The notes below the pieces were generated by a model, which searched no databases, had not been told where the DNA came from, and saw nothing but the letters and a program-made list of their open reading frames with translations. Position numbers and translations under genes: made by a program. From Amnibacterium sp. CER49 (GTDB lineage Bacteria; Actinomycetota; Actinomycetes; Actinomycetales; Microbacteriaceae): a stretch of 64,000 nucleotides of DNA. The stretch lies in contig NZ_JARVWQ010000002.1 of NCBI RefSeq assembly GCF_029846255.1, positions 930,001-994,000 of the forward strand, written 5' to 3'. This document shows positions 1 through 64,000 of the stretch, piece after piece (the stretch's first letter is position 1; each line of letters opens with the position of its first letter).

Positions 1-26
1 TGGCCGCGGTCGCGCTGACGCTCTAG
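1..26 (+). CDS. 3' end of an upstream gene (partial, uncertain)
   Basis: Reading from base 3, the frame gives a short hydrophobic tail ending in LTL and a TAG stop at 24-26. A GC-rich hairpin begins 8 bases after this stop, as expected behind a gene end. Too little is present to identify the protein or to be sure that it is coding. Between this point and the next gene (27-286) I see only two hairpins and no convincing reading frame. Confidence 0.25.
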
Positions 27-33
27 CGCTGCG

Positions 34-60
34 GCTCGGCGGTCACCACGGCCGCCGAGC
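34..60 (+). terminator. Hairpin behind the upstream partial gene
   Basis: A perfect 9-bp stem, GCTCGGCGG (34-42) against CCGCCGAGC (52-60), with a 9-base loop. No T tract follows, which is common for terminators in high-GC actinobacteria. It lies 8 bases after the TAG at 24-26. Confidence 0.4.
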
Positions 61-241
61 ACGCGACCGTCTGGTGCTCGCCATGCGGTGCCTCCGTCTG
101 CCGGCCCGTTCGGGCGCCCCGGACCAGAGGCAGAGGGCCGCTGGGAGAAGCGCGCTCGACGCGGCTCGGGTGCTCCTCGAGGGCGCCGAGGCGCTGTCGA
201 CCGACCCGGTTCCGCCGGCCGCCGAGCGACGCTGACGGGCT

Positions 242-275
242 CCGGTGGCGGCGCGACGACGGGCGCCGCCACCGG
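242..275 (-). terminator. Hairpin downstream of the SDR gene
   Basis: A perfect 12-bp stem, CCGGTGGCGGCG (242-253) against CGCCGCCACCGG (264-275), with a 10-base loop. It sits 11 bases beyond the stop of the minus-strand dehydrogenase gene. There is no U tract. Confidence 0.55.
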
Positions 276-286
276 CCTCCCGCGCC

Positions 287-1054
287 TCAGAACACGGTGT
301 AGCCGCCGTCGATCGTGAGCACGGACCCCGTCATGAAGCTCGACGCGTCGCTCGCGAGGAACACGATGGCGCCGCCGAGCTCGTCGGGCTCCCCCGCCCG
401 CCGCTGCGGCGCGTCCTCGATCCAGTAGCGCTGGAACCGCGGCTCGTGCACCGGCGCCATGTCGGTGTGCATGTACCCCGGAGCCAGCGCGTTGACCCGC
501 ACGCCGTGGGGCGCCCACTCGGCGGCGAGGCTGCGCGTGAGGTGGTGCACCGCGGCCTTCGACGCGTTGTAGGCGGGCTGCCACTGCGGCCGGTTCACGA
601 TCGACGCGGACATCGAGCCGATGTTGACGATGACGCCGCCGCCCGCCTCGATCATGTGGCGCCCGAACACCTGGCTCGCGATCCACAACCCGTCGACGTT
701 CAGGCCCATCACGTCGCGCCACTCCTCGTCCGTCACCTCGAGCGCCGGCTTGTGGATGCAGGCGCCCGCGTTGTTCACGAGCACGTCGACGCGGCCGAAC
801 CGCTGCGCGCTCTCGGTGAGCAGGCGCTCGATGTCGGCGCGGACGGTCATGTCGGCGAGCACCGTGAGGGTCCGCACGCCGAGCGCCCCGAGCTCCTCCT
901 CGAGCGACGCGGCGGCCGCGGCGTCCCGGCCGTTCACCACGATGTTCGCCCCCGCCTCGGCGAGGGCCCGCGCGAACGCCCTGCCGAGGCCGCGGGTCGA
1001 ACCGGTGACGACCGCGGTGCGGCCCGTGAGATCGAATCGGTCGAGAACGGGCAT
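287..1054 (-). CDS. SDR-family NAD(P)-dependent oxidoreductase
   Basis: A 255-residue classical short-chain dehydrogenase/reductase of the FabG type, expected to be a cytosolic alcohol/ketone oxidoreductase. The cofactor-binding TGSTRGLG motif is at residues 17-24, the NNAG motif follows around residue 90, and the catalytic Tyr-x-x-x-Lys is at 162-166 (YNASK). The C-terminus has the usual IDGGY ending. The ATG at 1054 is preceded by AGGAAGGAC and gives the normal family length; a longer frame upstream looks non-coding. It is divergent from the small Dabb gene. The substrate cannot be read from sequence; gluconate-5-dehydrogenase-like enzymes are the nearest general type. Confidence 0.9.
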   Translation of the reverse strand: MPVLDRFDLTGRTAVVTGSTRGLGRAFARALAEAGANIVVNGRDAAAAASLEEELGALGVRTLTVLADMTVRADIERLLTESAQRFGRVDVLVNNAGACIHKPALEVTDEEWRDVMGLNVDGLWIASQVFGRHMIEAGGGVIVNIGSMSASIVNRPQWQPAYNASKAAVHHLTRSLAAEWAPHGVRVNALAPGYMHTDMAPVHEPRFQRYWIEDAPQRRAGEPDELGGAIVFLASDASSFMTGSVLTIDGGYTVF

Positions 1055-1175
1055 GCGAGGGTCCTTCCTCAGGGCGGCAGCGGCTCGGCCGCAGGCTAGC
1101 GACGCCGCCGGGATGGGCGCCCGCCGTAGCCTGGGTGCCACCCAGCGTCTGGGCACCGACACGAGGAGACTCCCG

Positions 1176-1472
1176 ATGGCGATCGAGCACACCGTTGTCT
1201 TCCGGCTCGTGCACGAGGCCGGCTCCCCCGCCGAGCAGGACTTCCTCCGCACCGGCCGGACGGTGCTGGCAGAGATCCCCGGCGTCGAGGACTTCGCGGT
1301 GAAGCGGCAGGTGAGCCCGAAGAGCGACCTGACCTGGCAGTTCTCGATGCGCTTCGCCGACCGGGCCGCGTACGACGGCTACGACGCGCACCCGGAGCAC
1401 CGCGGATTCGTGGCGACCCGGTGGTCCACCGAGGTGGCGGCGTTCCAGGAGTACGACTTCGCGGTCGACTGA
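1176..1472 (+). CDS. Dabb-domain (stress-responsive alpha/beta barrel) protein
   Basis: A 98-residue protein that opens with IEHTVVFRL, the first strand typical of dimeric alpha/beta barrel (Dabb) proteins, and contains the later H-P-E-H segment before an F-V-A-T-x-W helix. Such proteins are small cytosolic dimers, some of them polyketide-cyclase or olivetolic-acid-cyclase-like and many of unknown role. The ATG at 1176 follows a GAGGAG ribosome site about 10 bases upstream. It is divergent from the SDR gene and convergent with the exporter that follows. No substrate can be inferred. Confidence 0.8.
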   Translation: MAIEHTVVFRLVHEAGSPAEQDFLRTGRTVLAEIPGVEDFAVKRQVSPKSDLTWQFSMRFADRAAYDGYDAHPEHRGFVATRWSTEVAAFQEYDFAVD

Positions 1473-1487
1473 GCCGCCCGGGGTCGA

Positions 1488-2759
1488 TCAGGTGGCCGCG
1501 CTCCTCCGGCGCGGCCGCGCCACGACCGCGAGGACCACGGCGAGGAGGAAGAAGGCGCCCATGCCGCCGGCCATCGCCAGCACGGTCTGCGAGCCGAGCA
1601 GTCCGGTGAGCGGCGTCATGAGGGATCCGGCGAGGAACGGCAGGCCGCCGCTCAGGGCCGACGCGGCGCCGGCGTAGCGGCGTCCTGCGCGCTGCGCGAT
1701 CGAGGCGTTCGCCGGGAGGTAGGCACCGAGCCCGAACGTCATGACGGCGAGGCACGTCCAGACGGCGACGAGCGGCGGCGCCGACGGCGCCGCGACGAGC
1801 GCCACCGCGACCAGCGCGAACACCCCGCCCGCCTGCACCGCGAAGGCGCAGCGGCGCAGCACCTCGGGCCCGAGCCGCAGCACCAGGGCGCGGAACAGCA
1901 GGCTCGAGACGATCATCGCCGCCGCGTCGGTCGCGAACACCGTCGCGTACAGGCCCGGGCCGATCCCGAGGTCGGTCTGCAGCACGATCGACGAGCCGCC
2001 GATGTAGATGAAGAAGCCGCAGGTCACGAGGCACTGCACGGCCACCGGGGTGATGAAGGGCCGGTCGCGGATCAGCTCGCCGGTGCGTCGCAGCAGCTGA
2101 CGGACCCCACCCGGCCGGCGACGCTCGACCGGCAGCGTCTCGGGCAGCCCGACCGCCGCGCCGACGAGCATGACGACACCCACGACGGCGAGGAACCAGA
2201 AGACCGCCCGCCACCCGCCGAACGGCAGCAGCAGGGCACCGATCGCGGGCCCGGCGACGGGCGCGACGAGGCTCACCGACGTCAGCGTCCCGAACTTCGC
2301 TGCCGCCGCGCGCCCCTCGAAGCTGTCGGTCACGGCGGCACGGCCGACGGCGGCCGCCGCGCCCGCGGCACCGCCGGACAGCAGGCGGGCGAGGAGCATG
2401 ACCACGATCGAGGTCGACAGCGCGCTGACCACCGACATCGCGGCGAAGGCGATCGTCGCGGCGAGCACGATCCGCCGCCGTCCCCGCGCGTCGCTCACCG
2501 GCCCGACGAGCAGCTGACCGAGGGCGAGTCCGGCGATGCACGTCGTCAGCGTCAGCTGCACCGCGGCGTCGGTCGTGCCGAGCGATGCGCGCATCGCGGG
2601 CAGCGCGGCGATGTAGGTATCGGTCGAGAGCGCGGTGGTCCCGGTGACGAGCACCAGTGCGAGCGTCGACGGCCGTGCCCGGATGGAAACGGCGCCGTCG
2701 GCCGAGCTCCTGGCCCGCGCCCCGGAACCGGCGAGTCCGGCGAGGAAGGGGCGACGCAC
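1488..2759 (-). CDS. Bcr/CflA-type MFS drug exporter
   Basis: A 423-residue, 12-helix major facilitator protein of the Bcr/CflA (DHA1) group. The signature STDTYIAALPAM is in helix 1 and GPVSDARGRRR, the MFS motif A, is in the loop after helix 2; GPAIGALLLP matches motif C of drug:H+ antiporters. It probably exports drug-like compounds at the plasma membrane. The GTG at 2759 has only a close GGAG before it, so the start is uncertain, and about 28 residues precede helix 1. It is convergent with the Dabb gene with 15 bases between stops. No adjacent regulator is visible. Confidence 0.88.
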   Translation of the reverse strand: MRRPFLAGLAGSGARARSSADGAVSIRARPSTLALVLVTGTTALSTDTYIAALPAMRASLGTTDAAVQLTLTTCIAGLALGQLLVGPVSDARGRRRIVLAATIAFAAMSVVSALSTSIVVMLLARLLSGGAAGAAAAVGRAAVTDSFEGRAAAAKFGTLTSVSLVAPVAGPAIGALLLPFGGWRAVFWFLAVVGVVMLVGAAVGLPETLPVERRRPGGVRQLLRRTGELIRDRPFITPVAVQCLVTCGFFIYIGGSSIVLQTDLGIGPGLYATVFATDAAAMIVSSLLFRALVLRLGPEVLRRCAFAVQAGGVFALVAVALVAAPSAPPLVAVWTCLAVMTFGLGAYLPANASIAQRAGRRYAGAASALSGGLPFLAGSLMTPLTGLLGSQTVLAMAGGMGAFFLLAVVLAVVARPRRRSAAT

Positions 2760-2899
2760 CTCCGCAGTCTCCCCTGGGCCTCCTGCGGGTTCGGGTCGCC
2801 GGGATCGGGTTCAGCGGCGACCGTACCGGCGTCGGGCGGCTCGTCCTCCCCTTCGTCAGACCACCGAACGCCGCGCGACGCGAGAACCCGCTGCTCCCG

Positions 2900-3319
2900 T
2901 CACCCCCGCCACCCGCGCAGCGCCTCGGCGAGGTCGACCCGCTTGCCGATCCAGCCCACCGCGCGGCCGATCTCGTCGAGGCGCGTCGGCGGACGCGCGA
3001 GAAGCGGGTCCAGCGCCGCGAGCGCGGCGAAGTCGATCGCGCCGGGGGCCTCCGCGCCAGGCCGGACATCCGCTTTCAGCAGGAGCACGTCGAGCACGGC
3101 CTGCGCGATCACGCCGTAGCCGATCGTCGTGGGATGCACGCCGTCGAGTCCGACGAGGCCGCCGGCCGAGCGGCCGAACCGGTCGGAGGCGTAGAAGCGG
3201 GTGTCCGGCATCGGCGAGAGGCGGCGAAGCGCCGGCGGCAGCACGTGGTCGCTCTCCGCGAGCGGCTCCCACCACCACAGCGGCCCGGCGGCCCGCTCCG
3301 GGAGGTCGGGGTCGGTCAC
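2900..3319 (-). pseudogene. C-terminal fragment of an SGNH/GDSL hydrolase-like protein
   Basis: The 139-residue frame contains GLDGVHPTTIGY at about residues 60-71. This resembles block V of SGNH hydrolases, which carries the catalytic Asp and His. No block I (GDS, nucleophile Ser), block II or block III is present upstream in any frame, so only the C-terminal part of an esterase-like protein remains. A GTG at 3319 behind an AGGA ribosome site could still start a short protein. A decayed or truncated gene is the best reading; a small stand-alone protein is the alternative. Confidence 0.55.
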
Positions 3320-3430
3320 GGTTCCTCCGGCTCGGGCCTTCCGCTGCCCCGCTGGGACTGCTCCGCTTCCGACGGGGTCCCGCCCGCGCACCCGGCTCGG
3401 CCGGACGTGCGGGCGGTTCCGCGGGCGGCG

Positions 3431-4240
3431 CTAGACGCCGGTACCGGGACGGGTGGTGCCGGTGCCGTAGGTGTCCTCGAGGCCGACGCCGTCCTCGATC
3501 GTCTCCTCGGTGATCGGGCGCGGCGCGGTGGCGTGCGTGCCCACCTGCTGGTCGGTGCCGATCGGCGCGACGACCTCGACCTGCTCGTTCGCGGGAGCGA
3601 CGTGGTCCGCCGTCCGGAGCCGATCGGCCGTACCGGTGTCCGAGGAGCCCTTCTTCGCGGCGGCGATCCCACCGACGACGGCGGCCGCGGCGGCCGCAGC
3701 GGCGCCGGCGACGACCTTGCCGGAGACGCCCGCCTTGCCCGAGTCGCCCCGGGTGGCGGCGGCGTCCTCGACCGTCGGCGTCCCGGGCACGTCCTGGATG
3801 GTGCCGCGCCAGGCGCCGGACGCGTAGCCCTCCGACTCGACGAGCTCCTTGAACCGCGCGAGGTCGTTCTCGGTCTGGTTGTCGACCACGTTCAGCTTGT
3901 CGCCGACCTTCTCGACGGGCCCTTCGGGTTCGTACTCGAGCCGCAGCCGCACGGTGGTCTGCCCGCCGCCGAGGTCCTCGAAGGTGACCTCGCCGGCGTT
4001 CGTCGCGCCCTCGGTCGCGGCCCAGGCGACCTTCCTGTCCGGGATCTGCTCGAGGACCTTCGCCTCCCACTCCCGGCGAACGCCACCGATCTGGGCGACC
4101 CACTGGAGGCGGTCGTCGCTCAGCTGGGTGACCTTCTTGATCCCGTTCATGAAGTGCGGGAAGTCCTCGAACTGCGTCCACTGGTTGTACGCGACGCTCA
4201 CGGGGACGTTCACGAGGATCCTGTGCTCGACGGTCGTCAT
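3431..4240 (-). CDS. SRPBCC (START-like) protein with Ala-rich C-terminal tail
   Basis: A 269-residue protein. Residues 1-145 form a SRPBCC/polyketide-cyclase-like fold (it opens with VEHRILVNVPVSVAYNQWTQ, then FPHFMNG, later WEAKVLEQIPDRKVAW), as in the coenzyme-Q-binding COQ10-like group found in many actinobacteria. From about residue 150 there is a flexible tail with an Ala/Gly-rich stretch (about 170-195) that could be a membrane-associating helix, then an acidic low-complexity end. The ATG at 4240 follows GGAGGCACG. It is divergent from a second SRPBCC gene at 4512, so the two may be a related pair. The ligand is unknown. Confidence 0.8.
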   Translation of the reverse strand: MTTVEHRILVNVPVSVAYNQWTQFEDFPHFMNGIKKVTQLSDDRLQWVAQIGGVRREWEAKVLEQIPDRKVAWAATEGATNAGEVTFEDLGGGQTTVRLRLEYEPEGPVEKVGDKLNVVDNQTENDLARFKELVESEGYASGAWRGTIQDVPGTPTVEDAAATRGDSGKAGVSGKVVAGAAAAAAAAVVGGIAAAKKGSSDTGTADRLRTADHVAPANEQVEVVAPIGTDQQVGTHATAPRPITEETIEDGVGLEDTYGTGTTRPGTGV

Positions 4241-4511
4241 CGTGCCTCCTTCAATCGGTGTCGACGGTGCGGGGATGCCCCGTGGTGCCGGGACCGTACG
4301 CGGCGGGGCTGGACAGCGCCCCGGCCCGAGGCGAGCAACTCCGGTGAGCCGGCGCTGCGCCGTGCGGGCAGGACCGGAGGCCCCGGCCTTCGGTCCCTGT
4401 TCCAGAGCGGCGCGGAGACGGATGATGCGGCTGGACCCGCGCCGCCGACCTCCCCGCAACCGGCTGACGCGGGTCCCTGCGACGCCTCATCGCATGCGGA
4501 AGGAGGACGAC

Positions 4512-4967
4512 ATGGCCGTCGTCGAGGAGAGCACCGTGGTCCACCGGGCCCCGCAGGAGGTCTTCGACTTCCTCGCCCGCCCGGCCAACCTGCCGGTCTG
4601 GGACAACTCGATCGTCGACGCCGCGCAGGACGGCGATGGACCGCTCGGTGTCGGCACGCGCGTGCGCGGCACCAGCAAGATCCTCGGTCGCCGCTTCGAC
4701 TGGGTGACCGAGTACACCGAGTACGACCCGCCCCGGCGGCTCGTGAGCCGATCGGTCGAAGGACGCCTGCACTTCACCGTGACGAACACGCTCGAGCGCG
4801 AGGGGGACGGCACCCGCGTGACCTGGCGGGTGGACGCGACGCCGGGCCTCGGCGGCGTGTTCGGGCGCCTTGCGGACCCGCTGGTCGAGAAGGCGCATGC
4901 TCGGACGGTCCGCGGCAACCTCGAGACGCTGACGGAGGTGCTCACCGAGCACCAGGACGCGTACTAG
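4512..4967 (+). CDS. SRPBCC family protein
   Basis: A 151-residue single-domain SRPBCC protein. The N-terminal strand VVEESTVVHRAPQEVFDFLARP and the following DNLPVWDNS-like turn are typical of polyketide-cyclase/dehydrase-type ligand-binding folds. An AGGAGGA site precedes the ATG at 4512. It is divergent from the longer SRPBCC gene with 271 bases between them. Its TAG stop overlaps the stop of the convergent lactate dehydrogenase gene through a shared CTAG. The role is unknown; binding or modifying a hydrophobic small molecule is the family theme. Confidence 0.82.
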   Translation: MAVVEESTVVHRAPQEVFDFLARPANLPVWDNSIVDAAQDGDGPLGVGTRVRGTSKILGRRFDWVTEYTEYDPPRRLVSRSVEGRLHFTVTNTLEREGDGTRVTWRVDATPGLGGVFGRLADPLVEKAHARTVRGNLETLTEVLTEHQDAY

Positions 4968-6280
4968 CCCGACGCCCGCTCGCTCCGGAGCACGTGCTGC
5001 GGACCGATCTTCGCCGTCGCGTCGAGGCCGAGCAGCTGCAGCGCGCGCTGGTACTCGGAGCGCAGGATCTCCGCGGCGCGGTCGACGCCGCGCTCGCCAC
5101 CCGCCATCAGGCCGTACAGGTAGGCGCGGCCGACGAGGACCGCATCAGCGCCGAGCGCCACGGCCGCGATGATGTCCTGCCCGTTGCGCACGCCGCTGTC
5201 GAGCAGCACGGTCGTCGACTCGCCCACCGCTTCGCGTACCGCCGGCAGCACGTCGAGGGTCGCCGGTGAGCGGTCGAGCTGGCGTCCGCCGTGGTTCGAG
5301 ACGACGACGCCGTCCGCCCCGGCCGCGACGACCCGGCGCGCGTCCTCCGGGTTGACGATCCCCTTCACGAGCAGGTTGCCGGGCCACCTCGACCGGAGCC
5401 ACGCGAGGTCGTCGTAGTCGATGCCCGGATCGAACAGGAGCCCGGCGACCTCGGAGTAGGAGACGCCCGGGAAGTCGCGCACCGACGCGAACTCGACCGG
5501 CGCGGTCGTCAGCTTGTCGATCCACCACGACGGGTAGCGGGCCATGTCGAGGAAGGTCCGCGCGGTGAGCGACGGCGGGATCGTGAGGCCGTTGCGGAGA
5601 TCCTTCAGCCGTCGGCCGCCGACCGCCGAGTCGATCGTCAGCGCGATCGTCCGCACCCCCGCCTGCAGCGCGCGCTCGACGAGCTCGGCGTTCAGCGCCT
5701 CGCTGTTGGTGAGGTAGAGCTGGAACCAGTTGTTCCCGCCCGGTGCGGCCGTCGTCACCTCCTCGATCGTCGACGTGCCGACGGTCGAGAGCACGTACGG
5801 GATGCCGACGCGCGCAGCGACCCGGGCGGCTGCGGTCTCGCCCGCCTCATGCATCAGGCGCGTGTAGCCCGTAGGCGCGAAGACCAGCGGCAGCGCGATC
5901 CGGTCGCCGAGAAGCGTGGTCGAGATGTCCGGGTCGACGACGGAGTGCAGCAGCTCCGGGAGGAACTCCGTCGTCTCGAACGCGGCGAGGTTCTTGCGCG
6001 CCGTCGCCTCGGCGTCCGCGGCGCCGTCGACGTAGTCGAACACCGCGCGAGGCGTCACCCGCTGCGCGACCCGGCGCAGGTCCGCGATCGTCAGGGCGGA
6101 CTCGAGCCGACGCTCGACGGGGTCCAGCGTCGGACGCCGGAACCGCAGCACCGTCCGCAGCTCGGCGATCCGCGGCAGCCGCCGACGAGCGGCCGGCGGT
6201 ACTGGCGGCGTGTCCGGTGCGCTCCCAGCGGCGGCAGCGTCGCTGCCCTTCGTGGTCGGGACGTCGTCCACCGCCGTCAT
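4964..6280 (-). CDS. lldD: FMN-dependent L-lactate dehydrogenase (alpha-hydroxy-acid dehydrogenase)
   Basis: A 438-residue enzyme of the FMN-dependent alpha-hydroxy-acid oxidase/dehydrogenase family, which oxidises L-lactate to pyruvate and passes electrons to the respiratory chain. The active-site motif SNHGGRQLD is at about residues 322-331 with the catalytic His, and the C-terminal phosphate-binding Gly-rich segment (VLLDSGVRNGQD, LGADAVLVGR) is intact. It has an N-terminal extension of about 60 residues before the core, rich in Ala, Pro and Arg. The ATG at 6280 is the chosen start; longer in-frame sequence looks non-coding. No lactate permease lies nearby, so other 2-hydroxy acids are possible substrates. 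Confidence 0.88.
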   Translation of the reverse strand: MTAVDDVPTTKGSDAAAAGSAPDTPPVPPAARRRLPRIAELRTVLRFRRPTLDPVERRLESALTIADLRRVAQRVTPRAVFDYVDGAADAEATARKNLAAFETTEFLPELLHSVVDPDISTTLLGDRIALPLVFAPTGYTRLMHEAGETAAARVAARVGIPYVLSTVGTSTIEEVTTAAPGGNNWFQLYLTNSEALNAELVERALQAGVRTIALTIDSAVGGRRLKDLRNGLTIPPSLTARTFLDMARYPSWWIDKLTTAPVEFASVRDFPGVSYSEVAGLLFDPGIDYDDLAWLRSRWPGNLLVKGIVNPEDARRVVAAGADGVVVSNHGGRQLDRSPATLDVLPAVREAVGESTTVLLDSGVRNGQDIIAAVALGADAVLVGRAYLYGLMAGGERGVDRAAEILRSEYQRALQLLGLDATAKIGPQHVLRSERASG

Positions 6281-6375
6281 CGCTGCACCTCCGCTGGCGT
6301 CGTCGCCGTCGGCGCCCGGGCGGGCACCGCTGCCATTGTCCCTGCCCGGCACCTGCGCGGGAGTACGGTGCCGTG

Positions 6376-6585
6376 ATGCCCTACCGCCCGTCTCGCCTCG
6401 GCGTCGCACTCGTGCTCGCCGGTGTCCTGACGCTCTTCGTCGGCGTGATCGCGCAGCTCGCCGTCACGGACGGGCTCGCCGAGATGCTCTGGGTGCTGGT
6501 GAGCATCGTCGGAGCGGGCGTGATCCTGACCGGGATCGTCGTGCTGGTGCGCGCCTACCGGGCGATGCTGCCGCCCGAGGACTGA
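6376..6585 (+). CDS. Small two-helix membrane protein
   Basis: A 69-residue protein with two hydrophobic segments (about residues 8-30 and 36-60) joined by a short polar loop and ending in MLPPED. I do not recognise a family. The ATG at 6376 lies 95 bases from the divergent lactate dehydrogenase start. It is convergent with the acetyltransferase at 6756, and the symmetric TCAGGC repeat cluster lies between them. Confidence 0.6.
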   Translation: MPYRPSRLGVALVLAGVLTLFVGVIAQLAVTDGLAEMLWVLVSIVGAGVILTGIVVLVRAYRAMLPPED

Positions 6586-6667
6586 GCGGAGCCGGTCACG
6601 CGGCTTCCGGCCTCGACGCGACCGCGGAGGCGAGCAGCTCCGCGTCGGTGATGCGGCGGTCCGGCGT

Positions 6668-6746
6668 CCGGGATCAGGCGGAGCGGCCCGTATCAGGCAC
6701 CGAACGGGCTCTCACGCCTGAACGCGGTATCACCGCCTGAACCCGG
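6668..6746. repeat. Symmetric four-box inverted repeat (TCAGGC boxes)
   Basis: Four copies of the hexamer TCAGGC or its complement GCCTGA lie in 70 bases: ATCAGGCG (6673-6680), ATCAGGCA (6692-6699), CGCCTGAA (6715-6722) and CGCCTGAA (6734-6741). The first two are direct repeats 19 bases apart. The last two are their inverse, also 19 bases apart. Both pairs are centred on base 6707, and the outer flanks CCGGG/CCCGG extend the symmetry to 79 bases. It sits between two convergent genes. It could be a bidirectional terminator, a multi-box protein-binding site or a dispersed repeat. Confidence 0.6.
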
Positions 6747-6755
6747 ACGCAGGGC

Positions 6756-7232
6756 TCAGCCGCCCAGCACCTTCGTCATCTGCAGGGAGTCGACGGCGTA
6801 GCCGAGCGACTCGTAGAGCGCGCGTGCCCGGACGTTCCGCCCGAAGACGTTCAGCCCGATGGCGGTCCAGCCCTCATCGGCCGCCACGGCCTCCGCGGCG
6901 AGCATCGCCGCCCGGCCGAAGCCCTGCCCCCGCCGCTCCTCGTCGATCTCGATGTCGTAGACCCAGCCGGCTGCAGGTCGTCGAGGATGCGGACCGACCC
7001 AGAGCACGCCCACGGGTCCGCCCTCCGCGTCGAGGATGCGGAGGAGATGCGCGCCCGCGGTGCGGAGCCCGTCCGGCAGCAGCTCCGCGGTCTGCGTGGC
7101 ACTGCGCCGTCGCGCCTCGTCGAGCGGCACCCCGGACGCCTCCGCGATGTCGACGGCGTAGGCCTCGACCTCGTGCTCCTGCCACATCTCGAACTCGACC
7201 TGCGTCATGGGTCGCACCTGCGCGCTCGTCAC
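6756..7232 (-). CDS. GNAT family N-acetyltransferase
   Basis: A 158-residue acetyltransferase. The acetyl-CoA pyrophosphate-binding motif A reads ERRGQGFGRAAM (R-x-x-G-x-G), preceded by the strand VYDIEIDE and followed by IGLNVFGRNVRARALYESLGY, the typical motif B end of GNAT enzymes. The GTG at 7232 with GGAG 5-6 bases upstream keeps the first strand (SAQVRPMTQVEF), where an ATG at 7208 would remove it. It is divergent from the SGNH hydrolase gene. The acceptor is unknown. Confidence 0.82.
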   Translation of the reverse strand: MTSAQVRPMTQVEFEMWQEHEVEAYAVDIAEASGVPLDEARRRSATQTAELLPDGLRTAGAHLLRILDAEGGPVGVLWVGPHPRRPAAGWVYDIEIDEERRGQGFGRAAMLAAEAVAADEGWTAIGLNVFGRNVRARALYESLGYAVDSLQMTKVLGG

Positions 7233-7375
7233 GCTCCGGGAGGCTAGGCGCTGGAACCGCCCCACGGGCGGATCCCGGCTACTGGTTCTGCGCAAGACCA
7301 CGGCCGTATCGGCACTCCGTATGAAAGATCACGATCGGGTCACAGAATCGGCCTCCGTCGCGGTACCGTTCCGGC

Positions 7376-8197
7376 GTGCACCGCTCCTCCCGCTCCCTGC
7401 AGGAGCGCGTGGGGGCCCGTCCAGGCCGGAGCCGGGGGCGACGCACCCTGCCCGTCGTGGCGGGCATCGCGACGGCGCTGGTGGTGACGCTCGTGCTCAC
7501 AGCGGGGTCCCTGCTGCCGCACCGGCACCCGCGCGTGCTCTACGTGCTCGGCGACTCGTGGAGCGCGGGCCTCTACGCCGACCCGGCCCGGGCGCTGGCG
7601 CAGGACGCCGCGGCCGAGCTGCACATGACACCCATCGTCGACGCGCAGTCGGGCACGGGCTACCTCATCGCCCCTGCGGGCACCCAGACCTACCCGCAGC
7701 GGGCGGCCGCGATCTCGGTCGACGTGCCCGTCTCGGTCGTCGTGATCCAGGGCGGCAGCAACGACGACGTCGCCGATCTCGGAGCGCTGCCGAAGGCGGT
7801 CACCGCGACGATCGATGCCGTCGAGCGCACGCTGCCCGGCGCCCGCATCGTGCTGCTCGGACCGGGGCCGGATCCATGGCCCGTCACCGCGATGCAGCGG
7901 TCGGTCGATGCGGTGCTCGCGCGCACCGCCGCGAGCGAGGACGTCACCTATCTCTCGCCGATGCGCGAGGGCTGGTTCACGAGCGCGACGATCGACCGGA
8001 TCATCGATCCGGCCAACGCGCACCCCACGGCGGCCGGGCAGGCGATCCTCGGCCACCTGCTCGCGCAGGACCTCCGCGACGTGCTGCCGCTCGGTCCAGC
8101 GGCTCCCGGTCGCGGTGGCCATCACCTCGTCGTGCTGCCCACGACGCCGAGCGTCACCTCCGCCGGCCGGCAGCGCAGCCGGACCGCCGGCGGGTAG
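7376..8197 (+). CDS. Membrane-anchored or secreted SGNH/GDSL hydrolase
   Basis: A 273-residue protein with a basic N-terminus, one hydrophobic helix (about residues 26-46) and an extracytoplasmic SGNH hydrolase domain. Block I is LGDSWSAG with the nucleophile Ser at about residue 60, block III is IQGGSNDD with the Asn, and block V is the D-x-x-H-P-T pattern in IDPANAHPTAAGQ. It is expected to hydrolyse esters or acetyl groups outside the membrane. A GTG at 7376 is used. The last 30 residues are low complexity. It precedes an SRPBCC gene on the same strand with 85 bases between. Confidence 0.8.
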   Translation: MHRSSRSLQERVGARPGRSRGRRTLPVVAGIATALVVTLVLTAGSLLPHRHPRVLYVLGDSWSAGLYADPARALAQDAAAELHMTPIVDAQSGTGYLIAPAGTQTYPQRAAAISVDVPVSVVVIQGGSNDDVADLGALPKAVTATIDAVERTLPGARIVLLGPGPDPWPVTAMQRSVDAVLARTAASEDVTYLSPMREGWFTSATIDRIIDPANAHPTAAGQAILGHLLAQDLRDVLPLGPAAPGRGGHHLVVLPTTPSVTSAGRQRSRTAGG

Positions 8198-8282
8198 CGG
8201 CGGACCGCTGCCGGACGCTGTCGGCGCCCACGAGCATCCTGCTTCCGCAGGCGGCGCCGCCTCAGCAGCGAGAGGACCTTCC

Positions 8283-8885
8283 ATGACGGATCCGACCGAG
8301 TCCGACATCCGGGTGCGCGGCACCCTGCAGGCCGAGGACGGCGTCGGCGTCGTCCGCATCGAGATGCCCGTCGCCGCAGACCGGGCGACCGTCTGGGCGG
8401 CGGTCACGCAGCCGGAACGGATGGCCGGCTGGGCGGGTGAGATCGGCGGCGACCTCCGCGAGGGCGGGACCTACACCGCGCACCTGTTCCCGAGCGACTG
8501 GGAGGGCGGGGGGCGGGTCGTCGCCTGCGAGCCCGGGCGCCGGTGGGTCGTCGAGGGAGCGGAGGCGGGGCGGGCACCGATGACCGACGAGCTCGTGATC
8601 GAGGCCGACGGCGCCGGCGGGTGCACGGTGGTCCTCACCGAGCGCGGCGCCGCGCTCGAGCAGGTCGAGTACTACGGCGTCGGCGTGCAGATCCACCTCG
8701 AGAACCTCGCCGCGTACCTCGCCGGCCGACCGCCCGTCGATCCGGATCCCTACTGGGCACGCCTGCTGCCCGAGTACGAGCGGCTGGCCGCGGCGCTCGG
8801 CTCGACGACGCGGAGCGCTGCGAGCCTGCGCTCGAGCAGCCGCCGCTCCGCCGCGTTGCCCGTGAGCAGCAGCGCCTCCTCGTAG
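8283..8885 (+). CDS. SRPBCC (AHSA1-like) protein, tail read through into the antisense gene
   Basis: A 200-residue protein. The SRPBCC fold is clear to about residue 175: VRIEMPVAADRATVWAAVTQ, then MAGW, GGTYTAHLF, and VVLTERGAALEQ followed by the C-terminal helix ENLAAYLAGR. The last ~25 residues are a Ser/Arg-rich tail unlike the family and lie wholly antisense to the 3' end of the sigma factor gene. The frame overlaps that gene by 136 bases. The ATG at 8283 follows a GAGAGGACC site. AHSA1-type proteins are often found near DGPF or ECF genes, which fits the following module. Confidence 0.78.
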   Translation: MTDPTESDIRVRGTLQAEDGVGVVRIEMPVAADRATVWAAVTQPERMAGWAGEIGGDLREGGTYTAHLFPSDWEGGGRVVACEPGRRWVVEGAEAGRAPMTDELVIEADGAGGCTVVLTERGAALEQVEYYGVGVQIHLENLAAYLAGRPPVDPDPYWARLLPEYERLAAALGSTTRSAASLRSSSRRSAALPVSSSASS

Positions 8886-10036
8886 GCGGCGCGTGCCTGC
8901 GTCGGCCGGCCGAGGCGGGTCAGCAGGTCCGCCCGCGCGGACGCCAGGTAGCCGTAGCCCGCGAGCACCGGCTCGGCGGCGAGACGGTCGAGCTCCTCGA
9001 GCCCCTCGGCCGGTCCGTCGGCGAAGCCGATGGCGACTGCCCGGTTCAGGGCGACGATCGGCGACGGCCAGACGTCGAGCAGCAGGTCGTACAGGCCGCG
9101 GATCTGGCGCCAGTCGGTGCCCGCCCACGTCTCGGCCTCGTCGTGCACCGCCGCGATCGCCGCCATGAGCGTGAAGCGTCCGGGACGTCCGAGCTCGAAT
9201 GCGGCCGCGAGCGCCCGCAGCCCCGCGGCGATCGCCTCGCGGTCCCACACGTCGCGATCCTGGTCCGGCAACAGCACCGGCACGCCGTCGGGGTCGACGC
9301 GGGCCGGCCGGCGCGCGTCGGTGAGCAGCACCAGCGCGAGCAGCCCGGCGACCTCCGGCTCCCGCGGCAGCAGCGCGCGCAGCAGCAGCGCGAGCTCGAG
9401 CGCCCGCTCCGAGAGGCTCCGCCGCAGCAGGCCCTCCCCGTCTGGTGCCGTGTGCCCGGTCGTGTAGACAAGGTGCACGACCGAGAGCACCGACTGCAGG
9501 CGCTCCGGGAGGTCGTCCGGCTCCGGCACGCGATACGGGATGCATGCGGCGGCGACCTTCTTCTTCGCCCGCGTGATCCGGGCCGCCATCGTCGGCTCCG
9601 CGACGAGGAACGCGCGGGCGACGTCGGCGGTCGACAGCCCGCAGACGAGCCGGAGCGTGAGCGCGACCCGGGCCTCCTCCGCGAGAGCCGGGTGGCAGCA
9701 GGTGAAGATCAGCCGCAGCCGATCGTCCGGCACCGCGCCGCGGTCGTCCGCGGGATCTGGCTCGGGCAGCAGCTGCGGCAGGGCCCGCTCGGCGACGACG
9801 GCGCGGCGCCGCAGGTCGAGCGCGCGCCGCCGAGCCGCCGTCGTGAGCCAGGCGCCGGGGCTCACCGGGATCCCTCGCTCGCCCCAGGTGGCGAGGGCCG
9901 ACGCGTAGGCGTCCTGCACCGCCTCCTCCGCGGCACCGAGATCCGGCGCGAGTCGGGCGGCCGCGGCGAGCACGAACGCCCACTCGCGGCGGTGCGCGGC
10001 GCTGACCGCCGCGGCGACCTCGGCGGACGTCGCCAC
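8750..10036 (-). CDS. ECF42-like sigma factor with C-terminal TPR-like extension (copy 1)
   Basis: A 428-residue RNA polymerase sigma factor of the COG4941/ECF42 type. The sigma-2 region (AEEAVQDAYASALATW and PGAWLTTAARRRALD) and sigma-4 region (RLIFTCCHPALAEEARVALTLR, then STADVARAFLVAEPTMAARITRAKKK) fill residues 1-180. A ~240-residue helical TPR-like extension follows. Such factors have no anti-sigma gene and are paired with DGPF/YCII proteins, as here: the YCII gene ends 2 bases before this GTG start. The final ~20 residues are antisense to the SRPBCC gene and do not look like the family end. Confidence 0.88.
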   Translation of the reverse strand: MATSAEVAAAVSAAHRREWAFVLAAAARLAPDLGAAEEAVQDAYASALATWGERGIPVSPGAWLTTAARRRALDLRRRAVVAERALPQLLPEPDPADDRGAVPDDRLRLIFTCCHPALAEEARVALTLRLVCGLSTADVARAFLVAEPTMAARITRAKKKVAAACIPYRVPEPDDLPERLQSVLSVVHLVYTTGHTAPDGEGLLRRSLSERALELALLLRALLPREPEVAGLLALVLLTDARRPARVDPDGVPVLLPDQDRDVWDREAIAAGLRALAAAFELGRPGRFTLMAAIAAVHDEAETWAGTDWRQIRGLYDLLLDVWPSPIVALNRAVAIGFADGPAEGLEELDRLAAEPVLAGYGYLASARADLLTRLGRPTQARAAYEEALLLTGNAAERRLLERRLAALRVVEPSAAASRSYSGSRRAQ

Positions 10037-10038
10037 CG

Positions 10039-10377
10039 TCAGCTCATCACCCGGATCGGGCGCACCTCGACGCCGCCGGACGGCATCGGGATCTCCTTCG
10101 CGATCGCGAGGGCCTCGTCGAGGTCCGCGGCCTCGATCACGTAGTAGCCGCCGAGCACCTCCTTCGTCTCGGCGAAGGGCCCGTCGGTCACCGCGAAGCC
10201 GCCTCCGCCGTCGGGTCGCACGGTCGTCGCCGTGGCGGCCGGCTCGAGCGCCGCGCCGCCGCGGAGCGCGCTCCCCCGCCGCTCCATGAACCGGCGGTAG
10301 GCCTCGCTGACCGTCTGCCCGGTCACCTGCTCCTCCGCCGACTCGTCACGGTGGATCAGCATCAGGTAGTTCGCCAC
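10039..10377 (-). CDS. DGPF/YCII-domain protein, partner of sigma factor copy 1
   Basis: A 112-residue YCII-related protein with the defining motif VTDGPFAETKE at about residues 62-72, followed by GGYYVIEAADLDEALAIAKEIP. These small dimeric proteins are encoded beside ECF42 sigma factors in many actinobacteria; their molecular role is not settled, but they are commonly targets or partners of the sigma factor. The ATG at 10377 is used. The stop is separated by only 2 bases from the sigma factor start, so the two genes are probably translated together. Confidence 0.88.
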   Translation of the reverse strand: MANYLMLIHRDESAEEQVTGQTVSEAYRRFMERRGSALRGGAALEPAATATTVRPDGGGGFAVTDGPFAETKEVLGGYYVIEAADLDEALAIAKEIPMPSGGVEVRPIRVMS

Positions 10378-10538
10378 GGCAGTGCTCCTTGCTCTCGTGC
10401 TCGTCGAGGACCGTCCTCACCTCTACCGACGTCGAGGGGGCGCCGGGATCGACAGCCCGCGAGAAGTCGTCCTCCGACCGATGATGCCGCGACGTCGGGC
10501 CCCGCCCCTAGGGTGCGAACGAGCGACTGGAGGGCGGT

Positions 10539-11123
10539 ATGGCGGACATCGCGGTGCATCCGGCCACCCCGGACCGCTGGCACGACGTCGCCGCCGTGTT
10601 CGGGCGCCGCGGCGAGGACGCCTCCTGGGACTGGTGCCGTGTGCTGCTCACCCCAGGTCCGCCCGGCGCGGACGGGCGCCCTGACAACCGCCGCGCCCTG
10701 CACGACGAGGTCGACGGCGGGGCGACGCCGCCGGGTCTCATCGCCTACCTCGACGGCCGTCCCGGCGGCTGGAGCCGCGTCGGCCGGCGCGACGCGTTCG
10801 TGGGCGTCACGGGCAACCGCACGCTCGCGAGGCACCTGGTGCCCGATCCGGAGACCTGGTGGGTCACCTGCTTCTCGGTGCAGACGGCGGTCCGCGGGCG
10901 CGGCGTGGCGACCGCGCTGCTCGCCGCCGACGTGGCGCACGCGAGCGCGCACGGCGCGAGCGCCGTCGAGGGGTACCCGGTCGACGTGGAGCACCTCGCC
11001 GCTCGCAAGGTGGGCGCGAGCGCGCTCTACACGGGCACGCAGCGGCTGTTCGAATCCGCCGGCTTCGTCGAGGTCGCCCGGCCGTCGGCGACGAGGCCGC
11101 TCATGCGCCTCGAGCTGCGCTGA
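10539..11123 (+). CDS. GNAT-like acetyltransferase
   Basis: A 194-residue protein with a GNAT core in its second half: WWVTCFSVQTAVRGRGVATALLAADV carries strand 4 and the R-G-x-G-x-A motif A, and the end (LYTGTQRLFESAGFVEVAR) is motif B. The first half has a conserved W-D-W-C-R pattern seen in a group of actinobacterial GNAT proteins of unknown acceptor. The ATG at 10539 follows CTGGAGGGCGGT. It is convergent with the second sigma factor gene and overlaps its 3' end by 23 bases. Confidence 0.78.
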   Translation: MADIAVHPATPDRWHDVAAVFGRRGEDASWDWCRVLLTPGPPGADGRPDNRRALHDEVDGGATPPGLIAYLDGRPGGWSRVGRRDAFVGVTGNRTLARHLVPDPETWWVTCFSVQTAVRGRGVATALLAADVAHASAHGASAVEGYPVDVEHLAARKVGASALYTGTQRLFESAGFVEVARPSATRPLMRLELR

Positions 11124-12342
11124 GCCCGTCGCGCCGTCGGGCGAGCGCGGCGGCCTCGGCGGGGTTGCCGGTGAGCGCGATCGCGCGGTCCCACGCCTCG
11201 CGCGCCTCCGCCGCGCGGTCGAGCCGCCGCAGCAGGTCGGCGCGGGCGGCGTGCAGCGCGGGATACGCGTCGAGGCGGTCGCCGAGCCGGTCGACGAGGG
11301 CGAGCGCGACGGCCGGCCCGTCGAGTTCCGCGATCGCCACCGCGCGGTTCAGCGCGACGACCGGCGACGGGTCGAGCCGCACGAGCTGGTCGTAGAGCGC
11401 CACGATCTGGCTCCAGTCCGTCGCCGCGACGTCCGTGGCGGACGTGTGCACCGCGTTGATCGCCGCGAGCACCTGGTACGGCCCGGGCGGCTCCCCGGTC
11501 GCGAGGCGTGCGCGCACGAGCCGGTGCCCCTCGTCGATCAGCGCGGCGTCCCAACGGCCGCGGTCCTGCTCGGCGAGCGGCACGAGGCCGCCGTCCGGCG
11601 ACAGCCGCGAGGGCCGGCGCGCCTCGGTGAGCAGCAGCAGCGCGAGCAGCCCGGTCGCCTCGCCGTCGTCGGGCAGCAGCCCGTGCACGAGCCGCGCGAG
11701 GCGGATCGCCTCGGCGGTGAGGTCCTCACGGATCGGATCCGTGCCCGGCCCGGACGCGAGGTAGCCCTCGTTGAAGACGAGGTAGAGCACGGCGAGCACC
11801 CCGGACACGCGCGCCGGCAGGTCCGCGGCGGACGGCACGCGGTACGGGATCCGAGTCGCCCGGATCTTGCCCTTCGCCCGGGTGATGCGCTGCCCGATCG
11901 TCGTCTCGGGCACGAGGAACGCGCGGGCGATCTCCGGCACGGTGAGGCCGCCGACCATGCGCAGGGTCAGCGCGAGCCGCGCCTCGAGCGCGAGGGCCGG
12001 GTGGCAGCAGGTGAAGAGCAGCCGCAGCCGGTCGTCCTCGACGGCGCCGATCGGCTCCGGCGGGTCGTCGTCGCGCAGCATCTCCGCCTCCTGGTGCTTC
12101 TCGTCGCGCCGGGACTCCCGGCGGATCCGGTCGATCGCCCGGCGGGTGGCGGTGGTCGTCAGCCAGGCCCCCGGGTTCGGCGGCACGCCGTCGTCGGGCC
12201 ACCGCTCGACGGCGACCGCGAACGCCTCCGCCGTGGCCTCCTCGGCGACGTCGAGGTCGCCGAAGCGCCGGGTGAGGGCGGCGAGCACCCGGCTCCACTC
12301 CTCCGAATGGGCTCTCGCGATCGCCGCCCGCGCGTCCGTCAC
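11101..12342 (-). CDS. ECF42-like sigma factor with C-terminal TPR-like extension (copy 2)
   Basis: A 413-residue paralogue of the sigma factor at 8750. Sigma-2 (VAEEATAEAFAVAVERW, PGAWLTTTATRRAIDRI) and sigma-4 (RLLFTCCHPALALEARLALTLR, then TVPEIARAFLVPETTIGQRITRAKGK) are followed by the long helical extension with ALNRAVAIAELDG. The GTG at 12342 overlaps the TGA of the upstream DGPF gene (GTGA), a strong sign of coupling. No anti-sigma factor is adjacent. Two such modules within 4 kb, not in direct tandem (a GNAT gene lies between), suggest duplication with divergence or two acquisitions. Confidence 0.9.
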   Translation of the reverse strand: MTDARAAIARAHSEEWSRVLAALTRRFGDLDVAEEATAEAFAVAVERWPDDGVPPNPGAWLTTTATRRAIDRIRRESRRDEKHQEAEMLRDDDPPEPIGAVEDDRLRLLFTCCHPALALEARLALTLRMVGGLTVPEIARAFLVPETTIGQRITRAKGKIRATRIPYRVPSAADLPARVSGVLAVLYLVFNEGYLASGPGTDPIREDLTAEAIRLARLVHGLLPDDGEATGLLALLLLTEARRPSRLSPDGGLVPLAEQDRGRWDAALIDEGHRLVRARLATGEPPGPYQVLAAINAVHTSATDVAATDWSQIVALYDQLVRLDPSPVVALNRAVAIAELDGPAVALALVDRLGDRLDAYPALHAARADLLRRLDRAAEAREAWDRAIALTGNPAEAAALARRRDGLSAARGA

Positions 12343-12662
12343 AGGAACGGCCGCACCTCCACCTTGCGGTTGCACGCCTTCGACCCCTCGGTCGCGAGGG
12401 CGAGCACCTCGTCGAGATCCGCGGCCTCGATGATCCAGAAGCCGGCGAGCCACTCCTTCGTCTCGACGAACGGCCCGTCGGTGACGAGCCCGCGGCCCTC
12501 GCGGTTGTCGATGGTCGTGGCGTTCTCGGTCGAGCCGAGGCCTCCGGCGAACACCCAGTGCCCGTCGGCCTGGAGGCGGTCGTTGAAGGCGTCGATCGCG
12601 GTCGCCTCGTCGGAGGTGGCACGGCCCGCGCCGTCGTCGATCACGGAAACGAGGTATCGCAT
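12339..12662 (-). CDS. DGPF/YCII-domain protein, partner of sigma factor copy 2
   Basis: A 107-residue DGPF protein. The motif VTDGPFVETKE is at about residues 60-70, followed by AGFWIIEAADLDEVLALA. The ATG at 12662 is used. The stop overlaps the sigma factor GTG by 4 bases. It is clearly related to the partner of copy 1 but differs in the N-terminal half, so each sigma factor has its own partner. Confidence 0.9.
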   Translation of the reverse strand: MRYLVSVIDDGAGRATSDEATAIDAFNDRLQADGHWVFAGGLGSTENATTIDNREGRGLVTDGPFVETKEWLAGFWIIEAADLDEVLALATEGSKACNRKVEVRPFL

Positions 12663-12771
12663 CGGGTTCTCTCCTGCGGTCCGGGGCGCCCCTTCTGGCG
12701 CCCGCTCACCATCTCAACGAACGGGCCGCGACGGATCCGACATGCCTGCTGAGGATTCTTCGCGGCCGGCG

Positions 12772-13338
12772 TCAGGTCGGGATCTCGAGGTCCGGATCGG
12801 GCGGAGCGGTCGGCCGGACGATCTCGCTCCCCGGTGCCGGAGCGTTCTCCGCTGGTGGCGCTCCGTCCTGCCGTCGCGCCCCGCGGACACGCGCGAGCTC
12901 GTCGCGACCGTTCTGCGCGAGCAGCACCGCCGCGCCGCCCGCGAGGGCCGCCACGACGACCGCCGATCGCGCGTAGCCGATGCGGTTGCCGAGCCCGCGC
13001 CAGAGCGCGATGCCGGTGAACAGCACCGCGGTGTTACCGGCCGCCGCCGCGCCGCCGAGCAGCCCGACGCCCCTCGCGGCCTGCTTCGCCGAGTCGGTGA
13101 TCTCGCTCCGGGCGGCGCGCACCTCGTCGCGGACGAGGTCGGACACGTTCTGCCCGAGGCCGCCGACGAGGCCGCCGAGCGCGGCGGCACCGACCCGCGC
13201 CGCCGGAGCGGCGTCGCCCTCGGCACGGGCCGCGGCGAGCTCCTGCCGCACGCGGTCGGACACGCTCTGCCCGACGCCGCTCACGATGCCGCCCAGCGCC
13301 GCCGCCGCAGCGCGTCGCGCCGGCTTCCCGTCGCTCAT
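12772..13338 (-). CDS. Holin-X/DUF1469-like membrane protein with an internal repeat
   Basis: A 188-residue protein. Two adjacent repeats occupy residues ~8-75: AALGGIVSGVGQSVSDRVRQE and, about 38 residues later, AALGGLVGGLGQNVSDLVRDE. Two hydrophobic helices follow (about 88-106 and 114-133), then a Pro/acid-rich tail. The helix pair and preceding amphipathic region resemble the actinobacterial putative holin-X superfamily, which is usually a general membrane protein and not a phage lysis factor. The ATG at 13338 has a GGGGG run 4-8 bases upstream. No phage genes are nearby. Confidence 0.65.
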   Translation of the reverse strand: MSDGKPARRAAAAALGGIVSGVGQSVSDRVRQELAAARAEGDAAPAARVGAAALGGLVGGLGQNVSDLVRDEVRAARSEITDSAKQAARGVGLLGGAAAAGNTAVLFTGIALWRGLGNRIGYARSAVVVAALAGGAAVLLAQNGRDELARVRGARRQDGAPPAENAPAPGSEIVRPTAPPDPDLEIPT

Positions 13339-13438
13339 GTACCGCCCCCTTCGCATCGTCACCGCACCCGCGGCGGAGCCAGCCTTCCGCGTCGACCGGG
13401 GAGCGACATGGGAGGGCTCGACAGCGACCGGTTAGCGT

Positions 13439-14092
13439 GTGCCCGTGCCCTCCCTCCTGCGCATCGACGCCTCCATCGACGAGCACGGGTCGCGCTCACG
13501 CGCGATCACGACCGCGTTCGCCGACGCCTGGGCTGAGCGCGGCCCGGCGTTCACGACGACGGCGCTCGACCTGCACCGCGAGCCGGTGCCGCATCTCCCG
13601 GACCCCGCCCTGCACTGGGCGCCCTCGCTGCGGCAGCCTGGTGCCGCCCCGTCGCCCGAGGCGGAGGCGGTGCAGCAGCGGATCCTCGCGCAGCTGCTCG
13701 AGGCCGACGTGCTGCTGCTCGGTGCCCCGCTCTACAACTACTCGCTGCCGTCGACGCTGAAGGCGTGGCTCGACCACGTGCACGTGCCGGGCACGACCAC
13801 GCCCTTCGGCGACCTGGACACGCGCCCGATGGCCGGCCGGGACGCGGTGGTCGTCTCGAGCCGCGGCGGCTCCTACGACCCGGGCTCGCCCACCGAGGGC
13901 TGGGACCACGCGGTGCCGCCGCTGCAGATCGTGCTCGGCGAGGCCCTCGGGATGCGGGTGCACGTCATCACCACGAGCCTCACGCTCGCCGGCAGCATCC
14001 CGGCCATGGCCGAGCACGCCGCTCGCGCCGACGAGGAGTTCGCGCAGGCGACCGCGGCGGCCGTCGTGCTCGCCCGCACCCTGCCCGCCTGA
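13439..14092 (+). CDS. azoR: FMN-dependent NADH azoreductase / NAD(P)H quinone oxidoreductase
   Basis: A 217-residue flavodoxin-fold oxidoreductase of the AzoR type. The FMN phosphate region is RIDASIDEHGSRSR near the N-terminus; the FMN ring-binding PLYNYSLPSTLKAWLDH at about residues 101-117 is nearly diagnostic, and VVVSSRGGSY follows. It reduces quinones or azo compounds with NAD(P)H in the cytosol. GTG codons at 13439 and 13445 could each start it. A DGPF gene follows 17 bases later on the same strand, probably in one operon. Confidence 0.88.
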   Translation: MPVPSLLRIDASIDEHGSRSRAITTAFADAWAERGPAFTTTALDLHREPVPHLPDPALHWAPSLRQPGAAPSPEAEAVQQRILAQLLEADVLLLGAPLYNYSLPSTLKAWLDHVHVPGTTTPFGDLDTRPMAGRDAVVVSSRGGSYDPGSPTEGWDHAVPPLQIVLGEALGMRVHVITTSLTLAGSIPAMAEHAARADEEFAQATAAAVVLARTLPA

Positions 14093-14109
14093 TCCGATCG
14101 GAGCGACCG

Positions 14110-14460
14110 ATGCCGCAGTACGCCGTGCTCATCTGGGCGGCCGACTCCGCTCACGCGCCCGAGGCGACCTCCGACGACCTGGCGGAGAGCGACGAGCACG
14201 CGGCACGGCTGCGCGAGACGGGCACGATGACCGCCGCCTACGCCTTCACCCCGCGCGAGCACGCCGTGTCGATCCGCGCCGAGGGCGTGACGCCCGGCCC
14301 CTTCGTCGACGCCGAGCAGGCGATCGCGGGGCTCTTCGTGCTCGAGGCGCCCGACCTCGACACCGCGCTCGAGCTCGCCGCGTCGACCCCGGCGGTCCGC
14401 AGCGGCGGCGGCGTCGAGGTGCGGCCGATCCACAGCGGCGGCCCGGTCGAGGCCGGCTGA
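14110..14460 (+). CDS. DGPF/YCII-domain protein without a sigma partner
   Basis: A 116-residue YCII-type protein, the third in the window. The usual TDGPF is changed to TPGPF (VTPGPFVDAEQAIAGLFVLEAPDLDTALELA) at about residues 63-67, so the acidic residue of the motif is replaced by Pro. The ATG at 14110 lies 17 bases after the azoreductase stop. No sigma factor gene is on its strand; the nearest ECF42 module ends 1.4 kb away. It may be regulated by one of those factors. Confidence 0.8.
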   Translation: MPQYAVLIWAADSAHAPEATSDDLAESDEHAARLRETGTMTAAYAFTPREHAVSIRAEGVTPGPFVDAEQAIAGLFVLEAPDLDTALELAASTPAVRSGGGVEVRPIHSGGPVEAG

Positions 14461-14502
14461 CCTCGGGTCCTGTCGGTGCCCGGTCCCTACCCTGAGGGGC
14501 CG

Positions 14503-15054
14503 ATGCCCACTCCGCCCGCCTCCTGCGTGATCCCGGGCTGCGCCGCGCCCGTGTCGCGGCCGGACCTGCTGCCGCTCTGCACCGAGCACCTCGCGTCCGC
14601 CGCCGAGCTGCACGCCCAGCGCTTCGGCACCCCGGACCTGCTGCCGGTGCCGTGCGTGCTCTGCGGATCCCGGCTCGGCGTGCGCTTCCCGTCCGGCTGG
14701 GCCTGCGCGGTGTGCGAGTGGCCGCACGGCGAGGTCCCCGACGGCGAGCTGCCGCCGCCCCGCGTCGACGTCGTCTACTACCTCCGCTTCCGCGATCGCG
14801 TGAAGATCGGCACGACGAGCAACCCGCGGCAGCGCTTCGCCGCGATCCGGCACGAAGAGCTGCTCGCGTTCGAGCGCGGCGACCGCCGGGTCGAGCAGCG
14901 TCGACACGGCGAGTTCGCCGACGAGCGGCAGGGCACGAGCGAGTGGTTCGACCTCTCCGACCGGCTCCGCGCGCACATCGACGTGCTCGCAGGCGGCGTC
15001 GACCCGTGGGACCGCTGGCGCCGCTGGGTGGCCGAGGCGACCGCCGTCCGGTGA
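14503..15054 (+). CDS. Zinc-ribbon plus GIY-YIG-like (T5orf172/MUG113) protein
   Basis: A 183-residue protein. Residues 1-80 carry two metal-binding patterns: Cys-x4-Cys with a later C-T-E-H, and Cys-x-x-Cys ... Cys-x-x-Cys (CVLCG, CAVCEW). Residues 87-150 match the T5orf172 version of the GIY-YIG nuclease fold: VVYYLRFRDRVKIGTTSNPRQRF, a Glu in RRVEQRRHGEF and the EWFDL end. It is therefore a possible DNA-binding or DNA-cutting protein. The ATG at 14503 follows GAGGGG. The next gene overlaps it by 4 bases. It is not next to any recognised mobile element or restriction gene. Confidence 0.7.
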   Translation: MPTPPASCVIPGCAAPVSRPDLLPLCTEHLASAAELHAQRFGTPDLLPVPCVLCGSRLGVRFPSGWACAVCEWPHGEVPDGELPPPRVDVVYYLRFRDRVKIGTTSNPRQRFAAIRHEELLAFERGDRRVEQRRHGEFADERQGTSEWFDLSDRLRAHIDVLAGGVDPWDRWRRWVAEATAVR

Positions 15055-15368
15055 CGACCTCGGGTCATCGCGGGCGTCCCAGCCTGCTGCCCGATGCTGT
15101 CGTGGTGCGACGGAGCAGGGCGGCCGGGATGACGGTCGAGGAGGCGCAGCGCATCGCCGAGCGGGCCGACCGCGGCGAGCTCGACCTCGGCGACCCGGAC
15201 ATCGCGCGAGCGGTGAACGAGGCACGGCGTCGGCTCGTGCGGGCGAGCGTGTGGGGCCGGACGGATGAGGAGCGCCGCCGCACCCGCGGCACCGTGCTCG
15301 TCATGAGCGGCGCGGTGCTGCTCTTCGTGCTCGGGCTCACCCTCGCGATCGCGCTGCCGCGTCCCTGA
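15051..15368 (+). CDS. Small protein with one C-terminal membrane helix
   Basis: A 105-residue protein that starts with a GTG overlapping the previous stop (GTGA), so it is likely translated with the GIY-YIG-like gene. A polar, Arg-rich region with a helical M-T-V-E-E-A-Q-R stretch (about 27-60) is followed by one hydrophobic helix (about 80-101). An ATG at 15129 is the alternative start. I do not recognise a family. Confidence 0.55.
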   Translation: MTTSGHRGRPSLLPDAVVVRRSRAAGMTVEEAQRIAERADRGELDLGDPDIARAVNEARRRLVRASVWGRTDEERRRTRGTVLVMSGAVLLFVLGLTLAIALPRP

Positions 15369-15386
15369 TGTTCAGGAAGCAGAGCC

Positions 15387-15788
15387 TCAGGCGAAGCGGC
15401 CCCAGGCGTGCACGCGTCGGATCCCGGCGCGGACGCTGACGCGCGGCCGCTCCCGGTCCGGGTAGGCGCTGCCCGTGTAGTGGGTGGCGAGCGCGTCGAT
15501 GTCGGCGAGGTCCGCGTCGTCGTCGATGCGCGTCACGTCGAGCTGCAGGCTCACGTGCGTGCCCCAGTCGTCGCCGTCGAGCACCGTGAGGGCGACGCGC
15601 GGGTCGTCGCGGAGGTGCTGGAGGCGCATCCGGCCGCCGTCGAGGTTCAGCAGCACGAGGTCGTCGTCCTCGAGCAGGTACCAGGTGGCGACGGAGAGGG
15701 GCCGCCCGTGCGTGCCGACGGTCGCCATGACGGCGGGGTTCGGGAGGCGGAGGAAGTCGCGGACCTGGGGCGAGAGCTCGGCTGGCAC
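15387..15788 (-). CDS. Pyridoxamine-5'-phosphate-oxidase-like (PPOX/F420 class) protein
   Basis: A 133-residue split-barrel flavoprotein-like protein of the PPOX class F420-dependent type (Rv1155-like). The N-terminal FLRLPNPAVMATVGTHGRPLSVATWYLLEDD and the following LQHLRDDPRVALTVLDGDD pattern are typical. It probably binds F420 or FMN/heme in the cytosol. An F420-biosynthesis-like gene lies at 21739, which fits F420 use. The ATG at 15788 gives the family length. It is convergent with the small membrane protein gene. Confidence 0.78.
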   Translation of the reverse strand: MPAELSPQVRDFLRLPNPAVMATVGTHGRPLSVATWYLLEDDDLVLLNLDGGRMRLQHLRDDPRVALTVLDGDDWGTHVSLQLDVTRIDDDADLADIDALATHYTGSAYPDRERPRVSVRAGIRRVHAWGRFA

Positions 15789-15834
15789 GCCTCGACGGTA
15801 GAGGACGGGCCGCGTCCCGGTCTCCGGTGCGGGG

Positions 15835-16287
15835 TCAGCAGTCGCAGTGCACGCCGCGCGGCGCGGTGAGCGGATCGGCGGCCCCCCGGGTCACCCCGCC
15901 GTCGGTCTCGACGGGGAACCCCTCCCGCGCCCAGTACTCGAAGCCGCCGAGCATCTCGCGCACGGGGCGACCGAGCCGCGCGAGCTCGAGCGCCGCCCGC
16001 GTGGCACCGTTGCAGCCGGGACCCCAGCAGTAGGTCACGACCTCGAGGTCCGGGGGCAGCTCGCCGATGCGGCTCGCGATCTGCCGTGTCGGCAGGTGCA
16101 CGGCACCGGGGATCCGTCCCTGCCGCCAGGCGTCGTCGCCACGGCTGTCGAGCAGCAGGAACGGGGTGCCCGCCTCGAGCGCGGCGTGCACGTCGGCGAC
16201 GTCGGTCTCGAAGCGCAGCCGAGCGGCGAAGTGCCGCACGGCCTCCTCGTCGGGCCGGGCACCGGTGGTGGTGCCGTGCAGCGTCAT
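15835..16287 (-). CDS. Rhodanese-domain protein
   Basis: A 150-residue single rhodanese domain. DSRGDDAWRQGRIPGAVHLP is the CH2A-type region. The active-site loop TYCWGPGCNGATRAA at about residues 102-116 has the catalytic Cys. The group with C-W-G-P-x-C-N-G loops is widespread and probably transfers sulfane sulfur. The ATG at 16287 overlaps the stop of the EamA permease gene (ATGA), so the two are an operon. The protein ends in Cys-Asp-Cys. Confidence 0.85.
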   Translation of the reverse strand: MTLHGTTTGARPDEEAVRHFAARLRFETDVADVHAALEAGTPFLLLDSRGDDAWRQGRIPGAVHLPTRQIASRIGELPPDLEVVTYCWGPGCNGATRAALELARLGRPVREMLGGFEYWAREGFPVETDGGVTRGAADPLTAPRGVHCDC

Positions 16288-17270
16288 GAGGGGGATCCTT
16301 CCGAGCGGGAGACGGGAACGGGCTTCCGGGTCGCGGCGGGTCGTGGCTCGCGCCGTCGCCGTAGGGGCACCCGCGTGACGGCGACGCCGACGAGGCAGAG
16401 CGCGCCGCCCGCGAGCGCGACGGGCGGCGGCACCTCGCCGAGCACGACCGCCGAGAGCAGCACGGTGAGCGCCGGCACGACGTAGGTGGAGGCGCTCAGC
16501 GTGCCCGCGCTCGTGCGGGCGAGCGCGTAGGCCCAGGTGGTGAAGGCGAGCGCGGTCGGTCCGAGCGCGAGGTACGCGACCTCGGCGACGGCCGAGGGCG
16601 GCGCGACGGCGAGCTCGCCGACCAGCTGCCCGGCGAAGGGCAGGCAGGTGATCGCGCCGACGACGCAGCCGAGCCAGGTGGCGGTGACCGCATCGACCGT
16701 GCGGAGCACGATCTTCTGCAGCAGCACGCCGACCGCGTAGGACACGGCGCAGCCGACCGCGAGCAGCACGCCGATGCCGTCCGAGCGGCCCGACGAGGTG
16801 GCGACGGCGATGACCGCGACCCCGGCGAAGGCGACCGGCAGCCCGATCCGGAGGGCCGGCGGGAACCCCTCGCCGAGGAGCAGGGCGGCGAGCACGGCGA
16901 CGAGCACGGGCGCGACGTTCACGATGAGCGCCGTCGTCCCGGCGTCGAGGTGGCGCTCGGTGGCGTTGATCCCGATGTTGTACAGGCCGAACCAGGCGAC
17001 GCCGTAGGCGCCGATCAGCAGCAGGGTGCGCCGCGACGGGCGCACCCGGACGGGACCGCGGTGCGGCAGCAGCCGCACGCCGGTGAGCGCGACTGCCGCG
17101 ATCGCGAGCCGCAGCAGCGCGAGCGGCCCCGGCGAGAGCACGGCCCCGACGTCGCGGATCACCACGAACGCCGACGCCCAGAGGAGCACGGTGACGAGGG
17201 CGGCGATGAGCGGGAGCGAGGACGGGCGGGCGGGCACGTCTCGAGCATCGCGCGACTGAAGCGAGAGCAC
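16284..17270 (-). CDS. EamA/DMT-family permease
   Basis: A 328-residue protein with about ten hydrophobic helices in two EamA repeats (roughly 20-150 and 160-300). The second repeat ends with the usual LGEVPPPVALAGGALCLVGV. It is a drug/metabolite transporter-type permease, probably an exporter of an amino acid or a small metabolite. The start at 17270 leaves 48 bases to the divergent LysR gene; a GTG at 17237 is the alternative. The rhodanese gene overlaps its stop, which hints at a sulfur-containing substrate, but that is inference. Confidence 0.82.
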   Translation of the reverse strand: MLSLQSRDARDVPARPSSLPLIAALVTVLLWASAFVVIRDVGAVLSPGPLALLRLAIAAVALTGVRLLPHRGPVRVRPSRRTLLLIGAYGVAWFGLYNIGINATERHLDAGTTALIVNVAPVLVAVLAALLLGEGFPPALRIGLPVAFAGVAVIAVATSSGRSDGIGVLLAVGCAVSYAVGVLLQKIVLRTVDAVTATWLGCVVGAITCLPFAGQLVGELAVAPPSAVAEVAYLALGPTALAFTTWAYALARTSAGTLSASTYVVPALTVLLSAVVLGEVPPPVALAGGALCLVGVAVTRVPLRRRREPRPAATRKPVPVSRSEGSPS

Positions 17271-17318
17271 TACTGATGATTCCTGTTGCTGGGTTCAGCC
17301 ACGCTTTACAATCCAGCC

Positions 17319-18245
17319 ATGCTCGACGTGCACCGTCTCCGCATCTTCCGCGCCGTCGCCGCGGCCGGCTCGCTGCAGGCCGCCGCGTCACAGCTCTCCC
17401 TCACGCCCTCCGCGGTGAGCCAGCAGGTCGCGGCCCTGCAGCGGGAGACGGGGCTCGTGCTCATCAGCCGGGCCGGCCGCGGCATCGAGATCACCCCGGC
17501 GGGCCGGTCGCTCGCCGAGGGCATCGACGGCGTGCTCGGCCGCCTCGCCGACCTCGAGTCGGTGGCGAAGGACCTGCGCGAGGGGCGCTCCGGCACCCTC
17601 TCGATCGCCTACTTCGGCTCCGTCGGCTCGGCGTGGATGCCGCACGTCGTGCGCCGCCTCCTCGACACCTACCCCGACCTGCGGCTCGATCTCGTGCAGG
17701 CCGAGATGCTCGCCGTGGAGGAGCAGCGGCCCGACCTGCAGCTCGTCGTCGAGCAGCCCGCGTTCGCGCCGCCTTCCGGCACGCGCCTGGTCCCGCTCGT
17801 CGAGGAGCCCTACGTGGCGGTGCTCCCCCGCGACCACCCGCTCGCCGCCGAGCCCGGGGTCCGGCTCGCCGACCTCGCCGGCGAGCGCTGGATCGACAAC
17901 GACGTGCACCGCGGCTGGTGCCGCCGCAACCTGCTCGAGTCGTGCGCCGCCGCCGGGTTCGAGCCGGCGTTCGCCGTCGAGACGCAGGACTACCCGACCG
18001 CGATCGCGTTCGTCGCCGCCGGGGTGGGTCTCACGGTGCTCCCCCGGCTCGGCGCCCACGACATGCCGCCGGAGGTGGTGGCCGTGCCGCTGCACTGGCC
18101 GACGCCGGTGCGCCGCATCCACGCCGTCGTCCGCACCGCCACTGCGCATCACGCGCCCGTGCAGACGGCCCTCGCGCTGCTCGCCGAGTGCGCCGAGGCG
18201 CACCGGCGCCGCCTCGCCGACGCCGAGGTCGGGGTCGCCGCGTGA
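17319..18245 (+). CDS. LysR-family transcriptional regulator
   Basis: A 308-residue LysR regulator. The N-terminal helix-turn-helix (VHRLRIFRAVAAAGSLQAAASQLSLTPSAVSQQVAALQ) spans about residues 4-40, followed by the substrate-binding domain that starts at GTLSIAYFGS. The ATG at 17319 begins directly at the first helix. It is divergent from the EamA-rhodanese operon with 48-82 bases between, the classic arrangement in which a LysR protein controls its divergent neighbour. The effector is unknown. Confidence 0.9.
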   Translation: MLDVHRLRIFRAVAAAGSLQAAASQLSLTPSAVSQQVAALQRETGLVLISRAGRGIEITPAGRSLAEGIDGVLGRLADLESVAKDLREGRSGTLSIAYFGSVGSAWMPHVVRRLLDTYPDLRLDLVQAEMLAVEEQRPDLQLVVEQPAFAPPSGTRLVPLVEEPYVAVLPRDHPLAAEPGVRLADLAGERWIDNDVHRGWCRRNLLESCAAAGFEPAFAVETQDYPTAIAFVAAGVGLTVLPRLGAHDMPPEVVAVPLHWPTPVRRIHAVVRTATAHHAPVQTALALLAECAEAHRRRLADAEVGVAA

Positions 18246-18365
18246 GCGGGCGCACCGCCGCTCCTTCGCCGATCGGACACGCCTCGGCGACGCACAGGAA
18301 CGACATCGGAGGGCCATAGCGAGCACGGCCAACCTCGGGACGTCCACCTCGAGAACAGGCACGCC

Positions 18366-19760
18366 GTGACGACCACCCCTTCGGCCCCCACCGCCACCGC
18401 GCCGGCGCGCACCCGGCCGCCGCTGCCGCCCCGCCGGCTTCCGCGCCGCGGTCGCCCGATCGTGGCGGACGTGCTCGCCGCCCTCGCGGGGCTCGGCCTC
18501 GGGATCACGCTCGCGCTCGGCATCTCCGCGCAGTCGCTGCACAGCGTCGCGACGCTGCCCGGCCTGCTCACCGCGGTCGGCCGCGTCACCGGGCTGCTCG
18601 CGAGCTACGCGATGCTCGTCACCGTCGCGCTGTCGGCGCGCATCGGCCCGCTCGAGCGGGCGATCGGCCAGGACCGCCTGATCCGCTGGCACCGGCGGCT
18701 CGGACCCTGGGGCCTCTACCTGCTCCTCGCCCACGTCGTGCTCATCACGGTCGGCTACGCCGGGCTCGAGGGCACGGGCGTGCTCCACCAGCTGTGGCTG
18801 CTGGTCCTCACCTACCCCGGCATGCTCGGGGCCGCGGTCGCGACAGCGCTGCTGTTCCTCGCGGGCGTCACCTCGTACGAGCGGGCCCGTCGCCGCTTCC
18901 GGTACGAGACGTGGTGGACCATCCACCTCTACACCTACCTCGCGCTGCTCTTCGCCTTCGCGCACCAGGTCGACGACGGCGCCTCGTTCGTGGAGCACCC
19001 GCTCGCGACGATCTGGTGGACGACGATCTGGCTCGCGCTGCTCGCCGCGGTGCTCTGGTGGCGATTCCTGCTGCCCGTCGTGCGGTCGCTGCGGCACCGC
19101 ATCCGGGTGGCCGACGTGGTGCGCGAGAGCCCGGACGTCGTCTCGGTCGTGCTCGAGGGCCGCCGGCTCGACCGGCTGCCCGTCGCCGGCGGCCAGTTCT
19201 TCCAGTGGCGCTTCCTCACGAAGGGCGCCTGGTGGGAGGCGCACCCGTTCTCGCTCTCGCACGTGCCGCACGGCGACCGGATGCGCATCACGGTGAAGGA
19301 CCTGGGCGACCACAGCCGCGAGCTGGCCGGGATGCGTGCCGGCACGCCGGTGTTCATCGAGGGCCCGTACGGCCGCTTCACCGCCGATGCCGCGCTGAAC
19401 CCGAAGGTCGTGCTGATCGGCGCCGGCGTCGGCGTCACGCCGCTGCGCAGCATCCTGCAGGACCTCGACGAGCACGCGGACGTCGCGGTGCTGCTGCGCG
19501 GCCGGAGCCGGGAGGACCTCGTGCTCCGGGACGAGATCGCCGACGAGGTCCGTCGCCGCGGCGGCCGCCTCTGGGAGGTGCTCGGGCCGCGCGCGACGGT
19601 CCGCCTGAACGCCACCACGCTGCGGAAGGCGCTGCCCGACATCCACGAGCGCGACGTGTTCCTCTGCGGGCCGGAGGAGTTCACGCAGCTCGTCGCCGCC
19701 GAGTGCCGCCGTGCGGGCGTCCCCGAGGCGCGCATCCACCTCGAGTCGTTCGTCCTCTAG
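18366..19760 (+). CDS. Ferric-reductase-like membrane flavocytochrome (FAD/NAD(P)H)
   Basis: A 464-residue protein. Residues ~33-240 hold about six membrane helices with paired His heme ligands: His near 108 (RWHRRLG), His near 122 (LAHVV), His near 186 (TIHLY) and His near 199 (FAHQ). Residues 245-464 are a ferredoxin-reductase-like module with HPFSLS for FAD (about 292-297), GAGVGVTPLRS for NAD(P)H (about 352-362) and CGPEEF near the end. It moves electrons from cytosolic NAD(P)H through heme to the outer face. A GTG at 18366 is used. The FMN-binding partner follows 10 bases later. Confidence 0.87.
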   Translation: MTTTPSAPTATAPARTRPPLPPRRLPRRGRPIVADVLAALAGLGLGITLALGISAQSLHSVATLPGLLTAVGRVTGLLASYAMLVTVALSARIGPLERAIGQDRLIRWHRRLGPWGLYLLLAHVVLITVGYAGLEGTGVLHQLWLLVLTYPGMLGAAVATALLFLAGVTSYERARRRFRYETWWTIHLYTYLALLFAFAHQVDDGASFVEHPLATIWWTTIWLALLAAVLWWRFLLPVVRSLRHRIRVADVVRESPDVVSVVLEGRRLDRLPVAGGQFFQWRFLTKGAWWEAHPFSLSHVPHGDRMRITVKDLGDHSRELAGMRAGTPVFIEGPYGRFTADAALNPKVVLIGAGVGVTPLRSILQDLDEHADVAVLLRGRSREDLVLRDEIADEVRRRGGRLWEVLGPRATVRLNATTLRKALPDIHERDVFLCGPEEFTQLVAAECRRAGVPEARIHLESFVL

Positions 19761-19770
19761 GAGATCCGTC

Positions 19771-20328
19771 ATGAAGCGCTCCCCCGTCGTCCTCGCCGCG
19801 ACGATCCTCGGCACCGTCGGTGTGCTGCTCTGGAAGCCCCTCTCGGCCTCGAGCGTGGAGGGCACGAGCACCGCGCCGAGCGGTACGCCGTCCTCGACGA
19901 GCAGCACCGCGAGCTCCGGCTCGAGCGGCGCGTCCTCCTCGTCCTCCTCGTCGTCGTCCTCCTCGAGGAGCGGCTCCAGCGGTCTGAACGCGACCGCCAC
20001 CGGAGCGCTCGAGACCGACCGCTACGGCGACACCCGGGTCAGGGTTGTGATCGCGAACGGGAGGATCACCGACGTGGTCGTGCTCGCGTACAACGACGGC
20101 GATCCGCGCTCGGCGGAGATCAGCCAGGCGGCGATCCCGATGCTCGAGGAGGAGGTGCTGAGGAAGCAGACCGCGGCGGTCGACGCGGTGAGCGGCGCCA
20201 CCTACACGAGCAACGCCTACCTCGCGTCGCTGCAGTCCGCGCTCGACAAGGCCGGCTACACGGCCGCCGACGGCTCCAAGGCGAGCACCGACCTGTCGAG
20301 CCTCGACGCGAACCTCGGCGGGCACTGA
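19771..20328 (+). CDS. Extracytoplasmic FMN-binding (flavinylated) protein
   Basis: A 185-residue exported protein. An N-terminal hydrophobic helix (about 5-26) is followed by a Ser/Thr-rich low-complexity linker (about 29-72, with a run of Ser) and then an FMN-binding domain. Its SGAT motif at about 141-144, inside VDAVSGATYTSN, is the site where ApbE-type transferases attach FMN covalently to Thr. It should accept electrons from the upstream flavocytochrome outside the membrane. The ATG at 19771 follows GGAGAT. No apbE gene is in the window, so it must be encoded elsewhere if the protein is flavinylated. Confidence 0.87.
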   Translation: MKRSPVVLAATILGTVGVLLWKPLSASSVEGTSTAPSGTPSSTSSTASSGSSGASSSSSSSSSSSRSGSSGLNATATGALETDRYGDTRVRVVIANGRITDVVVLAYNDGDPRSAEISQAAIPMLEEEVLRKQTAAVDAVSGATYTSNAYLASLQSALDKAGYTAADGSKASTDLSSLDANLGGH

Positions 20329-20353
20329 CCCGGCTCGCGCCGCGGGTACCGCG

Positions 20354-20422
20354 TGCAGGGGATCCACCCTCGTGCAGGGCGGAACCCGGCGATCGTCCCT
20401 GCACGCCGGTGGATCCCCTGCA
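20354..20422. repeat. Long nested palindrome between convergent genes
   Basis: An outer perfect 15-bp arm, TGCAGGGGATCCACC (20354-20368) with its complement GGTGGATCCCCTGCA (20408-20422), encloses a 2-base mismatch and an inner perfect 9-bp arm, CGTGCAGGG (20371-20379) with CCCTGCACG (20397-20405). The loop is 17 bases. The element is 69 bases long. The core GTGCAGGG occurs twice on each arm. It has no T tract. It may be a REP-like dispersed palindrome or a bidirectional terminator. Confidence 0.7.
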
Positions 20423-20472
20423 TCCGGCGACCCCTGATCCGGGCGCGGACCGCGGTGGCCGCTCCGCGAGCG

Positions 20473-20928
20473 CTACTCGGTGCGAGACGGTCCGGCGTCG
20501 TAGCGGCGCGTGTCGGCGTCTGCCCGCCCCGCGTCGGCACGCGTCGCGCCGGCGTCCGTCCGGTCGGCGCGCGTCGTGTCGACGTTCGGATCGAGCTCGT
20601 CGGCCCGGCGCAGCCGCCCGTCGACGTCGGCGCGCGCCCGTTCGGCCTCGGTCCGCCGGTCACCGCTCTCGCGGGCGAGCCGCTCGGCCTCGGTCTGGGC
20701 GCGCATCGCCTCGGCCTGCTTGCGGTCGGCTTCGGCCTTCACCCGGATCGCGTCCGCCTCGCGCTCCCGCGTGGCGAGGTCGGCCTCCCGCGCCTCCTCG
20801 CGCAGCTTCTCTGCGCGGTGCTCGTTCAGCCTCGCCGTCGCCCTGCCGCGGCGCGCGACCACCAGCACGACCGCCACCACCACGACGATCACCACGACGG
20901 CGATCACGATCCAGATCACGGAGCTCAT
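20473..20928 (-). CDS. Membrane-anchored coiled-coil protein
   Basis: A 151-residue protein with one N-terminal membrane helix (residues ~4-26, almost all Val/Ile/Ala), a short basic patch (ARRGR), and a long charged Ala/Glu/Arg-rich helix (about 34-115) that should form a coiled coil facing the cytoplasm. The tail is a degenerate repeat around T-R-A-D and D-A-G (about 118-145). The ATG at 20928 has a perfect AGGAGGT site. Proteins of this design are common and uncharacterised in Microbacteriaceae. Confidence 0.7.
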   Translation of the reverse strand: MSSVIWIVIAVVVIVVVVAVVLVVARRGRATARLNEHRAEKLREEAREADLATREREADAIRVKAEADRKQAEAMRAQTEAERLARESGDRRTEAERARADVDGRLRRADELDPNVDTTRADRTDAGATRADAGRADADTRRYDAGPSRTE

Positions 20929-21094
20929 GGGGCACCTCCTGCCGACGTTCCTAGCGCTGCCACCCGTGCTGCGGCCTGTTCCTCAGCGAACGCCCATGCA
21001 TCTACGTACTCGGCCGCCGCTCAGGCGCGCGGTGTCGAATGACTGCAGTACGTGCTCCACAGCATGACCTGGCGCCCTAGGGGTAGGACGTCGC

Positions 21095-21131
21095 CGAGCC
21101 CCTCGGTCCGCGGTTGCGGACGAGGGGCTCG
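21095..21131 (-). terminator. Hairpin downstream of the DUF7882-like gene
   Basis: An 11-bp arm, CGAGCCCCTCG (21095-21105) with CGAGGGGCTCG (21121-21131), is extended, after a one-base bulge, by TCCGC/GCGGA with a GGTT loop. It sits 35 bases past the stop of the minus-strand gene. There is no U tract. Confidence 0.6.
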
Positions 21132-21165
21132 ACGGTCTTCACGGCCCGGTCCCGGGTCGCGGAGC

Positions 21166-21492
21166 TCAGCTGCGGCGCACGCCGAGCGCGCGGACGAGCT
21201 GGCCCTCCTCGTTCGTCACGACGAGTCCCTGCGAGCTGCGCGCGCTCTCGGTGAGCACCCCGAGCCAGTCCCGATCGATCGCGGGCGGCCGCGAGCCGGC
21301 GAACTTGAAGTAGAGGTCGCCCTCCGGGTGCAGCCAGATCGAGCTGCGACCGTCACCGGAGGCGAGCGAGTCGAGCCACGACATCGCGAAGCTCTCCTGG
21401 CGCCGGAACTGCTGCATGATCACGATGTGCAGGTGCGCGAGCGTCCGGTCGTCGAACTCGACCGTGACGGCGTTGTAGGTCATGCTGCCCAC
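21166..21492 (-). CDS. DUF7882-like protein (often mislabelled ATP-dependent DNA ligase)
   Basis: A 108-residue protein matching a family I know from Microbacteriaceae genomes: FDDRTLAHLHIVIMQQFRRQESF, then SWLDS, DGRSSIWLHPEGDLYFKFAGSRPPAI, and a final NEEGQ segment. Members are often named DNA ligase by automatic annotation but are far too short and lack a nucleotidyltransferase domain. The GTG at 21492 aligns with the family start (M-G-x-M-x-Y) and has GGGAGG upstream. The function is unknown. A short open frame ends 2 bases before it. Confidence 0.85.
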   Translation of the reverse strand: MGSMTYNAVTVEFDDRTLAHLHIVIMQQFRRQESFAMSWLDSLASGDGRSSIWLHPEGDLYFKFAGSRPPAIDRDWLGVLTESARSSQGLVVTNEEGQLVRALGVRRS

Positions 21493-21494
21493 CG

Positions 21495-21593
21495 TCAGGC
21501 CTCCCGCTCCGGCTGGAGCCCGGGCGCCGCGTACTCGAGCAGCAGGTCGGCGGCCTCGTCTCCGATCAGGAGCGACTTGTCCGCCATGGTCAC
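21495..21593 (-). pseudogene. Truncated partner gene upstream of the DUF7882-like gene
   Basis: A 32-codon frame (GTG at 21593, ATG at 21587) gives ADKSLLIGDEAADLLLEYAA and then about 8 unrelated residues before TGA. In related bacteria, from memory, a ~90-residue protein beginning with a similar GDEAADLL-x-YAA sequence is encoded just upstream of the DUF7882 gene. Here the start, a GAGG site and the first 20 residues remain but the rest is lost. The stop is 2 bases before the next GTG, so translation of it could still couple to the DUF7882-like gene. Confidence 0.5.
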
Positions 21594-21738
21594 GTGTCGC
21601 ACCTCGGAAATCTATTGGGCCCGGGGCGCCGCAGCGCAGTCGCGCCCGACCGCTTGACATCGAGGGACCGGCTCCCCCTCCGATCGGGGGTCGGCTCCGA
21701 ACCCCCTCGGACGCCGTTTCCGGCGGAAGGGGGCGCGC

Positions 21739-22377
21739 ATGCTCGACTGGGCGGTCGTCGTGCCGGTCCGTGGCCCGCGGGAGGACGAGGACGGCTGCGC
21801 GCTCGCGGACGCCGTCGCACGCGACACCCTGGAGGCGGTCGCGGCGAGCGCCTCCGTCGCGCTGCTCGTCGTCGTGACCGACGACGCGCGCCTGGCCAGG
21901 GACCTCGCGCTGCCGCTCGCCGCGACTGTGCACGTGCAGCGGGCCCCCGGACTGAACCGCGGCATCGCCGAGGCCCTCGCCTCGATCGAGGAGTGCCGCG
22001 AGACGTGCGGCCGGGCGGTGCTGGTGGGCGATCTGCCGGCGCTCACCGCCGGCGACCTCGACACCGCGCTCGCGACCGCCGGCGAGCACGCGCTCGCGGC
22101 CGCACCCGACGCCGAGGGCTCCGGCACGGTGCTGCTCACCGCCCACCCCGGCATCCCGCTGCTGCCCGCCTTCGGTGCCGGCTCGGCCATCCGCCACCGC
22201 CGGCTCGGCCACACCGCGATCCGCGTCCCGGACGGCGTCCGCACCGATGTCGACGGTCCCGCCGGCCTCCCGGCCGCGCTCCGCCTCGGCGTCGGCCGGC
22301 GCACCGCGGCGATCGCCCGCCTGCTCGCGGCGCCCTCCCCCGCCTCGCGCTCGCGCTTCGGGCTCGCCGTCGGCTGA
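21739..22377 (+). CDS. fbiD: CofC/FbiD-like guanylyltransferase (F420 biosynthesis), altered N-terminal motif
   Basis: A 212-residue nucleotidyltransferase-like protein. The family features are visible: WAVVVPV at the start, VGDLPALTAGDLDTAL in the middle, the DAEGSGTVLL nucleotide loop, FGAGSAIRHRR and the end TDVDGPAGLPAALRLGVG. These match CofC/FbiD, which activates phosphoenolpyruvate or phospholactate with GTP for coenzyme F420. The conserved K-(S/T)-R-L motif normally following the first strand is replaced by an acidic REDEDG segment, so the enzyme may be altered. The ATG at 21739 follows a GGAAGGGGG stretch. The next gene starts 89 bases later. Confidence 0.75.
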   Translation: MLDWAVVVPVRGPREDEDGCALADAVARDTLEAVAASASVALLVVVTDDARLARDLALPLAATVHVQRAPGLNRGIAEALASIEECRETCGRAVLVGDLPALTAGDLDTALATAGEHALAAAPDAEGSGTVLLTAHPGIPLLPAFGAGSAIRHRRLGHTAIRVPDGVRTDVDGPAGLPAALRLGVGRRTAAIARLLAAPSPASRSRFGLAVG

Positions 22378-22466
22378 CGGACTCGCCGCAGCGGCACTCC
22401 GCGTCGAGCCCCGTGCGGGGGTATCCAGGAGGCGGTGCCGCCCCGGCGCCGGTACGGAGGTCGCTC

Positions 22467-22988
22467 GTGTTCCCCCGTCGTCCCCGACCCACGGAGGCGG
22501 CGCGGACGACGCCGTTCCGCGCGCTGCCCGTGCCGGGCCGCGACGACCCGGTGCGGGCGTTCGCGTACGAGGCGCTCCGGACCGCACCCGCGCTGTGCGT
22601 CGTGCAGCTGCCCGTCGGCCTGGACGACGCCGTCGCGGCGCTCTCCCGCGCCGCGCGCGACTTCGGGCGCTCCGGCATCCGCTGGAGCGGTGCCGGCGTG
22701 CTCCGCTCCAGCGGCCTCCAGTGGTTCGGCTTCGACTCGGGGCGCTCGTCGATCGTCGCCGTGCCGCAGGCACCCGGCGCCGACGGCGCTGCCGACGAGC
22801 GGTTCCAGGCGCTCGTCCGCGCCCTCGCGGCCGGGCCCTGGCGCACGGTCGTGCTCACCGAGGCGTCGCCCGAGCTCCACGACGCGCTCGAGGCCGCCCG
22901 AGCCGTGCCGGCCTGGGAGGTCGCCGGCCTCGCGCACCTCGCGCCCGGCGCCTCCTCGCCCGGCGGCGCCGCCACGTTGGCGGCCTAG
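22467..22988 (+). CDS. Hypothetical protein
   Basis: A 173-residue protein with codon use like its neighbours. The GTG at 22467 follows GGAGG at good spacing. Visible segments include VRAFAYEALRTAPALCVVQLPVGLDD, IRWSGAGVLRSSGLQWFGFDSG and WRTVVLTEASPELHDALEAA, which look like a globular alpha/beta protein with no signal or membrane helix. I do not recognise a family. It lies between the CofC-like gene and the kinase-aminotransferase fusion on the same strand. Confidence 0.6.
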   Translation: MFPRRPRPTEAARTTPFRALPVPGRDDPVRAFAYEALRTAPALCVVQLPVGLDDAVAALSRAARDFGRSGIRWSGAGVLRSSGLQWFGFDSGRSSIVAVPQAPGADGAADERFQALVRALAAGPWRTVVLTEASPELHDALEAARAVPAWEVAGLAHLAPGASSPGGAATLAA

Positions 22989-23039
22989 CCGGCGCGCGCG
23001 CTCCGGCGCGGCGGCCGCGCGGTGCGCCAGGATCCTCCC

Positions 23040-25946
23040 GTGCAGGAGCAGCAGGTGGAGGAGTTCGGCGGCCTCGCGCGGCCCGCGGTGTCGCTGGAGC
23101 AGGCCCAGGGGCTCGCGGAGTCCCTCTTCGGCGTGCGCGGTCGGGTCTCCGAGCTCGGCAGCCAGCAGGACCGCAACTTCCTGATCGAGGCGGAGCGCGG
23201 CCGCTTCCTGCTCAAGGTGAGCAACCCCGCCTTCCCGGCGCGGGAGCTCGAGGCGCAGGACGTCGCGATGCGCGCCCTGCACGCCGCCGACATCCCCGCC
23301 CCCGAGCCGGTGATGCCGCTCGCGGGCGGCACCGCGGCGGTCGACGTCGACGGGCGGACCTGCGTCGTGCGCCTGCTCACCTTCGTCGACGGCGAGCCCC
23401 TCATCGACGTCGTGCACTGGTCGACCGCCACCACCGCGGCGCTCGGCGATCTCGCCGGCCGCGTCTCCGCGGCGCTCGCGGACGCCGGTCACCCCGGCTT
23501 CGAGCGACGGCTGCAGTGGGACCTGCGGCACGCCGAGCGCGTCGTCGGCGACCTGCTCCGGCACGTCGCCGACGACGACCGGCGGCGGCTCGTCGAGGAC
23601 GCCACGGCGCAGGCCGCGGCGGCGCTCGCCCCGCTCGCCGACCGGCTGCCGCTGCAGGTGCTGCACGGCGACCTCACCGACGACAACACGGTGTGCGAGC
23701 GGGACGCCCTCGGCCGGCCGCGCCTCACCGGCGTGATCGACCTCGGCGACGCCGCGCTCGGCTGGCGGGTGGCCGAGCTCGCGATCGCCTGCAGCCCGGT
23801 GTTCCACCACGACCCGGACCGGCCGCTCGCCGTGCTGCCGCTCATCGCCGCGTTCGACGCCCACGCGCGCCTCACCGACGACGAGATCGCCGCGATCTGG
23901 CCGCTGCTCGTGCTCCGCGGCGCGACGCTCGTCGTGAGCGGCGAGCAGCAGGTCGCGATCGACCCGGGCAACGACTACGCGGACACCGCCCGCGACCGCG
24001 AGTGGCTCATGTTCGCGGTGCCCGCGGCGTTCGACGAGGCGGTGGCCACCGCAGCGATCCGTCGGGCGCTCGGGCGCCACGTCGCTGCCCCTCGATCCCT
24101 GGAGGCCGGACCCGTGGTGCCCGTCGGCACGGCGGTCGCGGTCGTCGACCTCGGCTGGTCGAGCAGGCAGCTCGAGGCCGGCGACTGGCTGCATGACCCG
24201 GAGGGCACCGAGGAGCGGGTGCTCGGCGAGGCCGCGGCGAGCGGGATCGCCGCCACCCGCTTCGGGCAGCCGCGCCTCACCCGCGCCCGCGCGCTCGACC
24301 CCGCGCCGCCACGGAACGCGCCGCTCGGCGTCGACCTGCGCGTCGCGACCCCGACGGGGCTCGTCGCGCCCTTCGACGGCGAGCTGCGACCGACGAGGAA
24401 CGGTCTCGTCCTGACCGGGCGCGACGCCGCGCTCGTCGTCGACGGCGTCGGTCCCGAGTCGCCGGGGCCGGTGTCCGCCGGCGCACCGATCGGCACGGTG
24501 CGGCGGGCGGCGTGGCTGCAGCTGCTCGATCTCGCGGTCGGGCCGGTGCCCGCCGAGCCGCGACGGTTCGTGCCGGCCGCGGAGCTCCCCGCGTGGCGGG
24601 TCCGCTTCCTCGATCCCGCTCCCCTGCTCGGGATGCCGCCGGCGCCGGCGGAGGAGCCGCCCGCCGGCGTGCTCGCCCGCCGCGACGCCGCGTACTCGAC
24701 GCTGCAGTCGCACTACTACGCCGCTCCCCCGCGCATCGAGCGCGGCTGGCGCGAGCTGCTCATCGACACGGACGGCCGCCACCACCTCGACATGGTGAAC
24801 AACGTCACCGTGCTCGGACACGGGCACCCGCGCATCGCCGCAGCGGCCGCGGACCAGTGGCGGATGCTGAACACGAACTCGCGGTTCCACTACGGCGTCG
24901 TCGCCGACCTCAGCGAGCGGCTGCTCGCGACCCTGCCCGGCTCGTTCGACACCGTGCTGCTCGTGAACAGCGGCAGCGAGGCGGTCGACCTCGCCCTGCG
25001 GCTCGCGCGGGCGTTCACCGGCCGCGACGACGTGCTCTGCGTGCAGGAGTCGTACCACGGCTGGACGCTCGCCTCCGACGCGGTCTCGACGGCCCTCTCC
25101 GACAACCCGCGCGCCGAGGAGACCCGACCCGGTTGGGTGCACGTCGTCGACGCCCTGAACGCGTACCGCGGGCGGCACCGCGGCCCGGACGCGGGCGCCG
25201 CCTACGCCGCCGACGCCGTCGCCGAGATCGACCGGCTCGCCGCCGCGGGCACGCCGCTCGCCGCGTTCCTCGCCGAGCCGCGCAACGGCAACGCGGGCGC
25301 GATCGAGGTCCCGCCCGGCTACCTCGCTGCGGTGTCGACGGCGGTGCGCGCGCACGGCGGCGTCTGGATCGACGACGAGGTGCAGGTCGGCTACGGGCGG
25401 CAGGGCGACGTGTTCTGGGGCTACCAGCAGCACGAGGACGTCGTGCCCGACATCGTCACCGTCGCGAAGGCGATGGGCGACGGGCATCCCCTCGGCGCCG
25501 TGATCACCCGCCGGGAGATCGCCGACGCGCTCGCGTCGCAGGGCTCGTTCTTCTCCTCGGCGGGCGGCAGCACGCTGAGCGCCCGGATCGGTCTCGAGGT
25601 GCTCGCCGTGCTGCAGGACGAGGGGCTGCAGGCGAACGCGCACGAGGTGGGCGAGCACCTGCGCCGCCGCCTCGAGGCGCTCGCGGAGCGGCAGCCGCTG
25701 ATCGGCGCGGTCCACGGCCGCGGCCTCTACCTCGGTGTCGAGCTCGTCCGCGACCGCGTCACGCTCGAGCCGGCGACCGAGGAGACCGCGGCGCTCTGCG
25801 ACCGCATGCTCGAGCTCGGCGTGATCGTGCAGCCGACCGGCGACCGGCAGAACGTGCTCAAGGTGAAGCCGCCGCTCTGCTTCACCCTCGGGAGCGCCGA
25901 CCACTTCGTCGACCTGCTCGACCGGGTGCTGACCGAGGGCTTCTGA
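23040..25946 (+). CDS. APH-type kinase / M23-like / class III aminotransferase fusion
   Basis: A 968-residue three-part protein. Residues ~1-330 are an aminoglycoside-phosphotransferase/hydroxylysine-kinase-like domain with the catalytic HGDLTDDN loop near 208-215 and GVIDLGDAALGW as metal site. Residues ~380-510 resemble a lysostaphin-type M23 fold (PLGVDLRVATPTGLVAPFDGEL) but the zinc His before G-x-D is gone. Residues ~560-968 are a class III PLP aminotransferase with the PLP Lys in TVAKAMGDGHP near 809. This architecture is known in bacteria and parallels human HYKK with PHYKPL/ETNPPL, a kinase feeding a phospho-lyase. GTG 23040 is preferred over 23022 because AGGAT precedes it. Confidence 0.87.
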   Translation: MQEQQVEEFGGLARPAVSLEQAQGLAESLFGVRGRVSELGSQQDRNFLIEAERGRFLLKVSNPAFPARELEAQDVAMRALHAADIPAPEPVMPLAGGTAAVDVDGRTCVVRLLTFVDGEPLIDVVHWSTATTAALGDLAGRVSAALADAGHPGFERRLQWDLRHAERVVGDLLRHVADDDRRRLVEDATAQAAAALAPLADRLPLQVLHGDLTDDNTVCERDALGRPRLTGVIDLGDAALGWRVAELAIACSPVFHHDPDRPLAVLPLIAAFDAHARLTDDEIAAIWPLLVLRGATLVVSGEQQVAIDPGNDYADTARDREWLMFAVPAAFDEAVATAAIRRALGRHVAAPRSLEAGPVVPVGTAVAVVDLGWSSRQLEAGDWLHDPEGTEERVLGEAAASGIAATRFGQPRLTRARALDPAPPRNAPLGVDLRVATPTGLVAPFDGELRPTRNGLVLTGRDAALVVDGVGPESPGPVSAGAPIGTVRRAAWLQLLDLAVGPVPAEPRRFVPAAELPAWRVRFLDPAPLLGMPPAPAEEPPAGVLARRDAAYSTLQSHYYAAPPRIERGWRELLIDTDGRHHLDMVNNVTVLGHGHPRIAAAAADQWRMLNTNSRFHYGVVADLSERLLATLPGSFDTVLLVNSGSEAVDLALRLARAFTGRDDVLCVQESYHGWTLASDAVSTALSDNPRAEETRPGWVHVVDALNAYRGRHRGPDAGAAYAADAVAEIDRLAAAGTPLAAFLAEPRNGNAGAIEVPPGYLAAVSTAVRAHGGVWIDDEVQVGYGRQGDVFWGYQQHEDVVPDIVTVAKAMGDGHPLGAVITRREIADALASQGSFFSSAGGSTLSARIGLEVLAVLQDEGLQANAHEVGEHLRRRLEALAERQPLIGAVHGRGLYLGVELVRDRVTLEPATEETAALCDRMLELGVIVQPTGDRQNVLKVKPPLCFTLGSADHFVDLLDRVLTEGF

Positions 25947-25960
25947 CCGGTCGGGAGCAG

Positions 25961-26001
25961 ACGACGGCGCCGCTCCCCCGGGTGGGGAGCGGCGCCGTCG
26001 T
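25961..26001. terminator. Bidirectional terminator hairpin
   Basis: A perfect 18-bp stem (arms 25961-25978 and 25984-26001, core GGCGCCGCTCCCC) with a CGGGT loop, centred between the convergent fusion gene and the aldehyde dehydrogenase gene. It is the longest perfect hairpin in the window. TTCG follows on the plus strand, so a U tract is nearly absent. Confidence 0.85.
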
Positions 26002-26015
26002 TCGTGCGGGAGGGC

Positions 26016-27416
26016 TCAGGCGCCGGTGGTGCCGGAGACCGTGGGCCACGCGTTCGCGCGGATGAGCTTGCGGTTCGCGAACTCGCCGAGACCGAGCCGG
26101 CCGAGCTCGCGGCCGAAGCCCGAGCGCTTCGTGCCGCCGAAGGGCAGCTCGGGGGCGTCGGCGCCGACGATGTTCACGTAGACCATGCCGGCCTCGAGCC
26201 GGTCGGCCACCCGCTCCGCCTGCTCCCGGTCGGTCGTGAACACGTAGGAGCCGAGGCCGAACGGGGTGTCGTTCGCGACGCGCACCGCGTCGTCCTCATC
26301 GGCGACCCGGTACACGGTCGCGACGGGCCCGAAGAACTCCTCGCGGTAGACGTCGTTGTCGGGCGTCACCCCGACGAGCACGGTCGGCGGGAAGAACGTG
26401 CCGTTCCGCTTCCCGCCGAGCACCACGCGGGCGCCGCCCTCGACCGCCCGGTCGACCTGGGACTGCAGGCGCTCGGCCGCGGTCTCGGAGGAGAGCGGTC
26501 CGATCCGGGCCTCGTCGCTGCTCGGGTCGCTCGGCTCCACGGCCTGCAGGGCCGACGTGAACCGCTCGAGGAACGGCTCGTAGAGGTCGTCGACGACGAC
26601 GAAGCGCTTCGCGGCGTTGCAGGACTGCCCGGTGTTGTCGAGCCGCCCCGCAACGGCCGCCTCGACCGTGGCGTCGAGGTCGTCGGTGGAGAGCACGAGG
26701 AACGGGTCCGAGCCGCCGAGCTCGAGCACGACCTTCTTCAGGTGCTTGCCCGCGATCGCGGCGACGGCCGACCCGGCCCGCTCCGAGCCGGTGAGCGAGA
26801 CGCCCTGGATGCGCGGATCGCCGATGACCTGCTCGATCTGCTCGTTGGTGGCGTAGATGTTCACGTACGCGCCGTCGGGGAAGCCCGCGTCAGTGAACAT
26901 CCGCTCGATCGCGGCCGCCGACTCGGGGCACTGCGGCGCGTGCTTCAGGAGGATCGTGTTGCCGATCACGAGGTTCGGCGCCGCGAACCGGGCGACCTGG
27001 TAGTAGGGGAAGTTCCAGGGCATGATCCCGAGCAGCGCGCCGACGGGGCTCGTGCGGATGACCGCGTCGCCCTCGCCGAACGACAGCTCGATCGGCTGGT
27101 CCTTCACGAGGTCGGGGCCGGTGTCGGCGTAGTAGTCGATGATGTCGGCCGCGAAGCCGACCTCGTCGCGGGCCTGCTGCAGCGGCTTGCCCATCTCGCG
27201 CACGGCGATGCGCGCGAGCTCCTCCTGGCGGTCGCGGTGCAGCTGCGCGACGCGGCGCAGCAGGTCGGCGCGCTCGGCCGGCGTGCTCGTGCGGCCCCAG
27301 CCCTTCGCGGCCGCGGCGACGCGGGTCAGCGCGTCCTCGAGGCCGGCGGCGTCGATCTCGGGGTACTCCGCGACCTGCTCGCCGGTGGCGGGGTCGACGA
27401 CGGCGTAGATGCTCAT
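26016..27416 (-). CDS. Aldehyde dehydrogenase, probable 4-aminobutanal (gamma-aminobutyraldehyde) dehydrogenase
   Basis: A 466-residue NAD(P)-dependent aldehyde dehydrogenase. The Glu motif LELGGSDP is at about 232-239 and the catalytic Cys is in NTGQSCNAAKR near 271. MPWNFPYYQ and the C-terminal PFGGTKRSGFGRELG are intact. Overlap of its ATG with the putrescine oxidase stop (ATGA) points to oxidation of 4-aminobutanal to GABA, the step after putrescine oxidase. By sequence alone it also resembles SSA dehydrogenases, so substrate overlap with the second dehydrogenase is possible. It is the last gene of the operon and faces the strong hairpin. Confidence 0.85.
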   Translation of the reverse strand: MSIYAVVDPATGEQVAEYPEIDAAGLEDALTRVAAAAKGWGRTSTPAERADLLRRVAQLHRDRQEELARIAVREMGKPLQQARDEVGFAADIIDYYADTGPDLVKDQPIELSFGEGDAVIRTSPVGALLGIMPWNFPYYQVARFAAPNLVIGNTILLKHAPQCPESAAAIERMFTDAGFPDGAYVNIYATNEQIEQVIGDPRIQGVSLTGSERAGSAVAAIAGKHLKKVVLELGGSDPFLVLSTDDLDATVEAAVAGRLDNTGQSCNAAKRFVVVDDLYEPFLERFTSALQAVEPSDPSSDEARIGPLSSETAAERLQSQVDRAVEGGARVVLGGKRNGTFFPPTVLVGVTPDNDVYREEFFGPVATVYRVADEDDAVRVANDTPFGLGSYVFTTDREQAERVADRLEAGMVYVNIVGADAPELPFGGTKRSGFGRELGRLGLGEFANRKLIRANAWPTVSGTTGA

Positions 27417-28810
27417 GCGTGCTCCAGGGTGGGGACGGTCTGCCCGGCGGGACGGCCGCCGAGCTCGTTCGATACTGCCGCAGCGGTGGCGTGGCCGACA
27501 CGGATCGCCCCGTCGACGTGCTGGTAGCCGTGGCCGGCGAGGTCGCTGCTCGAGAACCGGATCGGGCCGACGGGCGCGCGCAGGTCGGCGCCGTAGCGGG
27601 CGAGGCCGCCGAGGTCGAAGCTCGCGGCGTAGGCGCCGCGGGTCCAGTCCTCGACGCCCCAGTCGCTCTCGTAGTAGACGACGGGGTTCAGGGCCCGCTC
27701 GCCGTAGTAGTGCGACAGCGAGGTGAGGATCTGCTGCCGGCGCTCCTCGGCCGACAGGGCGAAGACGCGGTCGGCGGCCTCGTCGGAGACGAAGCCGACG
27801 AGCGTGCCGCGGGTGTCGCCGTGGTTCGTGTTGTCGTACGCCTCGTGCACGAGCTCGTACGGGCTGAACGCCGTGCCGGACAGGCCGTCCTCGCGCCAGA
27901 ACGGCGTCTCGTAGACGGCGTGCACCTTGATCACGAAGCCCATGGAGAGGTGCTGGTGCAGCTGCTGCTGCCGGCGCGGCAGCGGCGGCTCGAAGCCGAT
28001 GCGGGTGATGAGAGTCGGCGGCACGGCGAGGATCGCGCGCTTCGCGTGCACCTCGAGGTCCTCGGTGATCACGACGACGCCCTGCTCGTCCCAGCGCACG
28101 GTGCGCACCGGCTGGTTCAGGTGCACCTCGTCGCCGAGCCGCTCGGCGAGCAGGATCGGCACCTGCTGCAGGCCGCCGACGACGCGCTCGTCGAGGATGA
28201 AGTCGGCGTCGACGAGGTTGCTGAAGCTGCCCGCGGACGCGGCCATGAGCAGCGCCTGCAGCGCCGAGAACGCGTGCGCGGGCTTCGTGAGCATGGCGCC
28301 CGCGATGAAGAGGCCGATGTTGTCGCGCGCCTCCTGGTCGTCGGTCTGCTCCTCGAGCCAGCGCGCGAACGACACCCGGTCGAGCTCGACGGCGCGCGGA
28401 TGCGCCCACGGCTGCTCGGGGTCGACCTCGGCCACGAGGGCGTCGAGCTGCTCGATGAGGCGGACCATCTCGCGCTCGGTCTCGGGCTTCACGGGGAAGA
28501 TCTCGCCGGTGAAGCGGGTGAGGTGGCCGTCCTTCGCGATGTAGACGCTGTCGCCGTCGCGGTAGCGCTTGTACGTCTCGAGACCGAGGTCGTTCAGGGT
28601 GGCCTTCAGCGCGTCCTGGTCGGGCGACACCCACTGGCCGCCGATCTCGAGGATCGCGCCGTCGATGTCGTCGGTCTTGAGGCGCCCGCCGACGCGCTCG
28701 CGCGCCTCGAGGACGGTGACGGAGTAGCCGGCGGCGACGAGGTCGGTCGCTGCCGTGAGGCCGGATGCGCCGGCGCCGACGACGACCACGTCGCGGTCGA
28801 TGCGGTTCAC
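27413..28810 (-). CDS. puo: Putrescine oxidase (flavin monoamine oxidase family)
   Basis: A 465-residue FAD amine oxidase. The N-terminal dinucleotide motif is VVGAGASGLTAATDL (about 10-24) with ARERVGGRL. The C-terminal part (FWREDGLSGTAFSPYELVHEAYDNTNH, VVYYESDWG, GGLARYGADLR, GYQHVDGAIRVG) closely resembles the Rhodococcus/Kocuria putrescine oxidases I know. It converts putrescine, O2 and water to 4-aminobutanal, NH3 and H2O2 in the cytosol. It starts 9 bases after the gabD stop, within one operon. No catalase gene is in the window. Confidence 0.9.
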   Translation of the reverse strand: MNRIDRDVVVVGAGASGLTAATDLVAAGYSVTVLEARERVGGRLKTDDIDGAILEIGGQWVSPDQDALKATLNDLGLETYKRYRDGDSVYIAKDGHLTRFTGEIFPVKPETEREMVRLIEQLDALVAEVDPEQPWAHPRAVELDRVSFARWLEEQTDDQEARDNIGLFIAGAMLTKPAHAFSALQALLMAASAGSFSNLVDADFILDERVVGGLQQVPILLAERLGDEVHLNQPVRTVRWDEQGVVVITEDLEVHAKRAILAVPPTLITRIGFEPPLPRRQQQLHQHLSMGFVIKVHAVYETPFWREDGLSGTAFSPYELVHEAYDNTNHGDTRGTLVGFVSDEAADRVFALSAEERRQQILTSLSHYYGERALNPVVYYESDWGVEDWTRGAYAASFDLGGLARYGADLRAPVGPIRFSSSDLAGHGYQHVDGAIRVGHATAAAVSNELGGRPAGQTVPTLEHA

Positions 28811-28819
28811 GTGTGTTCC

Positions 28820-30325
28820 TTACTTCGACGCCGGCAGAGCCGGCGCGGTGCTGTCGGGGATGAGGCTGTACTTCGTCGTCAGGTACTCGAGGATGCCCTC
28901 GGCGCCGCCCTCGCGGCCGAACCCCGACTCCTTGACGCCGCCGAACGGGGCGGCGGCGTTCGAGACGACGCCGGTGTTGATGCCGACCATGCCGGTCTGC
29001 AGCCGCCGGATGAGGCGGTGCGCGCGGGCGAGGTCGCGGGTGTACGCGTAGGCGACGAGGCCGTACTCGGTGTCGTTCGCGAGGCGCACGGCCTCGTCCT
29101 CGTCGTGCACGGGCACGATCGCGACGACGGGGCCGAAGATCTCCTCGCGGAGGATCGCGCTGCCCGGTCGCACGCCGGTGAGCACGGTCGGCTCGAGGAA
29201 GAGGCCCTCGCCGCGCCTGCCGCCCGTGACGAGCGTCGCGCCGCGCGCGACCGCGTCGTCGACGAGGGCGAGCGCCTTCGTCACCGCGGCGTCGTTGATG
29301 AGGGGGCCGATGCCCACCCCCTCCTCGGTGCCCGGACCGAGTCGGAGCGCCCGGATGCGCTCGGTGAGCCGGCCCGTGAACCCCTCGACGAGCGACTCGT
29401 GCACGAGGAACCGGTTCGCGGCGGTGCAGGCCTGCCCAATGTTGCGGAACTTCGCGAGCATCGCGCCGGCGACGGCCGCATCGAGGTCGGCGTCGTCGAG
29501 GACGAGGAACGGCGCGTTACCGCCGAGCTCCATCGACACCCGCAGCACGTGCTGCGCCGCCTGCGCGATCAGCCGCCGGCCGACGGCGGTGGAGCCCGTG
29601 AACGACAGCTTCTTCAGGCGCGGGTCCGCGAGCAGCGCCGCCGTGATGCCTGCGGCGTCCGTCGTCGTCACCACGTTCACCACGCCGGCGGGGACGCCCG
29701 CCTCCTGAAGGAGCGCGGCGAACCGGAGCGTCGTCAGCGGGGTGAGCTCGGACGGCTTGATCACCACGGTGCAGCCGGCCGCGAGCGCGGGCGCGATCTT
29801 CCTCGTCGCCATCGCGAGCGGGAAGTTCCACGGGGTGATCAGGTAGCAGGGCCCGACCGGGTCGTGGCTGACGAGCACCTGACCGGTGCCCTCGGGGTTC
29901 GATCCGGCGGTGCCGCGGATGCGCACGGCCTCCTCGGCGAACCAGCGCAGGAACTCGGCACCGTAGGCGACCTCGCCGCGGGACTCCGCGAGCGGCTTGC
30001 CCATCTCGAGCGTGATGAGCAGGGCGAGCTCGTCGCGGTGCTCCGTGACGAGCTCGAAGGCGCGCCGGAGGATCTCGCTGCGCGCGCGCGGCGCGGTCGC
30101 CGCCCAGGACGCGGCTGCGGAGTCGGCCGCCTCGAGCGCGGCGAGGGCGTCGGCGGGGGTCGCGTCGGCGATCGCGGCGAGCACGTCGCCGGTCGCCGGG
30201 TCGGTGACCTCGATGCGGCCCGAGCCGCCACCGGGGGTCCACGAGCCGCCGATCAGCAGCCCGTCGGGCACGGCGGCGAGCACGGCGTCCGCCGCCTCGG
30301 TGCGGGCGGGTGCGGTGAGGGTCAC
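28820..30325 (-). CDS. gabD: Succinate-semialdehyde dehydrogenase
   Basis: A 501-residue aldehyde dehydrogenase of the GabD type. [21 protein letters not shown] (Glu near 270) and [12 protein letters not shown] (Cys near 304) form the active site, and the end is [15 protein letters not shown]. It oxidises succinate semialdehyde to succinate, completing GABA degradation. The GTG at 30325 overlaps the stop of the glutamate dehydrogenase gene by 4 bases (GTGA). About 25 extra N-terminal residues precede the usual LIGGSW start. Confidence 0.9.
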
Positions 30326-31590
30326 GGGTACAGCCCCCGCAGCCGGTGCGCCTCGGCGACCCGCTCGACCGCGAGCACGGTCGCCGCGGTGCGCAGGCTG
30401 AGGTCGCGTGCCTGCGCGGTGCCGGCGACGGCGTCCCACGCGGCGAGCATGCGCGACTCGAGCTTCGCCTCGACCTCCTGCGCGTCCCACCAGTAGGCCT
30501 GGTTCGCCTGCACCCACTCGAAGTACGACACGAGCACGCCGCCGGCGTTCGCGAGGATGTCGGGCACGACGAGCTGGCCCTGCTCGGCGAAGACCCGGTC
30601 GGCGGCGCCCGTCGTCGGGCCGTTCGCGCCCTCGACGATGACCGGGGCGGTCACCCGGGCGGCGTTCCCCTCGTGCAGCACGCCCTCGAGTGCGGCGGGC
30701 ACGAGCAGCTGCACCGGCAGCTCGAGCAGCAGGTCGCGGTCGAGCGCGTCGGCGCCCGGGAAGCCGACGACGGAGCCGGTGCGGTCGACGTGGTCCGAGA
30801 GCGCCTCGACGTCGAGGCCCGAGGTCGCGGTGACGGCGCCGTACTGGTCGCTGACCCCGACGACCTGCACGCCCGCCTCGGCGAGGAAGCGCGCGGTGTC
30901 GCGGCCGACCTTCCCGAAGCCCTGCACGGCCGCCGTGGCGCCGTCGATGCGGATGCCGCGCGAGCGGAGGGCCGCGAGGGCGATGTGGACGACGCCGCGT
31001 GACGTGGCGCTCGCGCGGCCCTGCGAGCCGCCGAGGCTGATGGGCTTGCCCGTCACGATGCCGGGCACCGTGTAGCCGGAGTTCACCGAGTAGGTGTCCA
31101 TCATCCAGGCCATCGTGCGCTCGTCGGTGCCGACGTCGGGCGCCGGGATGTCGCGCTCCGGACCGATGATCGGCAGGATCTCGCTCGTGTAGCGCCGCGT
31201 GACGCGCTCGAGCTCGCCGGCGGAGTGGCAGCGCGGGTCGATGTTCACGCCGCCCTTCGCGCCGCCGTACGGCACGTCGAGCAGGGCGCACTTCCACGTC
31301 ATCCACATGGCGAGCGCCCGCACCTCGTCGAGCGTCACGTGCGGGCTGTAGCGGAGACCGCCCTTCGCCGGTCCCCGCGAGACGTTGTGCTGCACGCGGT
31401 AGCCGGCGAAGAGGTGCACCTCGCCGTCGTCGGCGCGGAGCGGGACGGCGACCGTGAGCTCGCGTCGCGGGGTCGCGAGCATCGCATGGAGGCCCTCGTC
31501 GTACCCGAGCAGCTCCGTCGCCGTCGCGAGCTGCGCGCGGGCGTCGTCGAGGGCGCTCGGCGCGGGCGCCTCGAGCGTCGGGGTGCTCAT
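30322..31590 (-). CDS. gdhA: Glutamate dehydrogenase (Glu/Leu/Phe/Val family)
   Basis: A 422-residue dehydrogenase. The substrate-binding GPAKGGLRYSP (about 74-84), catalytic-Lys segment PYGGAKGGV (about 106-114) and NAD motif VQGFGKVGRDTA (about 215-226) are clear, as is P-A-A-L-E-G later. Position inside the gab operon, overlapping gabT upstream and gabD downstream by 4 bases each, suggests that it deaminates the glutamate made by GabT and returns 2-oxoglutarate with ammonia release. Branched-chain amino acid dehydrogenase activity is less likely because family length and the K-G-G-L-R region fit glutamate enzymes. Confidence 0.87.
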   Translation of the reverse strand: MSTPTLEAPAPSALDDARAQLATATELLGYDEGLHAMLATPRRELTVAVPLRADDGEVHLFAGYRVQHNVSRGPAKGGLRYSPHVTLDEVRALAMWMTWKCALLDVPYGGAKGGVNIDPRCHSAGELERVTRRYTSEILPIIGPERDIPAPDVGTDERTMAWMMDTYSVNSGYTVPGIVTGKPISLGGSQGRASATSRGVVHIALAALRSRGIRIDGATAAVQGFGKVGRDTARFLAEAGVQVVGVSDQYGAVTATSGLDVEALSDHVDRTGSVVGFPGADALDRDLLLELPVQLLVPAALEGVLHEGNAARVTAPVIVEGANGPTTGAADRVFAEQGQLVVPDILANAGGVLVSYFEWVQANQAYWWDAQEVEAKLESRMLAAWDAVAGTAQARDLSLRTAATVLAVERVAEAHRLRGLYP

Positions 31591-32945
31591 GCGGCGCGCA
31601 CCGTCTCCACGAGCAGGTCGAGGGCCTCGGCGAGCAGCTCCTCGGGGATCGTGAGCGGCGGCAGCAGGCGGATCACGTTGCTGTCGGTGCCGCAGGTGAG
31701 CACGATGACGCCCTGCTGGTGCATCCGCTGCGCGACGCGGGAGGTGAGCGCCGCGTCGGGCTCGGTGGTGCCGGGCACGACGAGCTCGATGGCCTGCATG
31801 GCGCCGCGGCCGCGCACGTCGCCGACGCGAGGGTCGTCGGCCCGCAGGGCGCGGAGGCGCTGCTGGATCATCTCGCCGAGGCGCTGGGCGCGGTCGGCGA
31901 GGCGGTCCTGCTCGAACGTCTCGATCGCCGCGAGCGCGGCGACGCAGGCGAGCGGGTTGCCGCCGTAGGTGCCGCCGAGGCCGCCCTTCTGCGCGGCGTC
32001 CATGAGCTCGGCGCGGCCGGTGACGGCCGAGAGCGGCAGGCCGCCGGCGATGCCCTTCGCGGTGACGACGAGGTCGGGGACGATGCCGAACTGCTCGCTC
32101 GCGAACATGGTGCCGGTGCGCGCGAAGCCGGTCTGCACCTCGTCGGCGATGAACACGACGCCGTTGCTCTGCGCCCAGTCCGCGATGCCCGGCAGGAAGC
32201 CGTCGGCGGGCACGACGAAGCCGCCCTCGCCCTGGATGGGCTCGATGAGCACCGCGGCGAGGTTCTGCACGCCCACCTGCTTCTCGATGAGGTGGATGGC
32301 GCGCTCGGCCGCCTCGGCTCCCGACAGGCCGTCGCGGAACGGGTAGGACAGCGGCACCCGGTAGACCTCGGGCGCGAACGGGCCGAACCCGTTCTTGTAC
32401 GGCTGGTTCTTCGCCGTGAGCGCCATCGTGAGGTTCGTGCGCCCGTGGTAGGCGTGGTCGAAGACGACGACGGCCTGCTTGTGCGTGGCCGCGCGGGCGA
32501 TCTTCACCGCGTTCTCGACGGCCTCGGCGCCCGAGTTGAAGAGGGCGCTGCGCTTCTCGAAGTCGCCGGGGGTGAGGCGGTTGAGCGCCTCGCAGACCTC
32601 GACGTACGAGTCGTACGGAGCGACGGTGAAGCAGGTGTGCGTGAAGCGCTCGACCTGCTCCTGCACGGCGGCCACCACGCGGGGCGCCGCGTTGCCGACG
32701 CCGACGACCGCGATGCCGGAGCCGAGGTCGATGAGCGAGTTGCCGTCGACGTCGACGACGACGCCGCCGCCCGCAGCCTGGACGAAGACGGGCACGGTCT
32801 CGCCGACCGCGGCCGACACGGCCGCGGCGCGGCGGGTGAGCCACTCGCGCGAGCGCGGGCCGGGGATCTCGGTGACGAGGCGGCGCTCCTGCGGCAGCTC
32901 GGGGCCGCCGCGGCCGGTCGAGGTGGGCTGGTCGAGCAGCGTCAT
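31587..32945 (-). CDS. gabT: 4-aminobutyrate (GABA) aminotransferase
   Basis: A 452-residue class III PLP aminotransferase. FNSGAEAVENAVKIARAAT, FDHAYHGRTNLTMALT, IADEVQTGFARTG and the PLP Lys in VTAKGIAGGLPLSA are all present and characteristic of GabT. It transfers the amino group of GABA to 2-oxoglutarate, giving succinate semialdehyde and glutamate. The ATG at 32945 has AAGGGG 9 bases upstream; an ATG at 32954 is the alternative. It is the first gene of the operon, divergent from the PucR-type regulator. Confidence 0.92.
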   Translation of the reverse strand: MTLLDQPTSTGRGGPELPQERRLVTEIPGPRSREWLTRRAAAVSAAVGETVPVFVQAAGGGVVVDVDGNSLIDLGSGIAVVGVGNAAPRVVAAVQEQVERFTHTCFTVAPYDSYVEVCEALNRLTPGDFEKRSALFNSGAEAVENAVKIARAATHKQAVVVFDHAYHGRTNLTMALTAKNQPYKNGFGPFAPEVYRVPLSYPFRDGLSGAEAAERAIHLIEKQVGVQNLAAVLIEPIQGEGGFVVPADGFLPGIADWAQSNGVVFIADEVQTGFARTGTMFASEQFGIVPDLVVTAKGIAGGLPLSAVTGRAELMDAAQKGGLGGTYGGNPLACVAALAAIETFEQDRLADRAQRLGEMIQQRLRALRADDPRVGDVRGRGAMQAIELVVPGTTEPDAALTSRVAQRMHQQGVIVLTCGTDSNVIRLLPPLTIPEELLAEALDLLVETVRAA

Positions 32946-33060
32946 GGCGAGCATCCCCTTGCAGTCGGTACGTCGCTCCCGCCGGATCTCGGCGGTGAGA
33001 CCCGTCCAGGGTAGGCCGGTCGCCTGAACGTCACCCATGGCCCGTCGGGCGATCCCGACG

Positions 33061-33082
33061 TGTACTTTCGCCGCTTTGTACA
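33061..33082. promoter_or_regulatory. Candidate operator in the gabT/pucR divergent region
   Basis: TGTAC (33061-33065) and GTACA (33078-33082) form an inverted pair separated by 12 bases, within the 150-base interval between gabT and the regulator start chosen here (33096). The spacing and position suit a dimeric regulator. If the regulator starts at a GTG at 33060 the site would be coding, so the assignment is tentative. Confidence 0.35.
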
Positions 33083-33095
33083 GCACACTGATGCG

Positions 33096-34646
33096 GTGCC
33101 CACCGCAGTGCGCGACCTCCTGTCGAACCCCGCCCTCGCCCTCGAGCTGCTGACCGACGAGTCGCGCCTCCCGACCTCCGCCCTCGACGCCGCCGTCGTG
33201 TGGGTGCACAGCTCGGACCTGCCGGACCCCACTCCGTTCCTCGAGCCCGGGCACGTGCTGCTCACGGGCGGCAGCCAGTTCGTGGGCCGACCCGAGGAGG
33301 CGGTCCGCACCTACGTCGGGCGGCTCGCCGACCGTGGAGTCGTCGCGCTCGGCTTCGGGTCCGGCCTCGCGCTCGACGGGCCGCCGCCGGCGCTCGTCAC
33401 GGCCTGCTGCGCGGCCGGCCTCCCGCTCTTCGCGGTGCCGTATCGGATCCCGTTCATCGCGATCGCGCAGCACGCCGCCGAGCTGGTGGCCGAGGAGGCC
33501 AACGAGCGGCGCAACTGGGCGCTGAAGGCGCAGCGGGCGATCTCGCTCGCCGCGCTGAAGCCGAACGGGCTCGCGGCGACGCTCGCCGAGGCGTCGCGGC
33601 AGCTCGACCGCTGGGTCATGCTGCTCGGCACCGGCGGCGTCATGGACCGGGCGCACCCCGCGGACCCGGGCGAGGAGGTGCTCGCCGTCGTGCGCGAGGA
33701 GGCGGCCCTGCTGCTGAAGCGGCGCCGGCGCAGCAGCGCGAGCGTCGAGACCGGCGGCGAGCACGTGCTGCTGCAGACGCTCGGCTCCGGGCAGACGCTC
33801 CGGGGCGTGCTCGCGGTCGGTGGCGCCGCGCGGCTCGACGACGCGGGCCAGCAGGTGCTCGACGGCGTAGTCGCGATGGCGGCCCTCGCGCTCGAGGCGA
33901 GCCACGAGCTCGACCGCGCCCGGTCGCTGCTCCGGACCGGCCTGTGGCACGCGCTGCTCGCGGGCGAGGTCGAGCTCGTCCGGCAGGTCGCCGAGGAGGT
34001 GTGGTCGCCGCTCCCGGCGGATCCCGTGGTGGTCGCGCTGCTGAAGCCCGAGGGCGTCGCGGTCGAGGCGATCGAGGAGCTGCTCGAGGCCCGGGCCGCC
34101 GACCGCCCGGGCTCCCTGTTCTTCGCGGCGTTGCCGTCCGGCATCGCGCTCGCCTGCTCCCCCGCCGCAGGCGACCTGCCGGAGCTGCTCGTCGAGGCCT
34201 TCGAGGTGACCGTCGGGGTCTCCGCCCCGGTCCCCCTCGACGCGCTGCGTCGCGGGCTCGAGCAGGCGCAGGAGGCCCTCGAGCGCACCCGGCCCCTCGC
34301 GCCGCGGGTCGTCACGTTCGACGAGCTGACGCGCGACGGGGTGCTCGCGCTGCTGACCCGGATGGACGTCACGCGCGTCGCGGAGGCGATGCTCGAGCCG
34401 CTCACCGCGTATGACGACGAGCACGGGGCGGCGCTCGTGCCGACCCTCCGCGTGTGGCTCGAGCACGACGGCCACGCCGAGCGGGCCGCCGCGGTGCTCG
34501 GCGTGCACCGGCACACGCTCCGCGCGCGCATCCAGCAGTGCGCGCGCCTGCTCGGCCGCGACCTCGACGAGTTCGCCGCCCGGGCGGACGTCTGGGCGGC
34601 GCTCCTCGCGCTCGACGCGCCCGTCCGGGCCGCAGCGGCCCGCTAG
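33096..34646 (+). CDS. PucR-family (CdaR-like) transcriptional regulator of polyamine/GABA genes
   Basis: A 516-residue regulator. The N-terminal PucR ligand-like domain (LPTSALDAAVVWVHSSDLPDPTPFL ... LLTGG) spans ~15-140, a central GGDEF-like region follows, and the C-terminal PucR helix-turn-helix (LEHDGHAERAAAVLGVHRHTLRARIQQCARLLGRDL) is at about 450-485. Regulators of this type adjoin and control gab and purine/amine catabolic genes in actinobacteria. It is divergent from gabT and convergent with potC. GTG 33096 is preferred; GTG 33060 would add 12 residues. Neither has a strong ribosome site. Confidence 0.85.
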   Translation: MPTAVRDLLSNPALALELLTDESRLPTSALDAAVVWVHSSDLPDPTPFLEPGHVLLTGGSQFVGRPEEAVRTYVGRLADRGVVALGFGSGLALDGPPPALVTACCAAGLPLFAVPYRIPFIAIAQHAAELVAEEANERRNWALKAQRAISLAALKPNGLAATLAEASRQLDRWVMLLGTGGVMDRAHPADPGEEVLAVVREEAALLLKRRRRSSASVETGGEHVLLQTLGSGQTLRGVLAVGGAARLDDAGQQVLDGVVAMAALALEASHELDRARSLLRTGLWHALLAGEVELVRQVAEEVWSPLPADPVVVALLKPEGVAVEAIEELLEARAADRPGSLFFAALPSGIALACSPAAGDLPELLVEAFEVTVGVSAPVPLDALRRGLEQAQEALERTRPLAPRVVTFDELTRDGVLALLTRMDVTRVAEAMLEPLTAYDDEHGAALVPTLRVWLEHDGHAERAAAVLGVHRHTLRARIQQCARLLGRDLDEFAARADVWAALLALDAPVRAAAAR

Positions 34647-34659
34647 CGCCGGGCCCGGC

Positions 34660-35472
34660 CTAGATGCGGCCGCCCGCCGCATCGCCGCCGAAGCGCTGCG
34701 CGAGCCAGACGGGCACCACCGCGACCACGGTGAGCACCGCGGCCACCACGTTCACGACGGGCGCCTGGTTCGGCCGGAACAGGTTGCCGAAGATCCAGAT
34801 CGGCAGGGTCTGCACCGTCGGGCCCGCGGTGAACGTCGTCACCACGATCTCGTCGAAGCTGAGCGCGAAGGCGAGCAGGGCACCCGCGACGAGACCGCCG
34901 CGCAGCAGCGGGAATGTGACGTGCCGGAAGGTCTGCCAGGTGCCGGCGCCGAGGTCCGCCGACGCCTCCTCGAGCGAGGTGCCCATCCGCCTGAGGCGCG
35001 CCTGCACGTTGTTGAACACGATGACGATGCAGAACGTCGCGTGCCCGACGATGACCGTGCCGAGGCCGAGCGTCACCCCGTAGGGACCGAGGAACGAGGT
35101 GAACGTCGCGTTCAGCGCGATGCCCGTGACGATGCCCGGGAGCGTGATCGGCAGCACGAGCAGGAAGCTGATCGAGCGGCGCCCGAAGAACCGGTGCCGC
35201 TGCACGGCGAAGGCGGCCATCGTGCCGAGCACGAGCGCGATGGCCGTGGCGGCGAGGCCGGCGACCACCGAGGTGCCGAGCGCGGCGAGCGCGCCCTGGC
35301 TGCTCGCGGCGGCCGCCCACCAGCGCAGCGTGAGACCGCTCGGCGGGAACCCGAAGGTGCGCGACGCGTTGAACGAGTTCAGCACGACGAGCGCGAGCGG
35401 CACGTAGAGCGCGGCGAGGGTGAGCACCGCCCAGACCGTGAGCGTGCGGCGGAGGCCGGACGACAGGCGCAT
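34660..35472 (-). CDS. potC: Polyamine-type ABC transporter permease (PotC-like)
   Basis: A 270-residue inner-membrane permease with six helices and the EAA loop ASADLGAGTWQTFRHVTFPLL at about 170-190, typical of binding-protein-dependent importers. Order and similarity to the PotC half (VLNSFNASRTFGFPPSGLTLRWW at the N-terminus) support spermidine/putrescine import. The ATG at 35472 overlaps the potB stop by one base (TGATG). It ends 13 bases from the PucR gene stop. Confidence 0.9.
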   Translation of the reverse strand: MRLSSGLRRTLTVWAVLTLAALYVPLALVVLNSFNASRTFGFPPSGLTLRWWAAAASSQGALAALGTSVVAGLAATAIALVLGTMAAFAVQRHRFFGRRSISFLLVLPITLPGIVTGIALNATFTSFLGPYGVTLGLGTVIVGHATFCIVIVFNNVQARLRRMGTSLEEASADLGAGTWQTFRHVTFPLLRGGLVAGALLAFALSFDEIVVTTFTAGPTVQTLPIWIFGNLFRPNQAPVVNVVAAVLTVVAVVPVWLAQRFGGDAAGGRI

Positions 35473-36344
35473 CAGACGTTCTCCAGGGCGCCGGTGCGGC
35501 GCATCGCGACGAGGTAGAGCACGATCGCGACGAGCGGGATCAGCGACAGCGCGGCGGCGAGCGGCTGATCGTTGGCGGTGACGAGCTCGCCGTAGATGAT
35601 GTTGCCGAGCATCTGCGTCTTGCCGCCGACGATCGTGACGGCGATGTAGTCGCCGAGCGACAGCGAGAAGGTGAAGATCGACCCGGCGGCGACCGCGGGG
35701 AACACGAGCGGCAGCACCACCCGCCGCAGGGTCGTGAATCCGGAGGCGCCGAGGTCCGCGCTCGCCTCGAACAGCGAGTCCGAGACCCGGTCGAAGCCCG
35801 CGAACACCGGGATCACCATGTAGGGCAGCCACAGGTAGGCGAGCGTCAGCACCGTCGCGGTGATGCCGTAGCCCGGCGTCGCCCCGCCGAGGACGAACGA
35901 GAGCGGTCCCGACGGCGACAGCAGCACGCGCCACGCGTACGCCTTGACGAGGTAGCTCGCCCAGAGCGGCGTGGTCACCGCGACGACGAGGGCGAGCCGC
36001 GCCGCAGGGCGCGCGACCTTCGCCATGAAGAGCGCCATCGGGACGGCGACGACGGCGTCGATCAGGGTGACCCCGAGCGCGACGAGCACGGTGCGCAGCG
36101 TCACCTGCCAGTAGAGGCCGCTCCCCACGACCTCGAGCAGGTTGCCGCTCGTGTAGACGGGCACGACGGCGCCCGTGAACGTGTTCGTGCTCCAGAACGC
36201 CGAGAGCAGCAGCACCGCCATCGACCCGAGGTAGGCGATGACGAGCCAGGCCATCGGTGGCAGGAGCAGTCCTGCGAGGCGCGCCCGCGAGCCGGCGGAG
36301 TCGAGCGGCGATCCGCTCCTCCGCCGGCCCGCCGGCAGGGTCAC
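35472..36344 (-). CDS. potB: Polyamine-type ABC transporter permease (PotB-like)
   Basis: A 290-residue permease with six helices. ASADLGASGFTTLRRVVLPLVFP at about 196-218 is the EAA loop that contacts the ATPase. LLPPMAWLVIAYLGSMAVLLLSAFW is helix 1 after a basic N-terminus. The GTG at 36344 overlaps the stop of the binding-protein gene (GTGA). It forms the import channel with PotC. Confidence 0.9.
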   Translation of the reverse strand: MTLPAGRRRSGSPLDSAGSRARLAGLLLPPMAWLVIAYLGSMAVLLLSAFWSTNTFTGAVVPVYTSGNLLEVVGSGLYWQVTLRTVLVALGVTLIDAVVAVPMALFMAKVARPAARLALVVAVTTPLWASYLVKAYAWRVLLSPSGPLSFVLGGATPGYGITATVLTLAYLWLPYMVIPVFAGFDRVSDSLFEASADLGASGFTTLRRVVLPLVFPAVAAGSIFTFSLSLGDYIAVTIVGGKTQMLGNIIYGELVTANDQPLAAALSLIPLVAIVLYLVAMRRTGALENV

Positions 36345-37555
36345 CCCTTGATCTGCTGCCACTTCGTGACCCACTCGGAGTAGTCGGTGCAGCCGTTGCC
36401 GGAGCCGTCGACGCACTGCTTCTGCGGCGTGGTCCAGTAGTGGATCCTCGACGCGTACGCGGCGTCGGTGGCGTGGTAGGTGGCGCAGAAGGACTTGTCG
36501 CTCGTCTCGGTGCACGCCTTCGTCTGCGCGGGCGCCTCGCCGAACCACTCGGCGACCTGCGCGTTCACCTTCGGCGACGTGATCCAGTTCATCCACCGGT
36601 ACATGCAGTTCGGGTGCTTCGCCTTGCTCGACACCATCCAGGTGTCGGACCAGCCGGTCGCGCCCTCCTTCGGCAGCACGGTGGCGACGGGCACCTTCTT
36701 GTCCGAGGCGATGAGGTTCGCGATCACCTGCCAGGTGGTCCCGACCTCGGTGCTGCCGGACTCGAACGCCTGGACCGCCTTCGTGTAGTCGGCCCAGTAC
36801 TCGCCGACGTTCGCGTTCTGCTGCTTGAGGAGCGTCACCGCGGCGTCGAGCTGCTTCTCGGTGAGCGAGTACGGGTCCTTGATGCCGAGCGACGGGTTCG
36901 TCCGCATGAGGTAGAGGGCGGCGTCGGCGATGTAGATCGGCGAGTCGTAGGCCGTGACCTTGCCCTTGTAGGGGCCCGCCTTGTCGAACACCACGCTCCA
37001 CGAGTCGGGCTTCGGCGTCACGACCTTCGGGTTGTAGAGCAGCACGTTGGCGCCCCAGCCGTGCGGGATGCCGTACATGGTGCCCTTCACCGAGTTCCAC
37101 GCCTTGTTCTTGAGGAACGACGAGATCGAGGCGTAGTTCGGCACGAGCGAGGTGTTCACCGGGGCGACGTCGCCCGCGTAGATGAGGCGCAGCGTCGCGT
37201 CGCCGGAGGCGGAGACGCCGTCGTACTGCCCGGTGCGCATGAGCTGCACCATCTCGTCGGAGGTGTTGCCGATCTTCACGTTGACGTGGCAGCCGGTCTG
37301 CTGCTCGAAGGGATGCACCCAGTCGACGGTCTTGTCGTTCGAGCCGTCCTCGGCGTAGCCGGCCCAGGCGATGATGTTGAGCGCGCCCTCGCCCGCGCCG
37401 AGCTTCTTCAGCTCGGCGACCTTCGGCGGCTGGGCGCCGCCGGTGCCGCCCGCGGAGCCCCCCGAGGTGGTCGTGGCGGTGGAGCAGCCGGTCAGCGCGA
37501 CGGCGAGCACCATCGAGGCGGCGAGCGCCGTGCGGCGCAGCAGGGTTCGGGTCAT
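36341..37555 (-). CDS. potD: Polyamine-binding lipoprotein (PotD-like)
   Basis: A 404-residue substrate-binding lipoprotein. The signal peptide (MTRTLLRRTALAASMVLAV) ends at a lipobox LTGC with Cys near residue 24, followed by a Gly/Ser/Thr linker. The mature part starts LNIIAWAGYAEDGS, the PotD/PotF strand with the W-x-G-Y signature, and continues with YDGVSASGD, IPHGWGANVLLYN and the ASDTWMVSS-like C-lobe. It carries extra Cys residues near the end (QCVDGSGNGC), likely a disulfide. It should deliver putrescine or spermidine to PotBC. Confidence 0.9.
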   Translation of the reverse strand: MTRTLLRRTALAASMVLAVALTGCSTATTTSGGSAGGTGGAQPPKVAELKKLGAGEGALNIIAWAGYAEDGSNDKTVDWVHPFEQQTGCHVNVKIGNTSDEMVQLMRTGQYDGVSASGDATLRLIYAGDVAPVNTSLVPNYASISSFLKNKAWNSVKGTMYGIPHGWGANVLLYNPKVVTPKPDSWSVVFDKAGPYKGKVTAYDSPIYIADAALYLMRTNPSLGIKDPYSLTEKQLDAAVTLLKQQNANVGEYWADYTKAVQAFESGSTEVGTTWQVIANLIASDKKVPVATVLPKEGATGWSDTWMVSSKAKHPNCMYRWMNWITSPKVNAQVAEWFGEAPAQTKACTETSDKSFCATYHATDAAYASRIHYWTTPQKQCVDGSGNGCTDYSEWVTKWQQIKG

Positions 37556-37581
37556 GTCGGACTCCTCTTCGAGCGGACGGT

Positions 37582-38625
37582 TCAGGAGGCGAGCGCGTGC
37601 ACGGCGGACTCGTGCCACGCGAGGACGACTGGGGCGCCGCGCGTCAGGTCCGGCAGCGCGTCGGCCTCGGCGTTCAGCAGCACGGCGGCGAGGGTGGTGC
37701 CGGCTGCGTCGACGAGGACGCGGGTGGTGGCGCCGGCGTAGACGACCTCGGCGATCGTGCCGGAGACGCGCCGCGCCTGAGGCGGCACGGCGGCGTCGGG
37801 ACCGAGCACCGTGATCTTCTCGGGCCGCACCGCGTGCACGCCCTCGCGGTCGAGCAGCGCCTGAGCGACCCGGCCCTCGAGGATGTTCGAGGTGCCGACG
37901 AACTCGGCGACGAACCGCGACGCGGGCCGCTCGTAGACGTCGGCGGCGTCGCCGACCTGCTCGATGCGGCCCTGGTTGAACACCGCGAGCCGGTCGCAGA
38001 GGGTGAGCGCCTCGTCCTGGTCGTGGGTGACGAAGACGAACGTGATGCCGACCTCGCGCTGGATCGCCTTCAGCTCGACCTGCATCTGCTCGCGGAGCTT
38101 CAGGTCGAGCGCGCCGAGGGGCTCGTCGAGCAGCAGCACGCGGGGCCGCACGACGAGCGCGCGGGCGAGCGCGACGCGCTGCCGCTGGCCGCCGGAGAGC
38201 TGCACCGGGCGCCGGGCGCCGAAACCGGAGAGGCGCACCATCTCGAGCGCCTCGCCCGCGCGCTTCGTTCGCTCCGCGCGCCCGACGCCACGGACGCGGA
38301 GCCCGTACTCCACGTTCTGCTGGACCGTCATGTGCGGGAACAGCGCGTAGTCCTGGAACACGGTGTTCACGTCGCGCTTGAACGGCGGCAGCGCCGTGGC
38401 GTCGACGCCGCCGAGCCGGACGGTGCCCGCGGTCGGCTGCTCGAAGCCCGCGATCATGCGCAGCACGGTCGTCTTGCCGGACCCCGACGGCCCGAGCATC
38501 GCGAACAGCTCGCCGTCGGGGATCTCGAGGTCGACGCCGTCGACCGCGACGACGTCGCCGAAGGTCTTGCGGATGCCCTCGAGGGCGATCCCGGGCGAGG
38601 CGGGGCGCGCCTGGTCGCTCGTCAC
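37582..38625 (-). CDS. potA: Polyamine-type ABC transporter ATPase (PotA-like)
   Basis: A 347-residue ATPase with Walker A GPSGSGKTT (about 43-51), Q-loop FQDYALFPH, signature LSGGQRQRVALARAL, Walker B LLLDEPLGALD and H-loop VTHDQDEAL. A C-terminal TOBE domain (after residue ~250) is present. The GTG at 38625 has AAGGAG upstream. It is the first gene of potA-potD-potB-potC, with 26 bases before potD. A hairpin separates it from the amidase gene. Confidence 0.92.
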   Translation of the reverse strand: MTSDQARPASPGIALEGIRKTFGDVVAVDGVDLEIPDGELFAMLGPSGSGKTTVLRMIAGFEQPTAGTVRLGGVDATALPPFKRDVNTVFQDYALFPHMTVQQNVEYGLRVRGVGRAERTKRAGEALEMVRLSGFGARRPVQLSGGQRQRVALARALVVRPRVLLLDEPLGALDLKLREQMQVELKAIQREVGITFVFVTHDQDEALTLCDRLAVFNQGRIEQVGDAADVYERPASRFVAEFVGTSNILEGRVAQALLDREGVHAVRPEKITVLGPDAAVPPQARRVSGTIAEVVYAGATTRVLVDAAGTTLAAVLLNAEADALPDLTRGAPVVLAWHESAVHALAS

Positions 38626-38723
38626 GGTGCTCCTTCGGACCGGTCCTGCCGCGGCGGCTCGCACCGCGACGAGGTCAGGGTAGGGCCAGCCGGGGGCTCG
38701 GCATCAGTCCGCGCAGTACACCT

Positions 38724-38748
38724 CCCGGATGGATGCGCTCCATCCGGG
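38724..38748 (-). terminator. Hairpin between the amidase and potA genes
   Basis: A perfect 10-bp stem, CCCGGATGGA (38724-38733) with TCCATCCGGG (38739-38748), and a 5-base loop, 8 bases beyond the amidase stop on the minus strand. It is probably the end of the agmatine deiminase-amidase transcript, or a partial read-through point into potA. Confidence 0.65.
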
Positions 38749-38756
38749 CCAGGCGG

Positions 38757-40775
38757 CTAGACCCCGCCGACGGTGCGCAGCTCACCGGCTGCGGCGCCCG
38801 TCGCGTCGACGGCGGTGACGACCACGAGCGAGCCGTACGGACCGCGCCACTCGGTGTGCGGCACGGCGTGCGCGTCCGGCGGCAGCACCGCCTCGGCGGC
38901 GAAGCCGTCCCCGTCGCGGCCGACCGGCACCTCGGCGCCGGCGACCGTCACCCGCACCTCGGCGGCCGAGCCCGCCGTGACGGTGCCGGCCACCGCGACG
39001 CGGATGCCGTCCGGGCCGGCCTCGGCCGTGGCGTCGACGGCGAGGCGGGGCGGCTCGGCCGAGCGACGGGAGGGCGACCGCGGCGGTGCGGCGATCCGAT
39101 CACCCGGCAGGGAGGGGGTGCGCGGCGGGGCGGTGCGCCGTTCGCGGAGCGCCTCCGCGGCGGCGCCGAGCAGCAGGAGGGCGGTGTCGTCGAAGGCGCG
39201 GCCGAGGATCGTGAGGCCGACCGGCATCCCGATGTCGTCCATCAGCCCCATCGGCACGGTGACGGTCGGCAGGCCGAGGTGCCGGGGCACGAGGTTGCCG
39301 TTCGCCACCCAGACGCCGTTGCGCCACGCGTCCTCGGCCGATCCCTCGTCGACGTCGGCGTCGGCGCGGCCGACGTCCGCGAGGGCGGGGAAGACGACGG
39401 CGTCGAGGCCGAGACGCGCCATCCACTCGTCCACGTCGACGCGCCGGGCCTCGTCGAGGCCGCGGAGCCCCTCGGCGAGCGCCGGGATGTCGGCGAGCGC
39501 CGGCACGCCCTGCCGCGCCCGGCCGACGTACTGGCCGATGTCGAAGTCGTACTCGCCGTAGCGGTCGGGCAGCGCGCCCGTCGCGAGCGGCGAGAGCAGC
39601 GCGGGGTCGGCGTCGGCGAGGCGGGAGAGCGCCGGGTCGCCGTTCGCCTGGAGGAAGTCGTCGAGTGCCCAGATCGACAGGTCCCAGAGCTCGCTCTCGA
39701 GGTACTGCTCGGGCACGAGGCCGCGCTCCACCATCGTCCGCGCGCCGGGGCGGTCGCGCTCGTAGTTCGACACCGCAGGGAAGTCGGTCTCGATCACCTC
39801 AGCACCCGCCGCCTCGAGGTCCTCGCGCATCCGCTCCCAGAGCGCGAGCACGCTCGGCCGGGTCCGGATGGGCTCGGTGGCCTCGTCGTCGCGGCCGATG
39901 TACATGCGGGGCACGCCGAGCCGCTTCCCGCGCAGCGCCCCCGGATCGGCGAGCGCCGCGTACGAGGCGGGGCGCAGCGCCGACGCCGGCGGGATCGGGA
40001 TCCACGGCTGCACGCGCCAGAAGTCGCCGCGCGTGCGGTCGTCGTCGGCGACGAGCTCGTCGAGCAGCGCGAGCAGGTCCGCCATGGTGCGGGTGTGCGG
40101 CACGACGACGTCCATCGTGGGCACGAGCGGCCAGTTGCCCCGGATCGAGATCACCCCGCGCGACGGGGTGTAGGCGACGAGCGCGTTGCACGACGCGGGC
40201 GCCCGCCCGCTCGACCAGGTCTCCTCGGCGAGCCCGAACGCGGCCATGCTCGCCGCGGTGGCGACGCCGGAGCCGTTCGACGAGCCGGACGCGAACGCCG
40301 AGGAGAGGTACTCGGCGTTGTACGGGCTCTCCGCGCGGCCGTAGAGACCGCGCTGCATGCCGCCGTTCGCGAGCGGCGGCATGTTCGTGAGGCCGACGAG
40401 CACGGCGCCGCCCGCCCGGAGCCGCTCGATGGCGTAGGCGTCGGCGCCGGCGACGAGGTCGCGGAAGGCGGGCGACCCCGCTGCGACGACCATGCCCTTC
40501 GCGGAGTAGCTGTCCTTCGCCGTGAACGGGATGCCGTCGAGCGGCCCCAGGAGGCGTCCCGCCGCGCGGCGCGCGTCGGCGGCGCGGGCCTCGGCGAAGA
40601 CCTCGGGGTTCAGCTCGACGACGGCGTTCAGCCTCGGGCCGGATCGGTCGTACGCGGCGATGCGGTCGAGGTAGCGGCCGACGAGCTCGACGCAGGTGAG
40701 GACCCCGGCGTCGAGGGCGGCGCGCAGGTCGGCGATCGACGCCTCGACGAGCTCGAAGGGGGCGCCGTCGCTCAT
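38757..40775 (-). CDS. Amidase-signature enzyme, candidate N-carbamoylputrescine amidase
   Basis: A 672-residue amidase-signature hydrolase. The catalytic triad is visible: Lys in PFTAKDSYSAKG (about 86-97), the cis-Ser in ASGSSNGSG (about 165-173) and the Ser nucleophile in TWSSGRAPAS (about 188-197). A ~120-residue C-terminal extension after ~545 looks beta-rich and is absent from the usual 450-500-residue enzymes. Its ATG overlaps the agmatine deiminase stop (ATGA), so it should act on that product or on a close relative. The normal enzyme for that step (AguB) is a nitrilase-family protein, so this would be a substitution; that is inference. Confidence 0.8.
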   Translation of the reverse strand: MSDGAPFELVEASIADLRAALDAGVLTCVELVGRYLDRIAAYDRSGPRLNAVVELNPEVFAEARAADARRAAGRLLGPLDGIPFTAKDSYSAKGMVVAAGSPAFRDLVAGADAYAIERLRAGGAVLVGLTNMPPLANGGMQRGLYGRAESPYNAEYLSSAFASGSSNGSGVATAASMAAFGLAEETWSSGRAPASCNALVAYTPSRGVISIRGNWPLVPTMDVVVPHTRTMADLLALLDELVADDDRTRGDFWRVQPWIPIPPASALRPASYAALADPGALRGKRLGVPRMYIGRDDEATEPIRTRPSVLALWERMREDLEAAGAEVIETDFPAVSNYERDRPGARTMVERGLVPEQYLESELWDLSIWALDDFLQANGDPALSRLADADPALLSPLATGALPDRYGEYDFDIGQYVGRARQGVPALADIPALAEGLRGLDEARRVDVDEWMARLGLDAVVFPALADVGRADADVDEGSAEDAWRNGVWVANGNLVPRHLGLPTVTVPMGLMDDIGMPVGLTILGRAFDDTALLLLGAAAEALRERRTAPPRTPSLPGDRIAAPPRSPSRRSAEPPRLAVDATAEAGPDGIRVAVAGTVTAGSAAEVRVTVAGAEVPVGRDGDGFAAEAVLPPDAHAVPHTEWRGPYGSLVVVTAVDATGAAAGELRTVGGV

Positions 40776-41809
40776 CGCGAGACCCCCGCCGCCGGCTGCT
40801 GCTGGGTGATGCAGTGGATGCCCCCGCCGCGGGCGAGGATCGGCCGCGCCTCGACGGCGACGACCCGACGGCCGGGATAGACCGACTCGAGCACCTCGCG
40901 GGCGCGGCCGTCGGCGACGTCCTCGCCGTAGGAGCAGGCGACCACGCCGCCGTTCACGGCGAGATGGTTCACGTAGTTCCAGTCGACGAAGCCGTCCTCG
41001 TCGCGGATCCGGGCGGGTCCCGGCACGTCGACGATCGTGAAGGGCTCCCCCTCGGCGTCCACCGCGGCCTCCAGCACCTGGCGCAGCCCGCGGGTCACCT
41101 CGAAGTCCGGGTGCTCGCGGTCGTCCTGCCGGTGCACGAGCAGCATGCCGGGCGCGGGGACCGTGAGGATCATGTCGATGTGCCCGCGGGTGCCGAAGCG
41201 CTCGTAGTCGCGGGTGAGGCCGCGCGGCAGCCACACGGTGGTCGTCGTGCCGAGCGTGCGGGCGAGCTCCGCCTCGACCTGCTCCTTCGTCGCTCCGGGG
41301 TTCCGGTGCGGGTCGAGCTGCACGGTCTCCGTGACGAGGACGGTGCCGCGGCCGTCGACGTGGATCGCGCCGCCCTCCTGCACGAGCGACGACGGCACGA
41401 CCTCGGCGCCCGCGGCCTCGCCGACGAGCCGGCCGAGGAGCGCGTCGCGATCCCACCGGGCCCAGTCCTGCGCGCCCCAGCCGTTGAACACCCAGTCGAC
41501 CGCGCCGAGCCGGCCGTCCTTTCCCGTCACGAAGGTCGGCCCCGAGTCGCGGAGCCAGAAGTCGTTCAGCGGCGCCTCGAGCAGCTCGACCTCGGACGAG
41601 AGCATCCGCCGGGCCCGACCCCGCTCGACCGGGTCGACGAGCATGGTCACCGGCTCGAACTCGAGCACCGCGTGCGCGACGGCGGTCCACGCCGCGTACG
41701 CCTCGTCGGCCTCCGCCTGCGTCGCGCCGAGCGTGTCGTTCGGGCGCGGGAACGCCATCCAGGTGCGCTCGTGGCGCTCCGTCTCCGCCGGCATCCGCCA
41801 GTCCGCCAT
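40772..41809 (-). CDS. aguA: Agmatine deiminase (peptidyl-arginine-deiminase-like)
   Basis: A 345-residue enzyme of the agmatine deiminase/porphyromonas-type PAD family. MPAETERHERTWMAFP (about 5-20), LNDFWLRDSGPTFV (about 81-94), GHIDMILT and the C-terminal catalytic Cys motif GGGIHCITQQQP (Cys near 333) are the hallmarks. It hydrolyses agmatine to N-carbamoylputrescine and ammonia. The ATG at 41809 has a GGGGAG site and removes a spurious upstream extension. It is the first gene of a two-gene operon with the amidase, divergent from TetR. Confidence 0.9.
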   Translation of the reverse strand: MADWRMPAETERHERTWMAFPRPNDTLGATQAEADEAYAAWTAVAHAVLEFEPVTMLVDPVERGRARRMLSSEVELLEAPLNDFWLRDSGPTFVTGKDGRLGAVDWVFNGWGAQDWARWDRDALLGRLVGEAAGAEVVPSSLVQEGGAIHVDGRGTVLVTETVQLDPHRNPGATKEQVEAELARTLGTTTTVWLPRGLTRDYERFGTRGHIDMILTVPAPGMLLVHRQDDREHPDFEVTRGLRQVLEAAVDAEGEPFTIVDVPGPARIRDEDGFVDWNYVNHLAVNGGVVACSYGEDVADGRAREVLESVYPGRRVVAVEARPILARGGGIHCITQQQPAAGVSR

Positions 41810-41830
41810 GGCACGCTCCCCGTCGAGTCC

Positions 41831-41850
41831 TGTTGACCATGCGATCAACA
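41831..41850. promoter_or_regulatory. Palindromic operator between aguA and tetR
   Basis: TGTTGA (41831-41836) and TCAACA (41845-41850) form a 20-base inverted repeat with an 8-base centre; the inner bases extend the match to 7 of 8. It lies 21 bases upstream of the agmatine deiminase ATG and 64 bases from the divergent TetR gene, where a TetR dimer would block both promoters. Confidence 0.65.
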
Positions 41851-41914
41851 AAGGTGACGATACGGGCGCGGGGCGCGGGACGTCAACCGGCTCCGCCTCC
41901 TACGATGAGCGCCC

Positions 41915-42517
41915 GTGGACACCCGCCGCGCCGCCCGCAAGACCCCGGACGAGCGCGACGGCGAGATCCGGGGCGCCGCCCGGTCGATCGCCCTCGAGCA
42001 GGGGCTCGTCGCCGTGACGCAGCGCGCGGTGGCCGCCCGGATCGGGGTCGCTCCGGCGCTCGTCACGCACTACCGGTCGAGCATGGAGGGACTCGTCGTC
42101 GACACGTTCCGCGCGATCGTCGCCGCGGAGCTCGACGAGGTGCGGGGCGCCACGCAGCAGGGCACGGCGCGCGAGCGGCTCCGCGCGCTCGTCGCCACGG
42201 CGCTCGACCCCTCGCGCGACGCGGTGACCGCGGTCTGGGTCGACGCCTGGAGCCTCGGCCGCCGGAACGCCGCGCTCGCCGCGGCGGTGCGCGAGCAGGC
42301 CGACGCCTGGCAGCGGCACGCCGAGGAGCTCGTGACGACCGGGGTCGCCGCCGGCGAGTTCGCCGACGTCGAGCCCGCGCGGATCGCCTGGCTGCTGCTC
42401 GGGCTCGTCGACGGGCTGAACGCGCAGTCGGTGATCCACGACCGGCACGATCCGCGCCGGGCCGCCGTCGTCCTCAGCGCGGTCGAGCGGGAGCTCGGGG
42501 TGGCATCCGGGGCCTGA
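41915..42517 (+). CDS. TetR-family repressor, probable regulator of agmatine deiminase genes
   Basis: A 200-residue TetR protein. The helix-turn-helix (AARSIALEQGLVAVTQRAVAARIGVAPALVTHYRSSMEGL) fills about residues 20-60, and the C-terminal domain resembles BetI-type repressors (AVWVDAWSLGRRNAALAAAVREQ). The GTG at 41915 gives the usual length. It is divergent from aguA-amidase with the TGTTGA/TCAACA palindrome between. The effector may be agmatine or a product. Confidence 0.88.
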   Translation: MDTRRAARKTPDERDGEIRGAARSIALEQGLVAVTQRAVAARIGVAPALVTHYRSSMEGLVVDTFRAIVAAELDEVRGATQQGTARERLRALVATALDPSRDAVTAVWVDAWSLGRRNAALAAAVREQADAWQRHAEELVTTGVAAGEFADVEPARIAWLLLGLVDGLNAQSVIHDRHDPRRAAVVLSAVERELGVASGA

Positions 42518-42604
42518 CGCGCCGCGCGTCCGGCGACCTCTCGCGGAACCGTCGATCGCCTCCGAGCGAGCCGGTGCGACACTCGGGGAGCCGTCGCGGA
42601 ATTT

Positions 42605-42636
42605 TTGCAGAGCGTGTAATCTTGCAATCACTGCAA
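42605..42636 (+). promoter_or_regulatory. Candidate operator/promoter of the DHA2 exporter operon
   Basis: TTGCAATCACTGCAA (42622-42636) is a perfect 15-base palindrome with TTGCA/TGCAA arms, and TTGCAG (42605-42610) is a third half-site upstream. TGTAAT (42615-42620), a good -10-like hexamer, lies between them. The stretch is AT-rich compared with its surroundings. It is 78 bases before the exporter GTG. The TetR encoded at the end of the operon is the likely ligand-binding repressor. Confidence 0.6.
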
Positions 42637-42713
42637 CCGTCGCCGCTTCCCGGCGCCAGGGGTTCGCCCCTCCTCGAGCCAGCACCGTCTCCGATCCGAA
42701 TCGAAGGACGTCC

Positions 42714-44927
42714 GTGACCACCGTTTCCGCACCGCCCGCCGAGGCGCCGTCCGGCTCAGCCGTGATGACGCACCGGCAGATCCTGCTCGTCATCTACGGC
42801 CTGATGGCCGGCATGTTCCTCTCGGCCCTCGACCAGACGGTCGTCGGCACCGCGATCCGCACGATCGGCGACGACCTGCACGGGCTCGACGAGCAGGCGT
42901 GGGTGACGACGGCCTACCTGATCGTCTCGACGATCGCCACGCCGATCTACGGCAAGCTCTCCGACATCTTCGGGCGCCGCCCGCTCTTCATCTTCGCGAT
43001 CACGGTCTTCGTGTTCGGCTCGCTGCTGGCGTCGTTCTCGACGTCGATGATGATGCTCGCCGGCTTCCGCGCGGTGCAGGGCCTCGGCGCCGGCGGCCTC
43101 ATGTCGCTGCCGCTCGCGATCATGGGCGACATGCTCGCGCCCCGCGAGCGCGCGAAGTACCAGGGCTACTTCCTCGCCGTCTTCGGGGTCTCCTCGGTCA
43201 TCGGTCCGCTCGTCGGCGGTCTGTTCGCCGGGGCCCCGCAGATCCTCTTCCTCACCGGCTGGCGCTGGGTGTTCCTCATCAACGTGCCGATCGGCGCGGG
43301 CGCGCTGCTCATGGTGCTCGCGTTCCTGCACCTGCCGCGCTTCGGCACCCGCAGCGTGCGCATCGACTGGTTCGGCGCCGCGGCCGTCGTCGCGACGCTC
43401 GTCCCGCTGCTCCTCGTGGCGGAGCAGGGCCGCACCTGGGGCTGGAGCTCGGCCGGGTCGATCGCCTGCTACGTGATCGGTGCGGTCGGGCTCATCGCGT
43501 TCATCGTCGTCGAGACGATCATGAAGGACGACGCGATCATCCCGCTGAAGCTGTTCCGCTCCCGGGTGTTCTCGATGTCGACGGTGCTCGGCGTGCTGGT
43601 CGGCTTCGGCATGTTCGGCGCGATGCTCACCCTCCCGCTCTACATGCAGATCGTCGTCGGCCTGTCGCCCACGGCGTCCGGGTTCGCCACGCTGCCGATG
43701 ATCCTCGGGCTCATGATCGCCTCGATCGGCTCCGGCCAGATCATCTCCCGCACGGGCAGGTACCGCATCTTCCCGACCACGGGCACCGCGGCCATGGCCA
43801 TCGGCTTCCTGTGGCTCACGACGATGACCATCGACAAGCCGCTCTGGTACGTGATGATCGGCATGTTCTTCGTCGGCCTGGGCCTCGGCCAGCTGATGCA
43901 GACGCTGACGCTCGCGAGCCAGAACGCGGTCGGCACCCGGGACATCGGCGTGGCGACCAGCGCATCGACGTTCTTCCGCCAGATCGGCGGCACGCTCGGC
44001 ACGGCGATCCTGCTCTCGGTGCTGTTCTCGACCATGCCGGCGAACATCACCGCGGCGATGCAGAACAGGGCGACGCTCACGAGCGCCCTCGACGCGGCGC
44101 TCACCCCGTCCGTCGCGGAGGCGCCGAAGAACAGGGCGATCATGGACCAGCTCTGGACGAAGATCACCGACCCGATCAGGAGCAAGGTCCAGACGAACCT
44201 CGACACCGCGACCGCGAAGGTGAAGTCCGCCGTGAAGACGGCGGTCGGCACGCAGGTCGACGCGCAGGTGAAGCAGGCCGTCACGCAGAAGGTCACCGCC
44301 GCCGTGCAGGCCGAGGTGAAGGCCGGCGCGATCCCCGCGACCGCCGCGCAGTCGGTCATCCAGCAGCAGGTCGCCGCCGCCCTGCCGGCCGCCCAGCAGC
44401 AGGGGCAGGCGGCCGCCGCGAAGGCGCTGCCCGCCGCCACCGACAAGGCGCTCGCGACCGTGGCGAAGAAGGCCCACGCGAGCGTCGTGAACGGGAGGCT
44501 CGTCGTCGACTGGTCGAACGCGTCCGAGCGCTCGTACTACGTGGGCAGGATCGTCCCGACCATCGAGAAGCAGATCAAGAAGGGCACGAGCAAGGCCTCC
44601 AGCGCGTCGACGAGCACGACGAGCGACACGTCCTTCCTGAACGGCGCCGACCCGCGCCTGTCGAAGCCGTTCCTCACCGGCTTCAACAGCTCGGCGACCG
44701 GCATCTACTGGGTCGGCCTGATCGTGATCCTGATCGCCTTCGTCCTCTCCCTGTTCTTCAAGGTGCCGCCGCTGCGTCAGCGCTCCGCGCTGCAGGAGCA
44801 GGCGGACAACGCCGCCGCGAAGGACACGATCGAGGTCGAGGCGGGCAGCGCCGCCGCGACCGCGGGCGCCCACGTCGGGCCGATGGCCGGCTCGGTCGAG
44901 TCCGTCGACGACCACGCCCGGGTCTGA
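42714..44927 (+). CDS. DHA2 (EmrB/QacA) drug exporter with a ~220-residue extra loop
   Basis: A 737-residue, 14-helix MFS exporter. ALDQTVVGTAIRTIGDDL is the DHA2 motif D1, GKLSDIFGRRP motif A, and FGVSSVIGPLVGGLF motif C. Residues ~440-660, between the last two helices, are an Ala/Lys/Gln-rich helical insertion (with repeated V-K-x-A-V patterns and DTATAKVKSAVKTAVGTQVDAQVK) predicted to lie outside the membrane; ordinary members have about 30-50 residues there. An acidic tail follows helix 14. The GTG at 42714 is used. TetR follows after a hairpin. It likely exports a toxic compound by proton antiport. Confidence 0.88.
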   Translation: MTTVSAPPAEAPSGSAVMTHRQILLVIYGLMAGMFLSALDQTVVGTAIRTIGDDLHGLDEQAWVTTAYLIVSTIATPIYGKLSDIFGRRPLFIFAITVFVFGSLLASFSTSMMMLAGFRAVQGLGAGGLMSLPLAIMGDMLAPRERAKYQGYFLAVFGVSSVIGPLVGGLFAGAPQILFLTGWRWVFLINVPIGAGALLMVLAFLHLPRFGTRSVRIDWFGAAAVVATLVPLLLVAEQGRTWGWSSAGSIACYVIGAVGLIAFIVVETIMKDDAIIPLKLFRSRVFSMSTVLGVLVGFGMFGAMLTLPLYMQIVVGLSPTASGFATLPMILGLMIASIGSGQIISRTGRYRIFPTTGTAAMAIGFLWLTTMTIDKPLWYVMIGMFFVGLGLGQLMQTLTLASQNAVGTRDIGVATSASTFFRQIGGTLGTAILLSVLFSTMPANITAAMQNRATLTSALDAALTPSVAEAPKNRAIMDQLWTKITDPIRSKVQTNLDTATAKVKSAVKTAVGTQVDAQVKQAVTQKVTAAVQAEVKAGAIPATAAQSVIQQQVAAALPAAQQQGQAAAAKALPAATDKALATVAKKAHASVVNGRLVVDWSNASERSYYVGRIVPTIEKQIKKGTSKASSASTSTTSDTSFLNGADPRLSKPFLTGFNSSATGIYWVGLIVILIAFVLSLFFKVPPLRQRSALQEQADNAAAKDTIEVEAGSAAATAGAHVGPMAGSVESVDDHARV

Positions 44928-44936
44928 ACCCGTCCC

Positions 44937-44967
44937 GCTGCCCCCGCCGGTCCTCGGCGGGGGCAGC
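44937..44967 (+). terminator. Strong hairpin between exporter and TetR genes
   Basis: A perfect 13-bp stem, GCTGCCCCCGCCG (44937-44949) with CGGCGGGGGCAGC (44955-44967) and a GTCCT loop, 9 bases after the exporter stop and 34 before the TetR ATG. No T tract follows. It could end the exporter transcript or lower expression of the regulator relative to the exporter. Confidence 0.7.
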
Positions 44968-45000
44968 GCCCTCCTCCATCCCGACCCTCGAAGGACCACG

Positions 45001-45633
45001 ATGAGCAGCACCGCGCCGTTCGCCGAGACCGGCGAGCTGACCTGGCGGGAGCAGAAGAAGCTCCGCACCCGGCAGGCCCTGCACGAGGCAGCCCGGCGGC
45101 TGGTGCTCGCCGACGGCCTCGCCGTGACCGTCGAGGAGATCTGCGCCGAGGCCGGCGTCTCCCCCCGCACCTTCTTCAACTACTTCCCGTCGAAGGCGGC
45201 ATCCGCCCTCGGCCTGCCCGACCTCGTCATCACCGACGAGCAGCGGGCCGCCTTCCTCGGCAGCGGCGGGAACATCGTCGCCGACCTCTGCGTGCTCGTC
45301 GGCGCGGTCTTCTCGGTCGCGACGGGCGAACGGCTCGCCGACAAGGCGGCCATGCGCGAGCTCGTGCAGCAGCGACCCGAGCTGAAGCCCGAGCTGTTCT
45401 CACGGCTCGCCGTCATCCGCCGCGGCTTCTTCGACATCGCCGCCGAGCGCACCGACGCGGAGCGCGCGCGGCATGCGGCGACCCTCGTGCTCGCGGCGCT
45501 CTCCGAAGCGATGGAGGGCGACGGCGACGGCGGGGCCGACCTCGGCGACCGACTGCTCGCGAGCGTGCGGGGCATGTGCGCCGTCGCGACGGAGCCCGCC
45601 ACCCCGGCGCTGCCGGCGCAGCTCGCCGGCTGA
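45001..45633 (+). CDS. TetR-family repressor of the DHA2 exporter
   Basis: A 210-residue TetR protein. REQKKLRTRQALHEAARRLVLADGLAVTVEEICAEAGVSPRTFFNYFPSKA (about 17-67) is the helix-turn-helix, with the F-F-N-Y-F-x-S-K ending common in this group. The ATG at 45001 follows GAAGGACC. It is downstream of the exporter and separated by the hairpin. It probably binds the TTGCA palindrome upstream of the exporter. Confidence 0.88.
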   Translation: MSSTAPFAETGELTWREQKKLRTRQALHEAARRLVLADGLAVTVEEICAEAGVSPRTFFNYFPSKAASALGLPDLVITDEQRAAFLGSGGNIVADLCVLVGAVFSVATGERLADKAAMRELVQQRPELKPELFSRLAVIRRGFFDIAAERTDAERARHAATLVLAALSEAMEGDGDGGADLGDRLLASVRGMCAVATEPATPALPAQLAG

Positions 45634-45687
45634 CCGGGCGGAGCGTCTCAGCGCTTCCTTCGGCGCGGGTGAGGAGCATCCCTCCCC

Positions 45688-46707
45688 GTGCAGTCGAACC
45701 GAACGAGAACGACGCCGCGCGCTCGCCGTGCCGAGCTGCGGCGGGGCACGCTCACGGCCGCCGGCCTCGTCGCGCTCGTCGGCCTGATCGTCGCGGGTCT
45801 CGCGCTCGACCACGCACGCACGGCGGCCGGCACGGGCCGTCCGGTTGCGAGCGCGTCCTCCGCCACGGCCGCGGCGCCGTCGCCGGCGTCCAGCGCGTCA
45901 GGAGCGCCCTCGGTCCACGGCGTCGTCCGGCAGGTGGTGATCCCGGCGCCGCGGTCGCACTTCGCGGCGCGCCCCGGGTACGTCTACCTGCCGCCCGCCG
46001 CGCTCCGGCCCGGGGCCGGCGCGTTCCCCGTGGTGATCGCCCTCTCCGGGCAGAGCCGCACCGCCGGGCCGCAGGACGTCGTGGAGCCGGGTCGGATCCC
46101 CACGATCATGGACCGCATCGCCGCCTCGCACGGCGGCCGGGCGCCGATCGTGGTGGTGCCCGACCAGCTCGGGCAGAGCAGCCACAACCCGATGTGCGTC
46201 GACTCCGCACTCGGGAACGTCGCCACCTACATCACCGTCGACGTGCGCGACTGGATACTGGCGCATCTCCCCGTCCGGCACGACCGGCGCTACTGGACCA
46301 TCGCGGGGTTCTCCGAGGGAGGCACCTGCGCCATCCAGTTCGGCGCCGGCTACCCGCAGCTCTTCGGGTCGCTCGTCGACGTCTCCGGCCAGGAGGCGCC
46401 GACGAACGGCTCGCTCGCCCACACCATCGCCGTCGGCTTCGGCGGGAGCACCGCCGCGTACGAGCGGGCGACCCCCCTCGCGCTGCTGAAGGCGCACGCC
46501 CCCTATCCGGACACCGAGGCGCTCTTCACGGCCGGAGGCGCCGACCACCACTACGGCCGCATCGCACCGATGCTGAGCCGCGCGGCGGCAGCCGCCGGCA
46601 TGCACGCGACCGCGAAGCTCTTCCCGGGGCTCACCCACAACTGGACCGTGGCGACCGACGGCTACACCTGGTCCTTCGACCGGCTGGTGAGCCGCTGGGG
46701 GCTCTAG
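45688..46707 (+). CDS. Secreted esterase (alpha/beta hydrolase, esterase D / antigen 85-like)
   Basis: A 339-residue protein with a basic N-terminus, one hydrophobic helix (about 22-41) and an Ala/Ser linker, then an extracytoplasmic alpha/beta hydrolase domain. The nucleophile elbow is GFSEGG near residue 209-214, PVVIALSGQSRTAG carries the oxyanion region, and the catalytic His is probably in GLTHNW near the C-terminus. The family (PF00756-like) includes enterochelin esterases and mycolyltransferases. The GTG at 45688 follows GAGGAG. The substrate is unknown. Confidence 0.8.
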   Translation: MQSNRTRTTPRARRAELRRGTLTAAGLVALVGLIVAGLALDHARTAAGTGRPVASASSATAAAPSPASSASGAPSVHGVVRQVVIPAPRSHFAARPGYVYLPPAALRPGAGAFPVVIALSGQSRTAGPQDVVEPGRIPTIMDRIAASHGGRAPIVVVPDQLGQSSHNPMCVDSALGNVATYITVDVRDWILAHLPVRHDRRYWTIAGFSEGGTCAIQFGAGYPQLFGSLVDVSGQEAPTNGSLAHTIAVGFGGSTAAYERATPLALLKAHAPYPDTEALFTAGGADHHYGRIAPMLSRAAAAAGMHATAKLFPGLTHNWTVATDGYTWSFDRLVSRWGL

Positions 46708-46745
46708 ACCCATCCCGCGGGGCGAGAATCGATCCGCCCCGAGCG

Positions 46746-46782
46746 AGGCCCGGCCGCCGGGTGTCAGCCGGCCGCCGGGCCT
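46746..46782 (+). terminator. Hairpin behind the esterase gene
   Basis: A 15-bp stem with one mismatch (AGGCCCGGCCGCCGG, 46746-46760; CCGGCCGCCGGGCCT, 46768-46782) and a 7-base loop, 39 bases after the esterase stop. Confidence 0.6.
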
Positions 46783-46830
46783 CCACCCGCGGCAGGTCGG
46801 GCGGAGCAGCCGCCTCACGCGCCGACCTCT

Positions 46831-46878
46831 GCGGCCGCCCGGCTCGCTTCGTGCTGCGTCCCACGGCCGGGCGGCGGC
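46831..46878 (-). terminator. Hairpin behind the acyl-CoA dehydrogenase gene
   Basis: GCGGCCGCCCGGC (46831-46843) pairs with GCCGGGCGGCGGC (46866-46878) with one mismatch and a 22-base loop, 12 bases beyond the stop of the minus-strand acyl-CoA dehydrogenase gene. Confidence 0.45.
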
Positions 46879-46890
46879 CTTCCCGCGCGG

Positions 46891-48102
46891 CTACAGGGCG
46901 TCGAACCCCAGTCCGCGGGCGATGATCCCGAGCTGCACCTCGGAGGTGCCCTCGCCGACCTCGAGGATCTTCGAGTCGCGGTAGTGCCGCGCGACGGCGT
47001 TCTCGTTCAGGTAGCCGTAGCCGCCGAAGATCTGCGCGGCGTCGCGGGCGTTGTCCATGGCCGCCTCGCTGCCGACGAGCTTCGCCATCGACGCCTCCGA
47101 CTTGAACGGCTTGCCGTTCATGAGCTTGTGGACCGCGTCGTAGTAGGCGAGGCGCGCCGTGTGCACGCGGGCCTGCATGCGGGCGAGCTTGAACGCGATC
47201 CACTGGTTGTCGCCGATCGGGCGGCCGAAGACGGTGCGCTCCTTCGCGTACCGCACCGCCTCCTCGAGGCAGCCCTGCGCGGCACCGGTGCAGAGGGCGG
47301 CGAAGGCGACCCGGCCCTCGTCGAGCGTGGCGATGAAGTTCGCGAAGCCCCGGCCGCGGGCGCCGAGGATGTTCGACGCCGGCACGCGGACGTCGGTGAG
47401 CGTGAGCGGGTGGGTGTCCGAGGTGTGCCAGCCGACCTTGTCGTACGGCGCCTCCTGCACGAAGCCCTTCGCGGGCAGCGGCACGAGGATCGCGGTGAGC
47501 TCCTTCTTGACCGACCCGTCGGGGCGCACCGACTCCCCCGTCACGGCGGTGACGGTCACGAGCCGCGTGATCCTCGTCCCCGAGTTGGTGATGAACTGCT
47601 TGCGGCCGTTGATCACCCACTCGCCGTCCTCGAGCCGCGCGGTGGTCTGCGTGCCGCCGGCGTCCGAGCCCGCCTGAGCCTCGGTGAGGCCGAACCCGGC
47701 GAGCGCCCGGCCGCTCGCGAGCAGGGGCAGCCACTCCCGCTTCTGCTCCTCCGTGCCGACCCGGAGGATCGGCATCATGCCGAGGCCGACCCCGGCCTCG
47801 AGGGTGACGGCGATGCTCTGATCGGCGCGGGCGAGCTGCTCGACGGCGAGGCAGAGGGCGAGGTAGTCGCGGCCCCGGCCGCCGTACTCCTCCGGCACGG
47901 GCAGGCCGAAGAGGCCCATCTCGCCCATCGCGGCGATGATGTCGTAGGGCAGCTCGCGCTTCGTGTCGTACTCGTAGGCGGCGGGCGCGACGACCTCGTC
48001 GGCGAAGGCGCGCACCTCGTCCTGCAGCCGGGCGTGGAACTCGGGCAGCTCGAACCCGGGCGGCACCGCGTCGGTCCGTTCGGGCGGGGTCATGAGCGTC
48101 AT
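46891..48102 (-). CDS. Acyl-CoA dehydrogenase (branched/short-chain)
   Basis: A 403-residue FAD enzyme that oxidises acyl-CoA to 2-enoyl-CoA. The FAD/substrate motifs GFGLTEAQAGSDAGG (about 135-149) and FITNSGTR, the DEGRVAFAALCTGAAQG helix and the C-terminal catalytic-base motif VGEGTSEVQ (Glu near 388) are present. It lies 34 bases after bkdC in the same operon, which fits isovaleryl-CoA or 2-methyl-branched acyl-CoA as substrate, like FadE19 in the mycobacterial bkd locus. The Glu sits at the usual C-terminal position and not at the shifted position of classical isovaleryl-CoA dehydrogenase. Confidence 0.9.
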   Translation of the reverse strand: MTLMTPPERTDAVPPGFELPEFHARLQDEVRAFADEVVAPAAYEYDTKRELPYDIIAAMGEMGLFGLPVPEEYGGRGRDYLALCLAVEQLARADQSIAVTLEAGVGLGMMPILRVGTEEQKREWLPLLASGRALAGFGLTEAQAGSDAGGTQTTARLEDGEWVINGRKQFITNSGTRITRLVTVTAVTGESVRPDGSVKKELTAILVPLPAKGFVQEAPYDKVGWHTSDTHPLTLTDVRVPASNILGARGRGFANFIATLDEGRVAFAALCTGAAQGCLEEAVRYAKERTVFGRPIGDNQWIAFKLARMQARVHTARLAYYDAVHKLMNGKPFKSEASMAKLVGSEAAMDNARDAAQIFGGYGYLNENAVARHYRDSKILEVGEGTSEVQLGIIARGLGFDAL

Positions 48103-48136
48103 GGCTTCTCCTTGTCGCAGGCGGGTCGCGCCCGGA

Positions 48137-49417
48137 TCAGGCGGTGAACGCCCTCGCCGGGTCGGCGAGGAGTCGTCCGATCTCGGCGAGGAACAGGGCG
48201 CCCTGCTCCCCGTCGAGCACGCGGTGGTCGATGGTCAGGCTGAGGGTCACGACGTCGCGCAGCGCGATGCCGCCGTCGTGCTCCCACGGGCGGCGCGCGA
48301 CGGCGCCGACGGCGAGGATCGCCCCCTCGCCGGCGTTCAGCAGCGGGGTGCCCCCCTCGACGCCGAAGACGCCGACGTTCGTGATCGTGATGGTGCTGCC
48401 GGCGAGGTCGGCCGGTGCGGTGCGGCCGTCGCGGGCGGTGGAGGTGAGCGCGGCGAGGCCGTCGGCCAGACCGGCGAGGTCGAGCTCCCCCGCGTCCCGG
48501 AGCACGGGCACGAGCAGCCCGCGCGGCGTTGCGACGGCGATGCCGAGGTGCACGGCGCGGCGGCGGACGATCGAGTCGCCGTCCCAGCGCGCGTTCACCG
48601 CTCGGTGCCGGCGCAGCGCGAGGCAGAGCGCGCGGGCGACGGCGGCGAGGAAGGTGACGCGCACCTCGCGGAACGCACGGTCCTCCTTCAGCCGGTCGAG
48701 CAGCTCGAGCGTCGGGGTCACGTCGACCGGAAGGAACATCGTGACCTGCGGCACCTGCGCGCTGCGGATCATCGCGTCGGCGGTCGCCTTGCGCACGCCG
48801 CGCACGGGGACGCGCTCCTCGTCGGCCTCGATCGCGGGGGACGCGCTCGGCGCGGCCTCGGCGGTCGGCTGCGCGCCGGCCGCCGCCCGTTCGACGTCCT
48901 CGCGCGTCACGAGGCCGTGGGGACCGGACCCGTGCAGCTCGTCGAGGCGGACCCCGAGGCGCGCGGCGAGCATGCGGACCGGCGGGGCGGCCAGGGTCCG
49001 GTGCTCCACCACGGCGACCGGTTCAGGGGCGGGCTCGGGCTCGGGCTCGGAGGTCTGCTCCAGCACCGTGGTGCCGCCGTCGACCGCCGGAGCGCCCTGC
49101 CGCCGCCTGCGCCGCCCGGACTCGGCGACCGCGCCGTACCCGACGAGGTTCGGCGGCGGCGCGTCGTCGCCCTCCGGGTCGTCGACCCGGAAGGCGAGCA
49201 GCGTCTCCCCCACCTGCACGGTGGTGCCGGGCTCGGCGTGGAGCCGCTCGACCACGCCGGTGTGCGGCGACGGCAGCTCGACCATCGCCTTCGCGGTCTC
49301 GACCTCGGCGATGATCTGGCCGAGCTCGACGGTGTCGCCCTCGGCGACGCGCCAGGCGACGAGCTCGGACTCGGTGAGGCCCTCCCCGAGGTCGGGGAGG
49401 CGGAACTCGCGGATCAT
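48137..49417 (-). CDS. bkdC: Branched-chain 2-oxoacid dehydrogenase E2 (dihydrolipoyl acyltransferase)
   Basis: A 426-residue E2 subunit. Residues 1-80 are a lipoyl domain with the lipoylated Lys in VETAKAMVELP near 43. A linker with repeated Glu-Pro follows, then a subunit-binding domain at ~148-182 (PPVRMLAARLGVRLDELHGSGPHGLVTREDV), and the acyltransferase domain to the end with the catalytic His in TIDHRVLDGEQG near 394. ETAKAM fits branched-chain-type E2 proteins. The ATG at 49417 overlaps the E1-beta stop. No E3 gene is in the window. Confidence 0.92.
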   Translation of the reverse strand: MIREFRLPDLGEGLTESELVAWRVAEGDTVELGQIIAEVETAKAMVELPSPHTGVVERLHAEPGTTVQVGETLLAFRVDDPEGDDAPPPNLVGYGAVAESGRRRRRQGAPAVDGGTTVLEQTSEPEPEPAPEPVAVVEHRTLAAPPVRMLAARLGVRLDELHGSGPHGLVTREDVERAAAGAQPTAEAAPSASPAIEADEERVPVRGVRKATADAMIRSAQVPQVTMFLPVDVTPTLELLDRLKEDRAFREVRVTFLAAVARALCLALRRHRAVNARWDGDSIVRRRAVHLGIAVATPRGLLVPVLRDAGELDLAGLADGLAALTSTARDGRTAPADLAGSTITITNVGVFGVEGGTPLLNAGEGAILAVGAVARRPWEHDGGIALRDVVTLSLTIDHRVLDGEQGALFLAEIGRLLADPARAFTA

Positions 49418-50427
49418 GCAAACGCCTGCTCGCCGTAGCTCGAGGGCCTGCCGAGCGCGGCGTCGACGCCGTCGAGCACCCGGTCGAGGTCGGGCAGGTG
49501 GTGCCGCTCGAGCTTCGCGGGCGGGTAGGGGATGTCCCAGCCGGTGACGCGGACGACCGCGTGCTCGAGGTGGAAGAAGCAGCGCTCCGTGATGCCCGCG
49601 GCGAGCTCGGCGCCGATGCCGCCCGTCTGCGCCGCCTCGTGCACGACGACGGCACGGCCCGTGCGCCGCACCGACTCCGTGACGGCGGGCCAGTCGATCG
49701 GCGAGAGCGAGACGAGGTCGATCACCTCGAGCGAGAGGCCCTCCTCGGAAGCCGCCTCGGCGGCGTCGAGCGCGACCTGCACGAGGCCGCCGAAGGTGAG
49801 CACGGTGACGTCGGTGCCGTGGCGCAGGACGCGGGCGCGGGACATGCCGCCCGCCGCAGGGGCGCCGTCCGTCGCGACCTCGCCCTTCAGGTGGTAGCGG
49901 CGCTTCGGCTCGAAGAACAGCACCGGGTCGTCGCAGGCGACGGCCTCCTGGATGAGCGAGTAGGCGCTCTGCGGGTCGGCCACGCTCATCACGCGCAGGC
50001 CCGGGGTGTGCGCGAAGTAGGCCTCGGGCGAGTCCGAGTGGTGCTCCGCGGAGCCGATGCCGCCGCCGACCGGGATGCGGATCGTGATCGGCATCGTCAC
50101 GGCGCCCTTCGTGCGGGCGTGCATGCGCGAGACCTGGCTCACGATCTGGTCGAACGCCGGGTAGACGAAGCCGTCGAACTGGATCTCGCACACCGGGCGG
50201 TAGCCGCGGTACGCGAGACCGACGGCGGTGCCGAGGATCCCCGACTCGGCGAGCGGCGTGTCCATCACGCGCTGCGGGCCGAAGTCGCGCTGCAGCCCGT
50301 CGGTGACGCGGTAGACGCCGCCCAGCTTGCCGATGTCCTCGCCGAGCAGCAGGACCTTCGGGTCGGCGGTCATCGCCTGCCGGAGGCCGGCACCGATCGC
50401 GCCGCCGAGGGTCATCGTCGCGCTCAT
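49414..50427 (-). CDS. bkdB: Branched-chain 2-oxoacid dehydrogenase E1 beta
   Basis: A 337-residue transketolase-type beta subunit. LLLGEDIGKLGGVYRVTDGLQRDFGPQRVMDTPLAESGILGTAVGLA is the N-terminal region with the TPP-activating Glu, and IPVGGGIGSAEHHSDSPEAYFAHTPGLRV is highly typical of branched-chain/acetoin E1 beta. It pairs with BkdA in an alpha2-beta2 E1. The ATG at 50427 overlaps the bkdA stop (ATGA). Confidence 0.92.
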   Translation of the reverse strand: MSATMTLGGAIGAGLRQAMTADPKVLLLGEDIGKLGGVYRVTDGLQRDFGPQRVMDTPLAESGILGTAVGLAYRGYRPVCEIQFDGFVYPAFDQIVSQVSRMHARTKGAVTMPITIRIPVGGGIGSAEHHSDSPEAYFAHTPGLRVMSVADPQSAYSLIQEAVACDDPVLFFEPKRRYHLKGEVATDGAPAAGGMSRARVLRHGTDVTVLTFGGLVQVALDAAEAASEEGLSLEVIDLVSLSPIDWPAVTESVRRTGRAVVVHEAAQTGGIGAELAAGITERCFFHLEHAVVRVTGWDIPYPPAKLERHHLPDLDRVLDGVDAALGRPSSYGEQAFA

Positions 50428-51551
50428 CGCTCCTCCTCGAAGCCCTCGCGGTAGGCGAGGAACCGGGTCCGCTGCGCCTCGAGCACGGGGTGCGGCTCGG
50501 CGTAGACGTCGTCGAAGATCGACTCGCCGTCTGGCTCGCCGAGCGCCGTGCAGTCGGCCCGGAGCGCGGCGGCCGCGCGCTGCGCGGTGGCCGCGACCTC
50601 GGCGTCGACGTCGTCGGTGAGCGCGCCGGTGCCGCGCAGGTAGGCGGCGAGCCGCGCGACCGGGTCCTTCGCCTTCCACGCCTCGACCTCGTCGGCCGTG
50701 CGGTAGCGGGTGGGGTCGTCGGCTGTGGTGTGCGGCCCCATCCGGTAGGTGACGGCCTCGATGAACGACGGGCCCTCGCCGGCGCGGGCCCGCTCGAGCG
50801 CCTCGCGGGTGACGGCGAGCACGGCGAGCACGTCGTTGCCGTCGACGGTCACGCTCGGCAGCCCGAACCCCGCGGCGCGGGCGGCGATGCCGGTGGGCGC
50901 CTGTAGGCCGACGGGCTCGGAGATCGCCCACTGGTTGTTCTGGCAGAAGAAGACCACCGGAGCGCCGTACGTGACGGCGAACACCATCGCCTCGCTCGTG
51001 TCGCCCTCGCTCGTCGCCCCGTCGCCGAAGTAGCTGACGACCGCGGACGCGGCGCCGTCGTACTTCGCGCCGATCGCGTAGCCGGTGGCGTGCAGGGTCT
51101 GCGCGCCGATGATCACCTGCGGCGTCGCCATGCCGATGCGGTACGGGTCCCAGCCGGCCACCGCGATGCCACGCCAGACGCGGCAGAGCTCGGCGGTCGT
51201 CGCGCCGCGGACCCAGGCGACCCCGTGCTCGCGGTAGCTCGAGAAGACGAAGTCGTCGTGCTCGAGCGCGCGGGCGGAGCCGATCTGCGCGGCCTCCTGC
51301 CCGAGCAGCGGCGGCCAGAGTGCGAGCTCGCCCTGCCGCTGCAGGGCGGTGGCCTCCTGGTCGATCCGCCGGATCACGACCATGTCGGTGTAGAGCCCGA
51401 GCAGCGCGGCGTCGTCGAGGTCGGCGACGCGCGCCGCGTACTCGCCGGAGGTTTGCCGGACCCCGTCGGGCGTGAGGAGCCGCACGGTGCGGGGGTCGCC
51501 CCGATCCGGGGGGCTGCCCGTGCCCGTGTCGTGCGCGAGGAGTGAGGACAT
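50424..51551 (-). CDS. bkdA: Branched-chain 2-oxoacid dehydrogenase E1 alpha
   Basis: A 375-residue TPP-dependent E1 alpha subunit. The TPP motif is YFGDGATSEGDTSEAMVFA followed ~10 residues later by FFCQNNQWAIS, and GPHTTADDPTRYR is the phosphorylation-loop region of the family. It decarboxylates the 2-oxoacids of Val, Leu and Ile. The ATG at 51551 is used. It is the first gene of bkdA-bkdB-bkdC-acd, divergent from an Lrp gene. Confidence 0.92.
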   Translation of the reverse strand: MSSLLAHDTGTGSPPDRGDPRTVRLLTPDGVRQTSGEYAARVADLDDAALLGLYTDMVVIRRIDQEATALQRQGELALWPPLLGQEAAQIGSARALEHDDFVFSSYREHGVAWVRGATTAELCRVWRGIAVAGWDPYRIGMATPQVIIGAQTLHATGYAIGAKYDGAASAVVSYFGDGATSEGDTSEAMVFAVTYGAPVVFFCQNNQWAISEPVGLQAPTGIAARAAGFGLPSVTVDGNDVLAVLAVTREALERARAGEGPSFIEAVTYRMGPHTTADDPTRYRTADEVEAWKAKDPVARLAAYLRGTGALTDDVDAEVAATAQRAAAALRADCTALGEPDGESIFDDVYAEPHPVLEAQRTRFLAYREGFEEER

Positions 51552-51624
51552 CCGCGACCGCCTTCGGTGCATCGGCCCGGCCGCCTCGTGGGCGGCCTCG
51601 GCATCCGGCAACGTCGCCGAATGC

Positions 51625-51746
51625 TTGCGCACGGTACGCCGCTGTGATCGGAAGGTGCAACGGGCCGCGCAAGGATGGAGCAGAGTGCGCAACCAAGGGC
51701 TAGCCGAGTGGCCGCTGCATGCACTACCGTCGCGCACTGTGCGCGA
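51625..51746. promoter_or_regulatory. Cluster of TGCGCA-type Lrp sites between bkdA and lrp
   Basis: TTGCGCAC (51625-51632) and GTGCGCAA (51685-51692) are perfect inverse copies. GTGCAA (51655) and GCGCAA (51667) are further half-sites. A perfect 17-base palindrome, TCGCGCACTGTGCGCGA (51730-51746), straddles the GTG start of the lrp gene. Multiple spaced, related boxes are typical of Lrp/AsnC regulators that wrap DNA. The last site would give autoregulation. Confidence 0.65.
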
Positions 51747-52209
51747 TCTCGACGCCACCGACCTCAAGCTGCTGCTCGCCCTCGCGGAGAACCCGCGGGC
51801 GACCACCGTGGCGCTCGCCGACGCGCTGCGCCTCTCGCGGAACACCGTGCAGGCGCGCATGGCCCAGCTGGCTGCGGCGGGCGCGTTCCTGCCGTACGAC
51901 CGCTGCATCGACTCCGGCGTGATCGGCTACCCCCTCGTCGCCTTCACGACCCTCCACGTGCGCCAGCAGATGCTCGCCTCGATCGTCGAGGAGCTCGCGA
52001 CGATCCCCGAGATCGTGCAGGCGCACGGACTGTCGGGCGCGGCCGACCTGCTGGTGCGGATCGTCTGCCGCTCGGCCGAGGACCTGTTCCGCGTGAACGC
52101 GCGGATGCTCGCCGTGCCGGGCGTGGAGCGCGCCGAGACGGCGATGGGCATCAGCGAGGTGATCCCCTACCGGATCAGCCCGCTGCTGCAGCAGTCCCTC
52201 GCGGAGTAG
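51739..52209 (+). CDS. bkdR: Lrp/AsnC-family regulator of the bkd operon
   Basis: A 156-residue Lrp/AsnC protein. The N-terminal helix-turn-helix (LDATDLKLLLALAENPRATTVALADALRLSRNTVQARMAQLAAAGAF) spans 4-50 and the C-terminal RAM ligand-binding domain follows (LVAFTTLHVR ... VQAHGLSGAADLLVRIVC). It is divergent from bkdABC, as in other bacteria where branched-chain amino acids are effectors. The GTG at 51739 lies inside the operator palindrome. Its gene symbol is by position and family. Confidence 0.88.
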   Translation: MRDLDATDLKLLLALAENPRATTVALADALRLSRNTVQARMAQLAAAGAFLPYDRCIDSGVIGYPLVAFTTLHVRQQMLASIVEELATIPEIVQAHGLSGAADLLVRIVCRSAEDLFRVNARMLAVPGVERAETAMGISEVIPYRISPLLQQSLAE

Positions 52210-52322
52210 GTCCGCGCACCTCGGCGACCCGAGTCGGTCGGCGCTCTCGAAGTCGCGCTCCGAGTCGCTCCGAGGTCGTCGCACCGACGCGAGCCGCGAC
52301 CGGACGTCGCGGGGCACCCGCC

Positions 52323-52922
52323 TCAGCGCGAGGCTGGCCGCGCCGCCGCCCCGAGCAGCGCGTCCCGCGCCATCCCCGCGAGCACGGCCCGCACGTCGTC
52401 GGGACGGCCCTTCGGCAGGTGCGGCGTCGCGTTCAGCAGCCCGAACACCGCCGGCAGGCGCACCGCCCAGACCGGCGGCGGCACGTGCCCGTCGATGCGC
52501 CGCGCGACCTGCGTCCAGAGCTCGATGTAGCGCCGCTGCAGCGCGCGCACCCGGCGGTTGTCCTCCTCCGGCAGGCTCGCGAGGTCGCGGTCCTGCACCC
52601 GGATCACGTCGGGCTCGGACAGGGCGAAGTCGACGTGGAAGGCGATCAGCTCGTCGAGCGCGCGCCGCGGCTCGGACTCCTGCTCGACGACGGCGGTGGC
52701 GCCGGCGAGCAGCCGCTCGCTCGCCTCGACGAGCAGCGCCGCGAGCACCGCCTCCTTGCTCGCGAAGTGCTTGTAGAGCGCCGGCCCCGACACGCCGGCG
52801 GCGGCGCCGAGCTCCTCGACGGACACCCCGTGGAAACCGCGCGCGGCGAACAGCTGCGCCGCCGCGGCGAGGTACCGCTCGCGACGCTCCGCCTTCGCGG
52901 TGGCCCGCCAGGTCTGTACCAC
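52323..52922 (-). CDS. TetR-family regulator of the acyl-CoA carboxylase operon
   Basis: A 199-residue TetR protein. [52 protein letters not shown] (about 13-64) is the helix-turn-helix, with Y-K-H-F-x-S-K ending. The GTG at 52922 is the best start near the divergent carboxylase gene. A 20-base imperfect palindrome lies between them. TetR proteins adjoin acyl-CoA carboxylase genes in many actinobacteria and respond to acyl-CoA. Confidence 0.87.
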
Positions 52923-52939
52923 GTCCGCGATGCTACGCT

Positions 52940-52959
52940 CGGTTAGCGTCCGTTCACCG
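52940..52959. promoter_or_regulatory. TetR operator and -10 box of the carboxylase operon
   Basis: CGGTTAGCGTCCGTTCACCG is an imperfect 20-base palindrome of the form CGGTnAnCGnnCGnTnACCG. Its core resembles the GTTAACGnnCGTTAAC sites of TetR repressors of fatty and branched acyl-CoA genes. TACGCT (52934-52939), a TAnnnT -10 hexamer, abuts it, so a bound TetR would cover the start of transcription. It lies 17 bases from the TetR start and 27 from the carboxylase ATG. Confidence 0.65.
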
Positions 52960-52986
52960 AAGAGCGACGTGGAGGGAGCAGCAGGC

Positions 52987-54591
52987 ATGACGGTCCTCCC
53001 GACCGCGGCCACGCAGGGCGCGCCGTTCCAGGCGAACGCCGAGGCGCAGGCCGCGCTCGTCGCCGAGCTTCGGGAACGGCTCGAGCGCGTCGCGCAGGGC
53101 GGTCCGCCGAAGGCGCGCGAGCGGCACACCGCGCGGGGCAAGCTGCTCGCGCGCGAGCGCATCGACGAGCTGCTCGACCGCGGCAGCCCGTTCCTCGAGA
53201 TCGGCGCGCTCGCGGCCTGGGGGATGTACGACGACGAGTGCCCGTCCGCCGGCGTCGTCACCGGCATCGGGCTCGTGCACGGCCGGCCCGTGATGGTCGT
53301 CGCGAACGACGCGACCGTCAAGGGCGGGTCCTACTACCCGATGACCGTGAAGAAGCACCTCCGGGCGCAGGAGATCGCGGCCGAGAACCGCCTCCCGTGC
53401 TGCTACCTCGTCGACTCCGGCGGCGCCTACCTGCCGATGCAGGACGAGGTGTTCCCCGACCGCGAGCACTTCGGCCGCATCTTCTACAACCAGGCGCGCA
53501 TGTCGGCCGCGGGCGTCCCGCAGCTGTCGGTCGTGCTCGGCTCGAGCACCGCGGGCGGCGCCTACGTGCCCGCGATGAGCGACGAGAACGTCATCGTCGC
53601 GAACCAGGGCACGATCTTCCTCGGCGGTCCGCCGCTCGTGAAGGCCGCGACCGGCGAGGTCGTCTCGGCCGAGGACCTCGGCGGCGGCGACGTGCACTCC
53701 CGCGTCTCCGGCGTCACCGACCACCTCGTGCACGACGACCGCAGCGCGCTCGCGGTGCTCCGCGAGATCGTCGCCACGTTGCCGCCGCCCCCGCCGGCGC
53801 CCTGGGCGGTGCGCGAGCCCGTCGACCCGGTCGTACCCGAGGACGGGCTCTACGGCGTCGTCCCGGTCGACCTCACGGTGCCCTACGACGTGCGCGAGGT
53901 GATCGCCCGGCTGGTCGACGGCAGCGAGCTCACCGAGTTCAAGGCCGAGTACGGCCCGACGCTCGTCACCGGCTTCGCCCACCTCCACGGGCACCCGGTC
54001 GGCATCGTCGCGAACAACGGCGTGCTGTTCGCGGAGTCCGCGCTGAAGGGCGCGCACTTCGTCGAGCTCTGCGACCAGCGCGGCATCCCCCTGCTGTTCC
54101 TGCAGAACATCACGGGCTTCATGGTCGGGCGCGAGTACGAGGCCGGCGGCATCGCGAAGCACGGCGCGAAGATGGTCGCCGCCGTCGCGACCGCCCGGGT
54201 CCCGAAGCTCACCGTGCTCGTCGGCGGCTCGTTCGGCGCCGGCAACTACTCGATGAGCGGCCGCGCCTGCTCCCCCCGGTTCCTCTTCTCCTGGCCCGGC
54301 AGCCGCATCTCGGTGATGGGTGGCCCGCAGGCCGCATCGGTGCTGGCGACGCTGCGGCGCGACCAGCTCGAGGCGCAGGGGCAGGACTGGAGCGCCGACG
54401 ACGAGGAGGCGTTCCGCGTGCCGATCCGCCGCCGCTACGAGGACCAGGGCAGCCCCTACTACGCCACCGCCCGGCTCTGGGACGACGGCGTCATCGACCC
54501 CGCCGACACCCGCACGGTGCTCGGGCTCGCCCTCGACGTCTGCGCCGGCGCGCCCCTGCCGCCCGCGTCCGCTCCCGTCTTCCGGATGTGA
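52987..54591 (+). CDS. accD1: Acyl-CoA carboxylase beta subunit (methylcrotonyl-CoA type)
   Basis: A 534-residue biotin-dependent carboxyltransferase. [25 protein letters not shown] is the usual N-terminal region, [38 protein letters not shown] and [13 protein letters not shown] form the N-half, and [48 protein letters not shown] the C-half acyl-CoA site. The A-x-M-S-D-E-N and GREYEAGGI patterns fit 3-methylcrotonyl-CoA carboxylase better than propionyl-CoA carboxylase. The ATG at 52987 begins the operon and is divergent from TetR. Confidence 0.9.
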
Positions 54592-56552
54592 CCGCCGTGT
54601 TCGAACGTGTCCTCGTCGCGAACCGCGGCGAGATCGCCTGCCGCGTGATCCGCACCCTGCAGCGGCTCGGGATCCGCTCGGTCGCCGTCTACACCGACGC
54701 GGACGCGGGCGCCCCGCACACGTCGCTCGCCGACGAGGCGGTCGCCCTCGGGTCGGACGGCTACCTCGACCCCGACCGCATCGTGGCCGCAGCCGTGCGC
54801 ACCGGCGCCGACGCGATCCATCCCGGCTACGGCTTCCTCTCGGAGAACGCCCGCCTCGCCGCGGCCTGCGCCGAGGCGGGGGTCGTGTTCGTCGGCCCGT
54901 CGCCCACGGCGCTCGCGGTGATGGGCGACAAGATCCGCGCCCGCGAGCGGGTCGAGGCCTTCGGCGTGCCCGTCGTCGCCGGCGTCTCCCGTGCGGGGCT
55001 CACCGACGACGACCTCGTGGCCGCGATCGAGCGGGTCGGCCTGCCCGCGCTCGTCAAGCCGGCGGCGGGCGGCGGCGGCAAGGGCATGCACGTCGTGCGC
55101 TCCCCCGGCGAGGTGCGGCAGGCGCTCGCGAGCGCGCGCCGCGAGGCGGCGGCCGCGTTCGGCGACGACACGCTCTTCGTCGAGCGGTACCTCGACGCGC
55201 CGCGCCACATCGAGGTGCAGGTGCTCGCCGACGCCCACGGCACGGTCCTCACGGTCGCCGACCGCGAGTGCACCCTGCAGCGGCGCCACCAGAAGGTGAT
55301 CGAGGAGGCGCCGTCGATCGACCTGCCCGCCGAGGTGCGCGAGCGGATGGCGCGCGACGCGCGCGCCGTGGCCGAGAGCGTCGACTACGTCGGCGCCGGC
55401 ACCGTCGAGTTCATCGTGCCGGGCGGCGACCCCGGAGCGTACGCGTTCCTCGAGATGAACACGCGGCTCCAGGTGGAGCACCCGGTGACCGAGCAGGTCA
55501 CGGGCCTCGACCTCGTCGCGCTGCAGCTGCACGTCGCCGCCGGCCTGCCGCTCCCGCTCGCGCAGGAGGACGTGCGCGTCACGGGGCACGCCATCGAGGC
55601 GCGCGTCTATGCTGAGGACCCCGCGACCGGCTTCCTGCCCACCGGCGGCCCGATCGCCGCGCTCGGCGAGCCCGGAGGCGACGGCGTCCGCGTCGACTCG
55701 GGCGTCGCCGCCGGCTTCACCGTGCCGCTCCTCTACGACCCCCTGCTGCTCAAGGTCGTGGCGACGGCGCCGACGCGGGCGGAGGCGCTCGCCCGGCTCA
55801 CCGCCGCGCTCGAGCGGACCGAGGTGCTCGGCCCGAACACGAACGTGCCGTTCCTCGTGCGGCTGCTCCGCGACGAGGACGTGCGCGCCGGCCGGCTCGA
55901 CACGGGGCTGATCGAGCGCCGGCAGGCCGAGCTGGCGGCGCCCGCCGAGGCGCCCGACGCCGCGGCGCTCGGCGCGCTCGTCTCATGGGCGCGCGAGCAT
56001 GCCGCTCGCCCCGCGGGCGCCTGGGGCCGCACCGGCTGGCGGCTGCAGGGCGTCGCGGCATCCGTCTACCGGTTCGAGGGGTCCGCACCCGTCGCGGTGG
56101 TCCCCGCCCGCGACGGCCTCGTGGTGCGGGCCGGTGACGGCCCGGAACGGCGAGCGGCCGTGACGCTGCACGACGAGGTCGCCGAGATCGCGCTCGACGG
56201 CGTGCGCAGGGCGGTGCGCTGGGCGACGGACGGCCGGGCGCTGCTCCTGCTGGACGGCGGGGCGACGCACCGGCTCGTCGAGCCCCCGCCCGAGGCGCTC
56301 GCCGCGGCGGGCGCGGAGGCGGCCCCCGAGCTGCGGTCACCGATGCCCGGCACCGTCGTCGCCGTGCCGGTCGACGACGGCGCGGACGTCGAGACGGGGA
56401 CGGCCGTCGTGGTCGTCGAGGCGATGAAGATGGAGCACGCCGTCCAGGCGCCGCTGCCCGGGACCGTCGAGGTGCTCGTGCGCGTCGGCGACCGGGTGGC
56501 GCGCGATCAGGTGCTGGCGCGGGTGCGGCAGCCGGTCAGGAGCGAGGCATGA
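54588..56552 (+). CDS. accA1: Acyl-CoA carboxylase alpha subunit (biotin carboxylase + BCCP)
   Basis: A 654-residue protein. Residues 1-450 are biotin carboxylase ([22 protein letters not shown]-grasp [14 protein letters not shown] near 160, [14 protein letters not shown] near 288). The middle is the interaction domain, and the C-terminal 70 residues are a biotinyl domain with the biotin Lys in [14 protein letters not shown] near 613. It supplies carboxybiotin to the beta subunit. The GTG at 54588 overlaps the upstream stop by 4 bases, and the next gene overlaps its own stop by 4. Confidence 0.92.
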
Positions 56553-57028
56553 GCGAGCGGGAGATCGTCCAGCGGGGGCTGTGGTTCGAGGAGCTCGAGG
56601 AGGACGTCCGCTATCTCCACAGCCCCTCACGGACCGTGACCGAGGCCGACAACGTGCTCTTCACCACGCTGACCGGCAACACGCAGTCGCTGCACCTCGA
56701 CGCGGAGTGGGCGCGCTCGACCGAGTTCGGCGAGCGGCTCGTGAACAGCATGTTCACCCTCGCGCTCGTCGTCGGGCTCTCGGTGGCGCAGCTGACGCAG
56801 GGCACCATCGTCGCGAACCTCGGCTTCGAGGAGGTGCGCTTCCCGGCACCGGTGCGCGCCGGCGACACCCTCACCGCAGAGACGCGCGTGCTGTCGAAGC
56901 GGCTGTCGAGGAGCCGTCCCGGCCAGGGCGTCGTGCGCCTCGAGCACACCGCCCGCAACCAGCGGGGCGAGGTCGTGGTCGTCGCCGTCCGGTCGACCCT
57001 GATGCGGTGCGCGCCGGAGGGGTCGTGA
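56549..57028 (+). CDS. MaoC-like dehydratase (probable methylglutaconyl-CoA hydratase)
   Basis: A 159-residue hot-dog-fold protein of the MaoC family. SRTVTEADNVLFTTLTGNTQSLHLDAEWARSTEFGERLVNSMFTLAL carries the hydratase-2-like Asp/Asn and His region (D-x-x-x-x-x-x-x-T-G-N-x-x-x-L-H). Its position between carboxylase and CitE-like genes matches the Rv2499c position in the mycobacterial leucine locus, so hydration of 3-methylglutaconyl-CoA to (R)-HMG-CoA is the likely role. Overlaps of 4 bases on both sides place it in the operon. Confidence 0.82.
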   Translation: MSEREIVQRGLWFEELEEDVRYLHSPSRTVTEADNVLFTTLTGNTQSLHLDAEWARSTEFGERLVNSMFTLALVVGLSVAQLTQGTIVANLGFEEVRFPAPVRAGDTLTAETRVLSKRLSRSRPGQGVVRLEHTARNQRGEVVVVAVRSTLMRCAPEGS

Positions 57029-57831
57029 CCCCGCTCGGCCCCGCGCTGCTGTTCTGCCCCGCCGACCGGCCGGACCGCTACGCGAAGGCCGCCGCGGCCG
57101 CAGACGCCGTGATCCTCGACCTCGAGGACGCGGTCGCGCCCGACCGGAAGGCGGCCGCGCGGGAGTCGCTGCAGCAGGTCCGGCTCGACCCGGCCCGCAC
57201 GATCGTGCGGGTGAACGGCGCCCGCACCCCCGACTTCGAGGCGGACCTCGAGGCGCTCGCCCGGACCCCGTACGAGCACGTGATGCTCGCGAAGGCGGAG
57301 GACGTCGGTGCGCTCGAGGCGCTGAGCGGACGGCGGGTGATCGCGCTCTGCGAGACCCCGGCCGGCGTCGAGCACGCCGCCGCGCTCGCGGCGGCGCCGC
57401 AGGTCGAGGCGCTCATGTGGGGCGCCGAGGACCTCGTCGCCGCGCTCGGCGGCTCGTCCAGCCGCTTCCCGGACGGCCGCTACCGCGACGTCGCGCGGGT
57501 GGCCCGCGCCCGGGTGCTGCTCGCCGCGGGCGCGACGGGCAAGGTCGCGTACGACGCGGTGCACCTCGACCTCGACGACGACGCGGGCCTCGCCGCCGAG
57601 GCCGAGGACGGGGCGGCGAGCGGGTTCGCGGGCACCGTCTGCATCCACCCGCGGCAGGTGCCGATCGTGCGACGGGCCTACCTGCCCTCGCCCGCGGCCG
57701 TGGCCGCCGCCCGCCGCGTGCTCGACGCGGCCGAGCGCGAGGAGGGCGTCTTCCGCCTCGACGGGCGGATGATCGACGGGCCGGTGGTCGCCCAGGCGAG
57801 GCGCATCGTGGAGCTCGCCGAACGGCGGTAG
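57025..57831 (+). CDS. CitE-like CoA-ester lyase (probable (R)-HMG-CoA/beta-hydroxyacyl-CoA lyase)
   Basis: A 268-residue HpcH/CitE-family lyase. FCPADRPDRYAKA (about 9-21), VILDLEDAVAPDRKAAAR with the metal-binding acidic pair (about 30-47), LCETPAGVEHA (Glu near 114) and GTVCIHPRQVP near 210 are conserved. The M. tuberculosis homologue Rv2498c, in the same context, cleaves (R)-HMG-CoA-type beta-hydroxyacyl-CoAs, so the last step of leucine degradation to acetyl-CoA and acetoacetate is expected. The GTG at 57025 overlaps the MaoC stop. Confidence 0.85.
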   Translation: MTPLGPALLFCPADRPDRYAKAAAAADAVILDLEDAVAPDRKAAARESLQQVRLDPARTIVRVNGARTPDFEADLEALARTPYEHVMLAKAEDVGALEALSGRRVIALCETPAGVEHAAALAAAPQVEALMWGAEDLVAALGGSSSRFPDGRYRDVARVARARVLLAAGATGKVAYDAVHLDLDDDAGLAAEAEDGAASGFAGTVCIHPRQVPIVRRAYLPSPAAVAAARRVLDAAEREEGVFRLDGRMIDGPVVAQARRIVELAERR

Positions 57832-57841
57832 CGCAGAGGGG

Positions 57842-57886
57842 GCGCCGGCGGGCGCTTCGATGGGAGGAAGCCGCGCCCGCCGGCGC
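57842..57886 (+). terminator. Terminator hairpin of the carboxylase operon
   Basis: A perfect 14-bp stem, GCGCCGGCGGGCGC (57842-57855) with GCGCCCGCCGGCGC (57873-57886) and a 17-base loop, 10 bases after the CitE-like gene stop. The rest of the 285-base gap to the next gene shows no convincing reading frame; CGGAAGACGTGTTG (58072) and the following TTGACT (58105) are weakly promoter-like only. Confidence 0.75.
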
Positions 57887-58116
57887 ACGAGTCGACATGC
57901 AGGGGAACAGCGAAACGGGTCCGTCACGTCCGAACGCGTCGTCCGTGCCGTCGACCTGGCGGAGGTGGATTGGGTCTCCGTCGGCGGTGGGTGCCGCCTG
58001 GGACCGAGCGTAGCCACGAGGGACGGGGCGGAACCTCCCCCACTTCGGGCCGGAGGGCCACGGAAGGCGGGACGGAAGACGTGTTGCCCACGGCACGTCG
58101 GTGCTTGACTTCCGTC

Positions 58117-59712
58117 ATGGCCTCGGAAGACCTGCGCGACACCGGCGTCTGGCGGTACCCGGCGATCGCCGCGTGCCTCGTCGCGGCGATCGCGCATCTC
58201 CCCGTCACGCCCTCGCACCTGCGAGAGGCGGCCTACCTCGGTGTGCTCTTCGTGCTCCTCGAGCTCGCCTGCGTCGCGCTGGCGCTGCTGCTGCAGCTCC
58301 GCTCCGACCGGCTCGTCGCCCTGCTCGTCGCCGGCCTCGGCGCTGCCGCGATCATCGCCTACGTCGTCAGCCGGAGCATCGGGCTGCCGCTCGTGCGGGA
58401 CGACATCGGGAACTGGGCGGATCCGCTCGGCGTGCTCTCCGTGGCCGCCGAGGCCGCGATGGTCGGCTTCGGGGTGGCCGGCTGGTCGCATCGGCGCGAG
58501 GCACGACCCCTCGCCCGGCGCGCGGGGCTCGCCGGCGCGGCGGCGATCCTCGGGGCAGGGCTCGCGATGACCGTCGTGGCGGCGTCGGCCGACGTGGGTG
58601 CGGCGGGCACGGGCGGCATGGGCACCGCGGCGAGCGACTCGTACTGGGCCGCCGTCGGCGGCTCGGCCTTCTCGAGCGACGGCGTCACCCGGACCTACTA
58701 CATCGAGGCGGACGAGGTGGTCTGGGACTACGCCCCCACCGGCTCGAACCAGGTGACGGGCAAGCCCTTCGACGACGTCGCCGCCACCTACGCGGTGGCG
58801 GGTCCCGGCCGCATCGGGCCGAAGTACCTGAAGTGCCTCTACCGCGGCTACACCGACGCAGCGTTCGCGCACCTGCGGTCGCGGCCCGCGAGCGAGCAGT
58901 ACCTCGGCCTGCTCGGCCCGGTGATCCATGCGGCGGTCGGCGACACGATCAAGGTGGTCTTCAAGAACGAGTGCCCGTTCCCCACGAGCATGCACCCGCA
59001 CGGCGTCTTCTACGCGAAGGACAGCGAGGGCGCGGGCTACAACGACGGCACGAGCGGCGCGGACCGGCTCGACGACGGCGTGCCGAAGGGCGGCACGCAC
59101 ACCTACACGTGGAAGGTGCCGCAGCGCGCGGGCCCGGGTCCCGCCGACGGCAGCTCGGTGATGTGGATGTACCACTCGCACACCGCCGAGGTCGCCGACA
59201 CCTATGCGGGCCTGATGGGTCCGATGGTCGTCACCCGAGCGGGCCAGGCGCGGGCGGACGGGAGCCCGAAGGACGTCGACCGCGAGGTCTTCATGGAGTT
59301 CTTCATCGACAACGAGATGGCCTCGCCGCTGCTCGCCGACAACGTGAAGCGATACCTGAAGGCGCCCGTGTCACCCGATCTCCTGAACAGCGAGCAGTTC
59401 GCGGAGAGCAACCTCAAGCACTCGATCAACGGCTACCTGTTCGGCAACATGCCGATGCCCACCGTGCGGAAGGGGCAGCACGTCCGCTGGTACGTCATGG
59501 ACATGGGTACCGAGGCCGACCTGCACACCCCGCACTGGCACGGCAACGACGTCACGGTGAACGGCATGCGGATGGACGTCGTCAGCCTCCTTCCCGCGGG
59601 CATGGTCGTCGCCGACATGGTGCCGGACGACGTCGGCACCTGGCTGTTCCACTGCCACGTGAACGACCACATCACGGCGGGCATGATCAGCCGCTACCGC
59701 GTCACGCGCTGA
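58117..59712 (+). CDS. Two-cupredoxin multicopper oxidase fused to an N-terminal membrane domain
   Basis: A 531-residue protein. Residues 1-165 hold five or so membrane helices; an extracytoplasmic part follows a Gly/Ala linker. The first cupredoxin domain (about 185-390) begins RTYYIEADEVVWDYAPTGSN, strikingly like ceruloplasmin/hephaestin, and has HPHG near 293 and HSHTAE near 353. The second has LHTPHWHGN near 469 and HCHVNDHITAGM near 512, so all type 1/2/3 copper ligands are present. It may oxidise Fe(II), Cu(I) or phenols outside the cell. The ATG at 58117 is used. It stands alone. Confidence 0.87.
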   Translation: MASEDLRDTGVWRYPAIAACLVAAIAHLPVTPSHLREAAYLGVLFVLLELACVALALLLQLRSDRLVALLVAGLGAAAIIAYVVSRSIGLPLVRDDIGNWADPLGVLSVAAEAAMVGFGVAGWSHRREARPLARRAGLAGAAAILGAGLAMTVVAASADVGAAGTGGMGTAASDSYWAAVGGSAFSSDGVTRTYYIEADEVVWDYAPTGSNQVTGKPFDDVAATYAVAGPGRIGPKYLKCLYRGYTDAAFAHLRSRPASEQYLGLLGPVIHAAVGDTIKVVFKNECPFPTSMHPHGVFYAKDSEGAGYNDGTSGADRLDDGVPKGGTHTYTWKVPQRAGPGPADGSSVMWMYHSHTAEVADTYAGLMGPMVVTRAGQARADGSPKDVDREVFMEFFIDNEMASPLLADNVKRYLKAPVSPDLLNSEQFAESNLKHSINGYLFGNMPMPTVRKGQHVRWYVMDMGTEADLHTPHWHGNDVTVNGMRMDVVSLLPAGMVVADMVPDDVGTWLFHCHVNDHITAGMISRYRVTR

Positions 59713-59734
59713 CGGACCGGGGCGCCTCCGCTTC

Positions 59735-59760
59735 GGGCTGAGGCGGCCCGCCCTCAGCCC
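59735..59760. terminator. Hairpin between convergent oxidase and TPR genes
   Basis: GGGCTGAGG (59735-59743) pairs with CCTCAGCCC (59752-59760) around an 8-base loop. The right arm includes the stop and last codons of the minus-strand TPR gene, so it would act mainly on the plus-strand transcript. Confidence 0.5.
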
Positions 59761-60446
59761 AGCCCGTCGGTGAGCGCACGGATCGCGACCTCGTCGCCGC
59801 CCTGCGCGGCCCGCCATCGCCAGTCCGCCGCCTCGGCGGTCCGGCCCTGCCGCTCGAGCAGCAGGGCGAGGTTCCACGCCGAGTACGCATCGCCCGCCGC
59901 GAACGCCCGGCGGTACAGCGCCTCCGCCTCACCGCCCCGGCCCTGCTCGTCGCGCAGGTTCGCGAGCGGCAGCATGCAGAGCACCGCGCCCGCGGCGACG
60001 CCCTCCTCGAGCAGCCGCTCCCCCTCGTCGCCCCGATCGGTGGCGGCGAGCAGCGCGGCGAGATCCGGCCGGGCCTCGGGATGATCAGCGAGGCCCGCGC
60101 GCAGCCATCCCTCGGCGGCCCCGTCCCCCGCCTCCCAGAGCCACGAGCCGACGATGCCCGCGGCGCTGCGGCGGTCCTCGCCCTCGAGGTAGGCGATCGC
60201 CTCCTGCATGCGCGCGATCGCCTCGGGCAGCCGCCCCGCGTCGTGCTCGAGCCAGGCGGCGTCGGTGTAGCCGGCGACGTAGCCGAGCTCCCACATGCGC
60301 TCGCAGACCTCCACGGCCTCGCCCAGGCGGCCCGCGGCGTCGAGGGCCTCCGCGTAGCGCCGGCCCGAGGGCCCGTCCTGCTCCCGGAGCCACGCGTCGC
60401 GGAACGCGCGCAGATCCGCGTCCTGCTCCCCGTCCCGCTCCCCCAC
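59754..60446 (-). CDS. TPR/Sel1-like repeat protein
   Basis: A 230-residue all-helical protein. Degenerate tetratricopeptide repeats are visible, for example RLGEAVEVCERMWELGY, RLPEAIARMQEAIAYLEG, RGGEAEALYRRAFAAGDAYSAWNLALLLERQGRTAEAADWRWRAAQGG. The last two repeats have the Sel1-like A-x-x-L-x-x-x-x-G spacing. It has no signal peptide and is probably a cytosolic scaffold. The GTG at 60446 is used. It is divergent from the YbjQ-like operon. Confidence 0.75.
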   Translation of the reverse strand: MGERDGEQDADLRAFRDAWLREQDGPSGRRYAEALDAAGRLGEAVEVCERMWELGYVAGYTDAAWLEHDAGRLPEAIARMQEAIAYLEGEDRRSAAGIVGSWLWEAGDGAAEGWLRAGLADHPEARPDLAALLAATDRGDEGERLLEEGVAAGAVLCMLPLANLRDEQGRGGEAEALYRRAFAAGDAYSAWNLALLLERQGRTAEAADWRWRAAQGGDEVAIRALTDGLG

Positions 60447-60520
60447 GGCCCCGATCCCATCACGGTCCGCTAGCGTGCGGGACGCGGTGCCGCGAGCTGC
60501 GCGCCGGAAGCGGAGGCGGC

Positions 60521-61456
60521 GTGGCGGCGTGGATCGGTGGGCTGCCGCCGTCCGCGCACGACCGTGTCGCCCGCCAGCGCGCGAGCGCCGTCGCGGGCTC
60601 GCTGCTCTCGGCGCCGGCGGCCGCGGCGCTGCGCTCCGCGGGGCTCGCGCCCGTCGGCGAGGTGTTCGGCTGCCTCGTGATGCAGCTCGGCTGGGCGAGC
60701 TCGCCGTGCGGCTGGTGGCAGCCCGGCTGGTCCGCCGCCACCTGGTCGCCCGACTCCCCCGTCTGGACGACCGGCTCCCGCCGCGGCGGATACGCCGCCT
60801 TCGAGCCGTACGTGCAGGCCTTCGAGCACGCCTGGCACGGCGCGCTCGCCCGGCTGCTCGCCGAGGCCGCGGCGCTCGGCGCGGAGGGCGTCGTCGGCAT
60901 CCGCATCGGCCGCACCCGTCTCGACGGTCAGGCGTGGGAGTTCAGCGCCCTCGGCACCGGGGTGCGCCGCGTCGACCCGACGCCGGAGAGGGCCGCCCCC
61001 GAATCGGTCTGGCACACCGACCTGTCGGCCGAGGACTGCGCCGCCGCGCTGCGCTCGGGGCTCCTGCCGCGCGGGCTCGCGCTCGGCCTGTCCATCGCGA
61101 CGAAGCACGAGGACTACCGGCTGCGGCAGCAGCGGTCCGTCCTCCAGGGCAACACCGAGGTCGACGGCCTGAGCGAGCTGGTCGCCGCTGCCCGGGAGGA
61201 CGCGCGCCGGCAGCTCGAGCGCCGCGCCGCCGCGCTCGCCCCGAAGGGCGGGACCCTCGTCGTCAGCGGGATGAGCCTCGGCGAGTTCGAGACGGCCTGC
61301 GGGCAGGAGGTCGACCTGCACGCGGAGTCGATCGTCGTGGGCACGGTGCTCGCCCCGGATCCCGCCGCCCGCAGCCGCACCCGCTCCGGAGCCGCCGTAC
61401 TCCCCGTGATCCCGCTCTCGAGCGCCACCGACCGGCGCTCCTCCCGCCGCTTCTGA
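60521..61456 (+). CDS. Protein with two divergent YbjQ-like (UPF0145) domains
   Basis: A 311-residue protein. Two halves each show the pattern of the YbjQ/heavy-metal-binding domain: a G-L-x-P-V-G strand (AGLAPVGEVFGC, then SGLLPRGLALGLS), an aromatic middle, a long helix ending in a D/E-A-R or A-L-A segment, and a final G-x-x-G-V-V-G-I or L-V-V-S-G strand with a Glu-Phe. The first half carries many Trp residues (SPCGWWQPGWSAATW). YbjQ-type proteins are pentameric and of uncertain function. The GTG at 60521 is used. It heads a three-gene operon. Confidence 0.65.
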   Translation: MAAWIGGLPPSAHDRVARQRASAVAGSLLSAPAAAALRSAGLAPVGEVFGCLVMQLGWASSPCGWWQPGWSAATWSPDSPVWTTGSRRGGYAAFEPYVQAFEHAWHGALARLLAEAAALGAEGVVGIRIGRTRLDGQAWEFSALGTGVRRVDPTPERAAPESVWHTDLSAEDCAAALRSGLLPRGLALGLSIATKHEDYRLRQQRSVLQGNTEVDGLSELVAAAREDARRQLERRAAALAPKGGTLVVSGMSLGEFETACGQEVDLHAESIVVGTVLAPDPAARSRTRSGAAVLPVIPLSSATDRRSSRRF

Positions 61457-61473
61457 CCTCGGAGAGACCCTCG

Positions 61474-62307
61474 ATGACCGACCCGACCGGACCCGACCTC
61501 GCCGCCGTGCACCTGCCGCGCGACGCGGACGCCCGCCTCGCCGAGAACCGCACGCGGCTCTTCACCTCGGACCTCTCCGTCAACGAGTTCCTGCTCGTGA
61601 AGCAGGCGGGCTTCCGCCCCGTGGGTCTCGTGCTCGGCTCGAGCGTGTACCACGTGGGGCTGCAGCTGGGGCGGTGGAGCCGGAACATGGAGCTCGACAC
61701 CCTGAGCCAGGCGATGTACCACGCCCGCGAGCTCGCGATGACGCGGATGGAGGCCGAGGCCGACCGGCTCGGGGCCGACGGCATCGTCGGGGTCCGGCTC
61801 GAGATCGAGTTCAAGGAGTACGGCAGCGACCTCGCCGAGTTCGTGGCCGTCGGCACCGCCGTCGTCGGCGAGGAGGCGCCGCCGTCGGGCCGGTGGCGCA
61901 ACAACCGCAGCCTGCCGTTCACGTCGGACCTCTCCGGCCAGGACTTCTGGACGCTCATCCAGGCGGGGTACGCGCCGCTGGGGCTCGTGATGGGCAGCTG
62001 CGTCTACCACATCGCGCACCGCGGGGTCCTCGCCACGTTGAACGCCGTCGGGACGAACACCGAGATCCCCCAGTACACCGAGGCGCTCTACGACGCGCGC
62101 GAGCTCGCGATGGGCCGGATGCAGGCCGAGGCCGAGCGACTCGCGGCCGAGGGCATCGTCGGGGTGCAGCTGCTGTCGCTGCCGCACCGCTGGGGCGGCC
62201 ACACCACCGAGTTCTTCGCGATCGGCACCGCGGTGCGGCCGCTGCGCGACGACCACGTGATCGCGACCCCGGGGCTCGTGCTGCCGCTCACGGACGGGCC
62301 GCGGTGA
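61474..62307 (+). CDS. Tandem YbjQ-like (UPF0145) two-domain protein
   Basis: A 277-residue protein made of two similar halves (about 25-135 and 145-260). Each half has L-x-F-T-S-D-L-S, then E-F/D-F-W-x-L-x-x-A-G-(F/Y)-x-P-(V/L)-G-L-V-(L/M)-G-S-x-V-Y-H, then T-E-A-(L/M)-Y-x-A-R-E-L-A-M-x-R-M-x-A-E-A and G-I-V-G-V, ending in E-F-x-A-(V/I)-G-T-A-V. The symmetry shows an internal duplication. It lies 17 bases after the first gene and overlaps the next by 4 bases. Its biochemical role is unknown. Confidence 0.75.
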   Translation: MTDPTGPDLAAVHLPRDADARLAENRTRLFTSDLSVNEFLLVKQAGFRPVGLVLGSSVYHVGLQLGRWSRNMELDTLSQAMYHARELAMTRMEAEADRLGADGIVGVRLEIEFKEYGSDLAEFVAVGTAVVGEEAPPSGRWRNNRSLPFTSDLSGQDFWTLIQAGYAPLGLVMGSCVYHIAHRGVLATLNAVGTNTEIPQYTEALYDARELAMGRMQAEAERLAAEGIVGVQLLSLPHRWGGHTTEFFAIGTAVRPLRDDHVIATPGLVLPLTDGPR

Positions 62308-63122
62308 CGGCGCTCCCGGACGGCTCGGACGCGCTCGCCCGCGCCGAGGACGACCCCGAGGGCTTCCTCACCCGGCTCGGGGCAGCCGCGCGTCGGGCGC
62401 TCGGTCCTGCCGCGGGCTCCCTCGAGCTCGAGGCGGAGCGCTCGATCGGCGACCGGCTGACCGGTCGCCCCGGACGCCCGGTCGCCCTCCGGCTCACGGG
62501 CGACGGCTTCACGCTCACCCTCCGCCGCGACGGGTCGCGCTGGGCCGGCGAGGCGGCACGGGTCGTGGGCGGCGTCGTGATCGCCCGCGAGCCGCTGCAG
62601 CTCGGCGAGTGGCTCGACGTCTTCGCGCAGCAGGTCGCCCGCGCCGCCGCCGACGCGGCAGGCGACGCGGAGGCGGCGGGCCGCGCGCTCGGCGCGCTCG
62701 GCCTGCAGCCGGCGCAGCCGGAGTTCCTCGTCGACCCGGGCGACCTCGAGCGCGGGCTCCGCAGCCTGCCCGCGCGCGCTGCGGGGCGGGTCCCGTCGGA
62801 GGCGATCCCGCACATCGAGCGGATCGCGGCGCTCCTGCTCGAGGCGGCTCCTCGGGTGACCGGCGAGGCCGCGGCGCTCGTACGACGCACGGCGACGGTC
62901 TACCTCCCGGACACGCTCCGCGCCTTCGTGGCGCTGCCCGCCGACTGGGCGGCCGACCACACCCTCCTGGACGGTGCGACGCCCGCCGCGGCGCTGCTCG
63001 CCCAGCTCGCCGACCTCGAGGCGGCCGCCGTGCGGATGCGCGACGCGGCGGTGGAGGACGACGCGGCCGCGCTGCTGCTGAACGGCACCTTCCTGCAGCA
63101 GCGCTTCAGCGCCGGCTCCTGA
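62304..63122 (+). CDS. Hypothetical protein of the YbjQ operon
   Basis: A 272-residue, helix-rich soluble protein without signal or membrane segments. The GTG overlaps the upstream stop (GTGA), so it is co-translated with the YbjQ-like gene. Conserved-looking segments are RPVALRLTGDGFTLTLRRDG (a beta hairpin), REPLQLGEWLDVFAQQVARAAADAAGD and the C-terminal YLPDTLRAFVALP followed by LLNGTFLQQRF. The latter part resembles a helical region seen in TelA/5-bromo-4-chloroindolyl-type neighbours of actinobacterial membrane-stress genes, but I cannot assign a family. Confidence 0.6.
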   Translation: MTALPDGSDALARAEDDPEGFLTRLGAAARRALGPAAGSLELEAERSIGDRLTGRPGRPVALRLTGDGFTLTLRRDGSRWAGEAARVVGGVVIAREPLQLGEWLDVFAQQVARAAADAAGDAEAAGRALGALGLQPAQPEFLVDPGDLERGLRSLPARAAGRVPSEAIPHIERIAALLLEAAPRVTGEAAALVRRTATVYLPDTLRAFVALPADWAADHTLLDGATPAAALLAQLADLEAAAVRMRDAAVEDDAAALLLNGTFLQQRFSAGS

Positions 63123-63126
63123 CGGT

Positions 63127-63321
63127 TCAGCGCGCGACGACCCGCGACCCGGTGCGCATCGGCGGCACGGCGGGATCGGTGGCCCGGAACGGCACGAGCC
63201 GCACCAGCCCGCAGCAGGGGCACACGTAGTAGCGCGTCGTCTCGGCCATGGCGGCTCGGAAGGGACTTCCGCAGTCCGGACAGTGAGGCGGGAGCACTAC
63301 GACGTCGTCGTCGCGGTACAT
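63127..63321 (-). CDS. Small zinc-ribbon protein
   Basis: A 64-residue protein. C-P-D-C-G near residues 14-18 and C-P-C-C-G near 34-38 form a four-Cys zinc ribbon; the rest is polar and basic. The ATG at 63321 follows VVVLPPH and no better start exists. It is convergent with the operon above, ending 5 bases from the last stop. The function is unknown. Confidence 0.65.
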   Translation of the reverse strand: MYRDDDVVVLPPHCPDCGSPFRAAMAETTRYYVCPCCGLVRLVPFRATDPAVPPMRTGSRVVAR

Positions 63322-63441
63322 ATGGGCATGGTGAGCGCTGCGGCAGCGCCGCGCAAGGGCTTTCCGCAAGTCCGAAGCAGCCTCCGGACCAGCCGGCGCG
63401 CGTTGGATCGTGACAATCCCGGGAACGGCGCGGGAACGGCG

Positions 63442-63473
63442 CGGCGCCGGCCCTGGGGATCGGGCCGGCGCCG
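63442..63473 (-). terminator. Terminator hairpin of the right-edge membrane protein gene
   Basis: A perfect 12-bp stem, CGGCGCCGGCCC (63442-63453) with GGGCCGGCGCCG (63462-63473), and an 8-base loop. On the minus strand it follows the membrane protein gene after the G/C-rich tract. There is no U tract. Confidence 0.7.
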
Positions 63474-63478
63474 TGCCC

Positions 63479-63523
63479 GGGGTTTCCGGGGGGCGTCGGG
63501 GGGCGGGGGCTGGGGGTGCGGGG
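63479..63523 (+). other. G-rich tract with G-quadruplex potential
   Basis: Six runs of four to six G (63479-63482, 63488-63493, 63498-63503, 63505-63509, 63512-63516, 63520-63523) are separated by 1-5 other bases on the plus strand. It abuts the stop codon of the minus-strand membrane protein gene, on the template strand for that gene. The hairpin above lies immediately downstream. Purine-strand bias of this length is exceptional in the window. Confidence 0.65.
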
Positions 63524-64000
63524 TCAGGCTCTCGTCGCGCGGCGACGGGCCGCGACGTCGCGGAGGTAGGCCGACGACGCGGGGAGGAAGGTGAGCACCG
63601 CAGCGACGACGGCGAGCACCTCACGGAGGGGTCCGAGGCCGAAGCCCACACCGAGCGAGGCGGGCGATGCGACCGTTCCGGCGAGCAGGGCAAGCAGGCC
63701 GAGCAGCGTCAGCGCGCCGAGGACCCATCGTGCCCACTGGTGGTCGCGACGCAGGAAGAAGAGGAACAGCCCCCAGATCACCGCGCCGATGAGACCGCTC
63801 ACGATCGCCACCGCGATGACGGCACCCGTAGCGGCCCGCGCAGAGCCGCCCACCTGGTCGGCCGCCTGCTGCACCGCCGGCGCCGTGAGCAGCGTCGCCA
63901 CCACACCGACGACGATCGAGGCGAGGTACAGCCAGAACGCGGTGTTGAGGACGGAGGGGCGGGCGCCCGCGGTGGCGGGCGAGCCGCTCGGCGCCGGGTA
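63524..64000 (-). CDS. Multi-helix membrane protein (N-terminus beyond the window)
   Basis: The frame is open to the window edge and gives at least 158 residues: a Pro/Ala/Gly-rich stretch, VLNTAFWLYLASIVVGVVATLL (helix 1), then helices near AVIAVAIVSGLIGAVIWGLFLFFL, WVLGALTLLGLLALLAG and VLAVVAAVLTFLP, with a basic tail. Actinobacterial four-helix membrane proteins with Pro-rich N-terminal tails look like this; I cannot name a function. The true start lies to the right of base 64000. Confidence 0.6.
   Translation of the reverse strand, partial: YPAPSGSPATAGARPSVLNTAFWLYLASIVVGVVATLLTAPAVQQAADQVGGSARAATGAVIAVAIVSGLIGAVIWGLFLFFLRRDHQWARWVLGALTLLGLLALLAGTVASPASLGVGFGLGPLREVLAVVAAVLTFLPASSAYLRDVAARRRATRA

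Follow-up and report, generated by a model that had tools for sequence, protein, structure and literature searches.

A 64,000-nucleotide stretch of the Amnibacterium sp. CER49 genome, hereafter the window, encodes an agmatine deiminase (AguA) directly followed by an amidase-signature enzyme that we assign to AguY (Table 1). The window has a G+C content of 74%, and the host genome (3.36 Mb, two contigs) is listed as 100% complete. aguA starts at an ATG at 41809 with GGGGAG directly upstream. Its stop codon shares an ATGA with the aguY start, an overlap that a preliminary description had reported with correct coordinates, and the amidase gene thus adjoins aguA directly, as in known AguY members.

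Table 1. Features of the window around the aguA-aguY pair.
Feature	Position	Strand	Evidence
aguA, agmatine deiminase	40772..41809	minus	345 aa; PF04371 3.3e-101
aguA/aguY stop/start overlap	40772..40775	minus	shared ATGA
aguY, amidase-signature enzyme, long form	38757..40775	minus	672 aa, ATG at 40775; triad K87, S165, S189
AguY C-terminal extension	38757..39107	minus	residues 557-672 plus stop codon; a proline-rich linker precedes the conserved domain
TetR-type regulator, divergent from aguA	41915..42517	plus	Pfam TetR_N, TetR_C_6
Polyamine ABC transporter ATPase, PotA-like	37582..38664	minus	TIGR01187 360 bits, cut-off 355.6
Substrate-binding protein, YdcS/PotD-like	36341..37618	minus	NF041888 376.5 bits, under cut-off 725; start provisional, stretch scanned up to 37570
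Permease, PotB-like	35472..36344	minus	NF007044 106.3 bits, under cut-off 348
Permease, PotC-like	34660..35472	minus	NF007047 162.5 bits, under cut-off 326
PucR-type regulator	33060..34646	plus	PF07905, PF13556
4-aminobutyrate transaminase	31587..32954	minus	TIGR00700 600.6 bits, cut-off 506.65
Glutamate dehydrogenase family	30322..31590	minus	NF041398 500.9 bits, under cut-off 620
Succinate-semialdehyde/aminobutyraldehyde dehydrogenase family	28820..30325	minus	TIGR01780 551.2 bits, under cut-off 646.35
Putrescine oxidase, flavoprotein	27413..28810	minus	best PDB match 2yg3 putrescine oxidase, 673.5 bits, 1.6e-201

The coupling of the two genes recurs among relatives. AguA lies inside the fetched stretch in 24 of 80 fetched relatives, and the pair is tight in 23 of these; in the 24th (L053), AguA sits about 3 kb downstream. 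A candidate aguY start overlaps the aguA stop in all 23 tight pairs, 20 at -4 and 3 at -1. The closest fetched relative is an Amnibacterium metagenome bin. Fourteen Arthrobacter or Pseudarthrobacter loci have AguA and then AguY, so AguY may also perform this step in Arthrobacter sp. Rue61a, for which a 2012 genome paper assigned the carbamoylputrescine step to AguB (PMC3534580).

The surrounding genes look like a neighbourhood for agmatine and putrescine catabolism. The preliminary description placed a putrescine oxidase gene adjacent to the pair; it belongs to the same neighbourhood, but at a distance of 10 kb the word was loose. The divergent TetR-type protein is likely the local regulator of aguA-aguY, and a homologue occurs in 8 of the 24 loci with AguA nearby. 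The glutamate dehydrogenase family gene sits between those for GABA transaminase and semialdehyde dehydrogenase, and homologues of all three are grouped in two other loci (L041, L042). Beyond the TetR gene, an MFS-type transporter gene (42714-44927, plus strand), named by eye, encodes a protein that is Ala/Lys-rich over a long segment towards the C-terminus, and a second TetR-like gene, also named by eye, adjoins it (45001-45633).

The window AguA is filed as a distant branch of TIGR03380 and would work like AguA. It scores 276.3 bits against that model, under the 381.8 cut-off, as do the matches in 77 of 150 genomes from the window's bacterial family, none of which exceeds it. Its best PDB match is the agmatine deiminase 1vkp (1.2e-64), and both GHID and GGGIHCITQQQPA are present. 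RDSGPTF, EGG.IHVDG, GHID and IHCITQQQPA align with 1vkp, and these agmatine deiminase motifs include the catalytic Cys.

The amidase is an amidase-signature protein with a complete catalytic triad. It matches PF01425 (2e-52) and, over residues 7-556, the NCBIfam model NF005127 'amidase' (895.7 bits, cut-off 575). Lys87, Ser165 and Ser189 are invariant in 75 of 75 aligned rows of the family, and the two outgroup sequences have them too, bearing out the intact Lys-Ser-Ser triad of the preliminary description; their spacing agrees with the amidase-signature Lys-cisSer-Ser triad. Residues around the nucleophile read T/S-W/V-S-S-G-R across the AguY family, whereas the two outgroup amidases differ in this alignment. 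In an alignment of the window protein with 34 of 39 fetched long loci, the window AguY and the alphaproteobacterial rows keep R142, G146, R147 and E149. Its best PDB match is Tse8 (750 bits, residues 3-557), followed by a peptide amidase at 164 bits. This strong similarity to the validated AguY/Tse8 group was measured against Tse8 alone.

AguY is a recently described enzyme family. Li et al. reported in July 2025 that amidase genes neighbour aguA in members of the Proteobacteria and Actinomycetota, and named their products AguY (PMC12283126). The purified proteins of Shewanella oneidensis and Microterricola gilva hydrolysed N-carbamoylputrescine as efficiently as AguB, with kcat/Km values of 1.8e5 and 6.4e5 M-1 s-1 for the two enzymes. 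The window protein shares with AguY the amidase signature, the place beside aguA, known from Actinomycetota among others, and the predicted reaction. It differs from the two purified enzymes in size, having 672 aa against 568 (S. oneidensis) and 584 (M. gilva), with about 100 extra C-terminal residues that form a conserved domain. This exceeds a length near 570-585 aa; we kept the protein as AguY because PMC12283126 gives no length as a defining feature. AguB (TIGR03381, nitrilase family) has the same predicted reaction and the same operon place beside aguA, but belongs to an unrelated protein family.

Searches of the host genome revealed no competing AguB at the family cut-off. The preliminary description had seen no AguB in the window, and this now extends to the whole genome, where the best TIGR03381 score is 120.9 bits against a cut-off of 410.25. 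The three CN-hydrolase proteins fit best to deaminated-glutathione amidase (under cut-off), nitrilase (under) and Lnt (over); AguB is the best model for none. No putrescine transcarbamylase exceeds its cut-off in the genome (best 261 bits against 500). An agmatinase does (317 against 302 bits), so AguA-AguY is not the sole possible agmatine route; another protein of the ureohydrolase family (PF00491, 121 bits) is nearest to arginase, under the NCBIfam cut-offs. The genome has no OKR_DC_1 decarboxylase, and its only PF02784 protein is LysA. Since these searches (OKR_DC_1, PF02784) found no PLP-type arginine decarboxylase, agmatine probably comes from outside the cell, which, within the scope of PLP-type decarboxylases, makes a biosynthetic role of the pair less likely.

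AguY and an AguA-adjacent AguB-like gene exclude each other across the bacterial family. We searched the 150 genomes for AguA, AguY and AguB-like proteins, calling AguY in rows of at least 46% identity. Where a gene was split (G097, G146, G089 and several AguA genes), its second piece was not counted, nor was an incomplete G173 row at 48%; this cost no genome. AguA occurs in 77 of the 150 and AguY in 63: both in 57, AguA without AguY in 20, AguY without AguA in six and neither in 67 (Fisher p 2e-17, kinship ignored). A nitrilase resembling AguB lies next to AguA in 0 of the 57 AguA genomes with AguY and in 16 of the 20 without (p 4e-13, kinship ignored), and none of the 150 genomes combines AguY with such a gene. 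The four AguA genomes with neither partner are G031 (weak AguA, 115 bits), G122, G154 and G164; G122 was scored so with AguA and an AguB-like gene on two contigs. AguY starts within 6 kb of AguA on one contig, our definition of near, in 36 of the 63 AguY genomes; the two genomes sampled from the window's genus (G044, G125) each encode a short AguY at a distance from AguA. A stronger AguB-like nitrilase (230-262 bits), never adjacent to AguA, is present in 29 genomes that have AguA and in 40 that lack it (30 and 41 with two weaker rows, G122 and G040).

We searched 28 further genomes, reached through 28 of the 80 fetched loci. Each of the 14 Actinomycetota that carry AguY also has AguA, fragmented in one case. 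Nine of the 12 Alphaproteobacteria with long AguY have no AguA match (genome completeness not given): eight Mesorhizobium and one other alphaproteobacterium (L008, L009, L018, L024, L026, L027, L028, L036, L037), all retaining the invariant AguY motifs. AguB exceeds its cut-off in a single genome among the 28, that of the L074 Pseudomonas, which holds an AguY-like protein, AguA and AguB together, much as P. aeruginosa has Tse8; exclusion is thus not absolute outside the family. Two other loci, L142 (5610-6875) and L143 (5415-6512), carry AguA in genomes without AguY and without an AguB-like match at E 1e-45, and could possibly harbour a further replacement for the AguB step. The L142 gene lies beside homologues of GABA transaminase, dehydrogenase and PucR genes.

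Many AguY proteins carry an additional C-terminal domain. The Tse8 match of the window protein stops at residue 557 of 672, leaving about 115 extra residues; the preliminary description had estimated some 120, and the domain proves real and conserved. In an alignment of the window protein with 38 fetched long loci, the consensus near the domain end is H..HS.WRG.YGS.V, and the window version is HAVPHTEWRGPYGSLV. A profile of the domain matched one protein per genome, always AguY, in 10 genomes chosen for long AguY. Searches with 39 members retrieved no convincing Pfam relative (stray matches at E 0.003 to 0.07), and no convincing sequence relative emerged from the PDB (best E 0.35). The words 'C-terminal' and 'domain' are absent from the main text of PMC12283126. 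Mesorhizobium AguY has the same domain, and a profile restricted to the 31 alphaproteobacterial rows recovers the window tail with 60.8 bits (E 2.9e-19 in a small set). In Mesorhizobium, AguY with this domain mostly occurs without AguA.

Of the 63 genomes in the bacterial family that carry AguY, 25 have a match extending at least to residue 620. A single origin of the tail was considered; a rooted tree requires nine changes between long and short. Its 77 rows comprise the window, 30 of the 80 loci, L093-L121 except L100, 16 rows out of L125-L138 and L141, and an outgroup of two. Against the tail profile, 28 of 39 long rows match at E <= 1e-15, 13 of which, the window included, also built that profile; three match weakly and eight do not match. 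Because long rows carry different tails, length alone is a poor guide to tail history. The two published AguY enzymes lack the tail by their stated lengths, so it is dispensable for the reaction in those relatives. From sequence, we would guess at a beta-sandwich fold, and its conservation suggests that it perhaps serves in subunit assembly or as a lid. One tentative, rather doubtful proposal is that the tail is an undescribed AguY-specific module, the hallmark of a long enzyme class shared by Actinomycetota and Alphaproteobacteria. It might cap or assemble the enzyme or dock AguA, and might let AguY work without AguA on imported N-carbamoylputrescine or another ureido-amine.

Could the amidase act on another carbamoyl or amide compound, its place beside aguA being a regulatory convenience? 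The nine alphaproteobacterial genomes and the six genomes of the bacterial family with AguY and no AguA suggest that some AguY members may have another substrate, and in 27 of the 63 genomes with AguY, no AguA lies near it. A divergent AguY-like clade of the same bacterial family (L129, L130, L132, L134, L136, L137) points the same way: it keeps the triad, but positions 142/146/147/149 change from R/G/R/E to P/D/Y/R in 6 of 6 members, unlike all other rows. AguA is absent from five of their six genomes, and the remaining one (G121) contains AguA plus a standard AguY in addition to the divergent protein. From these substitutions, the clade is likely a paralogue with another substrate. The window protein retains the four residues, as do the alphaproteobacterial rows. 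The overlapping starts in every tight pair, the lack of any AguA-adjacent AguB-like gene together with AguY in the 77 AguA genomes, and the activity of two relatives on N-carbamoylputrescine (PMC12283126) make a different substrate for the window enzyme unlikely.

We consider it very unlikely that a nitrilase elsewhere in the genome performs the AguB step and leaves the amidase redundant. The candidate (C2:325191-325988) scores 121 bits against the AguB model. For this bacterial family the curated cut-offs are set too high: its AguA-adjacent AguB-like proteins, at 177-224 bits, also fall short, so the cut-off alone cannot dismiss the candidate. It nevertheless scores below every one of those proteins in the 150 genomes, lies far from aguA and fits nitrile_Arch better (139.6 against 116.5 bits for AguB, both under cut-off). 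The host-genome nitrilase of L004 (1402-2199), with nitrile_Arch as best model though far under cut-off, lies beside what by eye is an APC-type permease-like gene. The best PDB match raises another idea, that the window protein is an antibacterial toxin rather than a metabolic enzyme. Tse8 (PDB 6te4), a type VI secretion toxin of Pseudomonas aeruginosa, shares the aligned TWSSGR and RGxYGRAESPYN motifs, although its aligned chain stops where the C-terminal extension of the window AguY begins. Tse8 nests among AguY proteins, at 85% and 69% identity to the two purified enzymes, and is placed as an offshoot that descends from them (PMC12283126). It is secreted and encoded beside an immunity gene, not beside aguA (PMC12283126). 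The window gene overlaps aguA and adjoins polyamine catabolism genes, and its flanking genes, aguA and the PotA-like gene, are no candidates for an immunity gene; a toxin is extremely improbable here.

Together, these results support an AguA-AguY module for agmatine catabolism, a reading to which we assign a probability of roughly 0.88, with the amidase reaction and the pathway flow inferred. From homology and gene context, the window amidase is very probably an N-carbamoylputrescine amidase. AguA and AguY would convert agmatine to putrescine, used for food, and putrescine oxidase would yield 4-aminobutanal. Enzymes encoded in the same neighbourhood would then carry 4-aminobutanal to GABA, by GABA transaminase to succinic semialdehyde, and on to succinate. 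Agmatine or putrescine uptake would probably run through the neighbourhood's Pot-type transporter.

The preliminary description had proposed an undescribed replacement for AguB. Homology to the purified AguY enzymes, gene coupling and mutual exclusion give strong support to that function but not to its novelty, as AguY function has been known since 2025 (PMC12283126), with the conserved C-terminal domain missing from the main text of that report. The 150-genome sample supports, independently of that work, AguY replacing AguB beside AguA. A conserved, so far unstudied domain is present in many AguY proteins, and the existence of AguY-like relatives without AguA opens the idea of a second substrate to experiment. 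This branch, now called 'amidase' in the database, could be given a more precise name.
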